Positions 1 to 64,000 of a stretch of DNA of 64,000 nucleotides are shown here, one piece after another. The stretch's first letter is position 1, and every line of letters begins with the position of its first letter. The position numbers were made by a program, and so were the translations under genes. Origin of the DNA: Azadirachta indica (Eukaryota; Streptophyta; Magnoliopsida; Sapindales; Meliaceae); the NCBI GenBank assembly GCA_022749755.1, contig CM040447.1:8020545-8084544 (forward strand), given 5' to 3'. The notes beneath the pieces are model-generated. The model worked only from the letters and a program-made list of their open reading frames with translations, was not told where the DNA came from and did not search any database.

Positions 1-64
1 CGTCAACTCAACCTCAGAGAAGCCAGAATCCGAACCGTCACCGTCTGGATCAGATTCGCAGGCA

Positions 65-2765
65 ATGGCGACGGCGACGGCGACGGGAAAGATTAGACGC
101 CCACCAGCAAATATGCAGAAAATGAGCACAAGGGTTTTGCTTTACTCCATTTTGCTGACTCTTCAGTACGGCGCGCAGCCTTTGATCTCCAAAAGTTGCA
201 TTAGGTATCTTTCTTTCATCGTTTTTGTTTACATATAAACTTCAAGTTTTTCTTGCTTTATTGTTAGAATCTGGTCAAGGTTCAATCTCTCTTGAGGTGA
301 TGTGTTTCTTTGATATCTTTGAATCTTATTTGTTTAAAAGATTGAATTTTTATCCATTTTTAAATTTTGAGACTACCCATTTGCCTATTCTTATTTGAGC
401 TCACCATAGATGCTTTATTCTAGCTATGCTCAAGCTTGTACTCGTCTCCTAAGGTTCGTTTGGTGGTCCTTTTCAATAGAAAACACTGTCCTTGTTATTG
501 CTTCTAAGGGGAACACTTTTGACTTAGGTAGGATAGTCCCGATAGGACCATCTAATAACAGTATGCAATTATTATAATTTTTGTGAATGTATAATTTCAA
601 GGGAAATATGCATGTGCTATTGGATCGACATACGAATGACATGAATATGCCCATTTTATCTAAAACACTATCATGTACCTGAAACCTCATAACACTTTTT
701 GAAGAATTGCTTGAGTGAATAACAGATTCTATTTGGCTCCACCAAAAGCACTTACATACTGCATTGATGATCTGACGCTGTAATGAGCATGTTTCTATAA
801 GTATGATAAATATAAATGTTGCTGAAGTGCTTATTGCTAACTGATTATGACTCTTCCAACAGAAGAGAAGTCATTGTGACTACAAATGTCTTAACGTGTG
901 AGCTAGCAAAGGTAATTCTTGTGCTACAGAGACCTTCTTTTCCCCAATTCATTTGGTTCCAAAATACTGGAAGCTGATACCCTCATCTAGTTAGTAAGAA
1001 CAAATTTTTTCTTCTGTTTATCAGGTTATATTTGCACTAGTTTTCATGGCAAAAGAAGGTAGTTTAAAGAAACTATCGAAAGAGTGGACTTTGGTCGGTT
1101 CATTGACTGCATCAGGACTTCCTGCTGCTATATATGCACTGCAGAACAGCTTGCTGCAGATATCCTACAAGAATCTTGATTCACTGACATTCTCCATGCT
1201 GAACCAGACCAAAATAATCTTTACTGCTTTGTTCACATATATTATATTGAGGTATCTTAATTTTCTTCTACTTTTACTGGTATTGAGCTGCCCAAATATT
1301 ATATTTGTTCTCCTTGATGAAGCACTTAATATTTGTGGTTTATTATTTATTGGTATCATTTCATATAGTTCCCTTCACTGGTGGCTTATCAAATGGAATG
1401 TTTTTTCGCAATTTGGTTTAGTAGTTATGTGTTACTATAACACTTGTGTAGTAATGTAGGATTCAAAGAACTATTTGTTTTTCTTGGGTTGCCAGTCATC
1501 ACCTTGTTTGATGAAGTAAAACTCATTGAGAAGCATTTTTGTACAAAGTCGATTTCAAGGTTGTTACTTCTCTTCACAGAAACAACAAGGAGGGTTTGCC
1601 ATCTCATGCCAGTTTAATACAAGATTTATTTTTCATACGTGCAGTACTATTATTTTCTATTTCAAAATCAAATTTCATTATCTTGAGTTACTTGTGTCTT
1701 CTCCATATGTAACTGACTGTGTAGCTGGAAACCCCTTTTGGCTTTAACTTTTGGATTCAACGTAGGCAGAAGCAATCCATGCAACAAATTGGGGCGCTTC
1801 TCTTGTTGATCACGGCAGCTGTTCTTCTAAGTATTGGTGAAAGCTCTAGCAAACGTTCTACCTCTGGTGACCCTGACCGAATTTTATTTTACGGGATTGT
1901 TCCTGTTTTGGTTGCTTCTGTACTCTCTGGTCTGGCTTCCTCTTTGTGTCAATGGGCTTCTCAGGTTAACCAAGCTTAAATTGTCCTTGCACGCATTTAC
2001 TGTCTTACACGCTTGCCAATTTTCTTCCAGTGGTTATGATTTCCTTTTATTACAGGTTAAGAAACACTCATCATACTTGATGACTGTGGAAATGTCCATT
2101 GTCGGAAGCTTGTGTTTGTTGGCCAGTATGTCTAAGTCTCCGGATGGAGAAGCGATAAGGCAACATGGATTCTTTTATGGTTGGACTCCATTAACACTGG
2201 TAATGATCTTTCTGATACTTGATAGTTTTCCTTTTTATTTGCTTCTGCTATGAAATTTATCATCTATGCACCTTAAGATTAAACCAAATAATGTTTTGTT
2301 CTATTCCAGATTCCAGTTATATCTAATGCTCTTGGTGGAATTCTAGTTGGCCTAGTTACAAGCCATGCTGGTGGTGTTAGAAAGGTATGTTTAACTGCAC
2401 ACAAGCAACATTTTCTGGAATGTCTCAGCTCTTCACTATGTCTCTGTAACTCCGCGTCATTGGTTGATAAATTCATGAAGGGAATATAAACTTTATAGCC
2501 CTTAACAATTCATCTTAGTGTTACTTGATCTGTTTTCTTTTTTTCTTCTTTTTGGTAGTCTGAAATGTTCTTAATGACTCTTGTCATACTTCAATGTTCG
2601 CAGGGCTTCGTGATTGTTTCTGCACTTCTCGTAACAGCCTTGCTGCAGTTCATTTTTGAAGGAAAACCACCTTCACTGTATTGTCTCATAGCTCTTCCTC
2701 TCGTCGTTAGTAGCATTTCAATCTATCAGAAGTATCCATACCAAGTCAAAAAGAAGGAAGCCTAA
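65..2765 (+). CDS. ROCK1: ROCK1-type ER nucleotide-sugar transporter
   Basis: Seven exons join in frame: 65-204, 863-911, 1025-1251, 1766-1964, 2056-2199, 2310-2384 and 2604-2765, giving 331 residues, the usual size for this family. The protein is a multi-pass membrane protein of the nucleotide-sugar transporter (UDP-GlcNAc/CMP-sialic acid type) family. Motifs seen include TLQYGAQPLISK near the N-terminus, GLPAAIYALQNSLL, SMLNQTKI, SGLASSLCQWASQVKKHS and GILVGLVTSHAGGVRKG. The product ends in a lysine-rich tail (KKKEA), which fits ER retention. The family member I recognise is Arabidopsis ROCK1, which moves UDP-GlcNAc/UDP-GalNAc into the ER and affects cytokinin oxidase quality control; function here is inferred from that. 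The start is the first ATG of a frame with a short Ala-Thr repeat (residues 2-9). The 5' UTR is probably cut by the window edge. Confidence 0.93.
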
Positions 2766-3618
2766 AATTCCTTAACGCTTGCAATGCTAGGGGTATCAGT
2801 ACAGTTATATGATTTCCATTTATTCTTATACATCCTGAGCTGAAAAGTGTGGAGATTAACGAGATTTTAGTGGGTCTCGAACCTGCTGGTTTGGGGAAAA
2901 GCACAAAGAAAGCAGATTTTACTTTGCATTCATCAATTTGAATGAATTTGGGTTAAGTCATTCGGCCCAAAATAGAAGAAATTACTGTTGTCAAGTTACG
3001 GGATTGTTTTGGTATATAACCTCTGTGACCAGTGCATAATTGTATGGAATGATTGTTAAACATATTTTGTAGTTCTCTCTGGCAGACAGCAGTCTTTTGG
3101 AACTCTTTTTAGTCTTGCAGGAGCAAAGCAATATATATATATATATATATATCAAACTTGAGTATTTGGATTATACATTCAGTATATTAATATAAATCTA
3201 ACCCCTTTCCAATTCTGATGTGATCGAAATTCAACTCTAGACTTCAGTATCACTCCGTCTGGTTAGTATGGCTTTATTTCTAGCTAGAAGGATTTTTCTA
3301 AATAACAAAGGTTGTTTCTCAAATTCTTTTTGTACCCAAAAGCAGTTCTGCCTTCTACTAATTTTGATTTTGGAAGTAGAGATTTTGGGATTTTTTTTAA
3401 GAATGCGACATTATTCAAAATATTTTTATTAAGTTATTTTTTTATTAATTCTTTGGATAATTCTTTTAATTTTTTAAAATATGGAAAATGGGGGTACATC
3501 AAGAAGTGGCCTCGAGCAATACCCGGCCCAAATTCATAAACCCTTCACGGAAACCTCAGGGTCGCAGGGAACCTCGGGCATTTCTGACAAACACAGCACA
3601 GCAAGCAAGCAATAGAAC
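2766..3618. other. ROCK1 3' flank and uL23m promoter region
   Basis: No gene is seen. The stretch holds the ROCK1 3' UTR, an (AT)n run near 3131-3152 and AT-rich spacer. The last 100 bases before 3619 are less AT-rich and probably contain the promoter and 5' UTR of the next gene. Confidence 0.6.
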
Positions 3619-4110
3619 ATGGGGAGCAGACTAGGAAGAAGAGTAATTCACTTCGCAAATCTTCCAATCAAACTCTTAATGCCAAGCAACTTCAGCAACA
3701 TAACCGAAATTGCACTCAAAACTATTCCTTCCGCTTCCAAGATCGAAATCAAACGCGTTCTCGAATCCCTCTATGGCTTCGAAGTCGAGAAAGTTCGCAC
3801 GCTCAACATGGACGGCAAGAAGAAGAAACGGGGCGGTTTGTTGATCGCAAAACCCGATTACAAAAAGGCTTACGTCACGCTAAGGAACCCGCTTTCTTTG
3901 TCGCAGGATGTGTTTCCAGTGAGAGTGATTCAGGACGAGAAGGAGAGAATGAGTAAAGAGAAGAAGTCTAGTTTTGTTGAGGAAGGGAAGAAGCATTGGC
4001 TTGATGGGAAAGAGAAAGAGGGGAATAACGATAGGAAGAAGAAAGGACCTTTCGGTGACGCGGCAGCGGCGGCGATGAAGTTTCCATGGAGTAGCATGAA
4101 ACAGAGGTAG
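3619..4110 (+). CDS. Mitochondrial ribosomal protein uL23-like
   Basis: A single-exon gene of 163 residues. It begins MGSRLGRRVIHFANLPIKLL, and the central part (VFPVRVI and the segment with IKRVLESLYGFEVEKVRTLN) is the L23/L15e fold typical of mitochondrial large-subunit protein L23, where the loop binds 23S-like rRNA near the peptide exit tunnel. The C-terminal third is a basic and acidic low-complexity tail (many Lys and Glu, then an alanine run) common in plant mitochondrial versions. The basic N-terminus suits import into mitochondria. The lack of introns and the length fit the Arabidopsis relative At4g39880 (from memory). An antisense frame across 3930-4244 is a shadow of the Lys/Glu-rich tail. 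Confidence 0.85.
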   Translation: MGSRLGRRVIHFANLPIKLLMPSNFSNITEIALKTIPSASKIEIKRVLESLYGFEVEKVRTLNMDGKKKKRGGLLIAKPDYKKAYVTLRNPLSLSQDVFPVRVIQDEKERMSKEKKSSFVEEGKKHWLDGKEKEGNNDRKKKGPFGDAAAAAMKFPWSSMKQR

Positions 4111-4802
4111 ATAAATTTGAAATTTTTGTTGTTTAATAAGGGTTTCTTATGGATTAGTCGTCTTATTTGTGTTTGTGAAAGTAATGTGAAGAAAGTTTTG
4201 GACTTTATGTATCGGTTAGAATGCCTAGTGTTTTTGAATATCATGGAATAGTTGAAGTATAATACATCTTTTATCGATATATTTCATTAATTACGCCACA
4301 AATTTTGTTGGTTGATAAGGGTTTTGTGAATTATTTATGGATTAATGTGGTTTATTTGCGTTTGTATTATGGGTTGTGAACTTTCTTAAGTAATATGATG
4401 AAAGTTTTTGGACTTTATTTGATTTGCACACAATTTAAGCTTTCGGCATACAATAAAAAGTTTGTAACTTAAAGCTCTGTGTTGTATCAGTCTTTAGAAA
4501 GTTCGGCGCTGATATTGGATGAAGTTGAGCTCATTCGCTGCTTGTGTATTTGATATGGCATTTTGTGTTTTTGTTGTATTTGTGTCTAGTAAATGTGTAA
4601 TTTATTTCTCTGGTTAAATGACATTGCAGGAGAAAGCTATACAGTAATACTTGAACTTTATTTTTCTTTTTGAAATTGAAATATAGTTTAACAAATGGGA
4701 GAACTGTTGAGTTCTATTTTTATCTTTATACAAGAGGTGGAAGAAATCCATAAATGTATAGGTACTACAAATATAGGATTATATATAAATGTTTAAGAAT
4801 AT
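4111..4802. other. Convergent 3' flanks
   Basis: This is AT-rich spacer between the uL23-like gene (+) and the NPH3-type gene (-). It contains an imperfect direct repeat: the phrase beginning gggttt and running through tttatggatta and gaaagtttt occurs at about 4140-4205 and again at 4318-4415. No gene is seen. Confidence 0.5.
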
Positions 4803-7394
4803 TTAGGAGAGTGATAGTCTTTGTCTGAAGGTGGATCGGCGGCTAGCAGAGTTGGAACTCTTTTGTCGGTTGCCAGCTTCGTCTGCATCAGCTTTTGTGT
4901 GGAATGAGTTCTTGATCTTTCTCCAACCCTCACTCCAACCGGATACAATTTTATGTTTGTTGCTTATCTTCTCGTACTCTCGTTGCAGCTCAGAATAGTC
5001 AGTTTGTAGCTCTGCCATTCTTGTTTTTACATTCTCCAGTTCTGTTCTTAGGTTCTTAATCTCTACACTAGTAGTAGATGACAGGGTTTCATCCTGTTCG
5101 GAAGTATTGCCTCGTGATGCTGGATCCTTTTCTTGCATTGCTGTCCTCATCTTTACTTGCTCCGAAAATAGCACCTGCATACCAAATATTGGAATTTCCT
5201 GGAATCTATGTGAGACTATGTAAAATTTGCAATTCAGGGCCGATTTTGTGTATGAAGTAATTTACCTGGACAACTGTTCTTAGAGGTAATCGATCATTTT
5301 GTGCGGCATGTGTGCTTGCATCAAGCGACAGTTTCTCACAGTTCATTAATTTGCAGAGTCTTCTCCGTTCATGTTCAGAGAGTGAAGGATGTGACTGAAA
5401 AGGATACTAGCTTATCAGGTTTAAATAATTTGCATGGCCTGTAGATTACTGGAAAAGGAGGGGAAATTGATAGGTAAACCTTGAGATAGGTATCAATGGC
5501 TCTGTAGAGACCGTCATGACATGTCCGAGCATTTTCTGGTAAGGATTCAGCTAGAACTTGAAACTTGGTGATGGAGAGATTTGGATCCCTAGCAACCTCA
5601 GCAAGGTAATTGTCTATGATCTTGCTCACATTAGTTTTCCCTATTTTTTGTTGTTTTTGCTGCTGTTGTTGCTCATGCATCATGAAGTAGTCCATGATCC
5701 TTTGCACTACATCAATGTTGTGCATCATGTGGTGTTCAGGTGAACTGTGAAAATGAAGAAAAATGCAACTCAGTATGATTGTGCAGATTAGTGCAGTTCA
5801 GTATGAAAGAGGGTAGATTACTTACTTAACTAGTTTCCCATGATCTTCATTTTTATAATTAGGAATCAAAAGATCATTGACATTGGCCTCTTCCAACATC
5901 ATTCCAACTCTCTTCTCTAGCTCTGAGATTAAAGCTGGTGATGCAGAATACACCATAGCCATCTTCAACATCTGCAAGAAGAACTTGCAAGAAACACCCT
6001 CATGTTGAGGAGGAAGTAAGTTTACTAGGTTTTCTATAATTGTTCTTTGCTCTTTCTGTCCGACACCCCCTTCTTCCTTCCCTCCAGTCAAAATACTGAA
6101 CTGCAGCTCATGCTTTCCATAGCCATACCCTCTCAATCCTTCTAACTCTACATCTATGCCTGGCAACCATTTCTTTGCGTAATGCATGATGCATTTACCT
6201 ACAATCTCTGGTTTTGTTCCTTTCGCCTTTATTGTCGTTATAATCCTCATGAAGTGATCAATCCGGAGAGTAGCCACATCATCAAACCACCAGCCTTCTT
6301 CGTTAACTATTTCTCCCGTTGTTGAGTTTTCTCTAGAAGCCTTCCAAGCAATTGAATCACAGCATCTTCTGACAATTTGTAGATTTTCAGCCCAAGGAGA
6401 AAGATTTTCGCAAGATTTGAGAACAGCAATGGTTTCTTTCCATGAAGAAAAGATTACCAGAGTGAGGAAAGCTTCTGTTTTGGAGATTAGATTTCCATCT
6501 TCATATTCTTCACTCATATCTAAAAATTCTGATGCACATCTTAGTGGAGCAATGTTGTTAGGGTTGAAGTCTATCGGGAGACCGTAACAGAATTTCAGAA
6601 TAATTTCGAAAGTTTCTGATCCACCTGGGAAGTTTTCAAGCTTTAGGTCATATCCAAAATTGGAGATTGATGGCTGAAGTTCTAGTCGGCCTATGTACCC
6701 ACATTTTGACACCAAAGGATACTGTTTCAGGAAAATTAGATGAGCTATTAGATAAATAAAGACCTCTAAATATGCTCTTCACCCCAACACTTTAATTTCA
6801 TCATACTAATATTTTATAGGTATGCATCCTGGCACAGAAAATGAAACCTTTACATTTGACTGATTATTGGTTTGTTATAGGTTAATCTTTAAGTTGCATA
6901 GTAGTATAGAACCTTCTGTTTAGATTTTTTCATTTTTCTTTTTCAATTCAGTTTTCCTTACTGGCATATATAGCCCTGTACCAAGAAAGAAAGGATTCTG
7001 AATGTGAATTCCTTAAAACATAATGAACCATATTTTACCTCTTGTTTACAATAGTTACCTTGTGAACATTAAAGGTGACATCTTGAACTTGGATTGATAG
7101 ATCTGTTGGGATTTGAGAAGTGACAAACCTGCCATGAAAGCAAGAGACGTAAATACCCCACATAAAAAAGGGGGAGTGCAGGAAAACATTTCAGTTCTTG
7201 GATGCAAGTTTAGGATGTTTGAATCATAACTAGTTTATGTTTATGTTGTACCATGAGTGTTCTTTCTTCTCAAACCTATTGCCTATGGTGATGAGTCTGT
7301 TGGGAATTACAATACTTCGTTCGTAAGCTTGCTCGGGTCCATCTGATTCACTTCCTGAGCTTTGCGGCTGAGCTGCTGGCGGAGGAGAACTCAT
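4803..7394 (-). CDS. BTB/NPH3-domain phototropic-response family protein
   Basis: Six minus-strand exons join in frame: 7394-7252, 7128-7059, 6721-5826, 5744-5480, 5394-5266 and 5174-4803, giving 624 residues. Order of parts: a short N-terminal tail; a BTB/POZ domain starting at SWFVTSQIPTDLSIQV (about residue 47); the NPH3 domain containing WWFDDVATLRIDHF, CIMHYAKKWLPG and SEHERRRLCKLMNCEKLS; then VLFSEQVKMR and a predicted coiled coil (EIKNLRTELENVKTRMAELQ); and a Ser/Arg-rich end. The family acts as substrate adaptors of CUL3 ubiquitin ligases in phototropin signalling at the plasma membrane. Which paralogue this is cannot be told. The residue at the first splice (TG+G = Trp) matches the family's conserved Trp before the BTB domain, which supports the exon 1 choice. 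A Gln run lies in the linker within exon 4. Confidence 0.9.
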
Positions 7395-10300
7395 GGAGAG
7401 GTTTTTCTTCGAACTCTAGCTCCACTGTTGTTATGAGTCACATATGATTTGGAAAGTTATGTTGTTATACAGAGAAATAGTGGCATAGAGAAGAAGCTTA
7501 AATAAATGTGAGAAGTGAGTCTGTGGATAGGATGGAGAAAACATTAAATGGTGTTGTTGGATTGTTAATGTAAGTCATTGTTAGTAGCCAAAAAACTGTC
7601 TCAAGATTTTTGGGGTGATACTATGGTATCTACGAATGTACTGGAAATCTCCTTGAATCTGCTGTTACATCCTCAATTCTTGGTGTAAAATTCTCCAAAC
7701 TTTTGGTCGTCTTTGTCAAGTTTTTGGGATAATTGGTGAGTTGGGATAACAACGACAGAGTTGGAGAGATAAATGGTACATTTATTCGTATGGTAACCCA
7801 ACTCAAAATTGTTGTTGATAGGAACTGATGAGAGATGAATGTATGAGGGAGACACAGAGAATATTGTGTATGAAATGTCTATTTCTATTTTGAACCACGT
7901 ATGTGTTGACTGCACCAGAAATATATTTGTGGTTCCGGCAGTGTTTAGAGCTGTTTAGAGTACATTAGGATTTGTCTTCACTTACATAAAACACTCAATT
8001 TTGTAGCCTGGAATTGCTGCAGATCTGAACATGTCGCCTATGTGGGGTCTAGTCGACTTACTACAAGTTTTAGATTCCAATTTCTCGCGTCTTCTTAAAG
8101 TAACAATGAATTGGATCTGGAGTCGTATTTTATGACAAAAAGCTTTGAATCGTAGCATATGAAGAAAAACATCTTAAAGTGTTTAATTAATAAAATAAAT
8201 CGTATTATTAAGAGTGTTACTAAGTTTCAAAAAGTAAATTACCCATATCGCATTCGTAAATTTTAGTATTAAAGTGTTTATATATGAACTGAATTTGGAG
8301 AGGTGGAAGGCAAATCTTGAGATCCTGTTGCACGTGCACGTGATAAAGATGCAGTATCTTTTGCAGTGGAGTGGAATGCAAAACAAATCTTATTTTAGAT
8401 CTTCCGTGCAGTTTTCACTTCGAGATGTGCCGTCTCCCGTAGCTCACGTGCGTTTGATACACAATTTCATGGAATATTGAGAATTTCACGAAAATATGAA
8501 ATATATGTAATTATTAATTATGATTTATAATTAATTAATAAAAATTATGATAAAAAAATATTATATGTCTTGGGTTTGCCAAAAGTTTTGATTGGTACAT
8601 AATAGAATTTAACTTGAAATTTATATCTAATGGGAAAGAAGCAAATGAGTATATGCCATTTGATAGTATCGATAATTTTGAATAATTTAAATATTTTATT
8701 ATTTAAATATAGATATTAAAAAATTATTTTTTTAATTACTGATATTCGAAAATTTCTAAGATAAAATAAAATTGTGAAATCAAGTATAGTTTAATGTGGT
8801 ATTAAATTACCACTTAATAAAAAAAAAGTAAGAATTAATTGTGAAATGAAAATATTGGTGAATGAATGCTGATGAACGAGGAAGATGGTAGTATTAGTGG
8901 AATTTGGAACAAATTTGGGGGTGTGAATGATATGCAGACATAATGTTGCATGTGCAAAGCTAGAAGTAGCAAGCGGCACACGTGCATTCTTTGTCTTATT
9001 AAAATATTAAAACACCATGTTACAAATTCTATATTAATTCGATTTTGCAAGTTTCTGGTCTAATTTTATAAGTTAATTTGAGTTTCTTTATATATTCTTT
9101 TCTTTACTTTTTTGATACGATTCCCTTATTTTGCATGAGAAATTTCAATACAATTTAATCCTTAAATCTTTTATAAAACTTTATTTTACTTAACTAGTTT
9201 AATAACAACATATAACGTATCACAAACATAACTAACATAACATTTTATTATTTGTTTCGATTAATTTTAATTTAGATGTTTTTACTATAATTACGTTTCA
9301 AGAACTAAATTATGATGAAAAATAAAATATTAAAAATGCTTATAATATTATATGAAACTAATTAATTGATAAAAATTTAAGATTTTATAATGGAAGAATG
9401 CTTATTACTCCTTATTTTTTGAGTTAATATCCCATTATCTCCTATATTTTTTTTAATATCTCATCATCTTCTTGAATTTCAATCTTACTCTTCAATATTT
9501 TTAATATTTTTTATTTTACTATTTTATAAACAAATTGAATTAAAAGATAAAATAAAAAAAAGAATTAAGAAGATGATGAGATATTAGAAAAAATATAGGG
9601 GATAATAGGTTATTAACTGAAAAAACAGGGAGGTAATAGCCGTTTTTCCTTTTATAATTGGTTAGAAATTAAAGTGATTTTTTTTAAAATTTAATGTAAC
9701 AAATTAGAAATATTTGGGGTTGAAATAATTGGTAAATATTGGCAGTAATTTTTTTTTTAAAATTTTGGATGAGAGTGGGCTACTATTATTAGAATGGCCT
9801 GGGAGCGTTGAGCTATTGGCCAGGGGCATTGGCAATCGAATAAAAACAAGTACTATTAAATATTTTAATTGTTATATTTCTAAGAATGGGTAAAAATACA
9901 AGTATACAACTATATATAAATGTATTATAGTATTGAACTAAAAATTGACAATAGTGTTAATATTAAAAGCAATAATCTTAGAAATACTATATATACAAAC
10001 TCTTTGTACAAATTATGATATATAAAGTGACGTGTTATGACAATATTATTTGATGAAAATATAAAATCACAATAATAAGAATTATGTGATAATTAATACT
10101 ATCAAATTATATCAATTTGTATCCATAGTTTGTGTAGAGAGTTTTTTATTCTTAGTAGTGTTTCTTTACTAATAACCAAAATGATATATACAAAAATTTA
10201 TTAAGATTTAAATTATATTTTAATCTTTTGTAATATATTACTAAATATTAGTGTTAAATTCTTATATACAATTATATTTAATAAGTTTTTTTAATAATTA

Positions 10301-12216
10301 TATATAGTTTTTATATTATTCAATTTATACAATTATATTTGTGTTTATTAATGTTTAATTTGTGCAATTTATTTTCTTTCATATTATTGACTACTAGAAT
10401 TTTTTTTACATTGATGTTAAATTCTTATATACATAATGTCTAATGAGTTTTTTTGACAATTGTATATAATCTTTATATTATTCAATTTATACAATTATAT
10501 TTAGGCTTACTAATATTTAATTTGTGCAATTTATTTTCTTTTCATATTATTGACTAATTGAATTTTTTTTATATTAATGTTAAATTCTTATAAGTAATTA
10601 TACTAATGAGTCTATTTTGATAATTAGATATACATTTATATACAATTATGTCCAATGAGTTTGTTAAATTCTTATATATTATTCTATTATATTTATTATT
10701 TTTGACTTTTCTAATGATCCATATATTTTATTTATAATATACTTTTATTTTTTAGATGAGATTTTAAGATGCTGAGACGATTACATTTAATGATACTTTT
10801 TTTTCTTATTAAAATAAAATTTGATAATAATATTGTGTGAAAGATTATATGTTTTAATCATGTATTTTTGTAGACTTACTGTAATTTTTTTTTTATGTTT
10901 TTATTTTTGATGTAATTTTAAATAATACATTTTTTTGTTAAAAAAATCTCATTATAATAATAATTTTTTTTATTATTTATTTTGAGTGGATATATATGTT
11001 TGAAAGTTTAAATAAATCATATACTATTTTTTTTTTTTTTATTATCTTTGTTAACATAATATAATCAATATTAAAATTAAATATTTTTAGTCTATTTGCA
11101 TCGGATTGAATCGGATTAGATTTGAAAAAGTTTTTAATAGATCGGATCAAATTAGATTTTTTTATATGATGAATCGGTTAGAATGAAAAAATTTCAATCC
11201 GCCAAAATAATAGATTAGAGATGACTTGGGTCAAATATGTTCAATCAGATCTATTCAACACCCTGATGAAATGTAGTCTATCATCTCTTCCAACTTTTCC
11301 AAAGAATGAAGTTACTTCAAAGATTAGAAAAAAAATGGTGGAATAGGATTTAATAATGTAATATATAGTGTTGCATCAAATCTTTCTCTCTACATATAAT
11401 ATTTTATTAAATTAAAGCAATCTAATTTTGGTTAGAAAATAAGGAAAAGTAGAGGAAAAAAGTGGGGTATTTGTTTATGATATAAGAAAACTATTTTTTT
11501 TATTTTTTAATTCATAAAATTTAAAAAAAAAGGTGTAAAAGAAAACAAAAGGATGTAACTCAATAATGGTTCACTTGATCACATTTGGCTAGCTTTTTGA
11601 ATTGTAAACATATATAGTCTTTATATATAAAATTAGAAAATAAATTCAAAAAATGTATGGACTGCAGATGTCATAAGGTACATATTATAATTGGAAATTA
11701 GTTGGTTCAATGAAAAAAGTGTAGGATTTAAGATATCAAAATTACATCAATGCAATTTTATTAATGAATTAATAAATAATATCTAATAAATTCTCTTTTT
11801 CTTTTTACCAAACAAACGAATTCAAAGAAAAACACAATTTAATTTTATATAAAGATTAAATACAATAAAAAATTATCAAAATTACATTAAATATGTATTA
11901 TATATGTTTTTTTTTAACAATCTTTAAGAGAAAATTCTTCAAAGATTAAATTAACGAATATTTTGCAAATTCTCAATAAAATTCTTATTTAATAAAACTA
12001 AAAGGTTTTAATTCATGCAAATAAATTAATTTTAACTTTCAAATATGAAAAGAATTAATTTCAACAAACAACATTCCCATATTATTAAAATAAAGAAATA
12101 AATAAAGTTTTAGGGAGGACACAAATGTAATTTAAGAAAAAGAGGAGGGGTAAAATGGGTGATGGAACAAGTTCAAAGTCTCTCTCGTCATAGTTGGCGG
12201 TTTTTCCTCGTTCGTC
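7395..12216. other. AT-rich intergenic region with MITE
   Basis: No gene is supported. Short frames here have no recognisable protein content. The region includes the divergent promoters of the NPH3-type gene and RABH1, one clear MITE (9392-9649), and a run of related AT-rich phrases between about 10250 and 10690, where the motif aaattcttatat recurs four or more times and looks like decayed short tandem duplication. Confidence 0.6.
9392..9649. mobile_element. Mutator-like MITE, copy 1
   Basis: The element is 258 bp long with long imperfect terminal inverted repeats. The left end starts GGAAGAATGCTTATTAC. The right end, reverse complemented, starts GGAAAAACGGCTATTAC, and pairing continues for roughly 100 bases on each side. 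It is flanked by a perfect 9-base direct repeat TTTTATAAT (9383-9391 and 9650-9658). A 9-base target duplication and long inverted repeats are the mark of Mutator-superfamily non-autonomous elements. Two relatives lie at 26255 and 35684. Confidence 0.8.
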
Positions 12217-12224
12217 TATAAATA
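12217..12224 (+). promoter_or_regulatory. TATA box of the RABH1 gene
   Basis: TATAAATA lies 137 bases before the ATG at 12361, followed by a (TTC)n pyrimidine tract at 12241-12268 that would sit in the 5' leader. The spacing fits transcription starting near 12250. Call by motif and position only. Confidence 0.55.
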
Positions 12225-12288
12225 ACGGCTTGAAAACCATTTCTTCTTCTTCTTCTTCTTCTTCTTCTCGGTTTTCATTTCATTTTGA

Positions 12289-14293
<2,005 letters not shown>

Positions 14294-15305
14294 AGAAAAA
14301 TGTATCTGAACAAGAAAGAAAAAGCTTAGAAAAAATAGGGCCAATTGAATCAATTGACACTCAGCCGCTGAAATTCAGCTAACATGATGAATGATTTTGG
14401 GGTAGAAATTTTGGCAGATTCAGTACTCTTATTATTTGTTCAATTAATATAGCAGCAAAGTTTGTTTTGGGTGTTAATCTTGTTTCTTCTCTTTGTTGTT
14501 GGTTTTTCTCTTTTTCTTGGTTAATTTTCTTGCTGTACTCGGAATTACTTTTAATATTTTTCAATGTGCATTATTCATAATTAGTTTTTTTTTTAATAGC
14601 ATTCTAATTATTTGAGTGAAATTTTATAAATGTGATTATTTATTTTCTTATTAGAATATATATATATATATATATTTAGGTTGTATTGTTATAATAACTA
14701 TTATTTTTTACTCATTAACTTATTCCAACTTTGTTATTTATTGAGAAATTTCTCTCATACAGTATTGTCTCCCTAATAGATGCATGAAACATGAAATAAA
14801 AAATTTCATTCTAAAAATTTGTATTCATAATTTTCTTCTCATTTATATTTTTTAGTACATAATCCCACCATATCCTTAACATTCATTTAATTTTAAAAAA
14901 AAAAACTAATATATAAAAAAAATAAAATATTTAGTTTGTTTAGTGGATAATCTCTCCATATCCTTAACATTTATTTAATTTTAACGCCTACACATACAAA
15001 TTATTTTATTTTTTTAAATATGGGAGAAAATTACATATAAAATTCATATCTAACAAAAATATGAAATGCACCTGTAAATAGAAAAACCCTAACAAACCAA
15101 GTTTTAGGATGCACTAAGAACAAATGTACTTTTAGAGAGGAATTTAAGATTTATAAATTTATTTACAAAGGTTTTTTTTTTATTTAAATAATATTACATG
15201 AGCCGAGGCGCCGCTGAGCAATCGCCCAAACTGTGAAACAGTGGAAATTGGAGAAGCAGAACAGAACCTCTCTTAGCCGTCGCTTAGTCGCAGCACTCCA
15301 GCTCC
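14294..15305. other. Spacer between RABH1 and LSM5
   Basis: No gene is seen. It holds the RABH1 3' UTR, a (TA)n run near 14657-14672, and a short direct repeat: the phrase tccttaacattcatttaattt at about 14874 recurs with one change at about 14961. The last 110 bases before LSM5 are its probable promoter and leader. Confidence 0.5.
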
Positions 15306-17385
15306 ATGGCCAACAATCCGTCGCAGCTTCTCCCATCAGGTACATTTCCCTCCAATTTTCACTCCTTATTTTTCCCAAGATAATTTATTGATGTTGGTGG
15401 TGGGTTTGCAGAGCTAATAGACAGGTGCATAGGCTCCAAAATTTGGGTGATAATGAAAGGAGACAAGGAACTTGTTGGTACTCTTAGGGGATTTGATGTC
15501 TACGTCAACATGGTCCTCGAAGATGTTACTGAATAGTATGTATTTCTCCATAATTTCTCTGTATTAGGGTTTCTTTTGTTTACTGAGATCTTCCAAGTCA
15601 TCAGCTGATTAATGGGTATCCCATTTGCCGAATTGAGATTGTTTCCTTCACAAGATTGTCAATTGGTGAAAAGGCCAATGGCAAAAGCATATGTGCAGTA
15701 CCAACTAGGTTGTTTTTTTTTTTTTTTTTTTTTTTCCAAAAAGACAAAAGATTGTATATTTTTCAAATTTAAAGGCCGTTAATTGTCTCTTAATTTTATT
15801 TTTATGGTGAACTTTGTTATGTTGCATGTTAGGCTGGTCTCTGCCAATGAAGATTGTGCACTTTTTACTTCACTTTACTGAGTTTAGGACTGTATAATAG
15901 ATGGCCTTGTTATTATTGCTTATTGTTCCAAGGGGACTGCTACGAAAAGTAAAAATTTTTTTCTAAAGAAAAATTGGATAAGAAATTTCTGTAGAATCTA
16001 GTATATGTTTTAATCTATCCTATGATTATTAATTTTTAGGGATGGATAGGCAATTGTTTTTCTTTGCTTGCTTTATTGTGTTCTAGCTGACGACTCTTGT
16101 CGACCTCAGATAATGACATGGTCAAGTTAAACTTGTTTGAAGACCTACTGGATTTAACTGGCTGCTCTTGTAACTGATGTTGAAAATTCCTTAATGAGAA
16201 TTCAAAAAATTGTTTGCAGTGGTGATTGCTTGAATGCCGTCAAATGGATTAAGGGTATTGCTGGACCTCAAAGTTTGTTCAAGTTACTTAAACAATCGAC
16301 CTATGTAACTGTAAAGTGTTAAACCTTCTATAGTTGCTGAGCGAAGCAAGTTGTTAAGTGGACTTCCTTACCCTGAATTGAGCCTAGGTTTTGAGTGACA
16401 TCTTATCTATTCTATTTGTGGACTGTTGTTTTATCTCTTTGCTTTTTTGGGATCCTTGTACTCTTCTTGATGAAGATTGTTATTCGCTTTTGAGACTCTG
16501 ATCTTTATTCTTAGTCAAATATAGTTTCCCACCGTGTAGAGAAAATTGAGAGGCTGACCCAAGCTATTCAAAGTTTTGTTATGAAAAGAGGTGCCATGTT
16601 CTGTATTGCATTTACAAGAAACAAAAGTATGTTGTGGCATCTCTTGTGCAGCTAACTATACTGTACTTTTTCATGTTTACAAATGGTGTTTCCTTGTTTG
16701 ACTTCTTTACTACTTTGCCTTGTTGATAGCTATTAGGAATTATAGGTGTAAGGCAGCAGTGGGCTTTTGTTTGCCTCTTTGAGCTGTCTGGACGTATATT
16801 TCTTTCGTGAATAAAATCTGATATTTTAATTAATCATGCAAAGTGCTAAAAAGAGAAATGCAACATGAGGAGATAGCAATTAGCATTTCAGTTTTATTGG
16901 CTTGGCAAGCTCTCAAGGCTCACTACTTGTGTGCATGTATGCTTTATTCTTGTATATCTATTCTTGATTATCTTCTATTTCAACAGCTTATGGTCTTATA
17001 TCTAATTATATTTTATTTTCTTGCTTGTATATGCCTATTACAGTGAAATCACTGCTGAAGGTAGACGGATTACAAAGCTTGATCAGATTTTGCTTAATGG
17101 GAACAACATTGCCATAGTGAGTATATCATGAATGTTTTCATTTTAGTCGCTGGACTGCTTGTTCAGCCTATCAAAATGTCAAAATCAATAATCTATACAT
17201 TATAATCATAGCCTGTGTTCTAGTTTGGAAAAATTACATGGATTCCCTCTGGCATTCTATTACAAATGCTCCAAACCAGTACAAAAGAACGTCAAAGGGA
17301 AGACCTTTTTAATTACATAACAAATGCTTACCCACAATATTTTGCCATGCAGCTGGTTCCTGGTGGCTCACCCGATCCAGAATGA
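15306..17385 (+). CDS. LSM5: Sm-like protein LSM5
   Basis: Four exons join in frame: 15306-15339, 15412-15535, 17044-17116 and 17353-17385, giving 87 residues, close to the size of other LSM5 proteins. The Sm1 motif ([29 protein letters not shown]) and Sm2 motif ([15 protein letters not shown]) are both present. LSM5 is part of the LSM1-7 ring, which acts in cytoplasmic mRNA decapping, and of the LSM2-8 ring on U6 snRNA in the nucleus; the Arabidopsis gene is SAD1. Intron 2 (15536-17043, about 1.5 kb) is long for such a small gene and contains a poly-T tract near 15713-15735. No other frame in the intron looks coding. Confidence 0.95.
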
Positions 17386-18264
17386 GAGTGAGTGTGAACG
17401 CCTGCTTAGTTCTTAAAATTCTCTCTTAATGTGATTGGAACTGAAGTTCACCTCAGTTTTAACGAGGAAATGGCTGCCAAGAAAAGCTATATATCACACT
17501 CTTACTTAAAAGATTCTTCCAGTGATTGTTAGACGGCAGTGGTGTGTAATGATGAATGATGTATTATGTTTCTCCTAACCTTAACTCCATATTAGAGATT
17601 AAGACATTTGGGGATCCGTTGTTTTTTTTTTTTTTTTCAAAAAAAGAAACAAACGAAACTAAAGAAATTCTGATCTCTTTTACGTGAGAGCAGTGAGAAC
17701 ACAAAATAACACGACGTAACATAAAGAAAATTTTCTAAGGTTATATTTAAAAGTACTGAAGTTTATTGATGCATTGGCTGCTCTAATGTTACAAGGAGTA
17801 TGTTTTTGTGATTTTTATTAAAAGATGAATAAACGTTGTGAATTTTATTCTAAAGTTTCGAATACTATCCACTTTTTTTAATTTGTTTTAATAATGATAT
17901 GTTTCTTTCACCAGAAAATTAATAATAATGCATGAATAAAGAACTATTATACGTCAAATTTAAATATTAATGTGCTGGCCCATCATTCTAATGCCAGAAG
18001 CTTTGAAACCACTAACCCCACGTTAAGACCATGCATTCTTTCCTACTCGAACGTCTTTTATTTGAATCTAATTAAAATGCTGTAACGTAACCTCAACCAC
18101 CATTGTAGAATTGTGGTTTACTTATATACAAAGAAAACCTTGAAAAATGTTGACATTACAGAATTTATTACAGAAAAAGGAGAGAAGGAAACACAAAACA
18201 ACAATTAGTTCCTCAAAGATCAAGTAAGTTCAAACACAGAAACATCACTTGGAGAACACAATCG
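17386..18264. other. Convergent spacer
   Basis: 3' flanks of LSM5 (+) and the membrane-anchored protein gene (-). No coding frame or RNA gene is recognised. A poly-T/poly-A stretch lies near 17622-17646. Confidence 0.5.
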
Positions 18265-20945
18265 TTAAAGATGACTGAAACCATCACCATTCTGCCTAAC
18301 TCTCAGAGTCAGATAAATCAGTATTAACGTCCCCAAACTTGACCTGAAAGGAAGCCAGAGAATAAATAAAAAATTGTTAAGACGGCAGGCAATTAACCGT
18401 AGAAGAAAGCTTAAAAATTTTTGTATTTGAAATAAGGGATTACTAGATATTATTATTGGGTTGTAGAATTATGTCAAGACATTATATGTTGACAACAAAA
18501 CACTATTATCAGTGTAAACTCATTGCTAGAATTCAGAGCTTACAAGATCGAAAACAGGAGGACCACTTTTCTTGAATCAAATGAGGCAGCACGTCTATAT
18601 CTTCTCCATCTGTTAGCTGGTGCATCGTGAGTCCTCTCACTCAATGATTTATCTGTTAAACACATACTCCAATTAGAGCAGTTGTAAACTTAATTATTTT
18701 GTTGCCAAAACCACAAAGAACGTGCATTATGAATACAACAATTAATACATTAAATTTATCTCTTTAAGTAAAACTTTACAGAACAAAATAAGAAATCCGA
18801 CATGCAATTATGCTAAAATGCCAAATAGCAAGATCTGCAGCACATCCAACCAGATTAACCATAAAGAGGACATTAAGATCTGGATGACATGTGTGCTATA
18901 ATAAGAAGCAAGGTTGCAAACGAGCAAATCAGAAAAGACTGCCTTATTTTGCACAGGAAAAAACAACACTAATAGAATATACTTCCATACTTGATTTTTT
19001 TCTTGTTCAAGATTAAACAAAAGTCTACATGTATCTATGTAATGTAACGACCAAATCCATGTGCTCTCACACATGAATGTATTCAATACAACAAACCAGT
19101 TGACAGAGACTACAATGCAAAGTTATATACTCAAGTTTACTAATCAACAAAACATCTTGCTCAAGGATTACATATAATTAGAAAACTTTGTCACTAAAAT
19201 TTAGGAAAAATGTGCAGCAATGAATAAAAAATTGCAATAATTTCCTACCTATATTTAAGCTTGCTTGTCTCTGCAACACCTTCTGCATATGCTGCAAGCC
19301 ATCACAGACTATAATTAGCAATAGTACCAAACATTTAAACATGACAATTGTGACTTACTTTTACCATTCCTTATTTGATATAAGTAGATTAATTGAGGCT
19401 GTGCAATAAACAGACGAGATAGGAACTTACGGTTACAATGCCCTCATTTTTTATACTGCCAACAGTGTCGTCATTGGATTTAAGTGTTTGCAAACTTTCC
19501 TTCTCAATATTTATATCAACAACACATGATGAATATGTATCTGCATTCTTCATTTGTAGATCGATGCACTTCTGGCAATCCAGTTCAGTATCCAAATTCA
19601 TCTGATTTTTAAATGGTAAAGGAACTTCGACAAAACTCAAATAAGTTAACTGTGATGTACAGTCAGGACTGGTGTTGCCTTCATCGGGCAACACTGAAAT
19701 GCCATAAACATCTTGAACCTGCACATACAAATCCACATCTTAAAAAGGCTTCCAAAAGATGATCAAGCTATGTCTGCCCCATAGCACTGAACAGTTGTAG
19801 AACCAATAGCAAAGATAAGTCGGTTACTTAAATTCATTTGAGCATCAAAATGAACTTACATGTGAACTGTGAAATGGGCACTTTTCTCTCTCCGGAAACG
19901 GATCCTCCTCAATTAGAATAGGCAAAACATCTGAAATTTTCAGGTCAAAAAAAAAAATTCAGAACACTAACACAAAAAACCTACTGAATCACATAATTGA
20001 TGTAAGTACAGTCTCATTACCCAGAGAACAATGATGATTGACCTCATCAAAACTCGGTTTTAGTAACTGGAAGCACGAACAGCTAACAGGTAAATTACTT
20101 TTCACATCCACAATCCCTGGGAAGTATGCTTTTTCCTGGAAATGATTTGTGTTAAAAGTAGACCACATAAATCCCAACTTCCACAAAAATGAAAAATGAA
20201 AATAAAAATAAAATGTAGCTCACACAATATGCTACCATGTCTAGGTTTTACATGAAAAGAATAGTATGACAGCACAATAGCTTCAGCTCAGTCTCATATC
20301 AAATCGTTCCCTTATCCCTCCATTTCTCCCGTTTCCATCCACCCAGCTCAATTGTGTACTCTAGAACCGGCATCGTCCCAAGTTTTCTTTTCACCAGATT
20401 TCATTACAAGGTACAAGCGTAGCCTTTCCAATAGTTTAATTATTCTCTAAAACAGAAATAAATCATATTTGCTTTAAAGCTCCTCCATTCCTTACTTTTT
20501 TCCATCTTCAATTTTGCTTCTTTTTCGCAAAATTATCTCCAAAACTTCTAAACTTCTCTCCAACTCACACTTCCAGTTTCCATTTCCACTATACAATCTC
20601 AAAAACACAGCCAAACACTCGTCTTCTCCAGCATTAAAACAAGCGAACTAACAAAAATGATCTGAAACTAAACCATGAGAAACTGCGAAAATTGCAAAAC
20701 TATGCAAATTAAACCAACACTATCACAAAACAAAGCGAGAACAGCATGAATACAAAGCTGTACTTCCGAATCAGACAGACATTGCTACAAATGGTTCAAA
20801 TTAGAGAGTATTTTTCAATGTACATCAAAAAGAGCTGAAATTTACTACGGAAAGTAAAATTAGGTTCAATATGAAAGGAAAGAAAGGAATTAATTTTAAA
20901 ACGGAGGTTAAAAATTCTCACCTCAGCGCAGGGATTGGCCGCCAT
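18265..20945 (-). CDS. Plant protein of unknown function with C-terminal membrane anchor
   Basis: Seven minus-strand exons join in frame: 20945-20922, 20135-20021, 19930-19860, 19718-19431, 19291-19249, 18652-18544 and 18343-18265, giving 242 residues. The N-terminal 190 or so residues are acidic, low in recognisable motifs and rich in Asp, Glu, Ser and Cys. Near the C-terminus a basic stretch (PANRWRRYRRAASFDSRK) is followed by a hydrophobic helix of about 20 residues (VVLLFSILSSLGTLILIYLT) and a short tail ending NGDGFSHL. That order fits a tail-anchored or type II membrane protein with the bulk in the cytosol. I do not recognise a family with a known function. Its place between RABH1 and BTL3 suggests the orthologue of an Arabidopsis gene near At5g64980. 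Choosing the donor at 18543 rather than reading through is what creates the full helix. Confidence 0.72.
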
Positions 20946-23354
20946 TGCAGAGACCTTGAGCTCTTTCTTACTTTCTTGAGAGAGCTTTGAATGAATAATG
21001 AGTGTGAGAGACTGAAGGGGAGAGATTATTCAGTTCTTAACGTTTTATTTAAATAAAATATTTTTTTAAGAGTGACGTGGCAGAAAGGCTCCTGACTGAG
21101 ACACTCATCACGACCACGACAAATCTTCTCACCTTCTCTATTACCAAAATTACCCTCCTCTTCCCTCTTTATTTTTTTAATTTAGTAGTTAAATGTAATT
21201 TATGTCTAATTCTAAATTTATTTGAGCTTATTTAATATTTAGGTCCAATTTTTCACCCTTTATTAAATGAAAACATAATCTATAGTATATTTGTTGTGAA
21301 ATTCCTAATACTTTTATCATAAATTATAATTACAAATCAGTACTAAATTTATAATTAATAATATATTATTAATTTGTTGTTGATGGCAGATCATCAATCA
21401 ATTAATTAATGCATTGAACCTTAAATATCTATCACTTCTCAATCAATTCTTTTTTAAAAAAAGATCTTTTATCTTACGGTAGCATGCTCACTTTGTTTAC
21501 AAAACTTTTATTGTTGGATTAGATATACACTAAACATATTTTTAATAATTACGTAACATTATCAAATGAAATAAGTCTTAAATAAAAATTTACAACGTAC
21601 TAGAACGTCTTTATTGACGATTTTTTACTCCAACAGCATATAGAGTTTTTAAAATAACATGATATCTCATGTAGAATAAATCCTTAACCCTCTCCCCTCT
21701 TACTAAAACTACACAGCATCCTTGTTAATTATAATTAATATTAGTTAATAGAAAAATCATCCTTACTATCACTTTACATAATCATATATAAAATTTTTAC
21801 CTCTTAACTATTAAAAGTGTATATAAGTTTAATGGTTCATAAATGATATGAGAAATAGTATAAAATTAAAAGATCATTAATATTTTTTATTATGTTATTT
21901 TATGTTGGTTATAATTTTAATGCATTTTTTTTTTTAAAGAAATGGAGGAAAGGGAGAGATTAATAAAAAAACAAAAAGAGGAGGGCAATAGAAGGAAAAG
22001 GCATGATGGGATCAAAGATCCATGAGATCGTTGAAAAATTAAAAACAAAAATAAAACTGTGAATAAGTGTATGAGATTTTGTCTGGTTGTTCCCATAAGT
22101 GTGCATGTGAACTCTAAACGCAGAACTGTACAGTCTCCAGACAACCAGACAGAGACAGAGGTCAAGTTTGATAATGAAATAAAGAAAAAAATGAGTCACG
22201 GGATTTCTACTATTCAAAGTCTGTCGTCGAGAACAGTAATCCATCATGAATTTCTCCGCTTACACGACCGAAATAGACCCGACAATGACGTCTCCCCGCC
22301 CATACTACTCTCACCTCAACGGCCCAGTCCCCTTTCGCCAATAATAGCCTAATCCTGTTCTTTGGTTTTCGGATTCGCCTATTTTTAATGAAAAAAGCTA
22401 AAGGGTATAATGGTCACAATAATACAATTAAAATATTCCTTCAAAAAAAAAACAATTAAAATAAGCCTCCCACAAATTATTGTGCTATGCTAATGTTATA
22501 ATACTCTTGAATTAAGGAAATTTTTATAAGAGTGAAAAAAAATAAATTGTATAAAATAATAGTGTCAATAAAATAATAATATTATTATATTAATTTATAT
22601 ACATATTTCTCTCTCATATTAAACACAAGATTTATCGCATTTGATAAGCAATTACAATTTGAGTTTTAAAGTTGAGTCAATTTTGGTCGGCAAATATTAT
22701 TTTATTAAATATCCATCAACTTTTAATTAAAATTGATATTTATTAAATATTCATTAATTTTTTGTTAAATAATTATAGTTTTCATTTAACAATAATTGTG
22801 ACAAAAAAGTCAATAAATAAAATTGAATTATGAATGAAATAAAAATAATTCTATATTATTTTATTAAATATCTCATTAGATGACAAAATATAGTCTTCAA
22901 CATGTCCAAGGAAATTTGACAAATGTGAATTGAAAAAAAAGTTTTAAGGAATTAAATAACGCTAACTGAAATAATATAATAGGGACTAAAGTGATTAATA
23001 TCTTACTAATAGAAACTTTAGCAACTAATATAAAAACTACTTAACTAAAATGATATTTTGGATAATAAGGGACTAAAATGAAAATATCTTATTCTGATTA
23101 CGCAGTCAAAATAGACCGACAATGACTGCCGTTGCCCCATTCTATTCTAAATATGATTCCGAAACCAAATTGGGTCACTATCGTATCATACAACTCCTCT
23201 TTTATGTGTTATGTATATATACACATGCAAAGAAACCTTTTTATTTTTATACAAAATTTTACATCAATTATAAATCGTTAAATATATGATTCTGAAATCA
23301 AATTGGATCACTATCATATCATGCAACTCCTCTTTTATGTGTTATATATATATA

Positions 23355-23580
23355 TATATACACACACACACAAACCAACCTCTTTGTTTTTATATAAAAT
23401 TTTACATCAATTATAAACCGTTAGATATCATTATATCTAATGGTTGAGATTGTATCTGACATATGTATTAATTATGAATATTTAATTATACATTAATTAC
23501 ATGCTTAAATGTAATTCAACTGTTGGATATATTACAATTCATATAAGATTTTATCTAAAATAAAGGGGTTGCTGATTATG
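23355..23580. mobile_element. Hairpin MITE, copy 1
   Basis: The left arm contains ttttacatcaattataaacc, and the right arm is its imperfect reverse complement (attacaattcatataagatt). Arms are about 80-100 bases. A truncated left arm also occurs near 23235-23285. Ends and target duplication are obscured by flanking TA repeats. Confidence 0.5.
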
Positions 23581-24984
23581 CCTATATATATATATATATC
23601 ATGTTGTAATGTAATATAATTGATTCACAAATTGTATTATTAAAACTCTTAGTTAAAAAAATATAAGCACCTTATATAATTTAATAATATCATAACAAAG
23701 TTATTGTATCACTTTATATAAATAAAATTTGAATTAGCATTTGTATTTTGATATTATTTTATTTTTTACAGTGAAAATATGTATTAATAAAAATTACCAT
23801 TGGCCATAATGAAAGGAATAATTTTGTAATAGATAAAATGGTCACAATAATATAATTAAAATATCCCTTAAAAAAATACAATATATATATATACATATAT
23901 ATATATGTATATAAACATGGTGTTATGTAATTAACTAATTCACAAATTGTATTATTAAAACTCTTAGTTAAAAAAATATAAGCACCTTATTAATAATATT
24001 GAAACTAAAAGGTTATATTATATAATTTAATAATATCATAACAAAATTATTGTATTACTTTGTATAAATAAAATTTGAATAAGCATTTGTATTTGATATT
24101 ATTTTATTTTTTACAGTGAAAATATGCATCGACAAAAATTACCATTGACAATAATGAAAGGAATAGGTTTATAATAAATAAAATGGTCACGATAATACAA
24201 TTAAAATATCCCTTAAAAAAAAAACTACAATTAAATAAGCCTTTAATACCTAACTCCTCCTACAAATTAATGTGCTATGCTAATGTTATAATACTCTTGA
24301 ATTAAGGAAATTTTTATAAGAGTGAAAAAAAAGTAAATTGTATAAAATATATGGTATCAATATAATATTATTATATTAATTTATATATAAATTTGTCTTT
24401 CATATTAAAGACAACATTTATCGCATTTGATAAGCAATTATAATTTGAGTTTTAAAGTTGTGTCAATTTGGGTCAGCAAATACTATTTTATTAAATATCC
24501 ATCAACTTTCAGTTAAAATTGACATTTATTACATATTCATTAATTTTTTATTGAATAATTATAATTTTTATTTAATAGTAATTGTAACATAAAAGTCAAT
24601 AAAATAAAACTGAATAGAATAAAAATATAATTATTCTATATTATTTTATTAAATGTCTTATTGGATGACAATAAAAGTTTTAAGGAATCAAATAATGCTA
24701 ACTGAAATGATATAATAGGGACTAAAGTGATTAATATCTTACTAATAGAAACTTTTGTAACTAATATAAAAACTATTTACCTGAAGTGATATTTTGGAAC
24801 ATAAGGGAGTAAAATGAAAATCTTTTATTCTCATTACACAATCAAAATAGACTGACAATGACTGCCCCTTTTACCCTCAAGGCCCAATAGCTGCCCCATC
24901 ATATTCTATGTATGAATCCTAAACCAAATTGGGTCACTATCATATCATAAAACTCCTCATTGGTGCGCGCGCGCATATATATAT

Positions 24985-25245
24985 ATATATATATGTAAAA
25001 CAACATGATCAATATTTTTTTTTTTTTTATAAAATTTTATATAATTATAAATTATTAAATATATACATATTTAATATTTGAGATTATATCTAATTATATA
25101 ATTAATACATTCATAATTAATACATATTTTATAAATAATCTCAACCGTTAGATATGTATATAGTTAATGATTTATAATTGGTGTAAAATTTTGTATAAAA
25201 AAAGGGCTGTTGATCTTCTCTTATATATAGATATATGTGTAAATA
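24985..25245. mobile_element. Hairpin MITE, copy 2
   Basis: Same family as the element at 23355. The left arm has ataaaattttatataattat and the right arm has ataattggtgtaaaattttg; pairing continues inward through gagattatatctaa and its partner aataatctcaaccgttagat. It is flanked by (TA)n, so insertion ends are not sharp. Confidence 0.5.
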
Positions 25246-26254
25246 GAAACGTGGTGTAATGTAATATAACTAAATCACAAACTGTATTATTAAAAGTCTT
25301 ACTGAAAAAAAATATAAGCAACTTATTAATAATATTAGAATTTAAAAATTATATTATATAATTTAATAATATTATAACAAATTATTGTATCACTTTGTGT
25401 GAATAAAATTTTTTCATTTTTAATATTATTTTATTTTTTATAGTGAAAATATGCATTAAACCAAATTACTGTCCGTCATAATGAAAGGAATAATTTTGTA
25501 ATAGATAAAACGGTCAAAATTGAGTATAAAGAAATGAAAATTAAAACAAAACCGTTTTAATATTAGCATAATTATATAACAACAACGATAATATTTTGTT
25601 AGTCATGTATTTTAAAATATTAACCAACAAAAAATTCCAAATACTCATATCATATTACTAATTAAACTATCGAATTTGTCAAATATTCTGTTAGAACAAG
25701 AGAAATTCGTAACACGAAGAAGACTATGTTAGATTAAATGGAAGTGAAAAATGACAAATTTTTGCAAATTCACCTTATTGTCAAATTAATTAATTTTACT
25801 CGCTAGCTTAATCTAATATGTGTGTATATATAGAATTAATGTTGAATTTCTTATTTGAATATTGAATATAAATTGATATTAAAAGAGGAATCAAGCATAT
25901 ATTATATTCCATTGTACAATTTGAACAATTTGTGAGAAAATGATTCTAAATTATCGATCTTGATAAGATGTGTGTTTGGCCACTAGTATTTGATTTTGAC
26001 CATATTGAACGAAATATTCTTCGATGATTCGTAAGTTATATTAATTAATTAATTAATTAGTATAACAATCAAAATTTTAAATAATAATCATAACATAGCA
26101 AACCGATGTCAACCCATATAGAGCAATGTCAATAACAAAATCTTATTTTTATGGATATTTTATGTTATGCAATATACATTATTTATTATATAAACTCATT
26201 CATACAAACTGAGGGAATATTACTTGATTAAAAACAGTAAACTTATTTTACAAT

Positions 26255-26496
26255 GGGAAAATGCTCATTACCCTCGTTTTTTCAATAAATACCCCGTTAC
26301 TCATTTCAATAAATACCCCGTTACTTATTTATATATTTTGTAATACCTCATTATTCCTTTGATTTTTTTTTTTCGATTTTACCCTTTAGTTCAATTGAAA
26401 AATAAAATCGAAATTCAGAAGTGAAGAAATATTACAAAAAATATAAGAGATAATAAAATATTAATTTAAAAAATAGAGAGTAATGTGCATTCTTCC
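26255..26496. mobile_element. Mutator-like MITE, copy 2
   Basis: 242 bp with inverted ends GGGAAAATGCTCATTACCC and (right, reverse complemented) GGAAGAATGCACATTACTC, the same family as 9392-9649. The flanks TTTTACAAT (left) and TTTTATAAT (right) are a 9-base target duplication with one change. The left arm carries an extra internal duplication of the phrase aaataccccgttactcattt. Confidence 0.75.
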
Positions 26497-27494
26497 TTTT
26501 ATAATTTTTTTATTTTCATTAACAACCTGGTTGAATGGTTATTCTCCACTAACCACAACAATGCCTGAAAATCAATATATCATTTACACTTATAACGTAT
26601 AAAAAATTAAATATACAAAATTAATTATTTATTACATTACTAATCTAATATTGTAATTTATCAATAAACTCATTTTACGTTACTATTTTTGTGCATAACC
26701 CTTAAATAACATAAGTAAATCGAATATCTCAAATTGGTGTCATAATAAACTTTATATTAGCAAAAGGATAATACTAGTTCATATTAAAAAAAAACTCATT
26801 TTTTATTACAATTGAATATCATATTACATCGGACGAACAAATTCAAACCGTTGTTTTGATAAATTTAGTATCAACAATACATGGATAATATCATAAATAC
26901 ATAACTCTAACAATATGATTGTATGTTGTAAAGATGATTTGGCAACCTTATATTCATACCTAATCTAACATCTTTCGAAATTTTTTATTGTAATTTTTAT
27001 ATATAATTATCAACTTTTCGTTATATAATTTTTTATTTTTTCAAGTATAACTTAGCTCGCCGGTTGTAAATTGCGATAGAAGAATTGAAGAGTATTGAGT
27101 ACAACTGCTTGCACTGTAGCTCTACCAGCAAAACTCCACAGTAAACTACTGTATTACCTACCGAACTTGCGCACGTGCAGATAGTGTGTCACATCCGATC
27201 AGATCCGATCCGCTGTCTGTTAGAGGAAACTGAAAAACGACAGCCGCCAGCCAACTAAAATCCGACGAAAGCGGCGATCAACTCAATAACAAGAAATCAG
27301 AAGCATCTACTGATATTCCTTCTTCGCTTTCCCACACCACAACTTCTTCACTAAATTCCTCGAATATAATTATTCCAAATTCTCTCTTCTCCCTCACGTC
27401 TCCTGCTCCTCCCTCACATAAATAAAGCATGAAATCCTGTTAGTTAGTTCCCACGTATTCATCCCACAACTACCACTTCTTCAGCTACCCCGCA

Positions 27495-30104
27495 ATGTAT
27501 GGACAAGATCATTTGTTGGGTTTGATCAAATCGGAACCGTCTGACCATTATCATGATCCTCATCGTCCGTTCGTGTTGGGAGGTTTGTTTCTCGATCAAA
27601 CAGTTCCGCCTTCGTTTGTATCGTTAGTTTTCTGTGAGAGTGGTGGTTGTTTTAGTTCGGGAAGTAAAACGCTGTGTTTGGCGAAGCGGTGGTGGCGGCG
27701 TCGGGGGGAAGGATGTGGATTTTTGTCGGTGAGTTTGTCGATGAAAGGAAATGGTGGTGAAGGTTATGTTGGAGAGTCGAGAGAGAGTTGGGAGCAAAAT
27801 GGGAATGGTAAAGGTGGTGAGGAGGAGGAAGAAACGGAGGCGTTTAAGGAGGAGGAGAAGAAGAAGGTAGAAGAGAAGGAATTAGATGCTTTTAATACTA
27901 CCAAGCATTTGTTTGCTGGAGCTGTTTCTGCTGCTGTCTCCAGGTTTTGTTTCTCAAGTTTACTCATTTGCTTTTTACGTTTTTTTTTTTTAAAAATTTG
28001 TTTCAGTTTATTTATTTACTGTTTTTAAATTATTAATGCTACGGTGATTTTTGTTCTCCATTGTTATTTGCATATCAATATCAAATGCAACAGGAAATCA
28101 AAAACAGAAAAAAATGTCCCTTTTGTGTTTTGATAAGACAAAGCTGTCACTTTTTACTGGCGAACTGATATAGTGTTAGATAGTTGTTTTTTCGATTTTT
28201 CCTCTGGAAACAAATTTTTTTTCTTTTTTTGGCTCTGTGAGTAGTAAATAAAGGGCAATTTGAATTTTGGTCCAAAACTCTGTAAAATCTGAGAATTAAA
28301 ACCTTCGGCTGCTGTACTTGAATAACATTTGTACTGTATATGCTTATCATTCAATAATTAAGCTAGACTTCAAGAGTAATTTATGAGTTTTATGGATTGA
28401 GTTTCAAGCAGTTGATCTTTTTGGTTCTAGAGATTCTTGTCCTTATCGGTACTATTCAGTTGGGAGGTATATCTCGTAGATCATCTTTGAATTTACAGGA
28501 GTTGCTTAAGTTTCTATCTAACTTAAATTTCCAAGTATGATTCGTGGATTCTGAATTGACTTATTCATATTGGTAGTATTTGGCACTTACTGTCGATGAA
28601 GAAATTTAAAGAACCCAATCTAACATTGCATATTGTGGTTGTTGGTTATCATTTTAGACTAGTTTACAAGAGAAAAGAGACGTAATTGATTAATATTCTA
28701 CATGCAATTTCTTTTTGGTTTTGTGTGATCAGAACTTTTGTTGCGCCTCTCGAGAGATTGAAGTTAGAATACGTTGTTCGTGGTGAGCAGAAGAACCTTT
28801 TTGAACTTATCAAGACAATTGCAGCTACTCAAGGGCTTAAAGGTTTTTGGAAAGGAAACTTTGTCAATATTCTTCGAACTGCTCCTTTCAAGGCTATCAA
28901 CTTCTATGCATATGATACATACAGGAATCAATTGTTGAAATTGTCCGGGAATGAGGAAAGCACGAACTTTGAGCGGTTTGTTGCTGGTGCTGCAGCCGGA
29001 ATAACTGCAACCTTGCTTTGCTTACCAATGGACACGGTAGCTCCCAATTTTTGGATCAATTCTATCTTGTTCTATTTTCTTTCTTTTGTTCATCATGAAA
29101 ATGAATCGCATAAGATGTTGGTTCTGTTACCATTTTGATTACTAAATTCTTAAATTCCTTTGTTTTGAAATTTTGTTTATTTCATACAAGATGTTAAATA
29201 TTGCAGATAAGAACGGTTATGGTGGCTCCTGGTGGTGAAGCATTGGGTGGTCTAATTGGTGCTTTCCGTCACATGATCCAAACTGAAGGGTTCCTTTCTC
29301 TATACAAGGGTTTGGTACCCTCAATCGTAAGCATGGCCCCTTCCGGCGCAGTTTTTTATGGCGTCTATGATATACTGAAGTCAGCGTATCTTCATTCACC
29401 GGAAGGTAGGACGAGACTCGAAAATATGAAACAAGGTCAGGAATTGAATGCACTGGAACAGCTGGAGCTGGGTCCAGTTAGAACACTGCTATATGGAGCA
29501 ATCGCTGGCGCTTGTTCTGAAGCTGCTACGTATCCCTTTGAAGTTGTGAGAAGACAACTTCAAATGCAAGTCCGTGCAACAAAGTTAAGTGCAATGGCAA
29601 CTTGTGTCAAGATAGTTGAGCAAGGAGGGGTTCCCGCTATGTATGCCGGATTAGTTCCCAGCTTATTGCAGGTCTGATCTTATATTTTTATATTGTGATT
29701 TCTCTATTCTGTTTTTCTCCCATTTTTAAGCTTCTGGTTTTTTGTCCATCAAAATCCCAAAATTTACTAATGGCATTGTCCCATTTTGTGCTATGGTTTG
29801 GGGAATTAATCAAAAGTATAACCAAGTACGTTTCATGTTTCAGCTCCCCGAGCCCAACAGATGTCTCGATTCTTCATTTCATGTGAATTTCAAACTCACT
29901 TGAGATGTTGCCTTTTCAATTGATTTGTACAGATTGGATCCAAAATAATTCTGAAAAAGAAATCTTCATAGGTTCTACTGCATTAAGTTTTTCAATCCCA
30001 ACTTGTCATAACTTGAACGTTCTCTGATCCTGCAGGTTTTACCATCGGCAGCCATAAGTTACTTTGTATACGAGTTCATGAAGATAGTTCTGAAAGTAGA
30101 ATAA
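27495..30104 (+). CDS. BTL3: Mitochondrial carrier, BTL3-type adenine nucleotide transporter
   Basis: Four exons join in frame: 27495-27943, 28733-29036, 29207-29671 and 30036-30104, giving 428 residues, the same length I recall for Arabidopsis BTL3 (At5g64970). The first 130 residues are a low-complexity, Gly- and Glu-rich N-terminal extension. Three mitochondrial carrier repeats follow, each with a PX[DE]XX[KR]-type signature: APLERLKLEY, LPMDTIRTVM and YPFEVVRRQL, and the matching GxxxG-type second halves (GFWKGNFVNILR, LYKGLVPSIVS, MYAGLVPSLLQ). The family sits in the mitochondrial inner membrane, and the BTL group is assigned to adenine nucleotide exchange by similarity to Brittle-1. The substrate here is inferred. 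The start codon is the first ATG of a frame that continues into the carrier. Confidence 0.92.
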
Positions 30105-31089
30105 ACATAGATATACTTGATCACGTCAATGAAAACACCGAGGAGCACAACAAGGTTGAGGCTGAGAACCTGGTCTATTAAGCACAAGAGAGAACTAAAT
30201 GTTTTGATTGCAACTTGTTGGGACAAAGTTGGAATTGTTTGCACTTAAAATAATTTTCTGACACAAATGATGGATGGATAACGTCCCTTCATCTTCTCTT
30301 AGCCTCTCCCGGGCCCGGCCTTTGTTATATTTCAAGGAGAAATAGATTTTATTTTAGCAAAATTCTGATATCAGTAGCCAAAGTTTGGGTATGCATGTGT
30401 AGCAGCCATTCCTTGGAACTATTGTTTTATTGCCATTTTTCTTTCCCCCTCTTATGTTTTAGACAATTTTGAGCTTTATCAATTATGAATAAAATAAAAA
30501 CTAATAGCGTTTTGTAACCTTTTTTTTTTTAATCTATATGCTAATTTATGCAGACAAATCTAAATTATTGTCATATATATAAGAAAGTAATAATAGGACT
30601 GAGCATTGTTGCTAATAGGAGAGAATTTGGAAAAAATGGTCAAATCTTAGAAATGGACAACGTTTTGCAAAAATTATGCACAAGCTACCGCCTCAAGCTC
30701 AAAATGTCCTGCATGTTACATCACTCGTTTTTTTAAACTTCTTTCCTCCTGCTTAACCTACTGAATAAAACAACTAGCCAGAGGAATATGGAGAAGAGAA
30801 ACTGCAACTTTTCATTGATAAATAACATGTAAATATGCTCAATAGACATGTACGGACTACAAAATTGACTAATAATCTGTACATTTGAAGCAAAAGTAGA
30901 TTTGTGGTTCAAACTCACCCATAATTTATCAATATGCTTACCCATGAAACTTGATTAATCATATATATAAGCTAATAAACAACATTTAAGCCAACACCAT
31001 GACATACAAATTTCTAAACTGAGGTTAAAAGGATCCTCATACTATTCAGTTACCATATCTGCATGATTTCAAGCAGTTCATTATGTTCC
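30105..31089. other. Convergent spacer BTL3/CDKC
   Basis: 3' flanks of both genes. No further gene is supported. Short frames at 30548-30945 have no recognisable content. Confidence 0.5.
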
Positions 31090-35512
<4,423 letters not shown>

Positions 35513-37382
35513 CTCTGTTTCTGTCACTGGTTGTGATTTTTTTTTTTTTTTTAATTTCGGTGCTGCTCTCCCTTGACCGGGTTATCGTCACTACCATATA
35601 TATATATATATATTTTAAACTTTTACATAAATACTACAAGTTATATGTATTTTATTAAAAAAAATCATTATATATATATTTTTGAGAGAATGTCGACATT
35701 CTATTTTTTAACTTAATATTTTATTATTTTTTTATATTTTTTAAATATTTTATTATTCTTTTAATTTTTATTTTTTTAATTTTACCTTTCAATTTTATTA
35801 ATTTATAAAATAATAAAATTAAAAATATTTACAATAATAAAGAACACAATTAAAATTTAAGAGAATGATAAAATAATAGAAAAAAAATATAAGAGAATAA
35901 TAAATTACAAACTTAAAAAGTAAAGAGTAATAAGTATTTTTTCTATTTTTTTATTTCGAGGTACAAATACTCACGAACATTACACAATTTTTATTTTTTT
36001 TGTTTGAGGTTTTAATTAGAAATTATATAAATTGGAATGATTTTATTTTTAATAGATTTTATTAGTATAGAAAAAATCTTCTAATAATTTTTAAGTGAGT
36101 TTATTTATATACAAAAGTTTATTATCATTATTAATATTTTAATAAAAATTTTATTACAAAAATATGATTTATTATTAAGGATAATTTAATTTAAAGTAAA
36201 TAAAATAATTTAGGCAATAAAATGGATTCCATGTAATGGGAGTCCTATCCAGAGTAGGAACAAATTTCTTTACCAGTCAAAATCCTGTCTTCTGGCCACT
36301 TAAACTAACCCCAGTGGTTCTCTTTGCACTCATTTAATATACAATTATCTATCTTAAATTTACTTATATAAATATTTATATACTCAAAGTTTATTATCAT
36401 TGAATTTTTTGTTTTTGAATGTCAATCAATTTAAAGATTTTTATTTTAAATAAAAAAGGGATTGACAAACATTTTTATGGGTGTCTCGCAGAAATATAAG
36501 ATATTTGATGGACATTTACAAGAGAATATAGTGTTAAAGTTGATCTTTTAAATTAATCAAATGAATATATAAATGAGTAAACGTGTATTTAAAACTTTCA
36601 ACATTTAAAAGTGTGTGAAGGTAAAAAATTGATGGTTTGTAGAGAAAATGTGTATTCAAAACTAGTTAGTTTATTTAATAACCTTTTAGTTATATGGTAA
36701 AAATTGATTTTCAGACGTTATTTTAATGAGTGCACCGAATAAAAAAGTGGGAGTGTGCAAAGTAAAGGGTGCATAAGGCAACAAAAAAATGAATGGGTGC
36801 ATGAAGTAATAAAAAAATAAGAAAATAGGGTAAGGGTGTGTAAAGTAGGGAAAAGTTTTAAAATTTTGCCTATAAGCGTGGCTAAAGTAGAAATCGTTTT
36901 TTTAAAAATTTACTGTACACATGTTTAGAGTAAAACGATGTTTAAGACTATTTTAACATTACAATGGTTAGGGCGTCTGAAGTAAATTTATTATATATAT
37001 GTTTTAAATTTACAAGGGTGTGTAAAGGAAGAATTAGATTTTTGATCACATTAGTGTACCACGTAAAAGATAATATTTTAATAGTTTCCAAAGTTTGGGG
37101 TAAAAATTAATTATCAAAATTCACAAAATGAGTGAATAAAGTAAAAGAGTATATATTAATACAACATGCAACGTGAGCATATTAACAAGATGAGGTGGGT
37201 AAATGTTGAATGTGTCAAACGTCAGTGAACCTTCCCAAATCAAAAGAAGAAGAGGACTCAACTGTTAAAATCACCCTTCAGTTCGTCTGTATCAAATGAA
37301 ATCCGCGGTAAACGTTTGGGCTGGTGGGAGACGGAGAGCATAAACATACGAAGAAGAAAGAAAGAAAGAAAAAAAGAGGAAA
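35513..37382. other. Divergent promoters of CDKC and mosaic gene A
   Basis: No gene is supported. Contents: the CDKC promoter and a (TA)n run near 35599-35613, a MITE at about 35684-35944, and from about 36560 to 37050 a set of related phrases of the type gggtgtgtaaagtagg that also occur upstream of mosaic gene B. The last 150 bases match the B promoter region (shared caaaagaagaagagg). Confidence 0.6.
35684..35944. mobile_element. Mutator-like MITE, copy 3 (decayed)
   Basis: Same arm order and phrases as copies at 9392 and 26255: the left end has GAGAGAATG and ttattattttttt, the right end gagtaataagtattttttct. The inverted arms still pair over about 100 bases, but target duplications are no longer clear. 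Confidence 0.6.
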
Positions 37383-38030
37383 ATGGGAAGAATTCAAACT
37401 GGGAAGAGAAAAGGTCAATGGACTCCTGAAGAAGATGAAAAACTTACAACCTATATTAAAAAACATGGCGAAGGAAATTGGCAAGCGCTCCCAAAACCTG
37501 CGGGTATATATCACTTTGTTTTCTTTTTCATTTCTCTGTAACCGATGATTTCAATTTGGTAAATTTTGTTGTTTAATTGATTTCTTACAGGTCTTAACAG
37601 AAGCTGGAAGAGCTGTAGATTAAGGTGGATGAATTACTTGCGGCCTGATATCAAGAGAGGAAACTTTTCACCAGAAGAAGAAGAATTGATTGTCCAACTC
37701 CATTCCCTCCTCGGTGACAAGTAATTTACAGGCTTTCTCCAACAGTCATTTGCTATCGTGTATAAATTGGCAGCCCGTATTCGATTCTTACTATTTTGCT
37801 TTTTCAGATGGTCACTGATTGCAGGTCGCCTACCGGGAAGAACTGACAATCAAATCAAGAAATTCTGGCACATTCATCTGAAGAAGAAACTTATTCAGGC
37901 GGGAATTGATCCAGTGACTCATCAAAAATTCTCACAAGGACGAACTGACAACAATGAAATCAAGAGTTTCAATAGCCTTGGTGAACGGAAGGGGTTTCCG
38001 AGTCACCAACCAATCCAAGGGGAGTTGCAG
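37383..38030 (+). CDS. R2R3-MYB head of mosaic gene A
   Basis: Three exons (37383-37503, 37591-37720, 37808-38030) with the standard plant R2R3-MYB exon pattern: breaks inside R2 (phase 1) and R3 (phase 2). R2 has tryptophans in [15 protein letters not shown] and [15 protein letters not shown]3 has [39 protein letters not shown] and W in [20 protein letters not shown] after R3 is typical of the MYB superfamily. The conserved first cysteine of R2 (normally RCGKSC) is Ser here (NRSWKSC). The last 21 codons, NSLGERKGF to GELQ, align with the end of a CAMTA linker exon, so the MYB/CAMTA join is inside this exon. If the next intron is retained, the frame stops at 38166-38168, so a stand-alone MYB is also possible. 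Confidence 0.85.
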
Positions 38031-41000
38031 GTATGGAGATGGAGCAATATAACTTGCGTGGTACTATATTATTGGCATCAAATGTTTAAATTTCTGTCGC
38101 AGACTTTACTTTCCCATAGCTTCATGGCTTGCTTCATAGAAATAACTAATGAACTTAGGGTGTTTTAGTAAAAGTTTGTATTTAGGTTATTGCTCATTTA
38201 AACCTAATTTTTCCATTTGAATTATCTTTTGCGATAATGTTTTGGGATTCTATTTTCGGAATTTTGTTTCTTATTTCCCTCTGATGACAACAGGAATAGG
38301 TGTTTTGGGTGGAAAGTTATTCCAGCTCTGATAGTGCATAGCAGGTTAAGTATGTATGTGTAGTACCTTCGAGGATGGAGAAATCAGCTGTCTTTTATCT
38401 AAACTCTGTTAGCACATTATTATTATTATTCAAGACCTGTCTTAATTTTGATGCTGGGAAATTGTTAGGAATTACTGCATTTAGCGTGAGTTTGGTAGTG
38501 CTAATAAGCGCTTCATAAGTGTTAATTAGCACTTATAAAATGTTAAATCATGTTTGAGGTAAATTTCGATAAAAGTGTTTATTGAAAAAATTGTAGCACT
38601 TGAAATGATTATTTGATTAGAAAAAATTTAGTGTTTTCTCAAATTAGCACTTCAAGTGCTTAAAAGAGTAGCACTTGTACGGTTAATGAAAATTTAAAAA
38701 TTACATTTCTCAAATATTTAATTTTTTGGGTTAAATAGATTTTAATTTAGATGATTATATATATAAATAAATGATGGATTATATTAGATATTTGGAGATA
38801 TATTATTTGTTATATTTTTTCTTTCTAGATGAATAATTAATATTATTAAAATTGTAGTTATTTTTATAACAAAAATAAATATTTTTATTTTTTTTTAATT
38901 ATTGAAGTTCTAGTTATTTTCATAACAAATTTTTTATTCAATTTTTTAGAAATGTTATAAAACAAAAATGTTATATATACATACATATATATATATGTAA
39001 TATTTGTTTTCATTAAAAACATTGCTATATGGATATATTACTTACTTTGATATATGTCTATTTTAGTAATTTGTTAATATAAAAGTACTTTTTAGTTACA
39101 CCTCCAAACAACTAATTTAACACTAATAAGTACTTTTAAAGATTATTAACCAAACGCTTAAATGTTTTTTCAAAAACTGTTAAAAGAAAAAGTGCTAAAA
39201 AATATAAACACTAATTATTTTAGTAGTTATTTTTTAGCACTGCCAAACTGAACATTATTGTATTAGAATTTTAGCTAGAAAAGTTCTACAAGCCAACAAA
39301 TGTCTTTTACATGTCAGTATTCCAGCACTTGTACATAATTTCTCATTATTGCTTTCATTGTTATAAATTAATATTCAAGGATGGCTTACTTGTACATACT
39401 TCATTCTTGTAATATGTTAAACATTGTGATAACTTCACATCAATATACTTTTCATTAGTTAATTTGCTGGTTGCTGACACTTTATTTTGACAATTTGGGT
39501 GATAAATGATTTAATATGGTCTCAATGCAATTCATAAATTTTATATGTTAATTTTCAGCAGCAACTTATTTTAAATTCAATTATTTTTGTTTAGACTGTT
39601 CTTTTCCTTGTAAACAGACATTTGAAGATGATTCTTTACATTTATCCAACTTCCCCACGGATCAGAAGTTGTATTCAGATTCCACACATAATCTTTTTTC
39701 AACAGAACATCATGATGCATCTGTGCATGCTGCTGCTGCGGTACGAATACAAAATAAGTTCCTTAGTTGGAAGGGCAGAAAAGATTTCTTGATAATCCGG
39801 CAGCAAATTGTCAAAATTCAGGTTCATCTCAATTTTTGTTCTTTTTATTATCTCCCTCCCTTTATGAAATCAACCACTTGAAATCTAACTCATACTTTTT
39901 CTAAATGGAAGGCGCATGTAAGAGGTCATCAAGTGAGGAAAAACTATAAGAAGATAGTACAGTCTTTAGGAATTTTAGAGAAGTTTATCTGGCGTTGGAG
40001 GCGAACAGGAAGCAGTTTGCATGGACTTAAGTCAGAAGAACTCTCCAGGGGTGGTTTCAACACGTTAGATGCATCCTCGAAGGAGGATGACTTTGACTTC
40101 CTGAAAGAAGGCAGAAAGCAGAAAGAAGAAATGTTGCAGAAGGCCCCTGCCCGAGTGAAGTCCGTGGTTCAGAATCCTGAGGCAAGAACTCATTACCATA
40201 GGCTGCTGAACATTGTCAACGAGATCCAAGGAACAAAGGTAAATGGATTGGTGGATGAGCCCTTGATAACCATGATTCCTAGTCTTGGATGTATATTTTG
40301 GGAGTATCAAAAAGAATGTTTTAGCTCAGCTCAATTAAACATAAATTCCTAGCTCTGCCACTGTATGGAGTGTTACAAGTTGTTTGGTACATATTATTGA
40401 GATCATATGTTTAATTTCTGGGATCACAGACTTCACTTTGCAGTAGTTTTATGGCTGGTAGAAAGTCTGGAAAATTCTTTCTTCTTGCAAATTGCTCATG
40501 AACTTAGGGTGTTCTAACTGAAGTCTACTTAGGTTATTGCTGTTGCAAATTAATTTTATCATGTAAATTTGTTATACAGTAGTGTTTTGGGATTCTATTT
40601 TGGAATTATGTTTCCTATTTCTCATTGACTACGAGAAGAATTATAATTTGGTTGAAAACTTAAACCTTGATGTCCAGCTGTGGAAGGAAATCTTGGAAGA
40701 TTGTGCTCCAGGAGTTGAATCTCAGCATTTTCATCCACCATTTTCCTCAACTCAGCCTGACACTCTGGGAAACATTCCTAAACAAGCACCTGAAACACTG
40801 GGAGAGCTTTCTACCAACAGCTTTGGTGAATGGAAGGAGTTTGTATTGAACCTACCGATCCACGGGGAGGAGTTGCAGGTATGGAAATGTACAAATTGGT
40901 GGTATATATTATTGGCATCAAATGTTTAAATTTCTGAGATCACAATCTTTTCTTTCCCACAATTTCCTGGTTGGTAGAAAGTCCAGAAAATTCTTGCTTC

Positions 41001-43596
41001 ATACAAATTACTCATGAATCTAGGGTGTTTTAACTGAAGTCTTTAGTTAGGATATTGATGTTGACACCTAATTTTACCATTTAAATCTTTTGTATGAATG
41101 TTTTTTTGGATTCTATTTTTGGAATTACATTTCCAATTTCTTATGCATAATCTCTCATATATTTGGATTATTCGGTGGTCTCTACTCTTTCATTGTTAGT
41201 TTCTAAGAACTGCAGTTTTGTTTTCTGTAATTCCACACTTGAAAACAAGTCCAGTATTTGCAGGGCACAACTTCAACACAATTTGCTGATGTTGCGTCAG
41301 AAAGCTTAATGGATTACACCAATGAATTTTCTGAGGACGAGGTGAAACTTGTTTCAATTCAATGTTGAATGAATATTTAATTTTTCTTTTATTTACTAAC
41401 CAAAAATTATTTTATATTTAGATATTTAAGGGCAAAGAAGAGTTAATTGAATACACTCGTGAAATCGGTAGGAAAAAGGGTTTTGTGATTGTGACCAAGA
41501 GATCAGATTCTGGTAATGGTGCTCAAAGAGCAAGAATTACTTTTTGTTGTGAAAGAGGTGGACGGTACAGAAACACAGGAAAAGATAAAGGGGAAAAAGA
41601 AGAAACTACCAACACAAAAAAGTGTGCATGTCCTTTTGAATTAAAGGGCTATAAGTTGAATAAGTTGAGTAGTGATGATAATTGGATGTTAAAAGTGAAA
41701 TGTGGAGTGCATAATCACCCAATCACAGAACCTCGTGAAGGACGTTCTTGTATGGGAAGCTTGACAAAAAAGGAGAGACTGTTGGTAGAAGATATGTTCA
41801 AGAGTAAAATATGTACAAAAGACATTTTAAATACTTTGAAAAACAGAGATGTTAATAATGTTTCAAGAAGGAAACATATTTATAATGCACGCCAAAAGTT
41901 CAGGGTGAAAGAGAGGCATAAGGTGAAAGAGATGGGTGTGAGTTCAAACAACCCACTTAATTCCAATTCATTTAACAATTTCTTTCCTGCTGGGTTACAA
42001 CGGTACATTGATCACTGTAAAGATGTGGAAGCTGATGGTAATTGTGGGTTTAGAGCAATATCTGATTTGGTAGGTTTTGGTGAGAATGAATGGTTGCGAG
42101 TGAGAAAAGATCTTTTAACTGAGTTGAAATCAAATTTACAGGATTATAGGCGTCTGTATGGGAGCGATGAAAGAGTTAAGGAGTTGATTGAAGCTTTATC
42201 AAATATTGAGAGTCATCCAAGTTTGGATGGATGGATGACTATGCCAGATATGGGGCATCTTATTGCATCGGCCTATAATGTTGTGTTGTTTCACTTATCA
42301 ATGCAACAATGTCTCACCTTTCTTCCTCTTAGGTCAGTGCCGGTGCCTACAGATTCTCATAAAGAAATTGCTATTGGTTTCGTAAATAACAATCATTTTG
42401 TAGAGGTATAATCTTCTTTTCTTCTTCAGTTCTTATAATGTTTCCAAATTATACTAGATTTGCTAATGACAAATAATTTTATGCAGGTGTTCTTATTACC
42501 AGGTCATCCTGTTCCTCCTATAGCAACCAGTTGGTATAAATTTCGCCACTCCTGCGCCAAGGAATGGGAAAATGTATATATTTCTCACATACAACGTTTT
42601 AAAGAAATCATTGGTAACAATGTCGCTACCAATGAAATAATCGATATTGATAACAATTCCTTTTATGATGAGCCTGATGAGCTTGTGCATGCTGCTGCAA
42701 CACGAATACAAAACAAGTTCCGCAGTTGGAAGGGTAGGAAAGATTTCTTGACAATCCGCCAGCAAATTGTTAAAATTCAGGTTCATTTCTTGTTCTCCTG
42801 GTTTCCTGACTCCTTGAATTTTCTTTTTTAAGCATTTATCTTCTTCATATCTTTATTTTATCAACCTTTTTCCCTTGACTAAATCAACTTCTTGAGTTTT
42901 AACTTGATACCTTTATGAATGAAAGGCATATGTAAGAGGCCACGGAGTGAGGTGTTACTACAAGGAAAAGTCCGGTAGAATTTTGGATAAGGATATGTTG
43001 CATTGGAGACAAAAAGGCAGCTGTAGTGCAAACTCTTGCTCCCCGTCAAGTTCCCACACCTTTTCTCAAGGGTCGATGAGTATTGAGCAGCAACCAATTC
43101 ACTTAATTGAGAGAATAGATCGTCTTATCACTCGAGTCCGCCAAATCCAAAGCCGAATCCAAAGCCTAATCAATCCCCAACAACAGAAGGAACAAACTGC
43201 TCTTCTTAGTAAAAGATCATCTGTACAAAGGCAGAGCCAAATCATCAACTCTCTAAGCCCAAAAGTTATTCCAATGAAACATGTCAATGCTCAACCAAAG
43301 CCAACAAAGCTTTACAGAGGAGTTAGGCCAGGCAATTCGGGCAAATGGTTGGCAGAAATCACACTTCCTTGGAACAGAAGAACACGATGTCCGCTAGGTA
43401 CTTTTAATACAGCTGAGGAGGCTGCTTTGGCTTATGACAGAGCTGCTTATCGGCTAAGAAGAGAATCTGCCAGTCTCAGTTGCTGTGAAGAAACAGAAAA
43501 AGAGCCAGTTTTTACACAGAGTGGTGGAAATATGAAGCTTGATAATTATGAATCGGAGAGTGAATATTCTGACAGTGAGGTGGAGAATAATTCATC

Positions 43597-43627
<31 letters not shown>

Positions 43628-44453
43628 GATTATTCATCTGTGCCATTAGCATCAGCAGAAAGGTTCTCTTTTGTGTTAGATTGTTTCTTTCCTGTTGGAT
43701 TAAAACCATACATCTGTGACATTAAAGATGTAACAGATGATGGTAACAGTGGGTTTAGAGTAATAGCTGACTTAATGGGTTATGATGAGGATGGATGGCT
43801 GCAAGTAAGAAAAGATCTTCTAAATGAATTGAATTCAAATTTAGAGCATTATAGCCTACTCTATGGGACAGATGGGTCAAACGATAGAGTTAAAGAGTTG
43901 ATTCATGCTTTATCTTATTTTGAGAGTTGTCCTAATTATGATCAAGGGATGATTATGCCAGACATGGGACATCTCATCGCGTCAACCTATGATGTTGTGC
44001 TGTTTCACATATCATTGCCCCGATGTCTCACCTTTCTTCCTCTTCGATCAGTACCAATACCTACAGATTCTCGTAAACACATTGCTATTGGTTCTACAGA
44101 TAAGAATCATTTTGTTGAGGTACAACTTCTTCTTCTTCAGTTCTTGTACTGTTATTAACGAATTATACTAATTAAATTTATTAACTTCAACAAAATTTGT
44201 GTAGGTATTCTTATCACCGGATCATCCTGTTCCGCCTATATCACCTAGCTGGTATAAATTTCATCGTTCTTGTGCCAAGGAATGGAAAACCATGTATATT
44301 TCTCGCATGGAACATTTTAATAGAATCATCGGTTTTGGTGTGGCTATGAATGAAATGATAGATATTGGCATCAGGGATGATATTGATAGTGAAATGATAG
44401 ATAGTGATGATATCTTTTATTGTGATGATTCCTTGGATTTTAACTTTTTTTAA
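37383..44453 (+). CDS. Mosaic gene A, full model: MYB-IQ-FAR1-OTU-IQ-AP2-OTU
   Basis: Eleven exons can be joined without a stop: 37383-37503, 37591-37720, 37808-38030, 39618-39821, 39912-40238, 40636-40878, 41264-41341, 41422-42405, 42487-42780, 42926-44119 and 44205-44453, about 1348 residues. From the third exon on, every junction is phase 0. Approximate protein order: R2R3-MYB 1-158, CAMTA-type IQ 159-335, CAMTA linker piece 336-416, short Ser/Asp-rich exon 417-442, FAR1-type zinc domain then OTU 443-770, OTU end joined to an IQ exon 771-868, IQ/coil plus AP2 plus second OTU 869-1266, OTU end 1267-1348. If made, it would be a nuclear DNA-binding protein with calmodulin-binding and deubiquitinase-like parts. 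The single-protein reading is inference; it could also be several transcripts. The 40636 exon is the weakest, as its 5' edge looks intron-derived. The parts are listed separately. Confidence 0.5.
38031..39617 (+). other. CAMTA-derived intron of mosaic gene A
   Basis: This intron starts gtatgg and shares phrases with introns of the CAMTA gene at 61907 and of mosaic B: ggcatcaaatgtttaaat, gaacttagggtgtttt and cctaatttttcc. It therefore came with the CAMTA segment. It carries a 771-bp MITE at 38484. Confidence 0.75.
38484..39254. mobile_element. Tourist/PIF-Harbinger-like MITE
   Basis: 771 bp with inverted ends GCGTGAGTTTGGTAGTGC (left) and TGTTCAGTTTGGCAGTGC (right, reverse complemented), flanked by TTA on both sides (38481-38483, 39255-39257). 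A three-base TTA target duplication with a GTTTGG-type end is the PIF/Harbinger pattern. The corresponding places in mosaic B (near 48870) and the CAMTA gene (near 62660) lack it. Confidence 0.8.
39618..40238 (+). CDS. CAMTA-type IQ segment of mosaic gene A
   Basis: Two phase-0 exons (39618-39821, 39912-40238). The first holds [20 protein letters not shown], followed by [10 protein letters not shown]; the second starts [16 protein letters not shown] and continues [18 protein letters not shown], then [15 protein letters not shown]. These are the two IQ motifs and the following helix of calmodulin-binding transcription activators, which bind calmodulin. The CG-1, TIG and ankyrin parts of a CAMTA do not precede them. 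The first 11 or so residues of the segment (TFEDDSLHL) match a sequence at 62848 that lies in another place in the true CAMTA gene, so an internal deletion joined them. Confidence 0.65.
40636..40878 (+). CDS. CAMTA linker exon piece of mosaic gene A
   Basis: 81 codons in frame. [16 protein letters not shown] and the end [11 protein letters not shown] to GEELQ match the linker exon of the CAMTA gene (61690-61906). Its first residues derive from sequence that is intronic in paralogues, so the acceptor at 40635 is newly made or the exon is unused. It is followed by another copy of the CAMTA intron. Confidence 0.4.
41264..42780 (+). CDS. FAR1-type zinc domain fused to OTU (mosaic gene A)
   Basis: Exons 41264-41341, 41422-42405 and 42487-42780, all phase 0. 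The first is a short exon ([17 protein letters not shown]) also present in mosaic B. The main exon begins [16 protein letters not shown] and holds the FAR1/MULE zinc pattern: [17 protein letters not shown] and [11 protein letters not shown]. After NARQKFRVK it passes straight into an OTU cysteine protease domain: [13 protein letters not shown] loop (catalytic Asp and Cys; Cys codon 42043-42045), [13 protein letters not shown] and NNNHFVEV (catalytic His). The whole DDE transposase present in mosaic B is missing, so this is a deletion derivative. The third exon finishes the OTU ([15 protein letters not shown]) and then fuses within the exon to another IQ motif ([20 protein letters not shown]). 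Confidence 0.65.
42926..44453 (+). CDS. IQ-AP2/ERF-OTU segment of mosaic gene A
   Basis: Exons 42926-44119 and 44205-44453, phase 0. It begins with the end of an IQ exon ([14 protein letters not shown]), then a region related to RAP2.4-type (DREB A-6) factors: [16 protein letters not shown] and [17 protein letters not shown], leading into an AP2 domain at 43307-43480 ([20 protein letters not shown], then [19 protein letters not shown]). The usual RTRLWLGTF is RTRCPLGTF here, so one DNA-contacting Trp region is changed. A poly-Ser stretch from a (TCA)n repeat (43589-43628) follows, then a second OTU domain in which the catalytic Cys is Ser (codon 43748-43750, DGNSG). The last exon completes the OTU module and ends at a TAA at 44451. 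Confidence 0.65.
43307..43480 (+). other. AP2/ERF DNA-binding domain
   Basis: About 58 residues with the YRGVR, W-AEI and [17 protein letters not shown] motifs of AP2/ERF factors. It sits in the same open frame as the IQ and OTU parts, between them. Confidence 0.85.
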
Positions 44454-45382
44454 CTAAATTTTTGCTTGAAAAAAATTAGTTCCTTGTATGATCAATTATT
44501 CCTTTTTTTTTTTTTCCATTTTTATCTAAATAGGTATGTATTGAGCAAAAGAGACTGTGACATGATATCTTCTAAGATGCAAATATATTTAGTGAAGAAG
44601 GGATGCCTTGCCAGAAAATCTAGCATGCATTATCCTCCATATTTGTAACATGTTTTTGTTTTCTGAAATTGTTTTCTCGAATAGTCAGAATAGAACTTGC
44701 AGGTTCTACCAAAAATACATATATATTGAATCAAATGTCTATGGAAATTCAAGACTACCTTTTTCCAATTGAACTCAACTAAAATCCAATCCGAAGTAAA
44801 ATATACTTCTAAGGAAGGATTGGAGAAATCGACTCTAAATAAAATAAATAGAAATAAGCAACCAAGCTACATGGTAGTTATCCCAGAGCTCTGTAAAGAT
44901 AAAAGTTAATGATGAGTAAATAACATAGTAATTTTGGTAAATAATTTATTAGTCCAACTAAAATAAGTTAAGATATTATAATTTGTTATTAAATTAATAT
45001 TATATTGTTTAACAATTTTCTTTTAAACAAAAACAACATAAACTTTCATTTCGTAGAAGAAAGTAATACAATTTATAGATTTGTACTCATTTTAGCATGT
45101 TACATGCTAAAGAGACTAATTACAACAAACAACTAATTAGATTTTAAGTCTTCTAAAGAACATGGAGAACGTAAACTAACACCTCTCCATTTTGTGTTTT
45201 TTAATAATATTAACAAGATAATAAAGTATAAAACACAAACAATATATTTTAACCTGAAGCTTTCCTAAAAAATTTTTATCTAATGATGTTTTTGTCTTTT
45301 GGTCTAACTGGGAGCTTGAAGTTTTCTTTTCACTAGCCTAACTTTTAGCATGTTTATTTATCTAAAAAATAATAATAACAGT

Positions 45383-45428
<46 letters not shown>

Positions 45429-45638
45429 CACATACACATATACATATATGACTATAGTTGCTAATAAGCCTAGCCTAGAAATTAAATCATTAAGTTGAAG
45501 TTGCATAATAATTCCATTTTTTATGTAATCAAGCATCAAAGAAGAATACGTCGCCTTTTCTTAACAAATGAGATAAATTTTGATAAATTTATATAATTAT
45601 ATTCATTTTAACATGGCAATAATGTGTAAATAATATTT

Positions 45639-45647
<9 letters not shown>

Positions 45648-45715
<68 letters not shown>
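45648..45715. repeat. (TAA)n microsatellite
   Basis: About 22 uninterrupted TAA units. Confidence 0.95.
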
Positions 45716-45717
<2 letters not shown>

Positions 45718-45829
45718 TTAAAATTTACAGAAGATAGGGTATAAAGCAGACATTACAATAAAACTTCTAACTTTTAAATTAAATTATGTAAGTATTTAGA
45801 ACATTCTAAAAATTTAGGAGTAAAAAATT

Positions 45830-46570
45830 AAAAGAGTATATTACGTATCAGTTGGCAGTATTTTAATGTGTCTAGAGTAAAAAATTGATTTAAATAGTGT
45901 TGAAGGGCGTTTAGAGTAGAAAAGTATGCAAGATGTTTTCAACATTTTAACGGGTGTGTAGAGCAACATATTAATTTATCAAACGAGTGTTTAGAAGAAA
46001 AGAGTATTCAAAAGGTGTATAGAGTGAATTGATAGATTATAAAAGAGCAATTCCTATTCTTCAAACTATTTAACTACTATTTCTACCCTACACATCTACG
46101 AGGTAAATATTAAAAATTAATTTTTAGTCTATAAATTTTTTACAATTGTTAAAGCAGTTTTGGATACCGTTTTGCTTACACACCCATTTGATAAATTTTT
46201 AAAATCAACTTCTACTTATACACATCGTAAAAATAAAAGTAGTCTCGAGCACTCTTTTTCTCAAATGCCTATTGATAAATTTTGAAAATTAATTTTTAAC
46301 CTACAAAATCTTGTAAATGTTGAAATACTCTTAAATAGTAAATACTTTTTTACACTGCACGCCTATTCAATAAACTTGTAAAAATTAATTTTTTGGTCGA
46401 CGCATATTCTGTGCATACTTTTTTCTTCTATACACTCAATTGATACATGCAAGTTTAAATGAGAGAATGTTTGCGTAGTAAAAGCGTACGTGAGGCTGTG
46501 AAGAAAAACAATAATTTTTAAAATTTTATCGGATGGGTAGAGACGAGTACGCAAAAGGTGGATGTTGAAA
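45830..46570. repeat. Inverted array of short gtgtttagagta-type units
   Basis: Forward units (gtgtctagagtaaaaaattg, gcgtttagagtagaaaagta, ggtgtgtagagcaa, ggtgtatagagtgaatt) occupy 45870-46040. Reverse-complement versions (ctaccctacacatc, cttacacacccattt, tacttatacacatc, ttacactgcacgcc) occupy 46080-46440, and a last forward unit lies near 46560. Similar units lie upstream of mosaic gene A at 36600-37050. Class unknown. Confidence 0.5.
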
Positions 46571-46757
46571 TATTTAGGGGTGTCTAGAGTAGAAAGTATA
46601 ATTAATTATTTCTAAGGAGATGGGTGAAGGTGGTTGGTGGGAAGCGGCAAAGGTCAGTACACTGACCAAAATCAAAAGAAGAAGAGGCAGGGAAAGAGGA
46701 AGAAGATGACTCAACCCATAAAATGTCTTTTGCCTTCAGTCTCCGGTCATCATGGGA

Positions 46758-46765
46758 TATAAATA
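46758..46765 (+). promoter_or_regulatory. TATA box of mosaic gene B
   Basis: TATAAATA lies 68 bases before the ATG at 46826. At the matching place mosaic gene A has gtatcaaat, so this motif is not conserved between copies. Confidence 0.5.
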
Positions 46766-46825
46766 TATCTGCAGTTAGTGTTTGTTTGTACTGGAGGGAA
46801 GACAGAAATAGAAAGGAAGGAGAAA

Positions 46826-47459
46826 ATGGGAAGATTTCAAGCTGGGTTGAAGAAAGGTTTATGGACTCCTGAAGAAGATAAAAAACTTATCGCTTTTATT
46901 CTAACACACGGCGCTGGAAACTGGAGAGCTCTCCCAGAACTTGCAGGTTTTTATTTTTATTTTCATTGCTATCTAAACGATGATTTCAGTTTTATTAATT
47001 TTGTTGTTTAATTTGTTGCTCAAAGGTGTTAATAGAAGCCGGCAGAGTTGCAGATCAAGGTGGATGAATTATTTACGGCCTGATATCAAGAGAGGACACT
47101 TTTCAGAAGAGGAAGAACGAATAATTTTGTCTCTCTTTGCGAATATCGGCAGCAGGTAATTTGCATGCTTTTTGCAACACTCGGTTGCTATCGTATATAA
47201 AATTTGTAGCTTGTATTGTATTCAATTCTTACTGTTTTGATTTTTCAGATGGTCAATAATTGCAGCTCAATTACCGGGAAGAACTGACAATGAGGTTAAG
47301 AATTTCTGGAACACTCATCTGAAGAAGAAGGTTCTCGGTATAGCGGATTACCGAAAACTCTCAAAAGAAAGAACTGACTGTGATGAAATCAAGAACTTTG
47401 ACAGCTTTGGTGGACCGAAGGGCCCTTCGGGTCACCTAACCAGCCAGAGGGAGTCACAG
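46826..47459 (+). CDS. R2R3-MYB head of mosaic gene B
   Basis: Exons 46826-46946, 47026-47155 and 47249-47459, with breaks at the same positions and phases as mosaic gene A. R2: [41 protein letters not shown]3: [46 protein letters not shown]. The first conserved R2 Cys is again replaced (NRSRQSC). After R3 the exon ends with [14 protein letters not shown] to RESQ, which aligns with the CAMTA linker end, and is followed by gtatgg, the start of the CAMTA intron. The short region between R3 and the join has no known MYB activation motif. Confidence 0.85.
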
Positions 47460-50400
47460 GTATGGAGATGGAATCAGACAACTTGTGTGGTATATATTAT
47501 TAGCATAAGCGTGTAAATTTATTAGATCACAGACTTAATTCATGCCCATAGTTTCATGGTTGTTGGAAAGGGTAAAAGGTTCTTGCTTCGTGCTAATTGC
47601 TTATGAAATTAGAGTCTTTTAACCAGACGTTAAAATAGGGTGTTTCAGCTGAAGTCTAGGTTATTGTTATTGAAACCTAATTTCTTTTACCATTTATTTG
47701 AATTCTGCCACGTTACATTGGGTTAGGTATTAGCCAGACCACTTTCAGATCAAGCCTAATCGAAGTCCAGTCTGGATATCTACTCCCATGCATGGAGGGA
47801 GGGATGAACTCCAGTAATTAGAAAAATCTATTCCCACATGCACAGGGGAGAATCAAACCCCAACCTCAAGGTTGAGGCAGGGGAGGCGAGTGCCACTAAG
47901 TCAAATGGTGGTTCTCAATTTTACCATTGAATTTCTTATACTCTAATTTCTTGGCATCCTGTTTTTGGAATTTCATTTCCTTTTGACATCATTATAGCTG
48001 CAGTTTTATGTGCTGTTGCATGGTATTTTGTTGAGTAAGATAACCCCCTGATAGACCTTGATTCTCAATTCTTGGAGCATGACTTGGAAAGTTACGTTCA
48101 AGAAGTTGGATTGCCTTTTCCGTCATTTTCTTCAGCTCAGCCTGACCATCTGCAAACTGTTCCTGGACAAGGGCATGATATATGTGGAGATCGTCACATC
48201 TTTGTTGAATGGGAGGGGTGCCAGGTATGGAGCAATACGGCTTTTGTAATATATATTACTGGCATAAATAATTTTAAATTTCATATGAGATGGTACTTTT
48301 TGATGCCACAAACATTTTTTAGCCATTGTTTCTAAAGAATTTCACAAATACAATATATTACTTTTCCCCTCTTATTCATAATGTCTTACAATGCTACTAT
48401 TCATAGTGAAAAAAGAAAAGAAATATGAAAAGAAAAATGAAACATTTCATGATCTTAACTCTGATTCTTTTCATCTTGGGAAGCTATTAATTATGAATCT
48501 TATCTGTCTGCTGGTTGGTAGGAAGTCTGTGAGGTTCTTGCTTCATACAAAAACTTCTTGAACTTAGGGTGTTATAACAGAAGTCTGTACATAGGCTACT
48601 GCTTATTAGAACCTAATTTTTCCATATAAAAATGTTTTGCAATAACTTTTTGGGACTATTTTCGGAATACCGTTTCCAATTTCTCATTGACAACAACGGC
48701 AGTAGATGATTTGGGCGAAATTATTCTGGCTCTGATTATGGATAGCAGGTTAAGTAGGATGTATAGTAGCTTCAAGGATTGAGAAAATGAGCTGTCTTTT
48801 CGTCTTAAATTCTGCTAGCGCATTACTAATATAACAGAATCTTTTTGATGTTGTGGAAATGTTAGGACTGCTGTATTTATTGTATTAGAATTTTAGCTAG
48901 ATGAAGTTTTATGAGCTACAAGTATGTTACAAATCTGTATTCTGGCACTTATGCGTAACTTCTCAGTATAGGCGGATTACTTAGTGGTCTCTTTCCTCAC
49001 ATTCTTATAAATTAAATATATCCAATGCTAGCTTACCTGAGCATACTTTATGCTTGTAATAAGTTTTTGTTTTCTTTGTGGTAACTTCAAATCACTATAC
49101 TTTTCATAGGTTAATTGCTGGTTTGTGACACTGAATTTTAACAGTATATGCAACAATTTATTTAATATGGTCTCAGAACAATTAAAAAATATTATTTATT
49201 AATTTTTGAAATAGTATTGTTCAAATTCTATTATTCTTCTTCAGACTTTACTCTTCCTTGTAAACAGACATCTAAAGATGATTCTTCACATTTATTCAGG
49301 CTCAACACATGATCCTCATGGATCAGAAGTTGCATTTGGACTCAGCACATAATCTTACTTCAACAGCTCATCATGATGAAACTATGCATGCTGCTGCAAT
49401 ACGAATACAAAATAAGTTCCGTAGTTGGAGGGGTAGGAAAGATTTCTTGATAATCCGGCAGCGAATCATCAAAATTCAGGTTCATTTCACTACTTGTTCT
49501 CGTTATAATCTCTTTTCCTTGATGAAAACTTCTTTGATTGTAACTTATAACTTTTTTCTGAACGGAAGGCACTTGTAAGAGGTCACCAAGTCAGGAAAAA
49601 CTATAAGAAGATAATATGGTCTGTGGGAATCCTGGAGAAGAGTTTTTTACGTTGGAGACGAAAAGGAAGCAGTTTGTGTGGATTTAAGTCGGAAGCACTC
49701 ACTGAGGATGATCCCAGCATGTTCTATACATCCTTGGAGAGGGCTGACTCCGACTCCCTGAATGAAGTCAGAAAGAAGAAAGAAAAAGCAAGGTTGCAGA
49801 AGGGCCTTGCTCAAGTGAAGTCCATGGTTCAGTATCCTGAGGGGAGAGATCAAGGCCCATTTAATGATAATACTGTTGACAATAATTACCAAGGAAAGTT
49901 CTCAGTTGTTCCCAGGACGGATTTTATGTCACTGGCTGAAGCGGATAATAGTTGGGTTTTAAATGATGCTGGATTAACATATGAGCCCCAGAAAAACCTT
50001 GATTTCTGGTTTTCAGAGGATGTCTTGCAAAATTGTCATCAAGGAGTTGGATCTCAGACTTTTCCTTTGTTTTCTTCCAATCAGCCTGACAATCTGGAAA
50101 ACATGCCTAAACAGGGGCCTAAAATAGTAGGAAAGCTTTCTACCAATAGCTCTGGTGAATGCAAGGAGTTTGGGAGTTGCCTACAGAGCCATGGGGAGTC
50201 GCAGGTATTGAGCAGTACAACTTGTGTAGTAGATATTATTGGCATCAAATGTTACATTTTTTAAAACATAATTGCATGGTTGAAACAAGTTCATTATTGG
50301 CAGGGCCTGACTTCAACTCAATGCGCTAATGTTGCTTCAGAAAGCATAATGGATTACACTAATGAATTTACTAATGACAAGGTGAAATTGGTTTACAATT

Positions 50401-53351
50401 CAATGTTGAATGAATATTTGTTTTATGGTTTATTTCTTAACCTGAAATTATTTTATATTTAGAGATTTAAGAGCTTCTTGTTTATTTACTAACGTGAAAT
50501 TATTCCTACTTGTAGGTATTTAAGAGCAAAGAAGAGTTAATTCAGTGGACTCGTGAAATTGGCTGGAAAAATGGTTTTGTGATTGTGATCGAGAGATCTG
50601 ATTTAGGTACTGCTGGTGGTCGAAAAGCAAGGATTTCTTTTTGTTGTGAGAGAGGTGGACAGTACAGAAATAAAGGAAAAAATGGAGAGAATAAAAAAGA
50701 AAAGCAATTGAGGAACGTTGATACAAAAAAGTGTGGATGTCCTTTTACATTAAAGGGCCGTAAGTTGGGTAATGATGATAATTGGATGTTAGAAGTAGTA
50801 TGTGGAGTCCATAATCACCTAATTACAAAGCCTTTTGAAGGGCGTTCTTATGCAGGAAGATTGTCAAAAGAAGAGACTTTATTGTTAATAGATATGTCCA
50901 AGAGTATGGCACCTCCAAGAGACATTCTAGTGACATTGAAAAAAAGAGATGTTAATAATGCTTCAACAATAAAGCAAATTTACAATGCACGCCAAAGGCA
51001 TAATATGGTGATAAAGATGCCTGAAAGATCGGAGATACAACAATTGTTGAGTAAGTTATCTGAACACAAGTATATTAAATCGCATAGGAGCATTGATAAT
51101 TCCAAAATTATCAAAGATTTATTTTGGGCACATCCAGTTAGTATAAATATGTTGCATGCATTTCCACGTGTGTTGGTAATGGATACGTGTAAAACAAATA
51201 GATATAATCTTCTATTATTAGTGATTGAAGGAGTGACATCCACCAACATGACATTTGTTGTTGCTTTGGCATATCTTGAATCTGAGCGAGAAGATAACTA
51301 CATTTGGGCATTAGAAAGATTAAGAAGTTTTATGGATGATAATGCTTTACCTACGGTTATTGTTAGTGACAAAGAGTTGGCTTTAATCAATGCCATTGCA
51401 AGAGTATTTCCCACAGCTAAACATTTGTTAAGCAGATGGCATATAGCCAGGAATGTATTGACAAATTGTAAGAAATTGTTTGCAATAAATGAGATGTGGC
51501 AAAAGTTTAGAATGAGTTGGAATTTGGTGGTGTTGTCTTCAAATGAAGATGAATTTACTGATCGGCTGAACATTCTAAAGAAAGATTTCAGTGGTTACCC
51601 AGAAGCAATTGAGTATGTCATAAATACATGGTTGACTAATTATAAGGAAAAATTTGTTTCAGCATGGACAGACAAGATCATGCATTTTGGAAACCTGACA
51701 ATGAATAGGTATTATTTCATGTTCATTTATCATTTCATGGACTATTAATTTGAATTTCTTGTATGTTAACCAATTTGATTTAACAGGATTGGAAGTTCAA
51801 ATTCAATGTTGAAGAAGCATCTTCATTTCAGTCATTCTAATTTTGAGACATCTTGGGGAAAGATCCATTCTTTACTGGAGTTGCAACATACAGACATTAT
51901 AGCATCATTTGAGAGGAGTTTGAAGGTAGTGCAAGATCAATTTAAAACTGCTGAATTTGAAGAGCTTCAAGGTTTTATCTCTATGGATGCATTACATATG
52001 ATTCTCAGCGAGTTGAAGCGTGCTCATTCAATTGGTGTTGATGCACATACATGTGGATGTATCATTCGCCTCACACATGGTTTACCATGTGCTCATGAGA
52101 TTGCAGAATTTAAAAGAGAAAGTCGACCTATACCTTTGGAGAGCATTGATTCATATTGGAGAAAACTTGACTTGGTTCCTATTTCTAAGAAGCAAAAGAT
52201 AAATTCAGGTTGTGAACCAGTATTTGACTTGATTGCCAAACGCTTTGACAAGGTTGATGATGATACAAAGCAACACATTCTAAATAAGTTGACAGAAATT
52301 GCTAATGCAGAGTCTCCGCTTATAGAACCAGAAGCTAAGAAAGAAATACATGGTCGGCCAAACTCAAAAGGTGATTCATTTAAACCTCTTCTCCCATGTA
52401 CTTTTCAACTAATATTATCTGGATGAAGCAAACTGTTTCACCTATTTTACTCTTGCTACAGGTTTATCAATGATACCTACTGCCCAAGTGAAAAAGAAAA
52501 GGCAGTCAAAAGGAATGGTATTATGTTAAATTTATATTTGATTTAGTTGATTTGTTATATTTGGTCTTGTCATTCTTTTTAATAATTTTTTTTTAATTAT
52601 ATTATTTATAGGTGTATACAAACAAGAGGCTTAAGTCAAATAAATTTGCTTGTTTCTTTCCCGTCCGTTTATTGCCATTCATTCATCACATTAAAGATGT
52701 AATAGGTGATGGTAATTGTGGATTTAGGGCAGTAGCTGACTTAATGGGTTTTGGCGACGATGGATGGCTGCAAGTAAGGAAAGATCTGTTAAATGAATTG
52801 AATTCAAATTTAGAGCATTATAGGCTGCTATATGGTACAGGGGAGACAGACGAAAGAGTTAAGGAGTTGATTCATGCTTTAACTTATTTTGAGAGTTGTC
52901 CCAGTCGCGATCGATGGATGATTATGCCAGATATGGGACATCTTATTGCGTCAGCCTATAATATCGTACTGTTTCATTTGTCATTTCAACAGTGTCTCAC
53001 CTTCCTTCCTCTTAGGTCAATGCCGATGCCTACAAATTACCGAAAAGACATAGCTATTGGTTATGTAAATAACAATCATTTTGTAGAGGTATCACTTATT
53101 CTCTTCTTCAATTCTTATACTGATTTTATAAAATAGTACTCTATTTATTAATGATAACTAATTGTATACAGGTGTTCTTATCAGTGGATCATCCTGTTCC
53201 GCCTATAACAACCAATTGGTATAAATTTCGTCATGCCTGTGCTGAGGGATGGGAGACTGTATATATTTCTCGTATTGAGCATTTTAGAAAAATCATGGGT
53301 AATAATGTGGCTACTGCTGAAATAATAATTGATAGCAGTTCCGATGATTGA
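46826..53351 (+). CDS. Mosaic gene B, full model: MYB-IQ-linker-FAR1-MULE-SWIM-OTU
   Basis: Eleven exons join without a stop: 46826-46946, 47026-47155, 47249-47459, 49300-49479, 49569-50204, 50304-50381, 50516-51708, 51787-52370, 52462-52517, 52612-53088 and 53172-53351, about 1281 residues. Approximate order: R2R3-MYB 1-154, CAMTA IQ 155-214, second IQ plus CAMTA linker 215-426, short exon 427-452, FAR1 domain, MULE transposase and SWIM finger 453-1063, OTU 1064-1281. Splice phases agree at every junction, including the non-zero ones inside the transposase part. This is the more complete of the two mosaics and keeps the transposase. A transposase-derived regulator of the FAR1/FHY3 kind with an added MYB head is one reading; independent MYB and transposon-derived genes in the same orientation is the other. 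Confidence 0.55.
47700..47930. repeat. Inserted dispersed repeat in mosaic B intron
   Basis: This GC-richer stretch is absent from the matching intron of mosaic gene A. It includes gggagaatcaaaccccaacc and gagtgccactaagtcaaatg, phrases typical of widespread plant retroelement-derived repeats. The class (SINE-like or LTR fragment) is not determined. Confidence 0.45.
48045..48224 (+). pseudogene. Relic CAMTA linker exon in mosaic B intron
   Basis: The frame [20 protein letters not shown], then [13 protein letters not shown] and EWEGCQ before a gtatgg donor, matches the CAMTA linker exon. No acceptor gives phase 0 with the preceding MYB exon (the upstream frame meets a stop just before 48040), so it is probably skipped. 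Confidence 0.5.
49300..50381 (+). CDS. CAMTA-type IQ and linker segment of mosaic gene B
   Basis: Exons 49300-49479, 49569-50204 and 50304-50381, phase 0. Motifs: [79 protein letters not shown]. Within the second exon the IQ tail passes directly into CAMTA linker sequence: [17 protein letters not shown] and [20 protein letters not shown], which correspond to 61590-61760 in the true CAMTA gene. In a normal CAMTA these two parts are far apart and in the opposite order, so the exon records a duplication or fusion. The acceptor at 49299 differs from mosaic A because the older site (49267) would lead to a stop. Confidence 0.65.
50516..52370 (+). CDS. FAR1/MULE transposase with SWIM finger (mosaic gene B)
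   Basis: Exons 50516-51708 and 51787-52370 (junction phase 2), continuing into 52462-52517. The FAR1-type zinc domain has [20 protein letters not shown] and [11 protein letters not shown]. The MULE transposase core has [16 protein letters not shown] (first Asp, codon 51182-51184), [28 protein letters not shown] (second Asp, 51368-51370) and [17 protein letters not shown], where the usual Cys before Trp-His is Ser. An acidic residue in NEDEF could be the third catalytic residue. The SWIM finger [17 protein letters not shown] (52052-52096) keeps its C-x-C and C-x-H. No stop interrupts it. Mutator-type transposases and the light-signalling factors FHY3/FAR1 share this plan. No terminal inverted repeats of an element were found around it. 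Confidence 0.8.
52462..53351 (+). CDS. OTU cysteine protease domain of mosaic gene B
   Basis: Exons 52462-52517, 52612-53088 and 53172-53351. The OTU core is [20 protein letters not shown] (catalytic Asp, and Cys at 52717-52719), [29 protein letters not shown], and NNNHFVEV with the catalytic His. The last exon encodes [20 protein letters not shown] and ends in SSSDD. All three catalytic positions are kept, so it could act as a deubiquitinase-type protease. OTU domains joined to MULE transposases are known from plant transposons. It is about 80 percent or more like the two copies in mosaic A by eye. Confidence 0.78.
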
Positions 53352-53800
53352 CTTGTTGATGAACTTACTAAATTTTCGTCTAAAAATTAGTTCTTTGGTG
53401 GACTAATTACTCTTTTTTTTTTTGGTTTTTTGTTCAATTGCTTGTATAGAGTATATGATTTGAGGTATAAATAGACTCATTGTCAAGCCCGGTTTACCGA
53501 AAATCTAGCATAATCCATGTTTGTTATATGTTTATGTTTTGTGAAATATTCACAGTAATATGTTTTTGTTTTCTAATACAATCGTATGTGCAGGTTCTAC
53601 ATTTACAATACTACTGTCATTTTTCTCTCCTCTGGTTTTGATTTTTGTTCTTTTCCTCAAACGGGTTATAAGCACTGCCAGGATTTTGTCTGTTTTTAAA
53701 TGCTTATAGTAAATTTCAAAAGATTTATAGTTTTTGATTAATTAAAAGAAGTTGATAATATATTTTTTTTTTGGTTAAGAAATCATCCAAGAATTATTAA
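53352..53800. other. 3' flank of mosaic gene B
   Basis: Contains the likely 3' UTR. Phrases such as accgaaaatctagcataatc match the 3' flank of mosaic A (gccagaaaatctagcatgca, about 44610), which shows the duplicated unit extends past the stop codons. Confidence 0.5.
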
Positions 53801-53809
53801 TTTATCTAA

Positions 53810-54436
53810 TCACAGTAAATCAGCTTATAATGTTGTATTGTTTCGCTTATTATTGCAACAACGTCTTACATTCCTCCCTCTTTGGTAATTGCCTAAACCC
53901 TCCAAATTGTCGTAAAGAGATTGCTATTGGTTTCGTAAATAACAATCATTTTGCGGAGGTATGATTTTCTTTCCTTGTTTAATTCTTATATGTCTTCTGC
54001 AACCTATACAGGATTTATTGATGACAACCACTTGTATGTAGGTGTTCTTATTACCGGGTCATCCCATTCCTCGCATGGCAACCAACTGGCAAAAATTTCA
54101 TCACTCTTATGCAAACGGATGGGACATGGGTGTCTGTTTCTCGCATACAACATTTTAAAAAAGATCATCAGTGATGATGTGGCTATCAATGAAATAGTAG
54201 ATATTGACGAAGAGAATACTGGAACAAAGGAAGATGACCAGGATGAAGTTGAGGAGTTGGAGAAGAATGTGATGGAGGGAATGGATGTTAGGCAGCAGCC
54301 AAGGAAGTGCAACCATTGTCTAACCCACAGAACCCCACAGTGGATTAATGGACGATTGGCTCCATTGACTCACTCTTTGCAATGCATGTGGCTTGGAGCA
54401 AGGCATAAGTCGGTAGACTACTGCCAGAATATGTAG
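53810..54436 (+). pseudogene. Broken OTU copy joined to a decayed GATA-type zinc finger
   Basis: About 53817-53959 encodes a partial OTU core ([14 protein letters not shown], then NNNHFAE before a gtatg donor), with an in-frame TAA after FLPLW and a one-base shift before [12 protein letters not shown]. After a gtag acceptor the OTU end follows ([20 protein letters not shown]) with another shift near 54120. The frame then runs through an acidic stretch (KEDDQDEVEELEKNVMEG) into RKCNHCLTHRTPQWINGRLA, the first half of a plant GATA finger (C-x2-C, TPQW). The second half is split: TLCNACG-like codons lie in another frame at 54378-54398, and ARHKSVDY-like codons return to the first frame. It is a third copy of the OTU module, now dead, joined to a different transcription factor family. 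Confidence 0.65.
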
Positions 54437-57400
54437 GCCAGAAAGAGTCTTCGATGTATTCAGTCCAATATTCTCTTTCACAAGAAAGTTATGGAGATGA
54501 GAATGGCTTTGATGTCTTCGGTTCTAAAGAATTGATATTGATTTTAATTATAATTTTAAATATTTAGTTTTGAGTTACATTATTATCAATATGTTAAATA
54601 TTATTGCAATTTGAAATTTGCTAAATAAAGAGGTTATTAAAATCTAAAATTCTAAAAATTAACCTTGTTAACTAGAATACCAAGTTTTTAAATGCAATCA
54701 CTAATTAGAAGTTTTAGATTTACAAAATATCAATCTATATAGATCGATACTCCATTTAATAATTATAAGCATCCAATGTTCCATGTAACAACTACAAGGA
54801 TATAAAGTTCCTTACCAAAATTATAAGGACCTAAAAGTTCCATGTAAAAATCAAAAGGATCAGAAGTTCCATCCAATAATTATTAGGATTAGAACTTAAA
54901 GTTCTTGAATCAATTATGTGCCTGAACTTGAAGTTTCAGATAATAATTATTATGTTAGAACTCGTATCTAAATATAATTTACTAAATTAGAACCCAAGGT
55001 TGTAAACATATGCTCTCAATATATTTTTATAAATTATGTTTAGATATATTTTCATGTTATAAGCTGAGAAAGCACCGTTAAAGGAGAGAGAAAAATATCC
55101 CTAAAATATATAAATAGAAAATTATGAATTTATCTTATATCATAAATTTATTACCGAATATAGGTTAATTTTATTTATAATTACCTTTGAGTATAATAAA
55201 TACTAAAATTTCTATTTATATTCTTTTGGTTACTAGAAAATCTTTATCACGTCCATTTATTTACTAATATGGTATGAAATGATATCGATTATATATTTGT
55301 AGTACACCAAAATATTTAATAAAGTGTTATCAGGCTCCCACGAAAATAAAGAGAACGTTAAAGATTATTTTATTAATAACATGAATCTTATTCATATTGA
55401 TGTTACTTTATTGACAATATTTGTATAAATTATAGTTTAATCATTGCAATGTTTTATTATTGTCTTTTATAACCCTTTTGTCATCACATATTTTATATTA
55501 TTTATTTTACTATTATAATAACTAGTGTGAATTATATTATAAAAGGAAGTGGATTTTGAAAGAAAATTATTTCTTTCAAAAAAATGGGACTTATGTTTAG
55601 CTAATAGTTATGAATATTATTTTTCCAGACAAAAATTATTGCTCTAGATTAAAAATAATTAAAATTAAGATAAATGTCATATCATATCCTACAAACTTGA
55701 GTAAAGGCTCCAAAAGAGCCCTAATCTTGTTAGTATGTAAAATGAAATTATGTATTCATAATGCATTTCTTGTATTCTAGTAGATCTAACGAATATCTAC
55801 TTAACTTTATAGATATTTATCGAAATAGATGTTATATTAATACTTTAAATGAGAATAATGTAATATATTTTTGTATTGTTTTTAATATCTCAGGCAAAAT
55901 ATGTATACTGAAAAAGCTTTTACATTGTCATGCGACAATGAATAAAAGTATATTAATCTAAAATTATTCATGTTATAAGATGACCATCTTAGTCACTCAA
56001 GATTTACAATGATATGTAGAATTGTTAAAAATTTTGATGTTAATTACGCATGTTATATAATCAGTTGCTTTAATCTTTTCCTCTCGTAGTTTAGATTTTT
56101 TTTTTTCTCTTTTTCTCAAACAGGTTATAGATGCTACAATGATCTATATGTTTATATAAATGGACATGTATTGAAAAAGCTTGTACTATATAATAAATTT
56201 AATTTCAAAACTTTTTTTAATCTATGATTAATTAAGAGAGACTGGTAATCTTAATTTTTATGATTAAAAAACATACAAAATATATGTTAAATTATCTCAA
56301 TCAATGTAAAATATAACATAATTTAAGGGTATTTTTAAATTTTGCCACAATATATGTATAGGTGAGATGCCTATTTATCAAAGTTGTCTTAAAAATAAAG
56401 TCTCAACTGAATTCAACTCTAAAATATAGTGTTTTTTTTTTCTTTTAAAAAAACTACCAAAATACATATTCAATCAAATGTCTATTGAGATTCAAGACCA
56501 CCTCTCTGCTATTAAATAAACTCAGATTAAAATCCAATCCATATTATACTTCTAAGGAAAGGAGAAATCGACTCCAAATAAAATAATTTGAAATAGAATA
56601 CATGGTAGTCATCTCCAAGCTCTACATTGATAAAAGCTAGCATTGAGGAACTAATATTTTCGTAAATTATTTAGTGCAACTAAAATAAGTTGAAATATTA
56701 TAATTTATTATTAACTTTAGATATTGTTTAATATTAACTCAACAATTTTATCTAAATAAAGTATTTTTTGTTTTTGATAGTTAAAATTATTTTTTCCAAT
56801 AATTTTACTAAAGAATAATTTATTAATAAAAGATTTTGTTAAATAGTGAACGGGTGTAGAGAGCACTTAGGCGTGTGGATGTAACTTTCGCTAGCCTTGT
56901 TTTCATATCGGTCAAATTTTCACTCGACTAATATTAAACAATGGCGCGTTTTTAAACAAGGACTTAAGTGATATATTTTTAAAAGGTAGAATAATAACTT
57001 AAAGAACCCAAAGTTTTGTAAAAAAAATAAAAATGTTTTAATTATTTATAATAAATATATCCTGGATTATTTTACAACTTTTACTAATTTATTAACATAA
57101 AGTACTATTATCTAGATAGTTTATTAACCAATAAACTCATAATACTAAATATATTTATTAGCTGATAGATTTAAAATAATAATTAAATACAACTTCTTTA
57201 TCTAATTTATTGTATTCAAGCTTATTTAGCCTAATAATATAGATTGAACAAAAATTTAAATAAATCAATCAATAAGAATAAAAAGAAGAGAAGTATGACA
57301 GGTGTATAATAATAGTACGTCAATTTATATTTAATAGTTTGTATAGAAATTTTGTATTATTATACTATTTATTAAACACATATGACCATTTAAGTTAATA

Positions 57401-58477
57401 TAGATTGAAATTATTTTATATATTTTGATAATTAAATAAAATTGCATATTTAATAAAAACTAATTTTCCAAAATTTTTAAAATAAAATAATAATATTTTA
57501 TTTAAATTATTTTTTTTCTAGTTGTAAAATGTATTTATTTTAATTATTAATAATTTTTTTAAAATATAAAAAATAATATGAGTTAGTAGATATGGAGAAT
57601 TTATTGTTTATAATGATAATATAATAAAATAAATATATATTATTAAAAATGTAAGAAACTTTACAAAATTTAATAGATTATAAATAATAGTGAATACTTG
57701 TTAGAATTTTGAAATTTAAAGGTGTTGTCCACTTCATCAAATTGTAGGATACATCTATATTTTTTTGATATTATTTTTCACCCGTCAAATTTATTTAAGA
57801 ATCAAATGATAAAAAAAAGTTAAGATATTGTTTCGATTGCTTTTCGTTAATTAAAAAACTGTGATAATTTGATTGTATTTATATAATGTCAAATAAGTAT
57901 ATAATACATTTTACATTATTATTAATTAATAGTTATGTTAAAATTTTATTATCTATTTATTAATTATATTATTTTAAATTAATTCCAACTAAATCTAATC
58001 TATTAATTTTGTATCAAATAAACAAGTCGCTCAAAAACTTCTCACTCCCCATGCTACTACTTACTGTCTGCTACTGCCACTACTAGGGATGAGATTGTTA
58101 AAATTGAGAAACGTTCTCTAGATTTGTTGTTTTGGAAAAAATCAGGGACACAATTATGAACAATGCCTTTTGAAACATTTTATCGTATCGGACGCGCTTA
58201 CACAGAAAGTGGGCGCAACACTCTGCATTTCTTTTCCCTCGCAAAAGCATGACGCTGACATATATATTAAAAAAACAAAAAATAACCAAATAATATTGAA
58301 GGGGAGGTTGTTGAATTAAAAGTCACCGAGGAAGAACCCAGTGGCAATGTCAAAACGTTGTCCGAAAATCCAATTTCCGACGGGGTTTTCTTCACTTTCC
58401 ATAAACATTATCGCAAATTCGCTCCCTCAAAAATCTAACTTTTCGTTGCAAATTTCACTCAACTAAACACTGTGCTG
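54437..58477. other. AT-rich spacer before CAMTA
   Basis: No gene is supported. At 54770-54900 a degenerate tandem repeat of about 40 bases recurs (core agttccatgtaa or agttccatccaata). About 56450-56720 matches the flank of mosaic A at 44707-44990. The rest is AT-rich with (TA)-type runs. The last 150 bases are the CAMTA leader and promoter. Confidence 0.55.
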
Positions 58478-61400
58478 ATGGCGGAAACTAGCAATAATCA
58501 ACTAGGTAATCAAATTTAATCTTCTTCTTTTCTTTCAATTTATTTTTTTTAATTTTACGGTTTAGCTTCATAATCAATGCAGATATTGGGCAAATACTGA
58601 TAGAAGCACAGCATAGATGGCTTCATCCACCTGAAATTTGTGAAATTCTTCGAAATTATCAGAAGTTTTATCTTGCTCCTGAACCTCCTAATAAACCTCC
58701 AAGTATGCTTTTTTCTTTTCTTTTAAATTTTGAATTTTCTTTTATTGTTTTGTATTTGCAGTGAAAATGCTAAACTGTTAGCATTTTTTTTTCTCCTTTT
58801 TTTCTCTTTTCCCGGAAGGATGGGTTGGCTTGATGATATATAGGAAATCATATCGAGAAATTTTTGTTGAACTGTGTTGAACTCTTAATGATGTTTGCTA
58901 TTTAAAGGAGTAATAAGTAAATGTGAATACAATAACTTATAACATTGAAGTTTGATTCTAATTGAAAATAAAATTTTATTTGAATAGATAAACTACGTTG
59001 ATTCTTGAAAAAAAATGAAAAGGCGGGCTTAATTATTAATATTTTGTGTAAGAATTTTCAAATATCATTTTGTTTTGTTTTCTGACTGCTCTTATTGATA
59101 TTAATCTTTCGAATTGAATTGTTTTTTTCTTTCTTTTACTCTTTTAGTTTCATACTGCGCTGAAATTTAATTTAATATTTTAATATTTTAATAGCAGTTT
59201 GTTTGTGATTTGGTTGTCGTTCTTCCATTTTTTTTTTTAAATAACTAAATTATTTAGCCGGTTTTGGATGAACTACTGCTAGTATCAGTTGTTTCACCCC
59301 AAAATTTGTCTTTTGAACTATTAGAACTACCCATATATAGGAACTTGTAAACCCATTTGTTTTCTTTGTCCTTTCATATGTCTTGCATCAGCTAGATCAC
59401 CTTGGTTGTCTGTATTTGCTTCTCTAGACTGCAAAATAGCTTGAAGGTGTAATTGGACTATGCTTTATCAATATCCATATATTTACCTATATAGAAAGCT
59501 ATTAACAATATATTGGCTGGACTTGCGTTTCTGGTTTCAGGCGGTTCACTTTTTCTTTTTGATCGGAAGGCGGTGAGGTGCTTTAGACGAGATGGTCATA
59601 ATTGGAGGAAGAAACAAGATGGAAAGACAGTAAAGGAAGCTCATGAAAGAATCAAGGTGAGCACCAAATTTATCATTTTTTTGAAGACACTACCAACTCT
59701 AAGTTGATTAAAGAGATTAAATAATCAGTGTGTGATGGTAAGTTTGTTATATGGTGTAGGATTCATTATCTTTAATCATGCATATTGATCCAAAGTATGT
59801 TCTTTCAGGCTGGGAGTATTGACGTGTTGCATTGCTACTATGCCCATGGAGAAGAGAATGAAAATTTTCGGAGGTGCAGTTATTGGATGCTTGAAGAGTA
59901 AGTCCTTGAAATTTCATTTGTTGGTGTTCACTGACATTAGCGTTTGCTGTATGCTCTCTATGTCTCTCTCTCTTGCCAACACTTGGAAATTTCCTTTTGG
60001 GTTTCTCTTTTCTTACCTACCTAATTGACCATTACTGCAGGGAACTATCGCACATAGTTCTTGTCCACTACCTAGAAGTAAAGGTTAGACCCTGTTCTAT
60101 CTTCTCTTTGTTTTTCTGTGCTTTGTCAGTCATCTGAACTTTAATTGCAAAGATATGGTTTGTTGGATACAGTTCAAGATGAATATATTATTATCCAACT
60201 TATCATGGTATTCCTCTAGGACTTAGCTTACTGTGTATAGGAACATGTTATCCACCATATCTTATTTCTCATCTTCTTTCATTGTCCCCATGTTGATAAG
60301 TTTAGCACTTTTCTAGTGGTTGTATCTTGATCCTCTCATCAATTGCAGTGCAAGGACTTTGATCTGGGAATTGTAAATTGCAAAGTAGATGTATTTGATT
60401 TTTTGATTTACTGTCTGACATTTTGGATTCAAATGCTTTAGGTATTTAGCTTTTTGTTTCATGATAGGACATTAAGTTGCTTTTTCTTTGGTTGATAAAA
60501 CAAACAAATTAGAGAAAGACAACCAAAGAGAGTGGTAATAGACAATTTTAAAACATAAAATCCATAAGTCCTCGTATAAAGGCTATGTAAGAAAGCATCA
60601 ATATTGATGTGTTGCATAAAGAAAAACACAGATGACAGAAAAGTGTATTTCCACTGTATTTTAAAAGGTTTTATAAGCCTCTAGTTATGGAGGAAAATCA
60701 ACAGTTAAAAATGATAATAATTCAAAAGTACAAACGGAGGTATTTACTTTCTTTCATCATTCAGTTGATTATTGCGGACTATATTTTTCATTGAATTCTT
60801 AGATTCTTGTGAATTAGCTGGTAAATTTTGAGTGATAATCATGAATATTGGAGAAGGATCTTCAAAATGTTTGTGATTTTCATTTGATTTTGTATAACAA
60901 ATCATCAATACTGATGTGTTATCTACGCTGGACTGAATCTTTCCTTCCAATTTGAATTTTTTTTTCTTCCAAGAATAGCTGAAATAAACTCATGCTATCA
61001 TGACCTTTGCAGTTCGTCACATATGGAGCCTCTTTTTGATATCATTATGGCTGCAGTTTTATTCCACCTAAGAGTCTTCTTATTTTGAGTCTTAGTTCCT
61101 GTCTTCCTTATATACATATTTCAGGGAAATAGGAGAAATGCTAACCGCATTAAAGTGGCCAAAGGAACTGCTCCATTTTTCCATGAAACTAAAGAAACTA
61201 CAACAAATTCTAAGGTACACAGTTACCAGGTGCCTTGGCAAAATACAGATACAACATTCTTCAACAGTGCTCAGATACCAAAGTATGAAGATGATGAATC
61301 AGGTGCATTGATGAATTTTTGTGATCTTATAAATGGGGATGATACTTTATGCAGTTTATAATAAACAAGCTAGTTCCAGATGCCGCTCCTTATTGATTTA

Positions 61401-64000
61401 CTGTAGTCTGTGATGGAGATGATAGTTGCAGGACTTTCTGATCCTTACTACCCTAGAGTGTTTACAATTAAATCATTTTCTTTGTTTTGCATCATTTACC
61501 AATATCTCATTCTTTTAATGCTTACTCTTTTTTATCTCATGAGATGACATACTAGTTTTATGATAGAACTCTTGAACTGCTAATAGATAATTACCAAGGA
61601 AAGTTCTCATATGTTCCTGGGGCAGAATTTATTTCACCTGCTCAGGCAGATAAACATGTTGGTGCAAATGATGCTAGACTAACATATGACCACTCAGAAA
61701 ACCTTGATTTCCCGTCATGGGAGGATGTCTTGGAAGATTCTGCTCTAGGAGTTGGATCTCATCCTATTGCATCAATTTCTTCATATGAGCCTGATAACGT
61801 GGGAAACGTTGCTAAACAATGGCATGAAATGCTGGGAGATCTTTTCACCAATAGCTTTGGTAAACAGGAGCGTGGAAGTCGCCTGCCGATCCCAGGCGAG
61901 TGGCAGGTATGAAGTGATTTATAACTTTTGTGCTATCTATTACTGGCATCAAATGTTTAAGTTTTGGGTGAGCTGGAACTTTCTGGTATCACAAATTTTT
62001 CTTTGCCATAGTTTCTATAGAATTTCACAAATGATGAATATATTATTTTTCTACTCTTATTCAGAATCTCTTAAAATACAACTATTTACAGTCAAAAAAG
62101 AAATACTAACAGAAAATGAATCATGTCATGATTTTGCAGTTAAATTTCCATGCAAGTATTTGACTGATTATGATATATTATGGCAAATTTGATTGTGATC
62201 TTTCTTACCATATCTTTATCCAATGATTCAACCAATGAAATCTTTTGAAGATCTTAACTCTAATTCTTTTCATCTTGACAAGACATTAACTTTGATAATT
62301 GTCAGTTTCTTGGCTGGTAGAAAGGCCAGAAACTTGTTGCTTCATACAAATAACTGATGAACTTAGGGTGTTTTAACAGAAGTTAGGTTATTGCTTAGTT
62401 AAACCTAATTTTTCCATAAAAATATCTTCTCCAATAATTTTTGCTATTTTCAGAATTTTTTTCCCTGCCTCATTACAATGATAGGAATCCATGATTTAGG
62501 TGAAAAGATATTTTGGCTCTTATAGTGGATAAGAGGTGAAGTAAGACACATAAGGATTGAGCAAATAAGCTGTCTTTTCATCTTAAAATCTGTTAACAAA
62601 CCATTAAAATTAAATTCCATTTTTAATTTTGCTTCTAGGGAGCTGTTAGGACTTGCCGTATTTCTTGTATTAGAGTTTTGAGCAAGATGAAGTTTTACAA
62701 GCTACAAATATGCTATATATCAGTATTCTGGCACTTGTGGGTAATTTCTCGGTATACATGGATTATTCAGTGGTCGTTTCTCTTTCATCTTTGTAAATTG
62801 AATTCAATTACTTTTGTTTAGACTTTAGTTTTCCATGTAAATAGACATCTGAAGATGATTCGTGTTTCTGGCAGAATCTTACTTCAATGTCTTGGGAACA
62901 AGTTGCTTGTGATTACTTAATTCTCTTTAACGTCCCTTTGCACGTGCCAATATGCAAACTGATATTTATGTACAGCTCTCAGATGCAGAACGTGGATATC
63001 TTTTGAAATCAGATTTAGAGAGCAAAGTGTCCATAGAAGGGAAATCCATATACTCCTCCGCTATAAAACAGCATCTATTTGATGGTTTTATGGAGGAAGG
63101 TGTGAAGATTGACGGTTTCCCCCAGTGGCCGAGTAAAGAAGTAGATGTAAAAGAGTCAAATATGCAACCCAGTTCTGACGGGGAGACAGTCAAAAGAGAA
63201 AACTGGGTTCATGATTCCAGTGAAATCAGTTTCTCCCAGTGGCTGAGTAAAGAAGTAGATGTAAAAGAGTCAAATATTGAATCCAGTTCTGACGGCTATT
63301 GGGAGACAGTCAAAAGAGAAAACTGGGTTCATGATTCCAGCAATTCCGCTGAAGCCCACTTGAATTCCTATGTGCTGAGTCCTTCCCTCACCCAACACCA
63401 ACTCTATAGCATTATTGATTTCTCGCCGAATTGGGCATTTGTTGGCTCAGAAATCAAGGTATACTTTAGTTTACTATTCCATTTTTTGGGCGATAATGTC
63501 AACTAAGCTTTACCATTCAATGAAGGTTGGAAATTAACTGAGTGGTCAAAACAAAAGCTGTCTTTCCCTGTTGAAGTAATAGCTTTTGAATGCTAATTCT
63601 AATTTACACTTCATTTTCTTATTTGTTACCCAGGTCCTGATCACTGGAAGATTCTTGATTAGTCAACAAGAAGCAGAAAACTGTAAGTGGGCATGTATGT
63701 TTGGGGAAGTGGAAGTTCCAGCAGAAATTGTAGCGGGTGGTGTTATTTGTTGCCAGACTCCTTTAAAAAATGTTGGGAGGGTTCCATTTTATGTTACATG
63801 TTCCAATAGGTTAGCATGCAGTGAAGTGCACGAATTTGAATATCTAGCCAACCATGTACAAGATGTGGATACTGTAGATAATTGCAGTGATGTCAGTGGT
63901 GAAAGTCTCCGCATGCGATTTGAAAAGTTATTGTGTCTGAGTTCTGTCAGTACTCCGAATTGTGATTCCAGCTATCTGAATGATATATCTCAACCGAAAA
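58478..64000 (+). CDS. CAMTA: Calmodulin-binding transcription activator, 5' part
   Basis: Exons read: 58478-58505, 58583-58702, 59541-59656, 59809-59897, 60041-60083, 61125 to about 61300, a linker exon ending 61906, 62976-63458, and 63634 to beyond the window. The CG-1 DNA-binding domain is intact: QHRWLHPPEICEILRNYQKF, GSLFLFDRK, RDGHNWRKKQDGKTVKEAHE, LHCYYAHGEENENF and HYLEVKGNR. The exon at 62976 ends SIIDFSPNWAFVGSEIK and the next starts VLITGRFLISQQEAENCKW, the TIG domain (FGEVEVPAEIVAGGV, RVPFYVTCSNR). Ankyrin repeats and IQ motifs should follow outside the window. The closest group is CAMTA1/2 of Arabidopsis, nuclear factors that bind CGCG boxes and respond to Ca-calmodulin. The linker between 61300 and 61600 is unresolved: the 61125 frame meets TAA at 61359 unless it is spliced before. 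Confidence 0.85.
63115..63342 (+). repeat. 114-bp in-frame duplication in CAMTA
   Basis: Two copies with period 114 bases (38 codons) begin at 63115 and 63229. Each encodes F-QW-SKEVDVKESN, then SSSDG or PSSDG, ETVKRENWVHDSS. Copies differ at about ten bases and one six-base insertion, so the event is fairly recent. Confidence 0.9.

Follow-up and report, generated by a model that had tools for sequence, protein, structure and literature searches.

Mosaic MYB-CAMTA-FAR1-OTU genes in a tandem array of neem: probable plant host-transposase fusion genes

The window analyzed here, a stretch of 64,000 nt of Azadirachta indica (neem; GCA_022749755.1, contig CM040447.1, positions 8,020,545-8,084,544, forward strand), contains two mosaic genes, named A and B, which are members of a Meliaceae tandem array and most plausibly represent plant host-transposase fusions, with a probability of about 0.65. 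The preliminary description of this DNA had assigned to each of them R2R3-MYB exons, IQ exons and a FAR1-OTU (A) or FAR1-MULE-SWIM-OTU (B) part, and this observation was confirmed, with the SWIM part as a SWIM-type motif. It had also claimed that all exons can be joined in one frame (about 1348 and 1281 residues); both genes were indeed found to consist of 11 exons, which join without any stop or frameshift into 1347 aa (A) and 1281 aa (B), and all introns are GT-AG. At the gene level, one open chain MYB-CAMTA-FAR1-OTU is well supported for A and moderately supported for B, and each exon chain may give one full-length protein. The exons of gene A are as follows.

37383-37503, 37591-37720, 37808-38030, + strand: exons 1-3, R2R3-MYB (Pfam Myb 2.6e-32, joined protein)
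39618-39821, 39912-40238, + strand: exons 4-5, CAMTA IQ/calmodulin-binding region (IQ by Pfam)
40639-40878, + strand: exon 6, CAMTA middle region (tblastn with the Melia CAMTA P0120)
41264-41341, + strand: exon 7, 78-nt linker (...MDYTNEF...) of the FAR1-MULE-OTU family
41422-42405, + strand: exon 8, FAR1 directly joined to OTU, one open exon
42487-42780, + strand: exon 9, OTU tail and IQ motif, one open exon
42926-44119, + strand: exon 10, IQ tail, AP2 (3.6e-9) and second OTU, one open exon
44205-44453, + strand: exon 11, second OTU tail and stop

In gene A, exon 3 at its 3' end and the first part of the following intron are homologous to CAMTA-middle exons, and for this reason the possibility that the MYB exons are separate neighbors was dropped. 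Exon 4 is chimeric, combining the start of CAMTA exon 9 with the IQ of CAMTA exon 11; its acceptor and exon start match exon 9 of the canonical CAMTA gene (unit H). At the spliced MYB-to-CAMTA joint, both the donor and the acceptor are those of an ordinary CAMTA intron. Pfam recognizes the IQ motifs (5.9e-10). Exon 8 lacks MULE and SWIM and contains DGNC; the FAR1 score of A is 23.5 bits, below the Pfam cut-off of 28.1, and A has no MULE domain. The parts previously listed for A are all present, but a further IQ piece, the AP2 domain and the second OTU, in which Ser replaces the catalytic Cys (DGNS), had been overlooked.

Gene B has the following exons; a relic in intron 3 is also given.

46826-46946, 47026-47155, 47249-47459, + strand: exons 1-3, R2R3-MYB (Pfam 3.6e-32, joined protein)
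48040-48224, + strand: CAMTA-middle relic in intron 3
49300-49479, 49569-50204, + strand: exons 4-5, IQ region
50304-50381, + strand: exon 6, 78-nt linker exon
50516-51708, 51787-52370, 52462-52517, + strand: exons 7-9, FAR1, MULE and SWIM-type CxCx(n)CxH
52612-53088, 53172-53351, + strand: exons 10-11, OTU (fold model and matches) and stop

In the joined B protein, Pfam detected the IQ motifs (6.9e-7), MULE (3.8e-19) and FAR1 (2.5e-7; 31.7 bits, above the cut-off), and the SWIM-like motif is visible by eye without a Pfam SWIM match. In its first MULE motif, B departs from unit C, described below. Within exon 5, which is open throughout, IQ2 runs into the CAMTA middle, and exon 4 requires an acceptor that is shifted relative to the native CAMTA acceptor. 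The intron 3 relic was considered as an additional exon and excluded, since no fitting phase-0 acceptor was seen.

The OTU domains were assigned by fold comparison, as Pfam detected no OTU in the joined proteins even at E<=1; the comparison identified the OTU fold. Both DGNC and NNHF are present in the first OTU of A and in B, and across 28 sequences H156 is invariant and C36 nearly invariant. By their catalytic Cys and His, the first OTU of A and that of B are candidate OTU deubiquitinases.

The two genes, described earlier as a tandem pair, are neighbors as stated, but they are two of the nine units of a tandem array of about 84 kb, and this array, its likely founder (unit C) and the broken sister units had been missed. 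Two further features of the array lie in the window.

53820-54412, + strand: interrupted OTU tail, then degenerate GATA finger; the GATA frame (53939-54436) is common to the last OTU-tail part only
58478-64000, + strand: 5' part of unit C (CG-1, CAMTA middle, TIG, ANK and further parts)

Unit C continues beyond the window to array position 69385 (C8:8089929) and has 18 exons and 1893 codons, in which a full CAMTA, including the CG-1 exons that A and B lack, is joined at its end to a full FAR1-MULE-SWIM-OTU. In a spliced alignment it is 81.6% identical to Melia azedarach P0002 over 1886 aa, with 0 stops and 0 frameshifts, and the Melia partner is likewise open along its length. This CAMTA-FAR1-MULE-OTU fusion is likely the founder of the array. 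Frames are open in units A, B, C and E; units D, F and G are broken by stops or frameshifts, and part of the array is therefore decaying. In units A, B, D, E and F the CG-1 end is replaced by R2R3-MYB exons; A, D, E, F and G have no MULE-SWIM body; and pieces of AP2 or GATA have been added in array units. The 78-nt linker exon is identical in length, frame and donor in all eight FAR1 units of the array, and the joint to FAR1 is likewise repeated in all eight. The linker motif is absent, in any frame of the stretches examined, from three dispersed FAR1 copies (L069, L070 and L072). Moreover, the CAMTA-middle, IQ and linker introns at the joints are all phase 0, so that exchanges of parts can keep the frame.

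Most of the joints of the array are present in Melia annotations. The search of relatives for the domain order, as proposed in the preliminary description, recovered joints, but among the matches listed no Melia protein spans the whole order of A and none contains the MYB-IQ joint of B. The MYB domains of A, D and F, and that of E, have Melia counterparts within fused annotations, and these MYB joints therefore appear to predate the split; for the MYB of B, the tree shows no sister sequence from Melia. Melia P0220 (MYB and IQ) does not extend beyond IQ, and its N-terminal residues correspond to MYB exon 1 read off-frame. This off-frame start, together with the lack of a listed Melia protein with the order of A, reduces the strength of the fusion-gene reading. 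Among the transcript matches listed (120 each of 609, 348 and 7818), none from neem or Melia crosses a joint. The Melia proteins are annotations. As their frames were chosen to be open, and the neem side accounts for only about half of the neem-Melia changes, the simulated numbers of expected stops were halved, giving about 10 for C, 3 for B, 4 for A and 6 for E; the aligner used favors stop-free paths, and the stop-free state is weaker evidence than the simulation suggests.

Selection was analyzed by dN/dS in paralogue comparisons. Constraint is clear for OTU, moderate for MYB and weak for IQ and the CAMTA middle; the short linker, like the CAMTA middle, looks relaxed or undecided. Values below 1 with confidence were obtained in 6 of 10 pairs for MYB (A-B 0.47, 0.27-0.86; A-E 0.40, 0.23-0.66), in 5 of 10 for FAR1 and in none of the three usable IQ pairs of the main set. 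In the C-B comparison, FAR1/MULE/SWIM is constrained and IQ gave 0.63 (0.39-0.96). All seven IQ rows with D or E, which have no IQ exon at that place, and the C-B TIG/ANK row were excluded as forced alignments with dN >1, and no dS was obtained for the E-G linker.

These data bear on the alternative that only the CAMTA-middle/FAR1/OTU half, together with unit C, is the working gene, and that A and B carry their MYB-IQ parts along as passengers, which either remain unexpressed or give short MYB proteins. The relaxed appearance of the IQ and middle parts agrees with it. So does the C-terminal half of B: its identity to Melia P0001 is 88.9%, and P0001 is annotated as beginning within the CAMTA-middle exon. 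Melia P0229, which starts inside the IQ exon, fits as well. Additionally, retention of intron 3 would yield MYB-only proteins that terminate 45 codons (A) or 18 codons (B) further on. The fused Melia counterparts of the MYB domains and the A-B and A-E values for MYB argue against it, and we consider it the less likely reading, although it can hold for B while the fusion-gene reading holds for A, C and E.

It is less probable still that the MYB exons, the CAMTA fragments and a FAR1-OTU gene are separate genes or relics, that the joined frames are an artifact of guessing exons and that the array is mostly pseudogenic debris. The broken units D, F and G fit this explanation, P0229 and P0001 are annotated without a MYB part, and soybean matches of the family bear the names and domains of genes unrelated to it (aquaporin, ING1), which may reflect annotation merging. 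However, several of the breaks are located inside open exons, and those pieces are therefore joined without splicing; the native CAMTA ends of the MYB-CAMTA intron of A, the open frames of unit C and its Melia partner, and the constraint on the OTU, MYB and MULE parts are also contrary to it. Finally, Pack-MULEs are a known route of host-fragment capture, and B, C and I contain a transposase body of the MULE type, but a mobile element with captured host exons is very improbable, given the low copy number (8 of the 15 FAR1 matches in the neem genome are within the array), the tandem position of the units at one place with a CAMTA and an ordinary MYB93-like gene (L061) nearby, and a repeat scan of 33000-57000 (arms of at least 40 nt) in which the only inverted pair was a simple-repeat palindrome.

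Under the fusion-gene reading, a low-copy FAR1-MULE-OTU gene would have been placed downstream of a CAMTA gene. Recombination in the last CAMTA exon would then have eliminated the stop and provided a splice donor from the CAMTA middle, which would join the 78-nt linker exon in phase 0 and produce unit C, whose structure is observed and for which we infer the order of events. Tandem duplication of this unit, with breaks in exons and introns, would have exchanged parts; the replacement of CG-1 by MYB, the loss of MULE-SWIM and the gains of AP2 or GATA are seen, and their order is presumed. The product could act much like a transcription factor: MYB, and perhaps FAR1, would contact the DNA, calmodulin would modulate the protein through the IQ segment, and an OTU deubiquitinase would thereby be brought to the target sites, with the transposase part as a DNA-binding or scaffolding body rather than a working transposase. 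If expressed, the array would be a natural series in which a tamed transposase joined plant transcription factors and DNA-binding ends were then swapped, and one place holds the founder-like C, the donor-like CAMTA (H) and MYB93-like genes, the working candidates A, B and E and the broken D, F and G. It would also offer a DNA-targeted OTU protease, a combination not found in the literature searched, and a test bed for the action of such fusions on ubiquitinated chromatin or transcription factors.

The same C-terminal family is annotated in other plants (Prunus, Rosa, Rubus, Phlomoides and Actinidia; P0011, P0013, P0032, P0033, P0004, P0030 and P0129) as fused to SET, FHA or AP2 (FAR1-MULE-OTU) or to NLP (OTU). 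The host domain is N-terminal in all seven scanned, and a linker-like sequence can be recognized in P0004, P0011 and P0033, and more weakly in P0030. These fusions, known from annotated proteins, differ from the neem genes in their host domains, and no shuffled array is known for them. Tentatively, FAR1-MULE-OTU may be a recurrent fusion partner of flowering-plant host regulators (CAMTA, R2R3-MYB, FHA, SET-AWS and AP2; NLP with OTU alone) through a phase-0 linker landing site, and the Meliaceae fusion may have developed into an array in which domains are shuffled, yielding transcription factors that are tipped with a deubiquitinase and have interchangeable DNA-binding ends.

Like the ordinary CAMTA genes (unit H and Melia P0120), A and B have the middle region and the IQ/CaM-binding exons and introns, but they lack CG-1, TIG and ANK and carry their parts in permuted order. 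Their MYB part resembles MYB53/92/93, with both repeats and the two intron places of L061; whereas L061 has its own stop, exon 3 in the array continues into a CAMTA exon. The FHY3/FAR1 (FRS) family has been described as domesticated MULE transposases (PMC13306707, PMC8599713), and the terms fusion, OTU, chimer and CAMTA do not occur in the available text of the review PMC13306707. B and C share with this family the FAR1 region, the MULE body and the SWIM-like motif, but differ by the C-terminal OTU and the N-terminal CAMTA or MYB parts, and A is without MULE and SWIM. No such fusion was found in the titles and abstracts listed by the searches, which covered mostly open-access journal literature.

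Host-transposase fusion genes are known from transposase capture in vertebrates. As in those genes, a host regulatory domain would be spliced here to a transposase-derived part, giving a predicted transcription-factor-like protein, and host and transposase-derived domains stand in one open frame, of which A retains only the FAR1 part of the transposase. The neem genes differ in their partner, a plant FAR1-MULE that carries an OTU protease, and in the exchange of several host domains (CG-1, MYB, IQ, AP2 and GATA) within one array.

On rebuilding the exons of the two neem mosaic loci, A and B, we found that the MYB, IQ, FAR1 and OTU exons of each can be joined, as the preliminary description had proposed, with no internal stop and with GT-AG introns throughout; both junctions named there (38030/39618 and 50381/50516) were recovered. 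Its account of A was right for the MYB, IQ, FAR1 and OTU parts and incomplete beyond them: the FAR1-OTU part is followed by an exon holding the OTU tail and an IQ motif, and then by one holding the IQ tail, an AP2 domain (3.6e-9) and a second OTU. This second OTU has DGNS in place of the active-site motif DGNC; of the two, at most the first would be usable. Module searches across 134 kb delimited nine plus-strand units that together span about 84 kb (37383 to 120969).

Units of the array (positions continue the window numbering; 8020544 is added for C8)
37383-44453, plus: A, MYB-IQ-middle-FAR1-OTU-IQ-AP2-OTU; 11 exons, 1347 aa, GT-AG introns, no internal stops
46826-53351, plus: B, MYB-IQ-middle-FAR1-MULE-SWIM-OTU; 11 exons, 1281 aa, GT-AG introns, no internal stops
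58478-69385, plus: C, probable founder type, CG-1-middle-TIG-ANK-IQ-middle-FAR1-MULE-SWIM-OTU
about 73572-78434 (C8:8094116-8098978, loci L054 and L059), plus: I, CG-1-middle-FAR1-MULE-SWIM
84631 on, plus: D, MYB-middle-FAR1-OTU-IQ-AP2, GATA nearby
93504-102726, plus: E, MYB-middle copies-FAR1-OTU-IQ-AP2-OTU-GATA
105931-110437, plus: F, resembles the first part of A
111111-114431, plus: G, middle-FAR1-OTU-GATA
115510-120969, plus: H, ordinary CAMTA
"Middle" is the CAMTA middle region.

Unit I has a GC splice donor 3' of its middle exon and gave no OTU match in the module search of the array. Beyond the array, at C8:8160230, is an ordinary MYB93-like gene that ends in a stop of its own, and ordinary genes lie upstream of the array (998-6778 and 28686-29677: nucleotide-sugar transporter, ribosomal protein L23, NPH3 family on the minus strand, mitochondrial carrier).

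The joints of the mosaic units are real at the DNA level. Several breaks fall within open exons of A, B and C, where splicing is not required for the joining.

Joints in the DNA
A exon 3: MYB to CAMTA-middle end, break inside open exon
A exon 4: CAMTA exon 9 to exon 11, break inside open exon
A exon 8: FAR1 to OTU, break inside open exon
A exon 9: OTU to IQ, break inside open exon
A exon 10: IQ to AP2 to OTU, break inside open exon
B exon 5: IQ to middle, break inside open exon
C exon 12: CAMTA last exon to middle, break inside open exon
53939-54436: extreme end of OTU tail to GATA, open frame, interrupted upstream

At 53820-54412 an OTU tail with an interruption precedes a degenerate GATA zinc finger; better GATA copies lie 3' of the OTU in E and G, and in protein P0021 of Melia azedarach. 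Compared with eight CAMTA-middle exons, the end of A exon 3 (z 12.7-22.3) and the start of the following MYB-IQ intron (z 3.5-32.1, both from mononucleotide shuffles) resemble middle-exon ends and the introns 3' of them, and the acceptor is the one 5' of exon 9 in H; both intron ends are those of native CAMTA intron 8. The intron is enlarged, partly through a 759-nt element (38490-39248) with imperfect inverted ends (GTTTGG[T/C]AGTGCTAA) and TGA flanking both sides; since intron 3 of F is 809 nt shorter, its insertion probably followed the divergence of A from F, unless F has lost it. The MYB-IQ joint of B is weaker than that of A, because the native acceptor gives the wrong frame and a shifted one is required. 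At the spliced joint to FAR1, the 78-nt linker exon has identical length, frame and donor in all eight FAR1 units, and in every one a middle exon precedes it. CAMTA introns 3' of exons 8, 9, 11 and 12 are phase 0, as are both linker introns in C; this accounts for exchanges staying in frame.

Unit integrity was assessed by spliced alignment to M. azedarach proteins, all from one contig of 16,922,981 bases. Neither stops nor frameshifts were found in C (P0002, 81.6% over 1886 aa in 18 exons; 5679 nt of coding sequence, closed by TGA), B (P0001, 88.9% over 948), A (P0229, 79.0% over 575; P0220, 79.2% over 317), E (P0022, 78.1% over 1031) or H (P0120, 93.8% over 1094). Neutral simulation predicted 19.5 stops for C, 6.4 for B, 8.0 and 4.3 for A, 12.8 for E and 4.0 for H, of which only about half should count. 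E has rival first MYB exons, at 93504 (with P0021) and at 91796 (GC donor, with P0022), and against P0021 shows one stop, within the GATA extension. Against their best queries, D has two stops (one in the OTU, one where the aligner overran the exon-3 donor), F four frameshifts (one when P0229 is the query, two with P0220) and G two stops and two frameshifts. By these alignments the mosaics A, B, C and E have open frames, as does the plain CAMTA H, whereas D, F and G do not.

Among the matches listed (120 per search), the joints seen in A, C and E are also present in Melia annotations: the MYB-IQ joint falls in P0220 at exactly the residue of A, P0229 is IQ-middle-FAR1-OTU, P0002 is of the founder type, and P0021 and P0022 are MYB-middle-FAR1-OTU, P0021 with GATA added. 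No single Melia protein among them has the whole order of A; the first residues of P0220 correspond to MYB exon 1 read out of frame, and the annotated starts of P0229 and P0001 fall within exons. A tree of MYB domains puts A, D and F of neem in one group with Melia P0076, P0227 and P0220 (0.977) and joins E to P0021 and P0022 (1.000); B has no Melia sister. These annotations and groupings suggest that A and E acquired their MYB joints before the two genera split. P0076 is a MYB-middle-IQ protein that, at the place of AP2 and OTU in neem A, continues as a second MYB93-like protein; either another exchange took place or two annotations were merged.

Selection was estimated as NG86 dN/dS between paralogues, with values that blend periods before and after fusion. 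When A, B, D, E and F were compared with one another (10 pairs), OTU gave 0.19-0.40 in all 10 (upper bounds below 0.65), MYB 0.39-0.61 and FAR1 0.49-0.75 (upper bounds below 1 in six and five pairs), the MYB tail 0.40-1.22, the middle 0.48-2.89, and the linker (26 codons) 0.27-1.48, mostly compatible with either side; IQ gave 0.63-0.76 in three usable pairs, none excluding 1. Between C and B, values were 0.32 for FAR1, 0.36 for MULE, 0.42 for SWIM and 0.30 for OTU (upper bounds below 0.7), 0.63 (0.39-0.96) for IQ and 0.76 (0.43-1.45) for the middle; between C and H, 0.29 for CG-1, 0.35 for TIG, 0.34 for ANK, 0.47 for IQ and 0.70 (0.40-1.37) for the middle. E against G, one unit being broken, gave 0.48 (0.29-0.99) for OTU, 0.61 for FAR1, 0.73 for GATA and 0.92 for the middle.

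The best reading of the array is that a host-transposase fusion arrived in a CAMTA/MYB neighbourhood, that the fusion unit was then copied in tandem, and that parts would have been shuffled among the tandem units. CAMTA and MYB genes may have been neighbours for a long time, as suggested by CAMTA and MYB53/93-like matches on equally long contigs in Nyssa (P0146, P0148, P0256) and Liquidambar (P0139, P0251), with close locus tags in Nyssa (005523, 005528, 005531). We infer that a single polypeptide is made that would bind DNA and calmodulin and cleave ubiquitin. Transposase activity is unlikely for B, since its MULE region reads MDTCKTN against MDCTYKTN in C, a difference that Melia P0001 shares and that we take to bear on such activity.

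Fusions of this family across plants are a lead, being known from protein annotations, with soybean members merged with unrelated names: Glycine soja P0028, P0075 and P0091, which belong to this MULE family, carry phosphatase, ING1 and aquaporin names, possibly through merging of annotations. The linker motif as written occurs in 19 of 339 fetched matches, and its sequence is recognisable in P0004, P0011 and P0033 and, less clearly, in P0030. Among the matches listed (domain positions scanned for seven proteins), the same C-terminal family is annotated behind SET-AWS in Prunus, Rosa, Rubus and Phlomoides, behind FHA in Actinidia, which also has an NLP-OTU form, and behind AP2 in Rubus.
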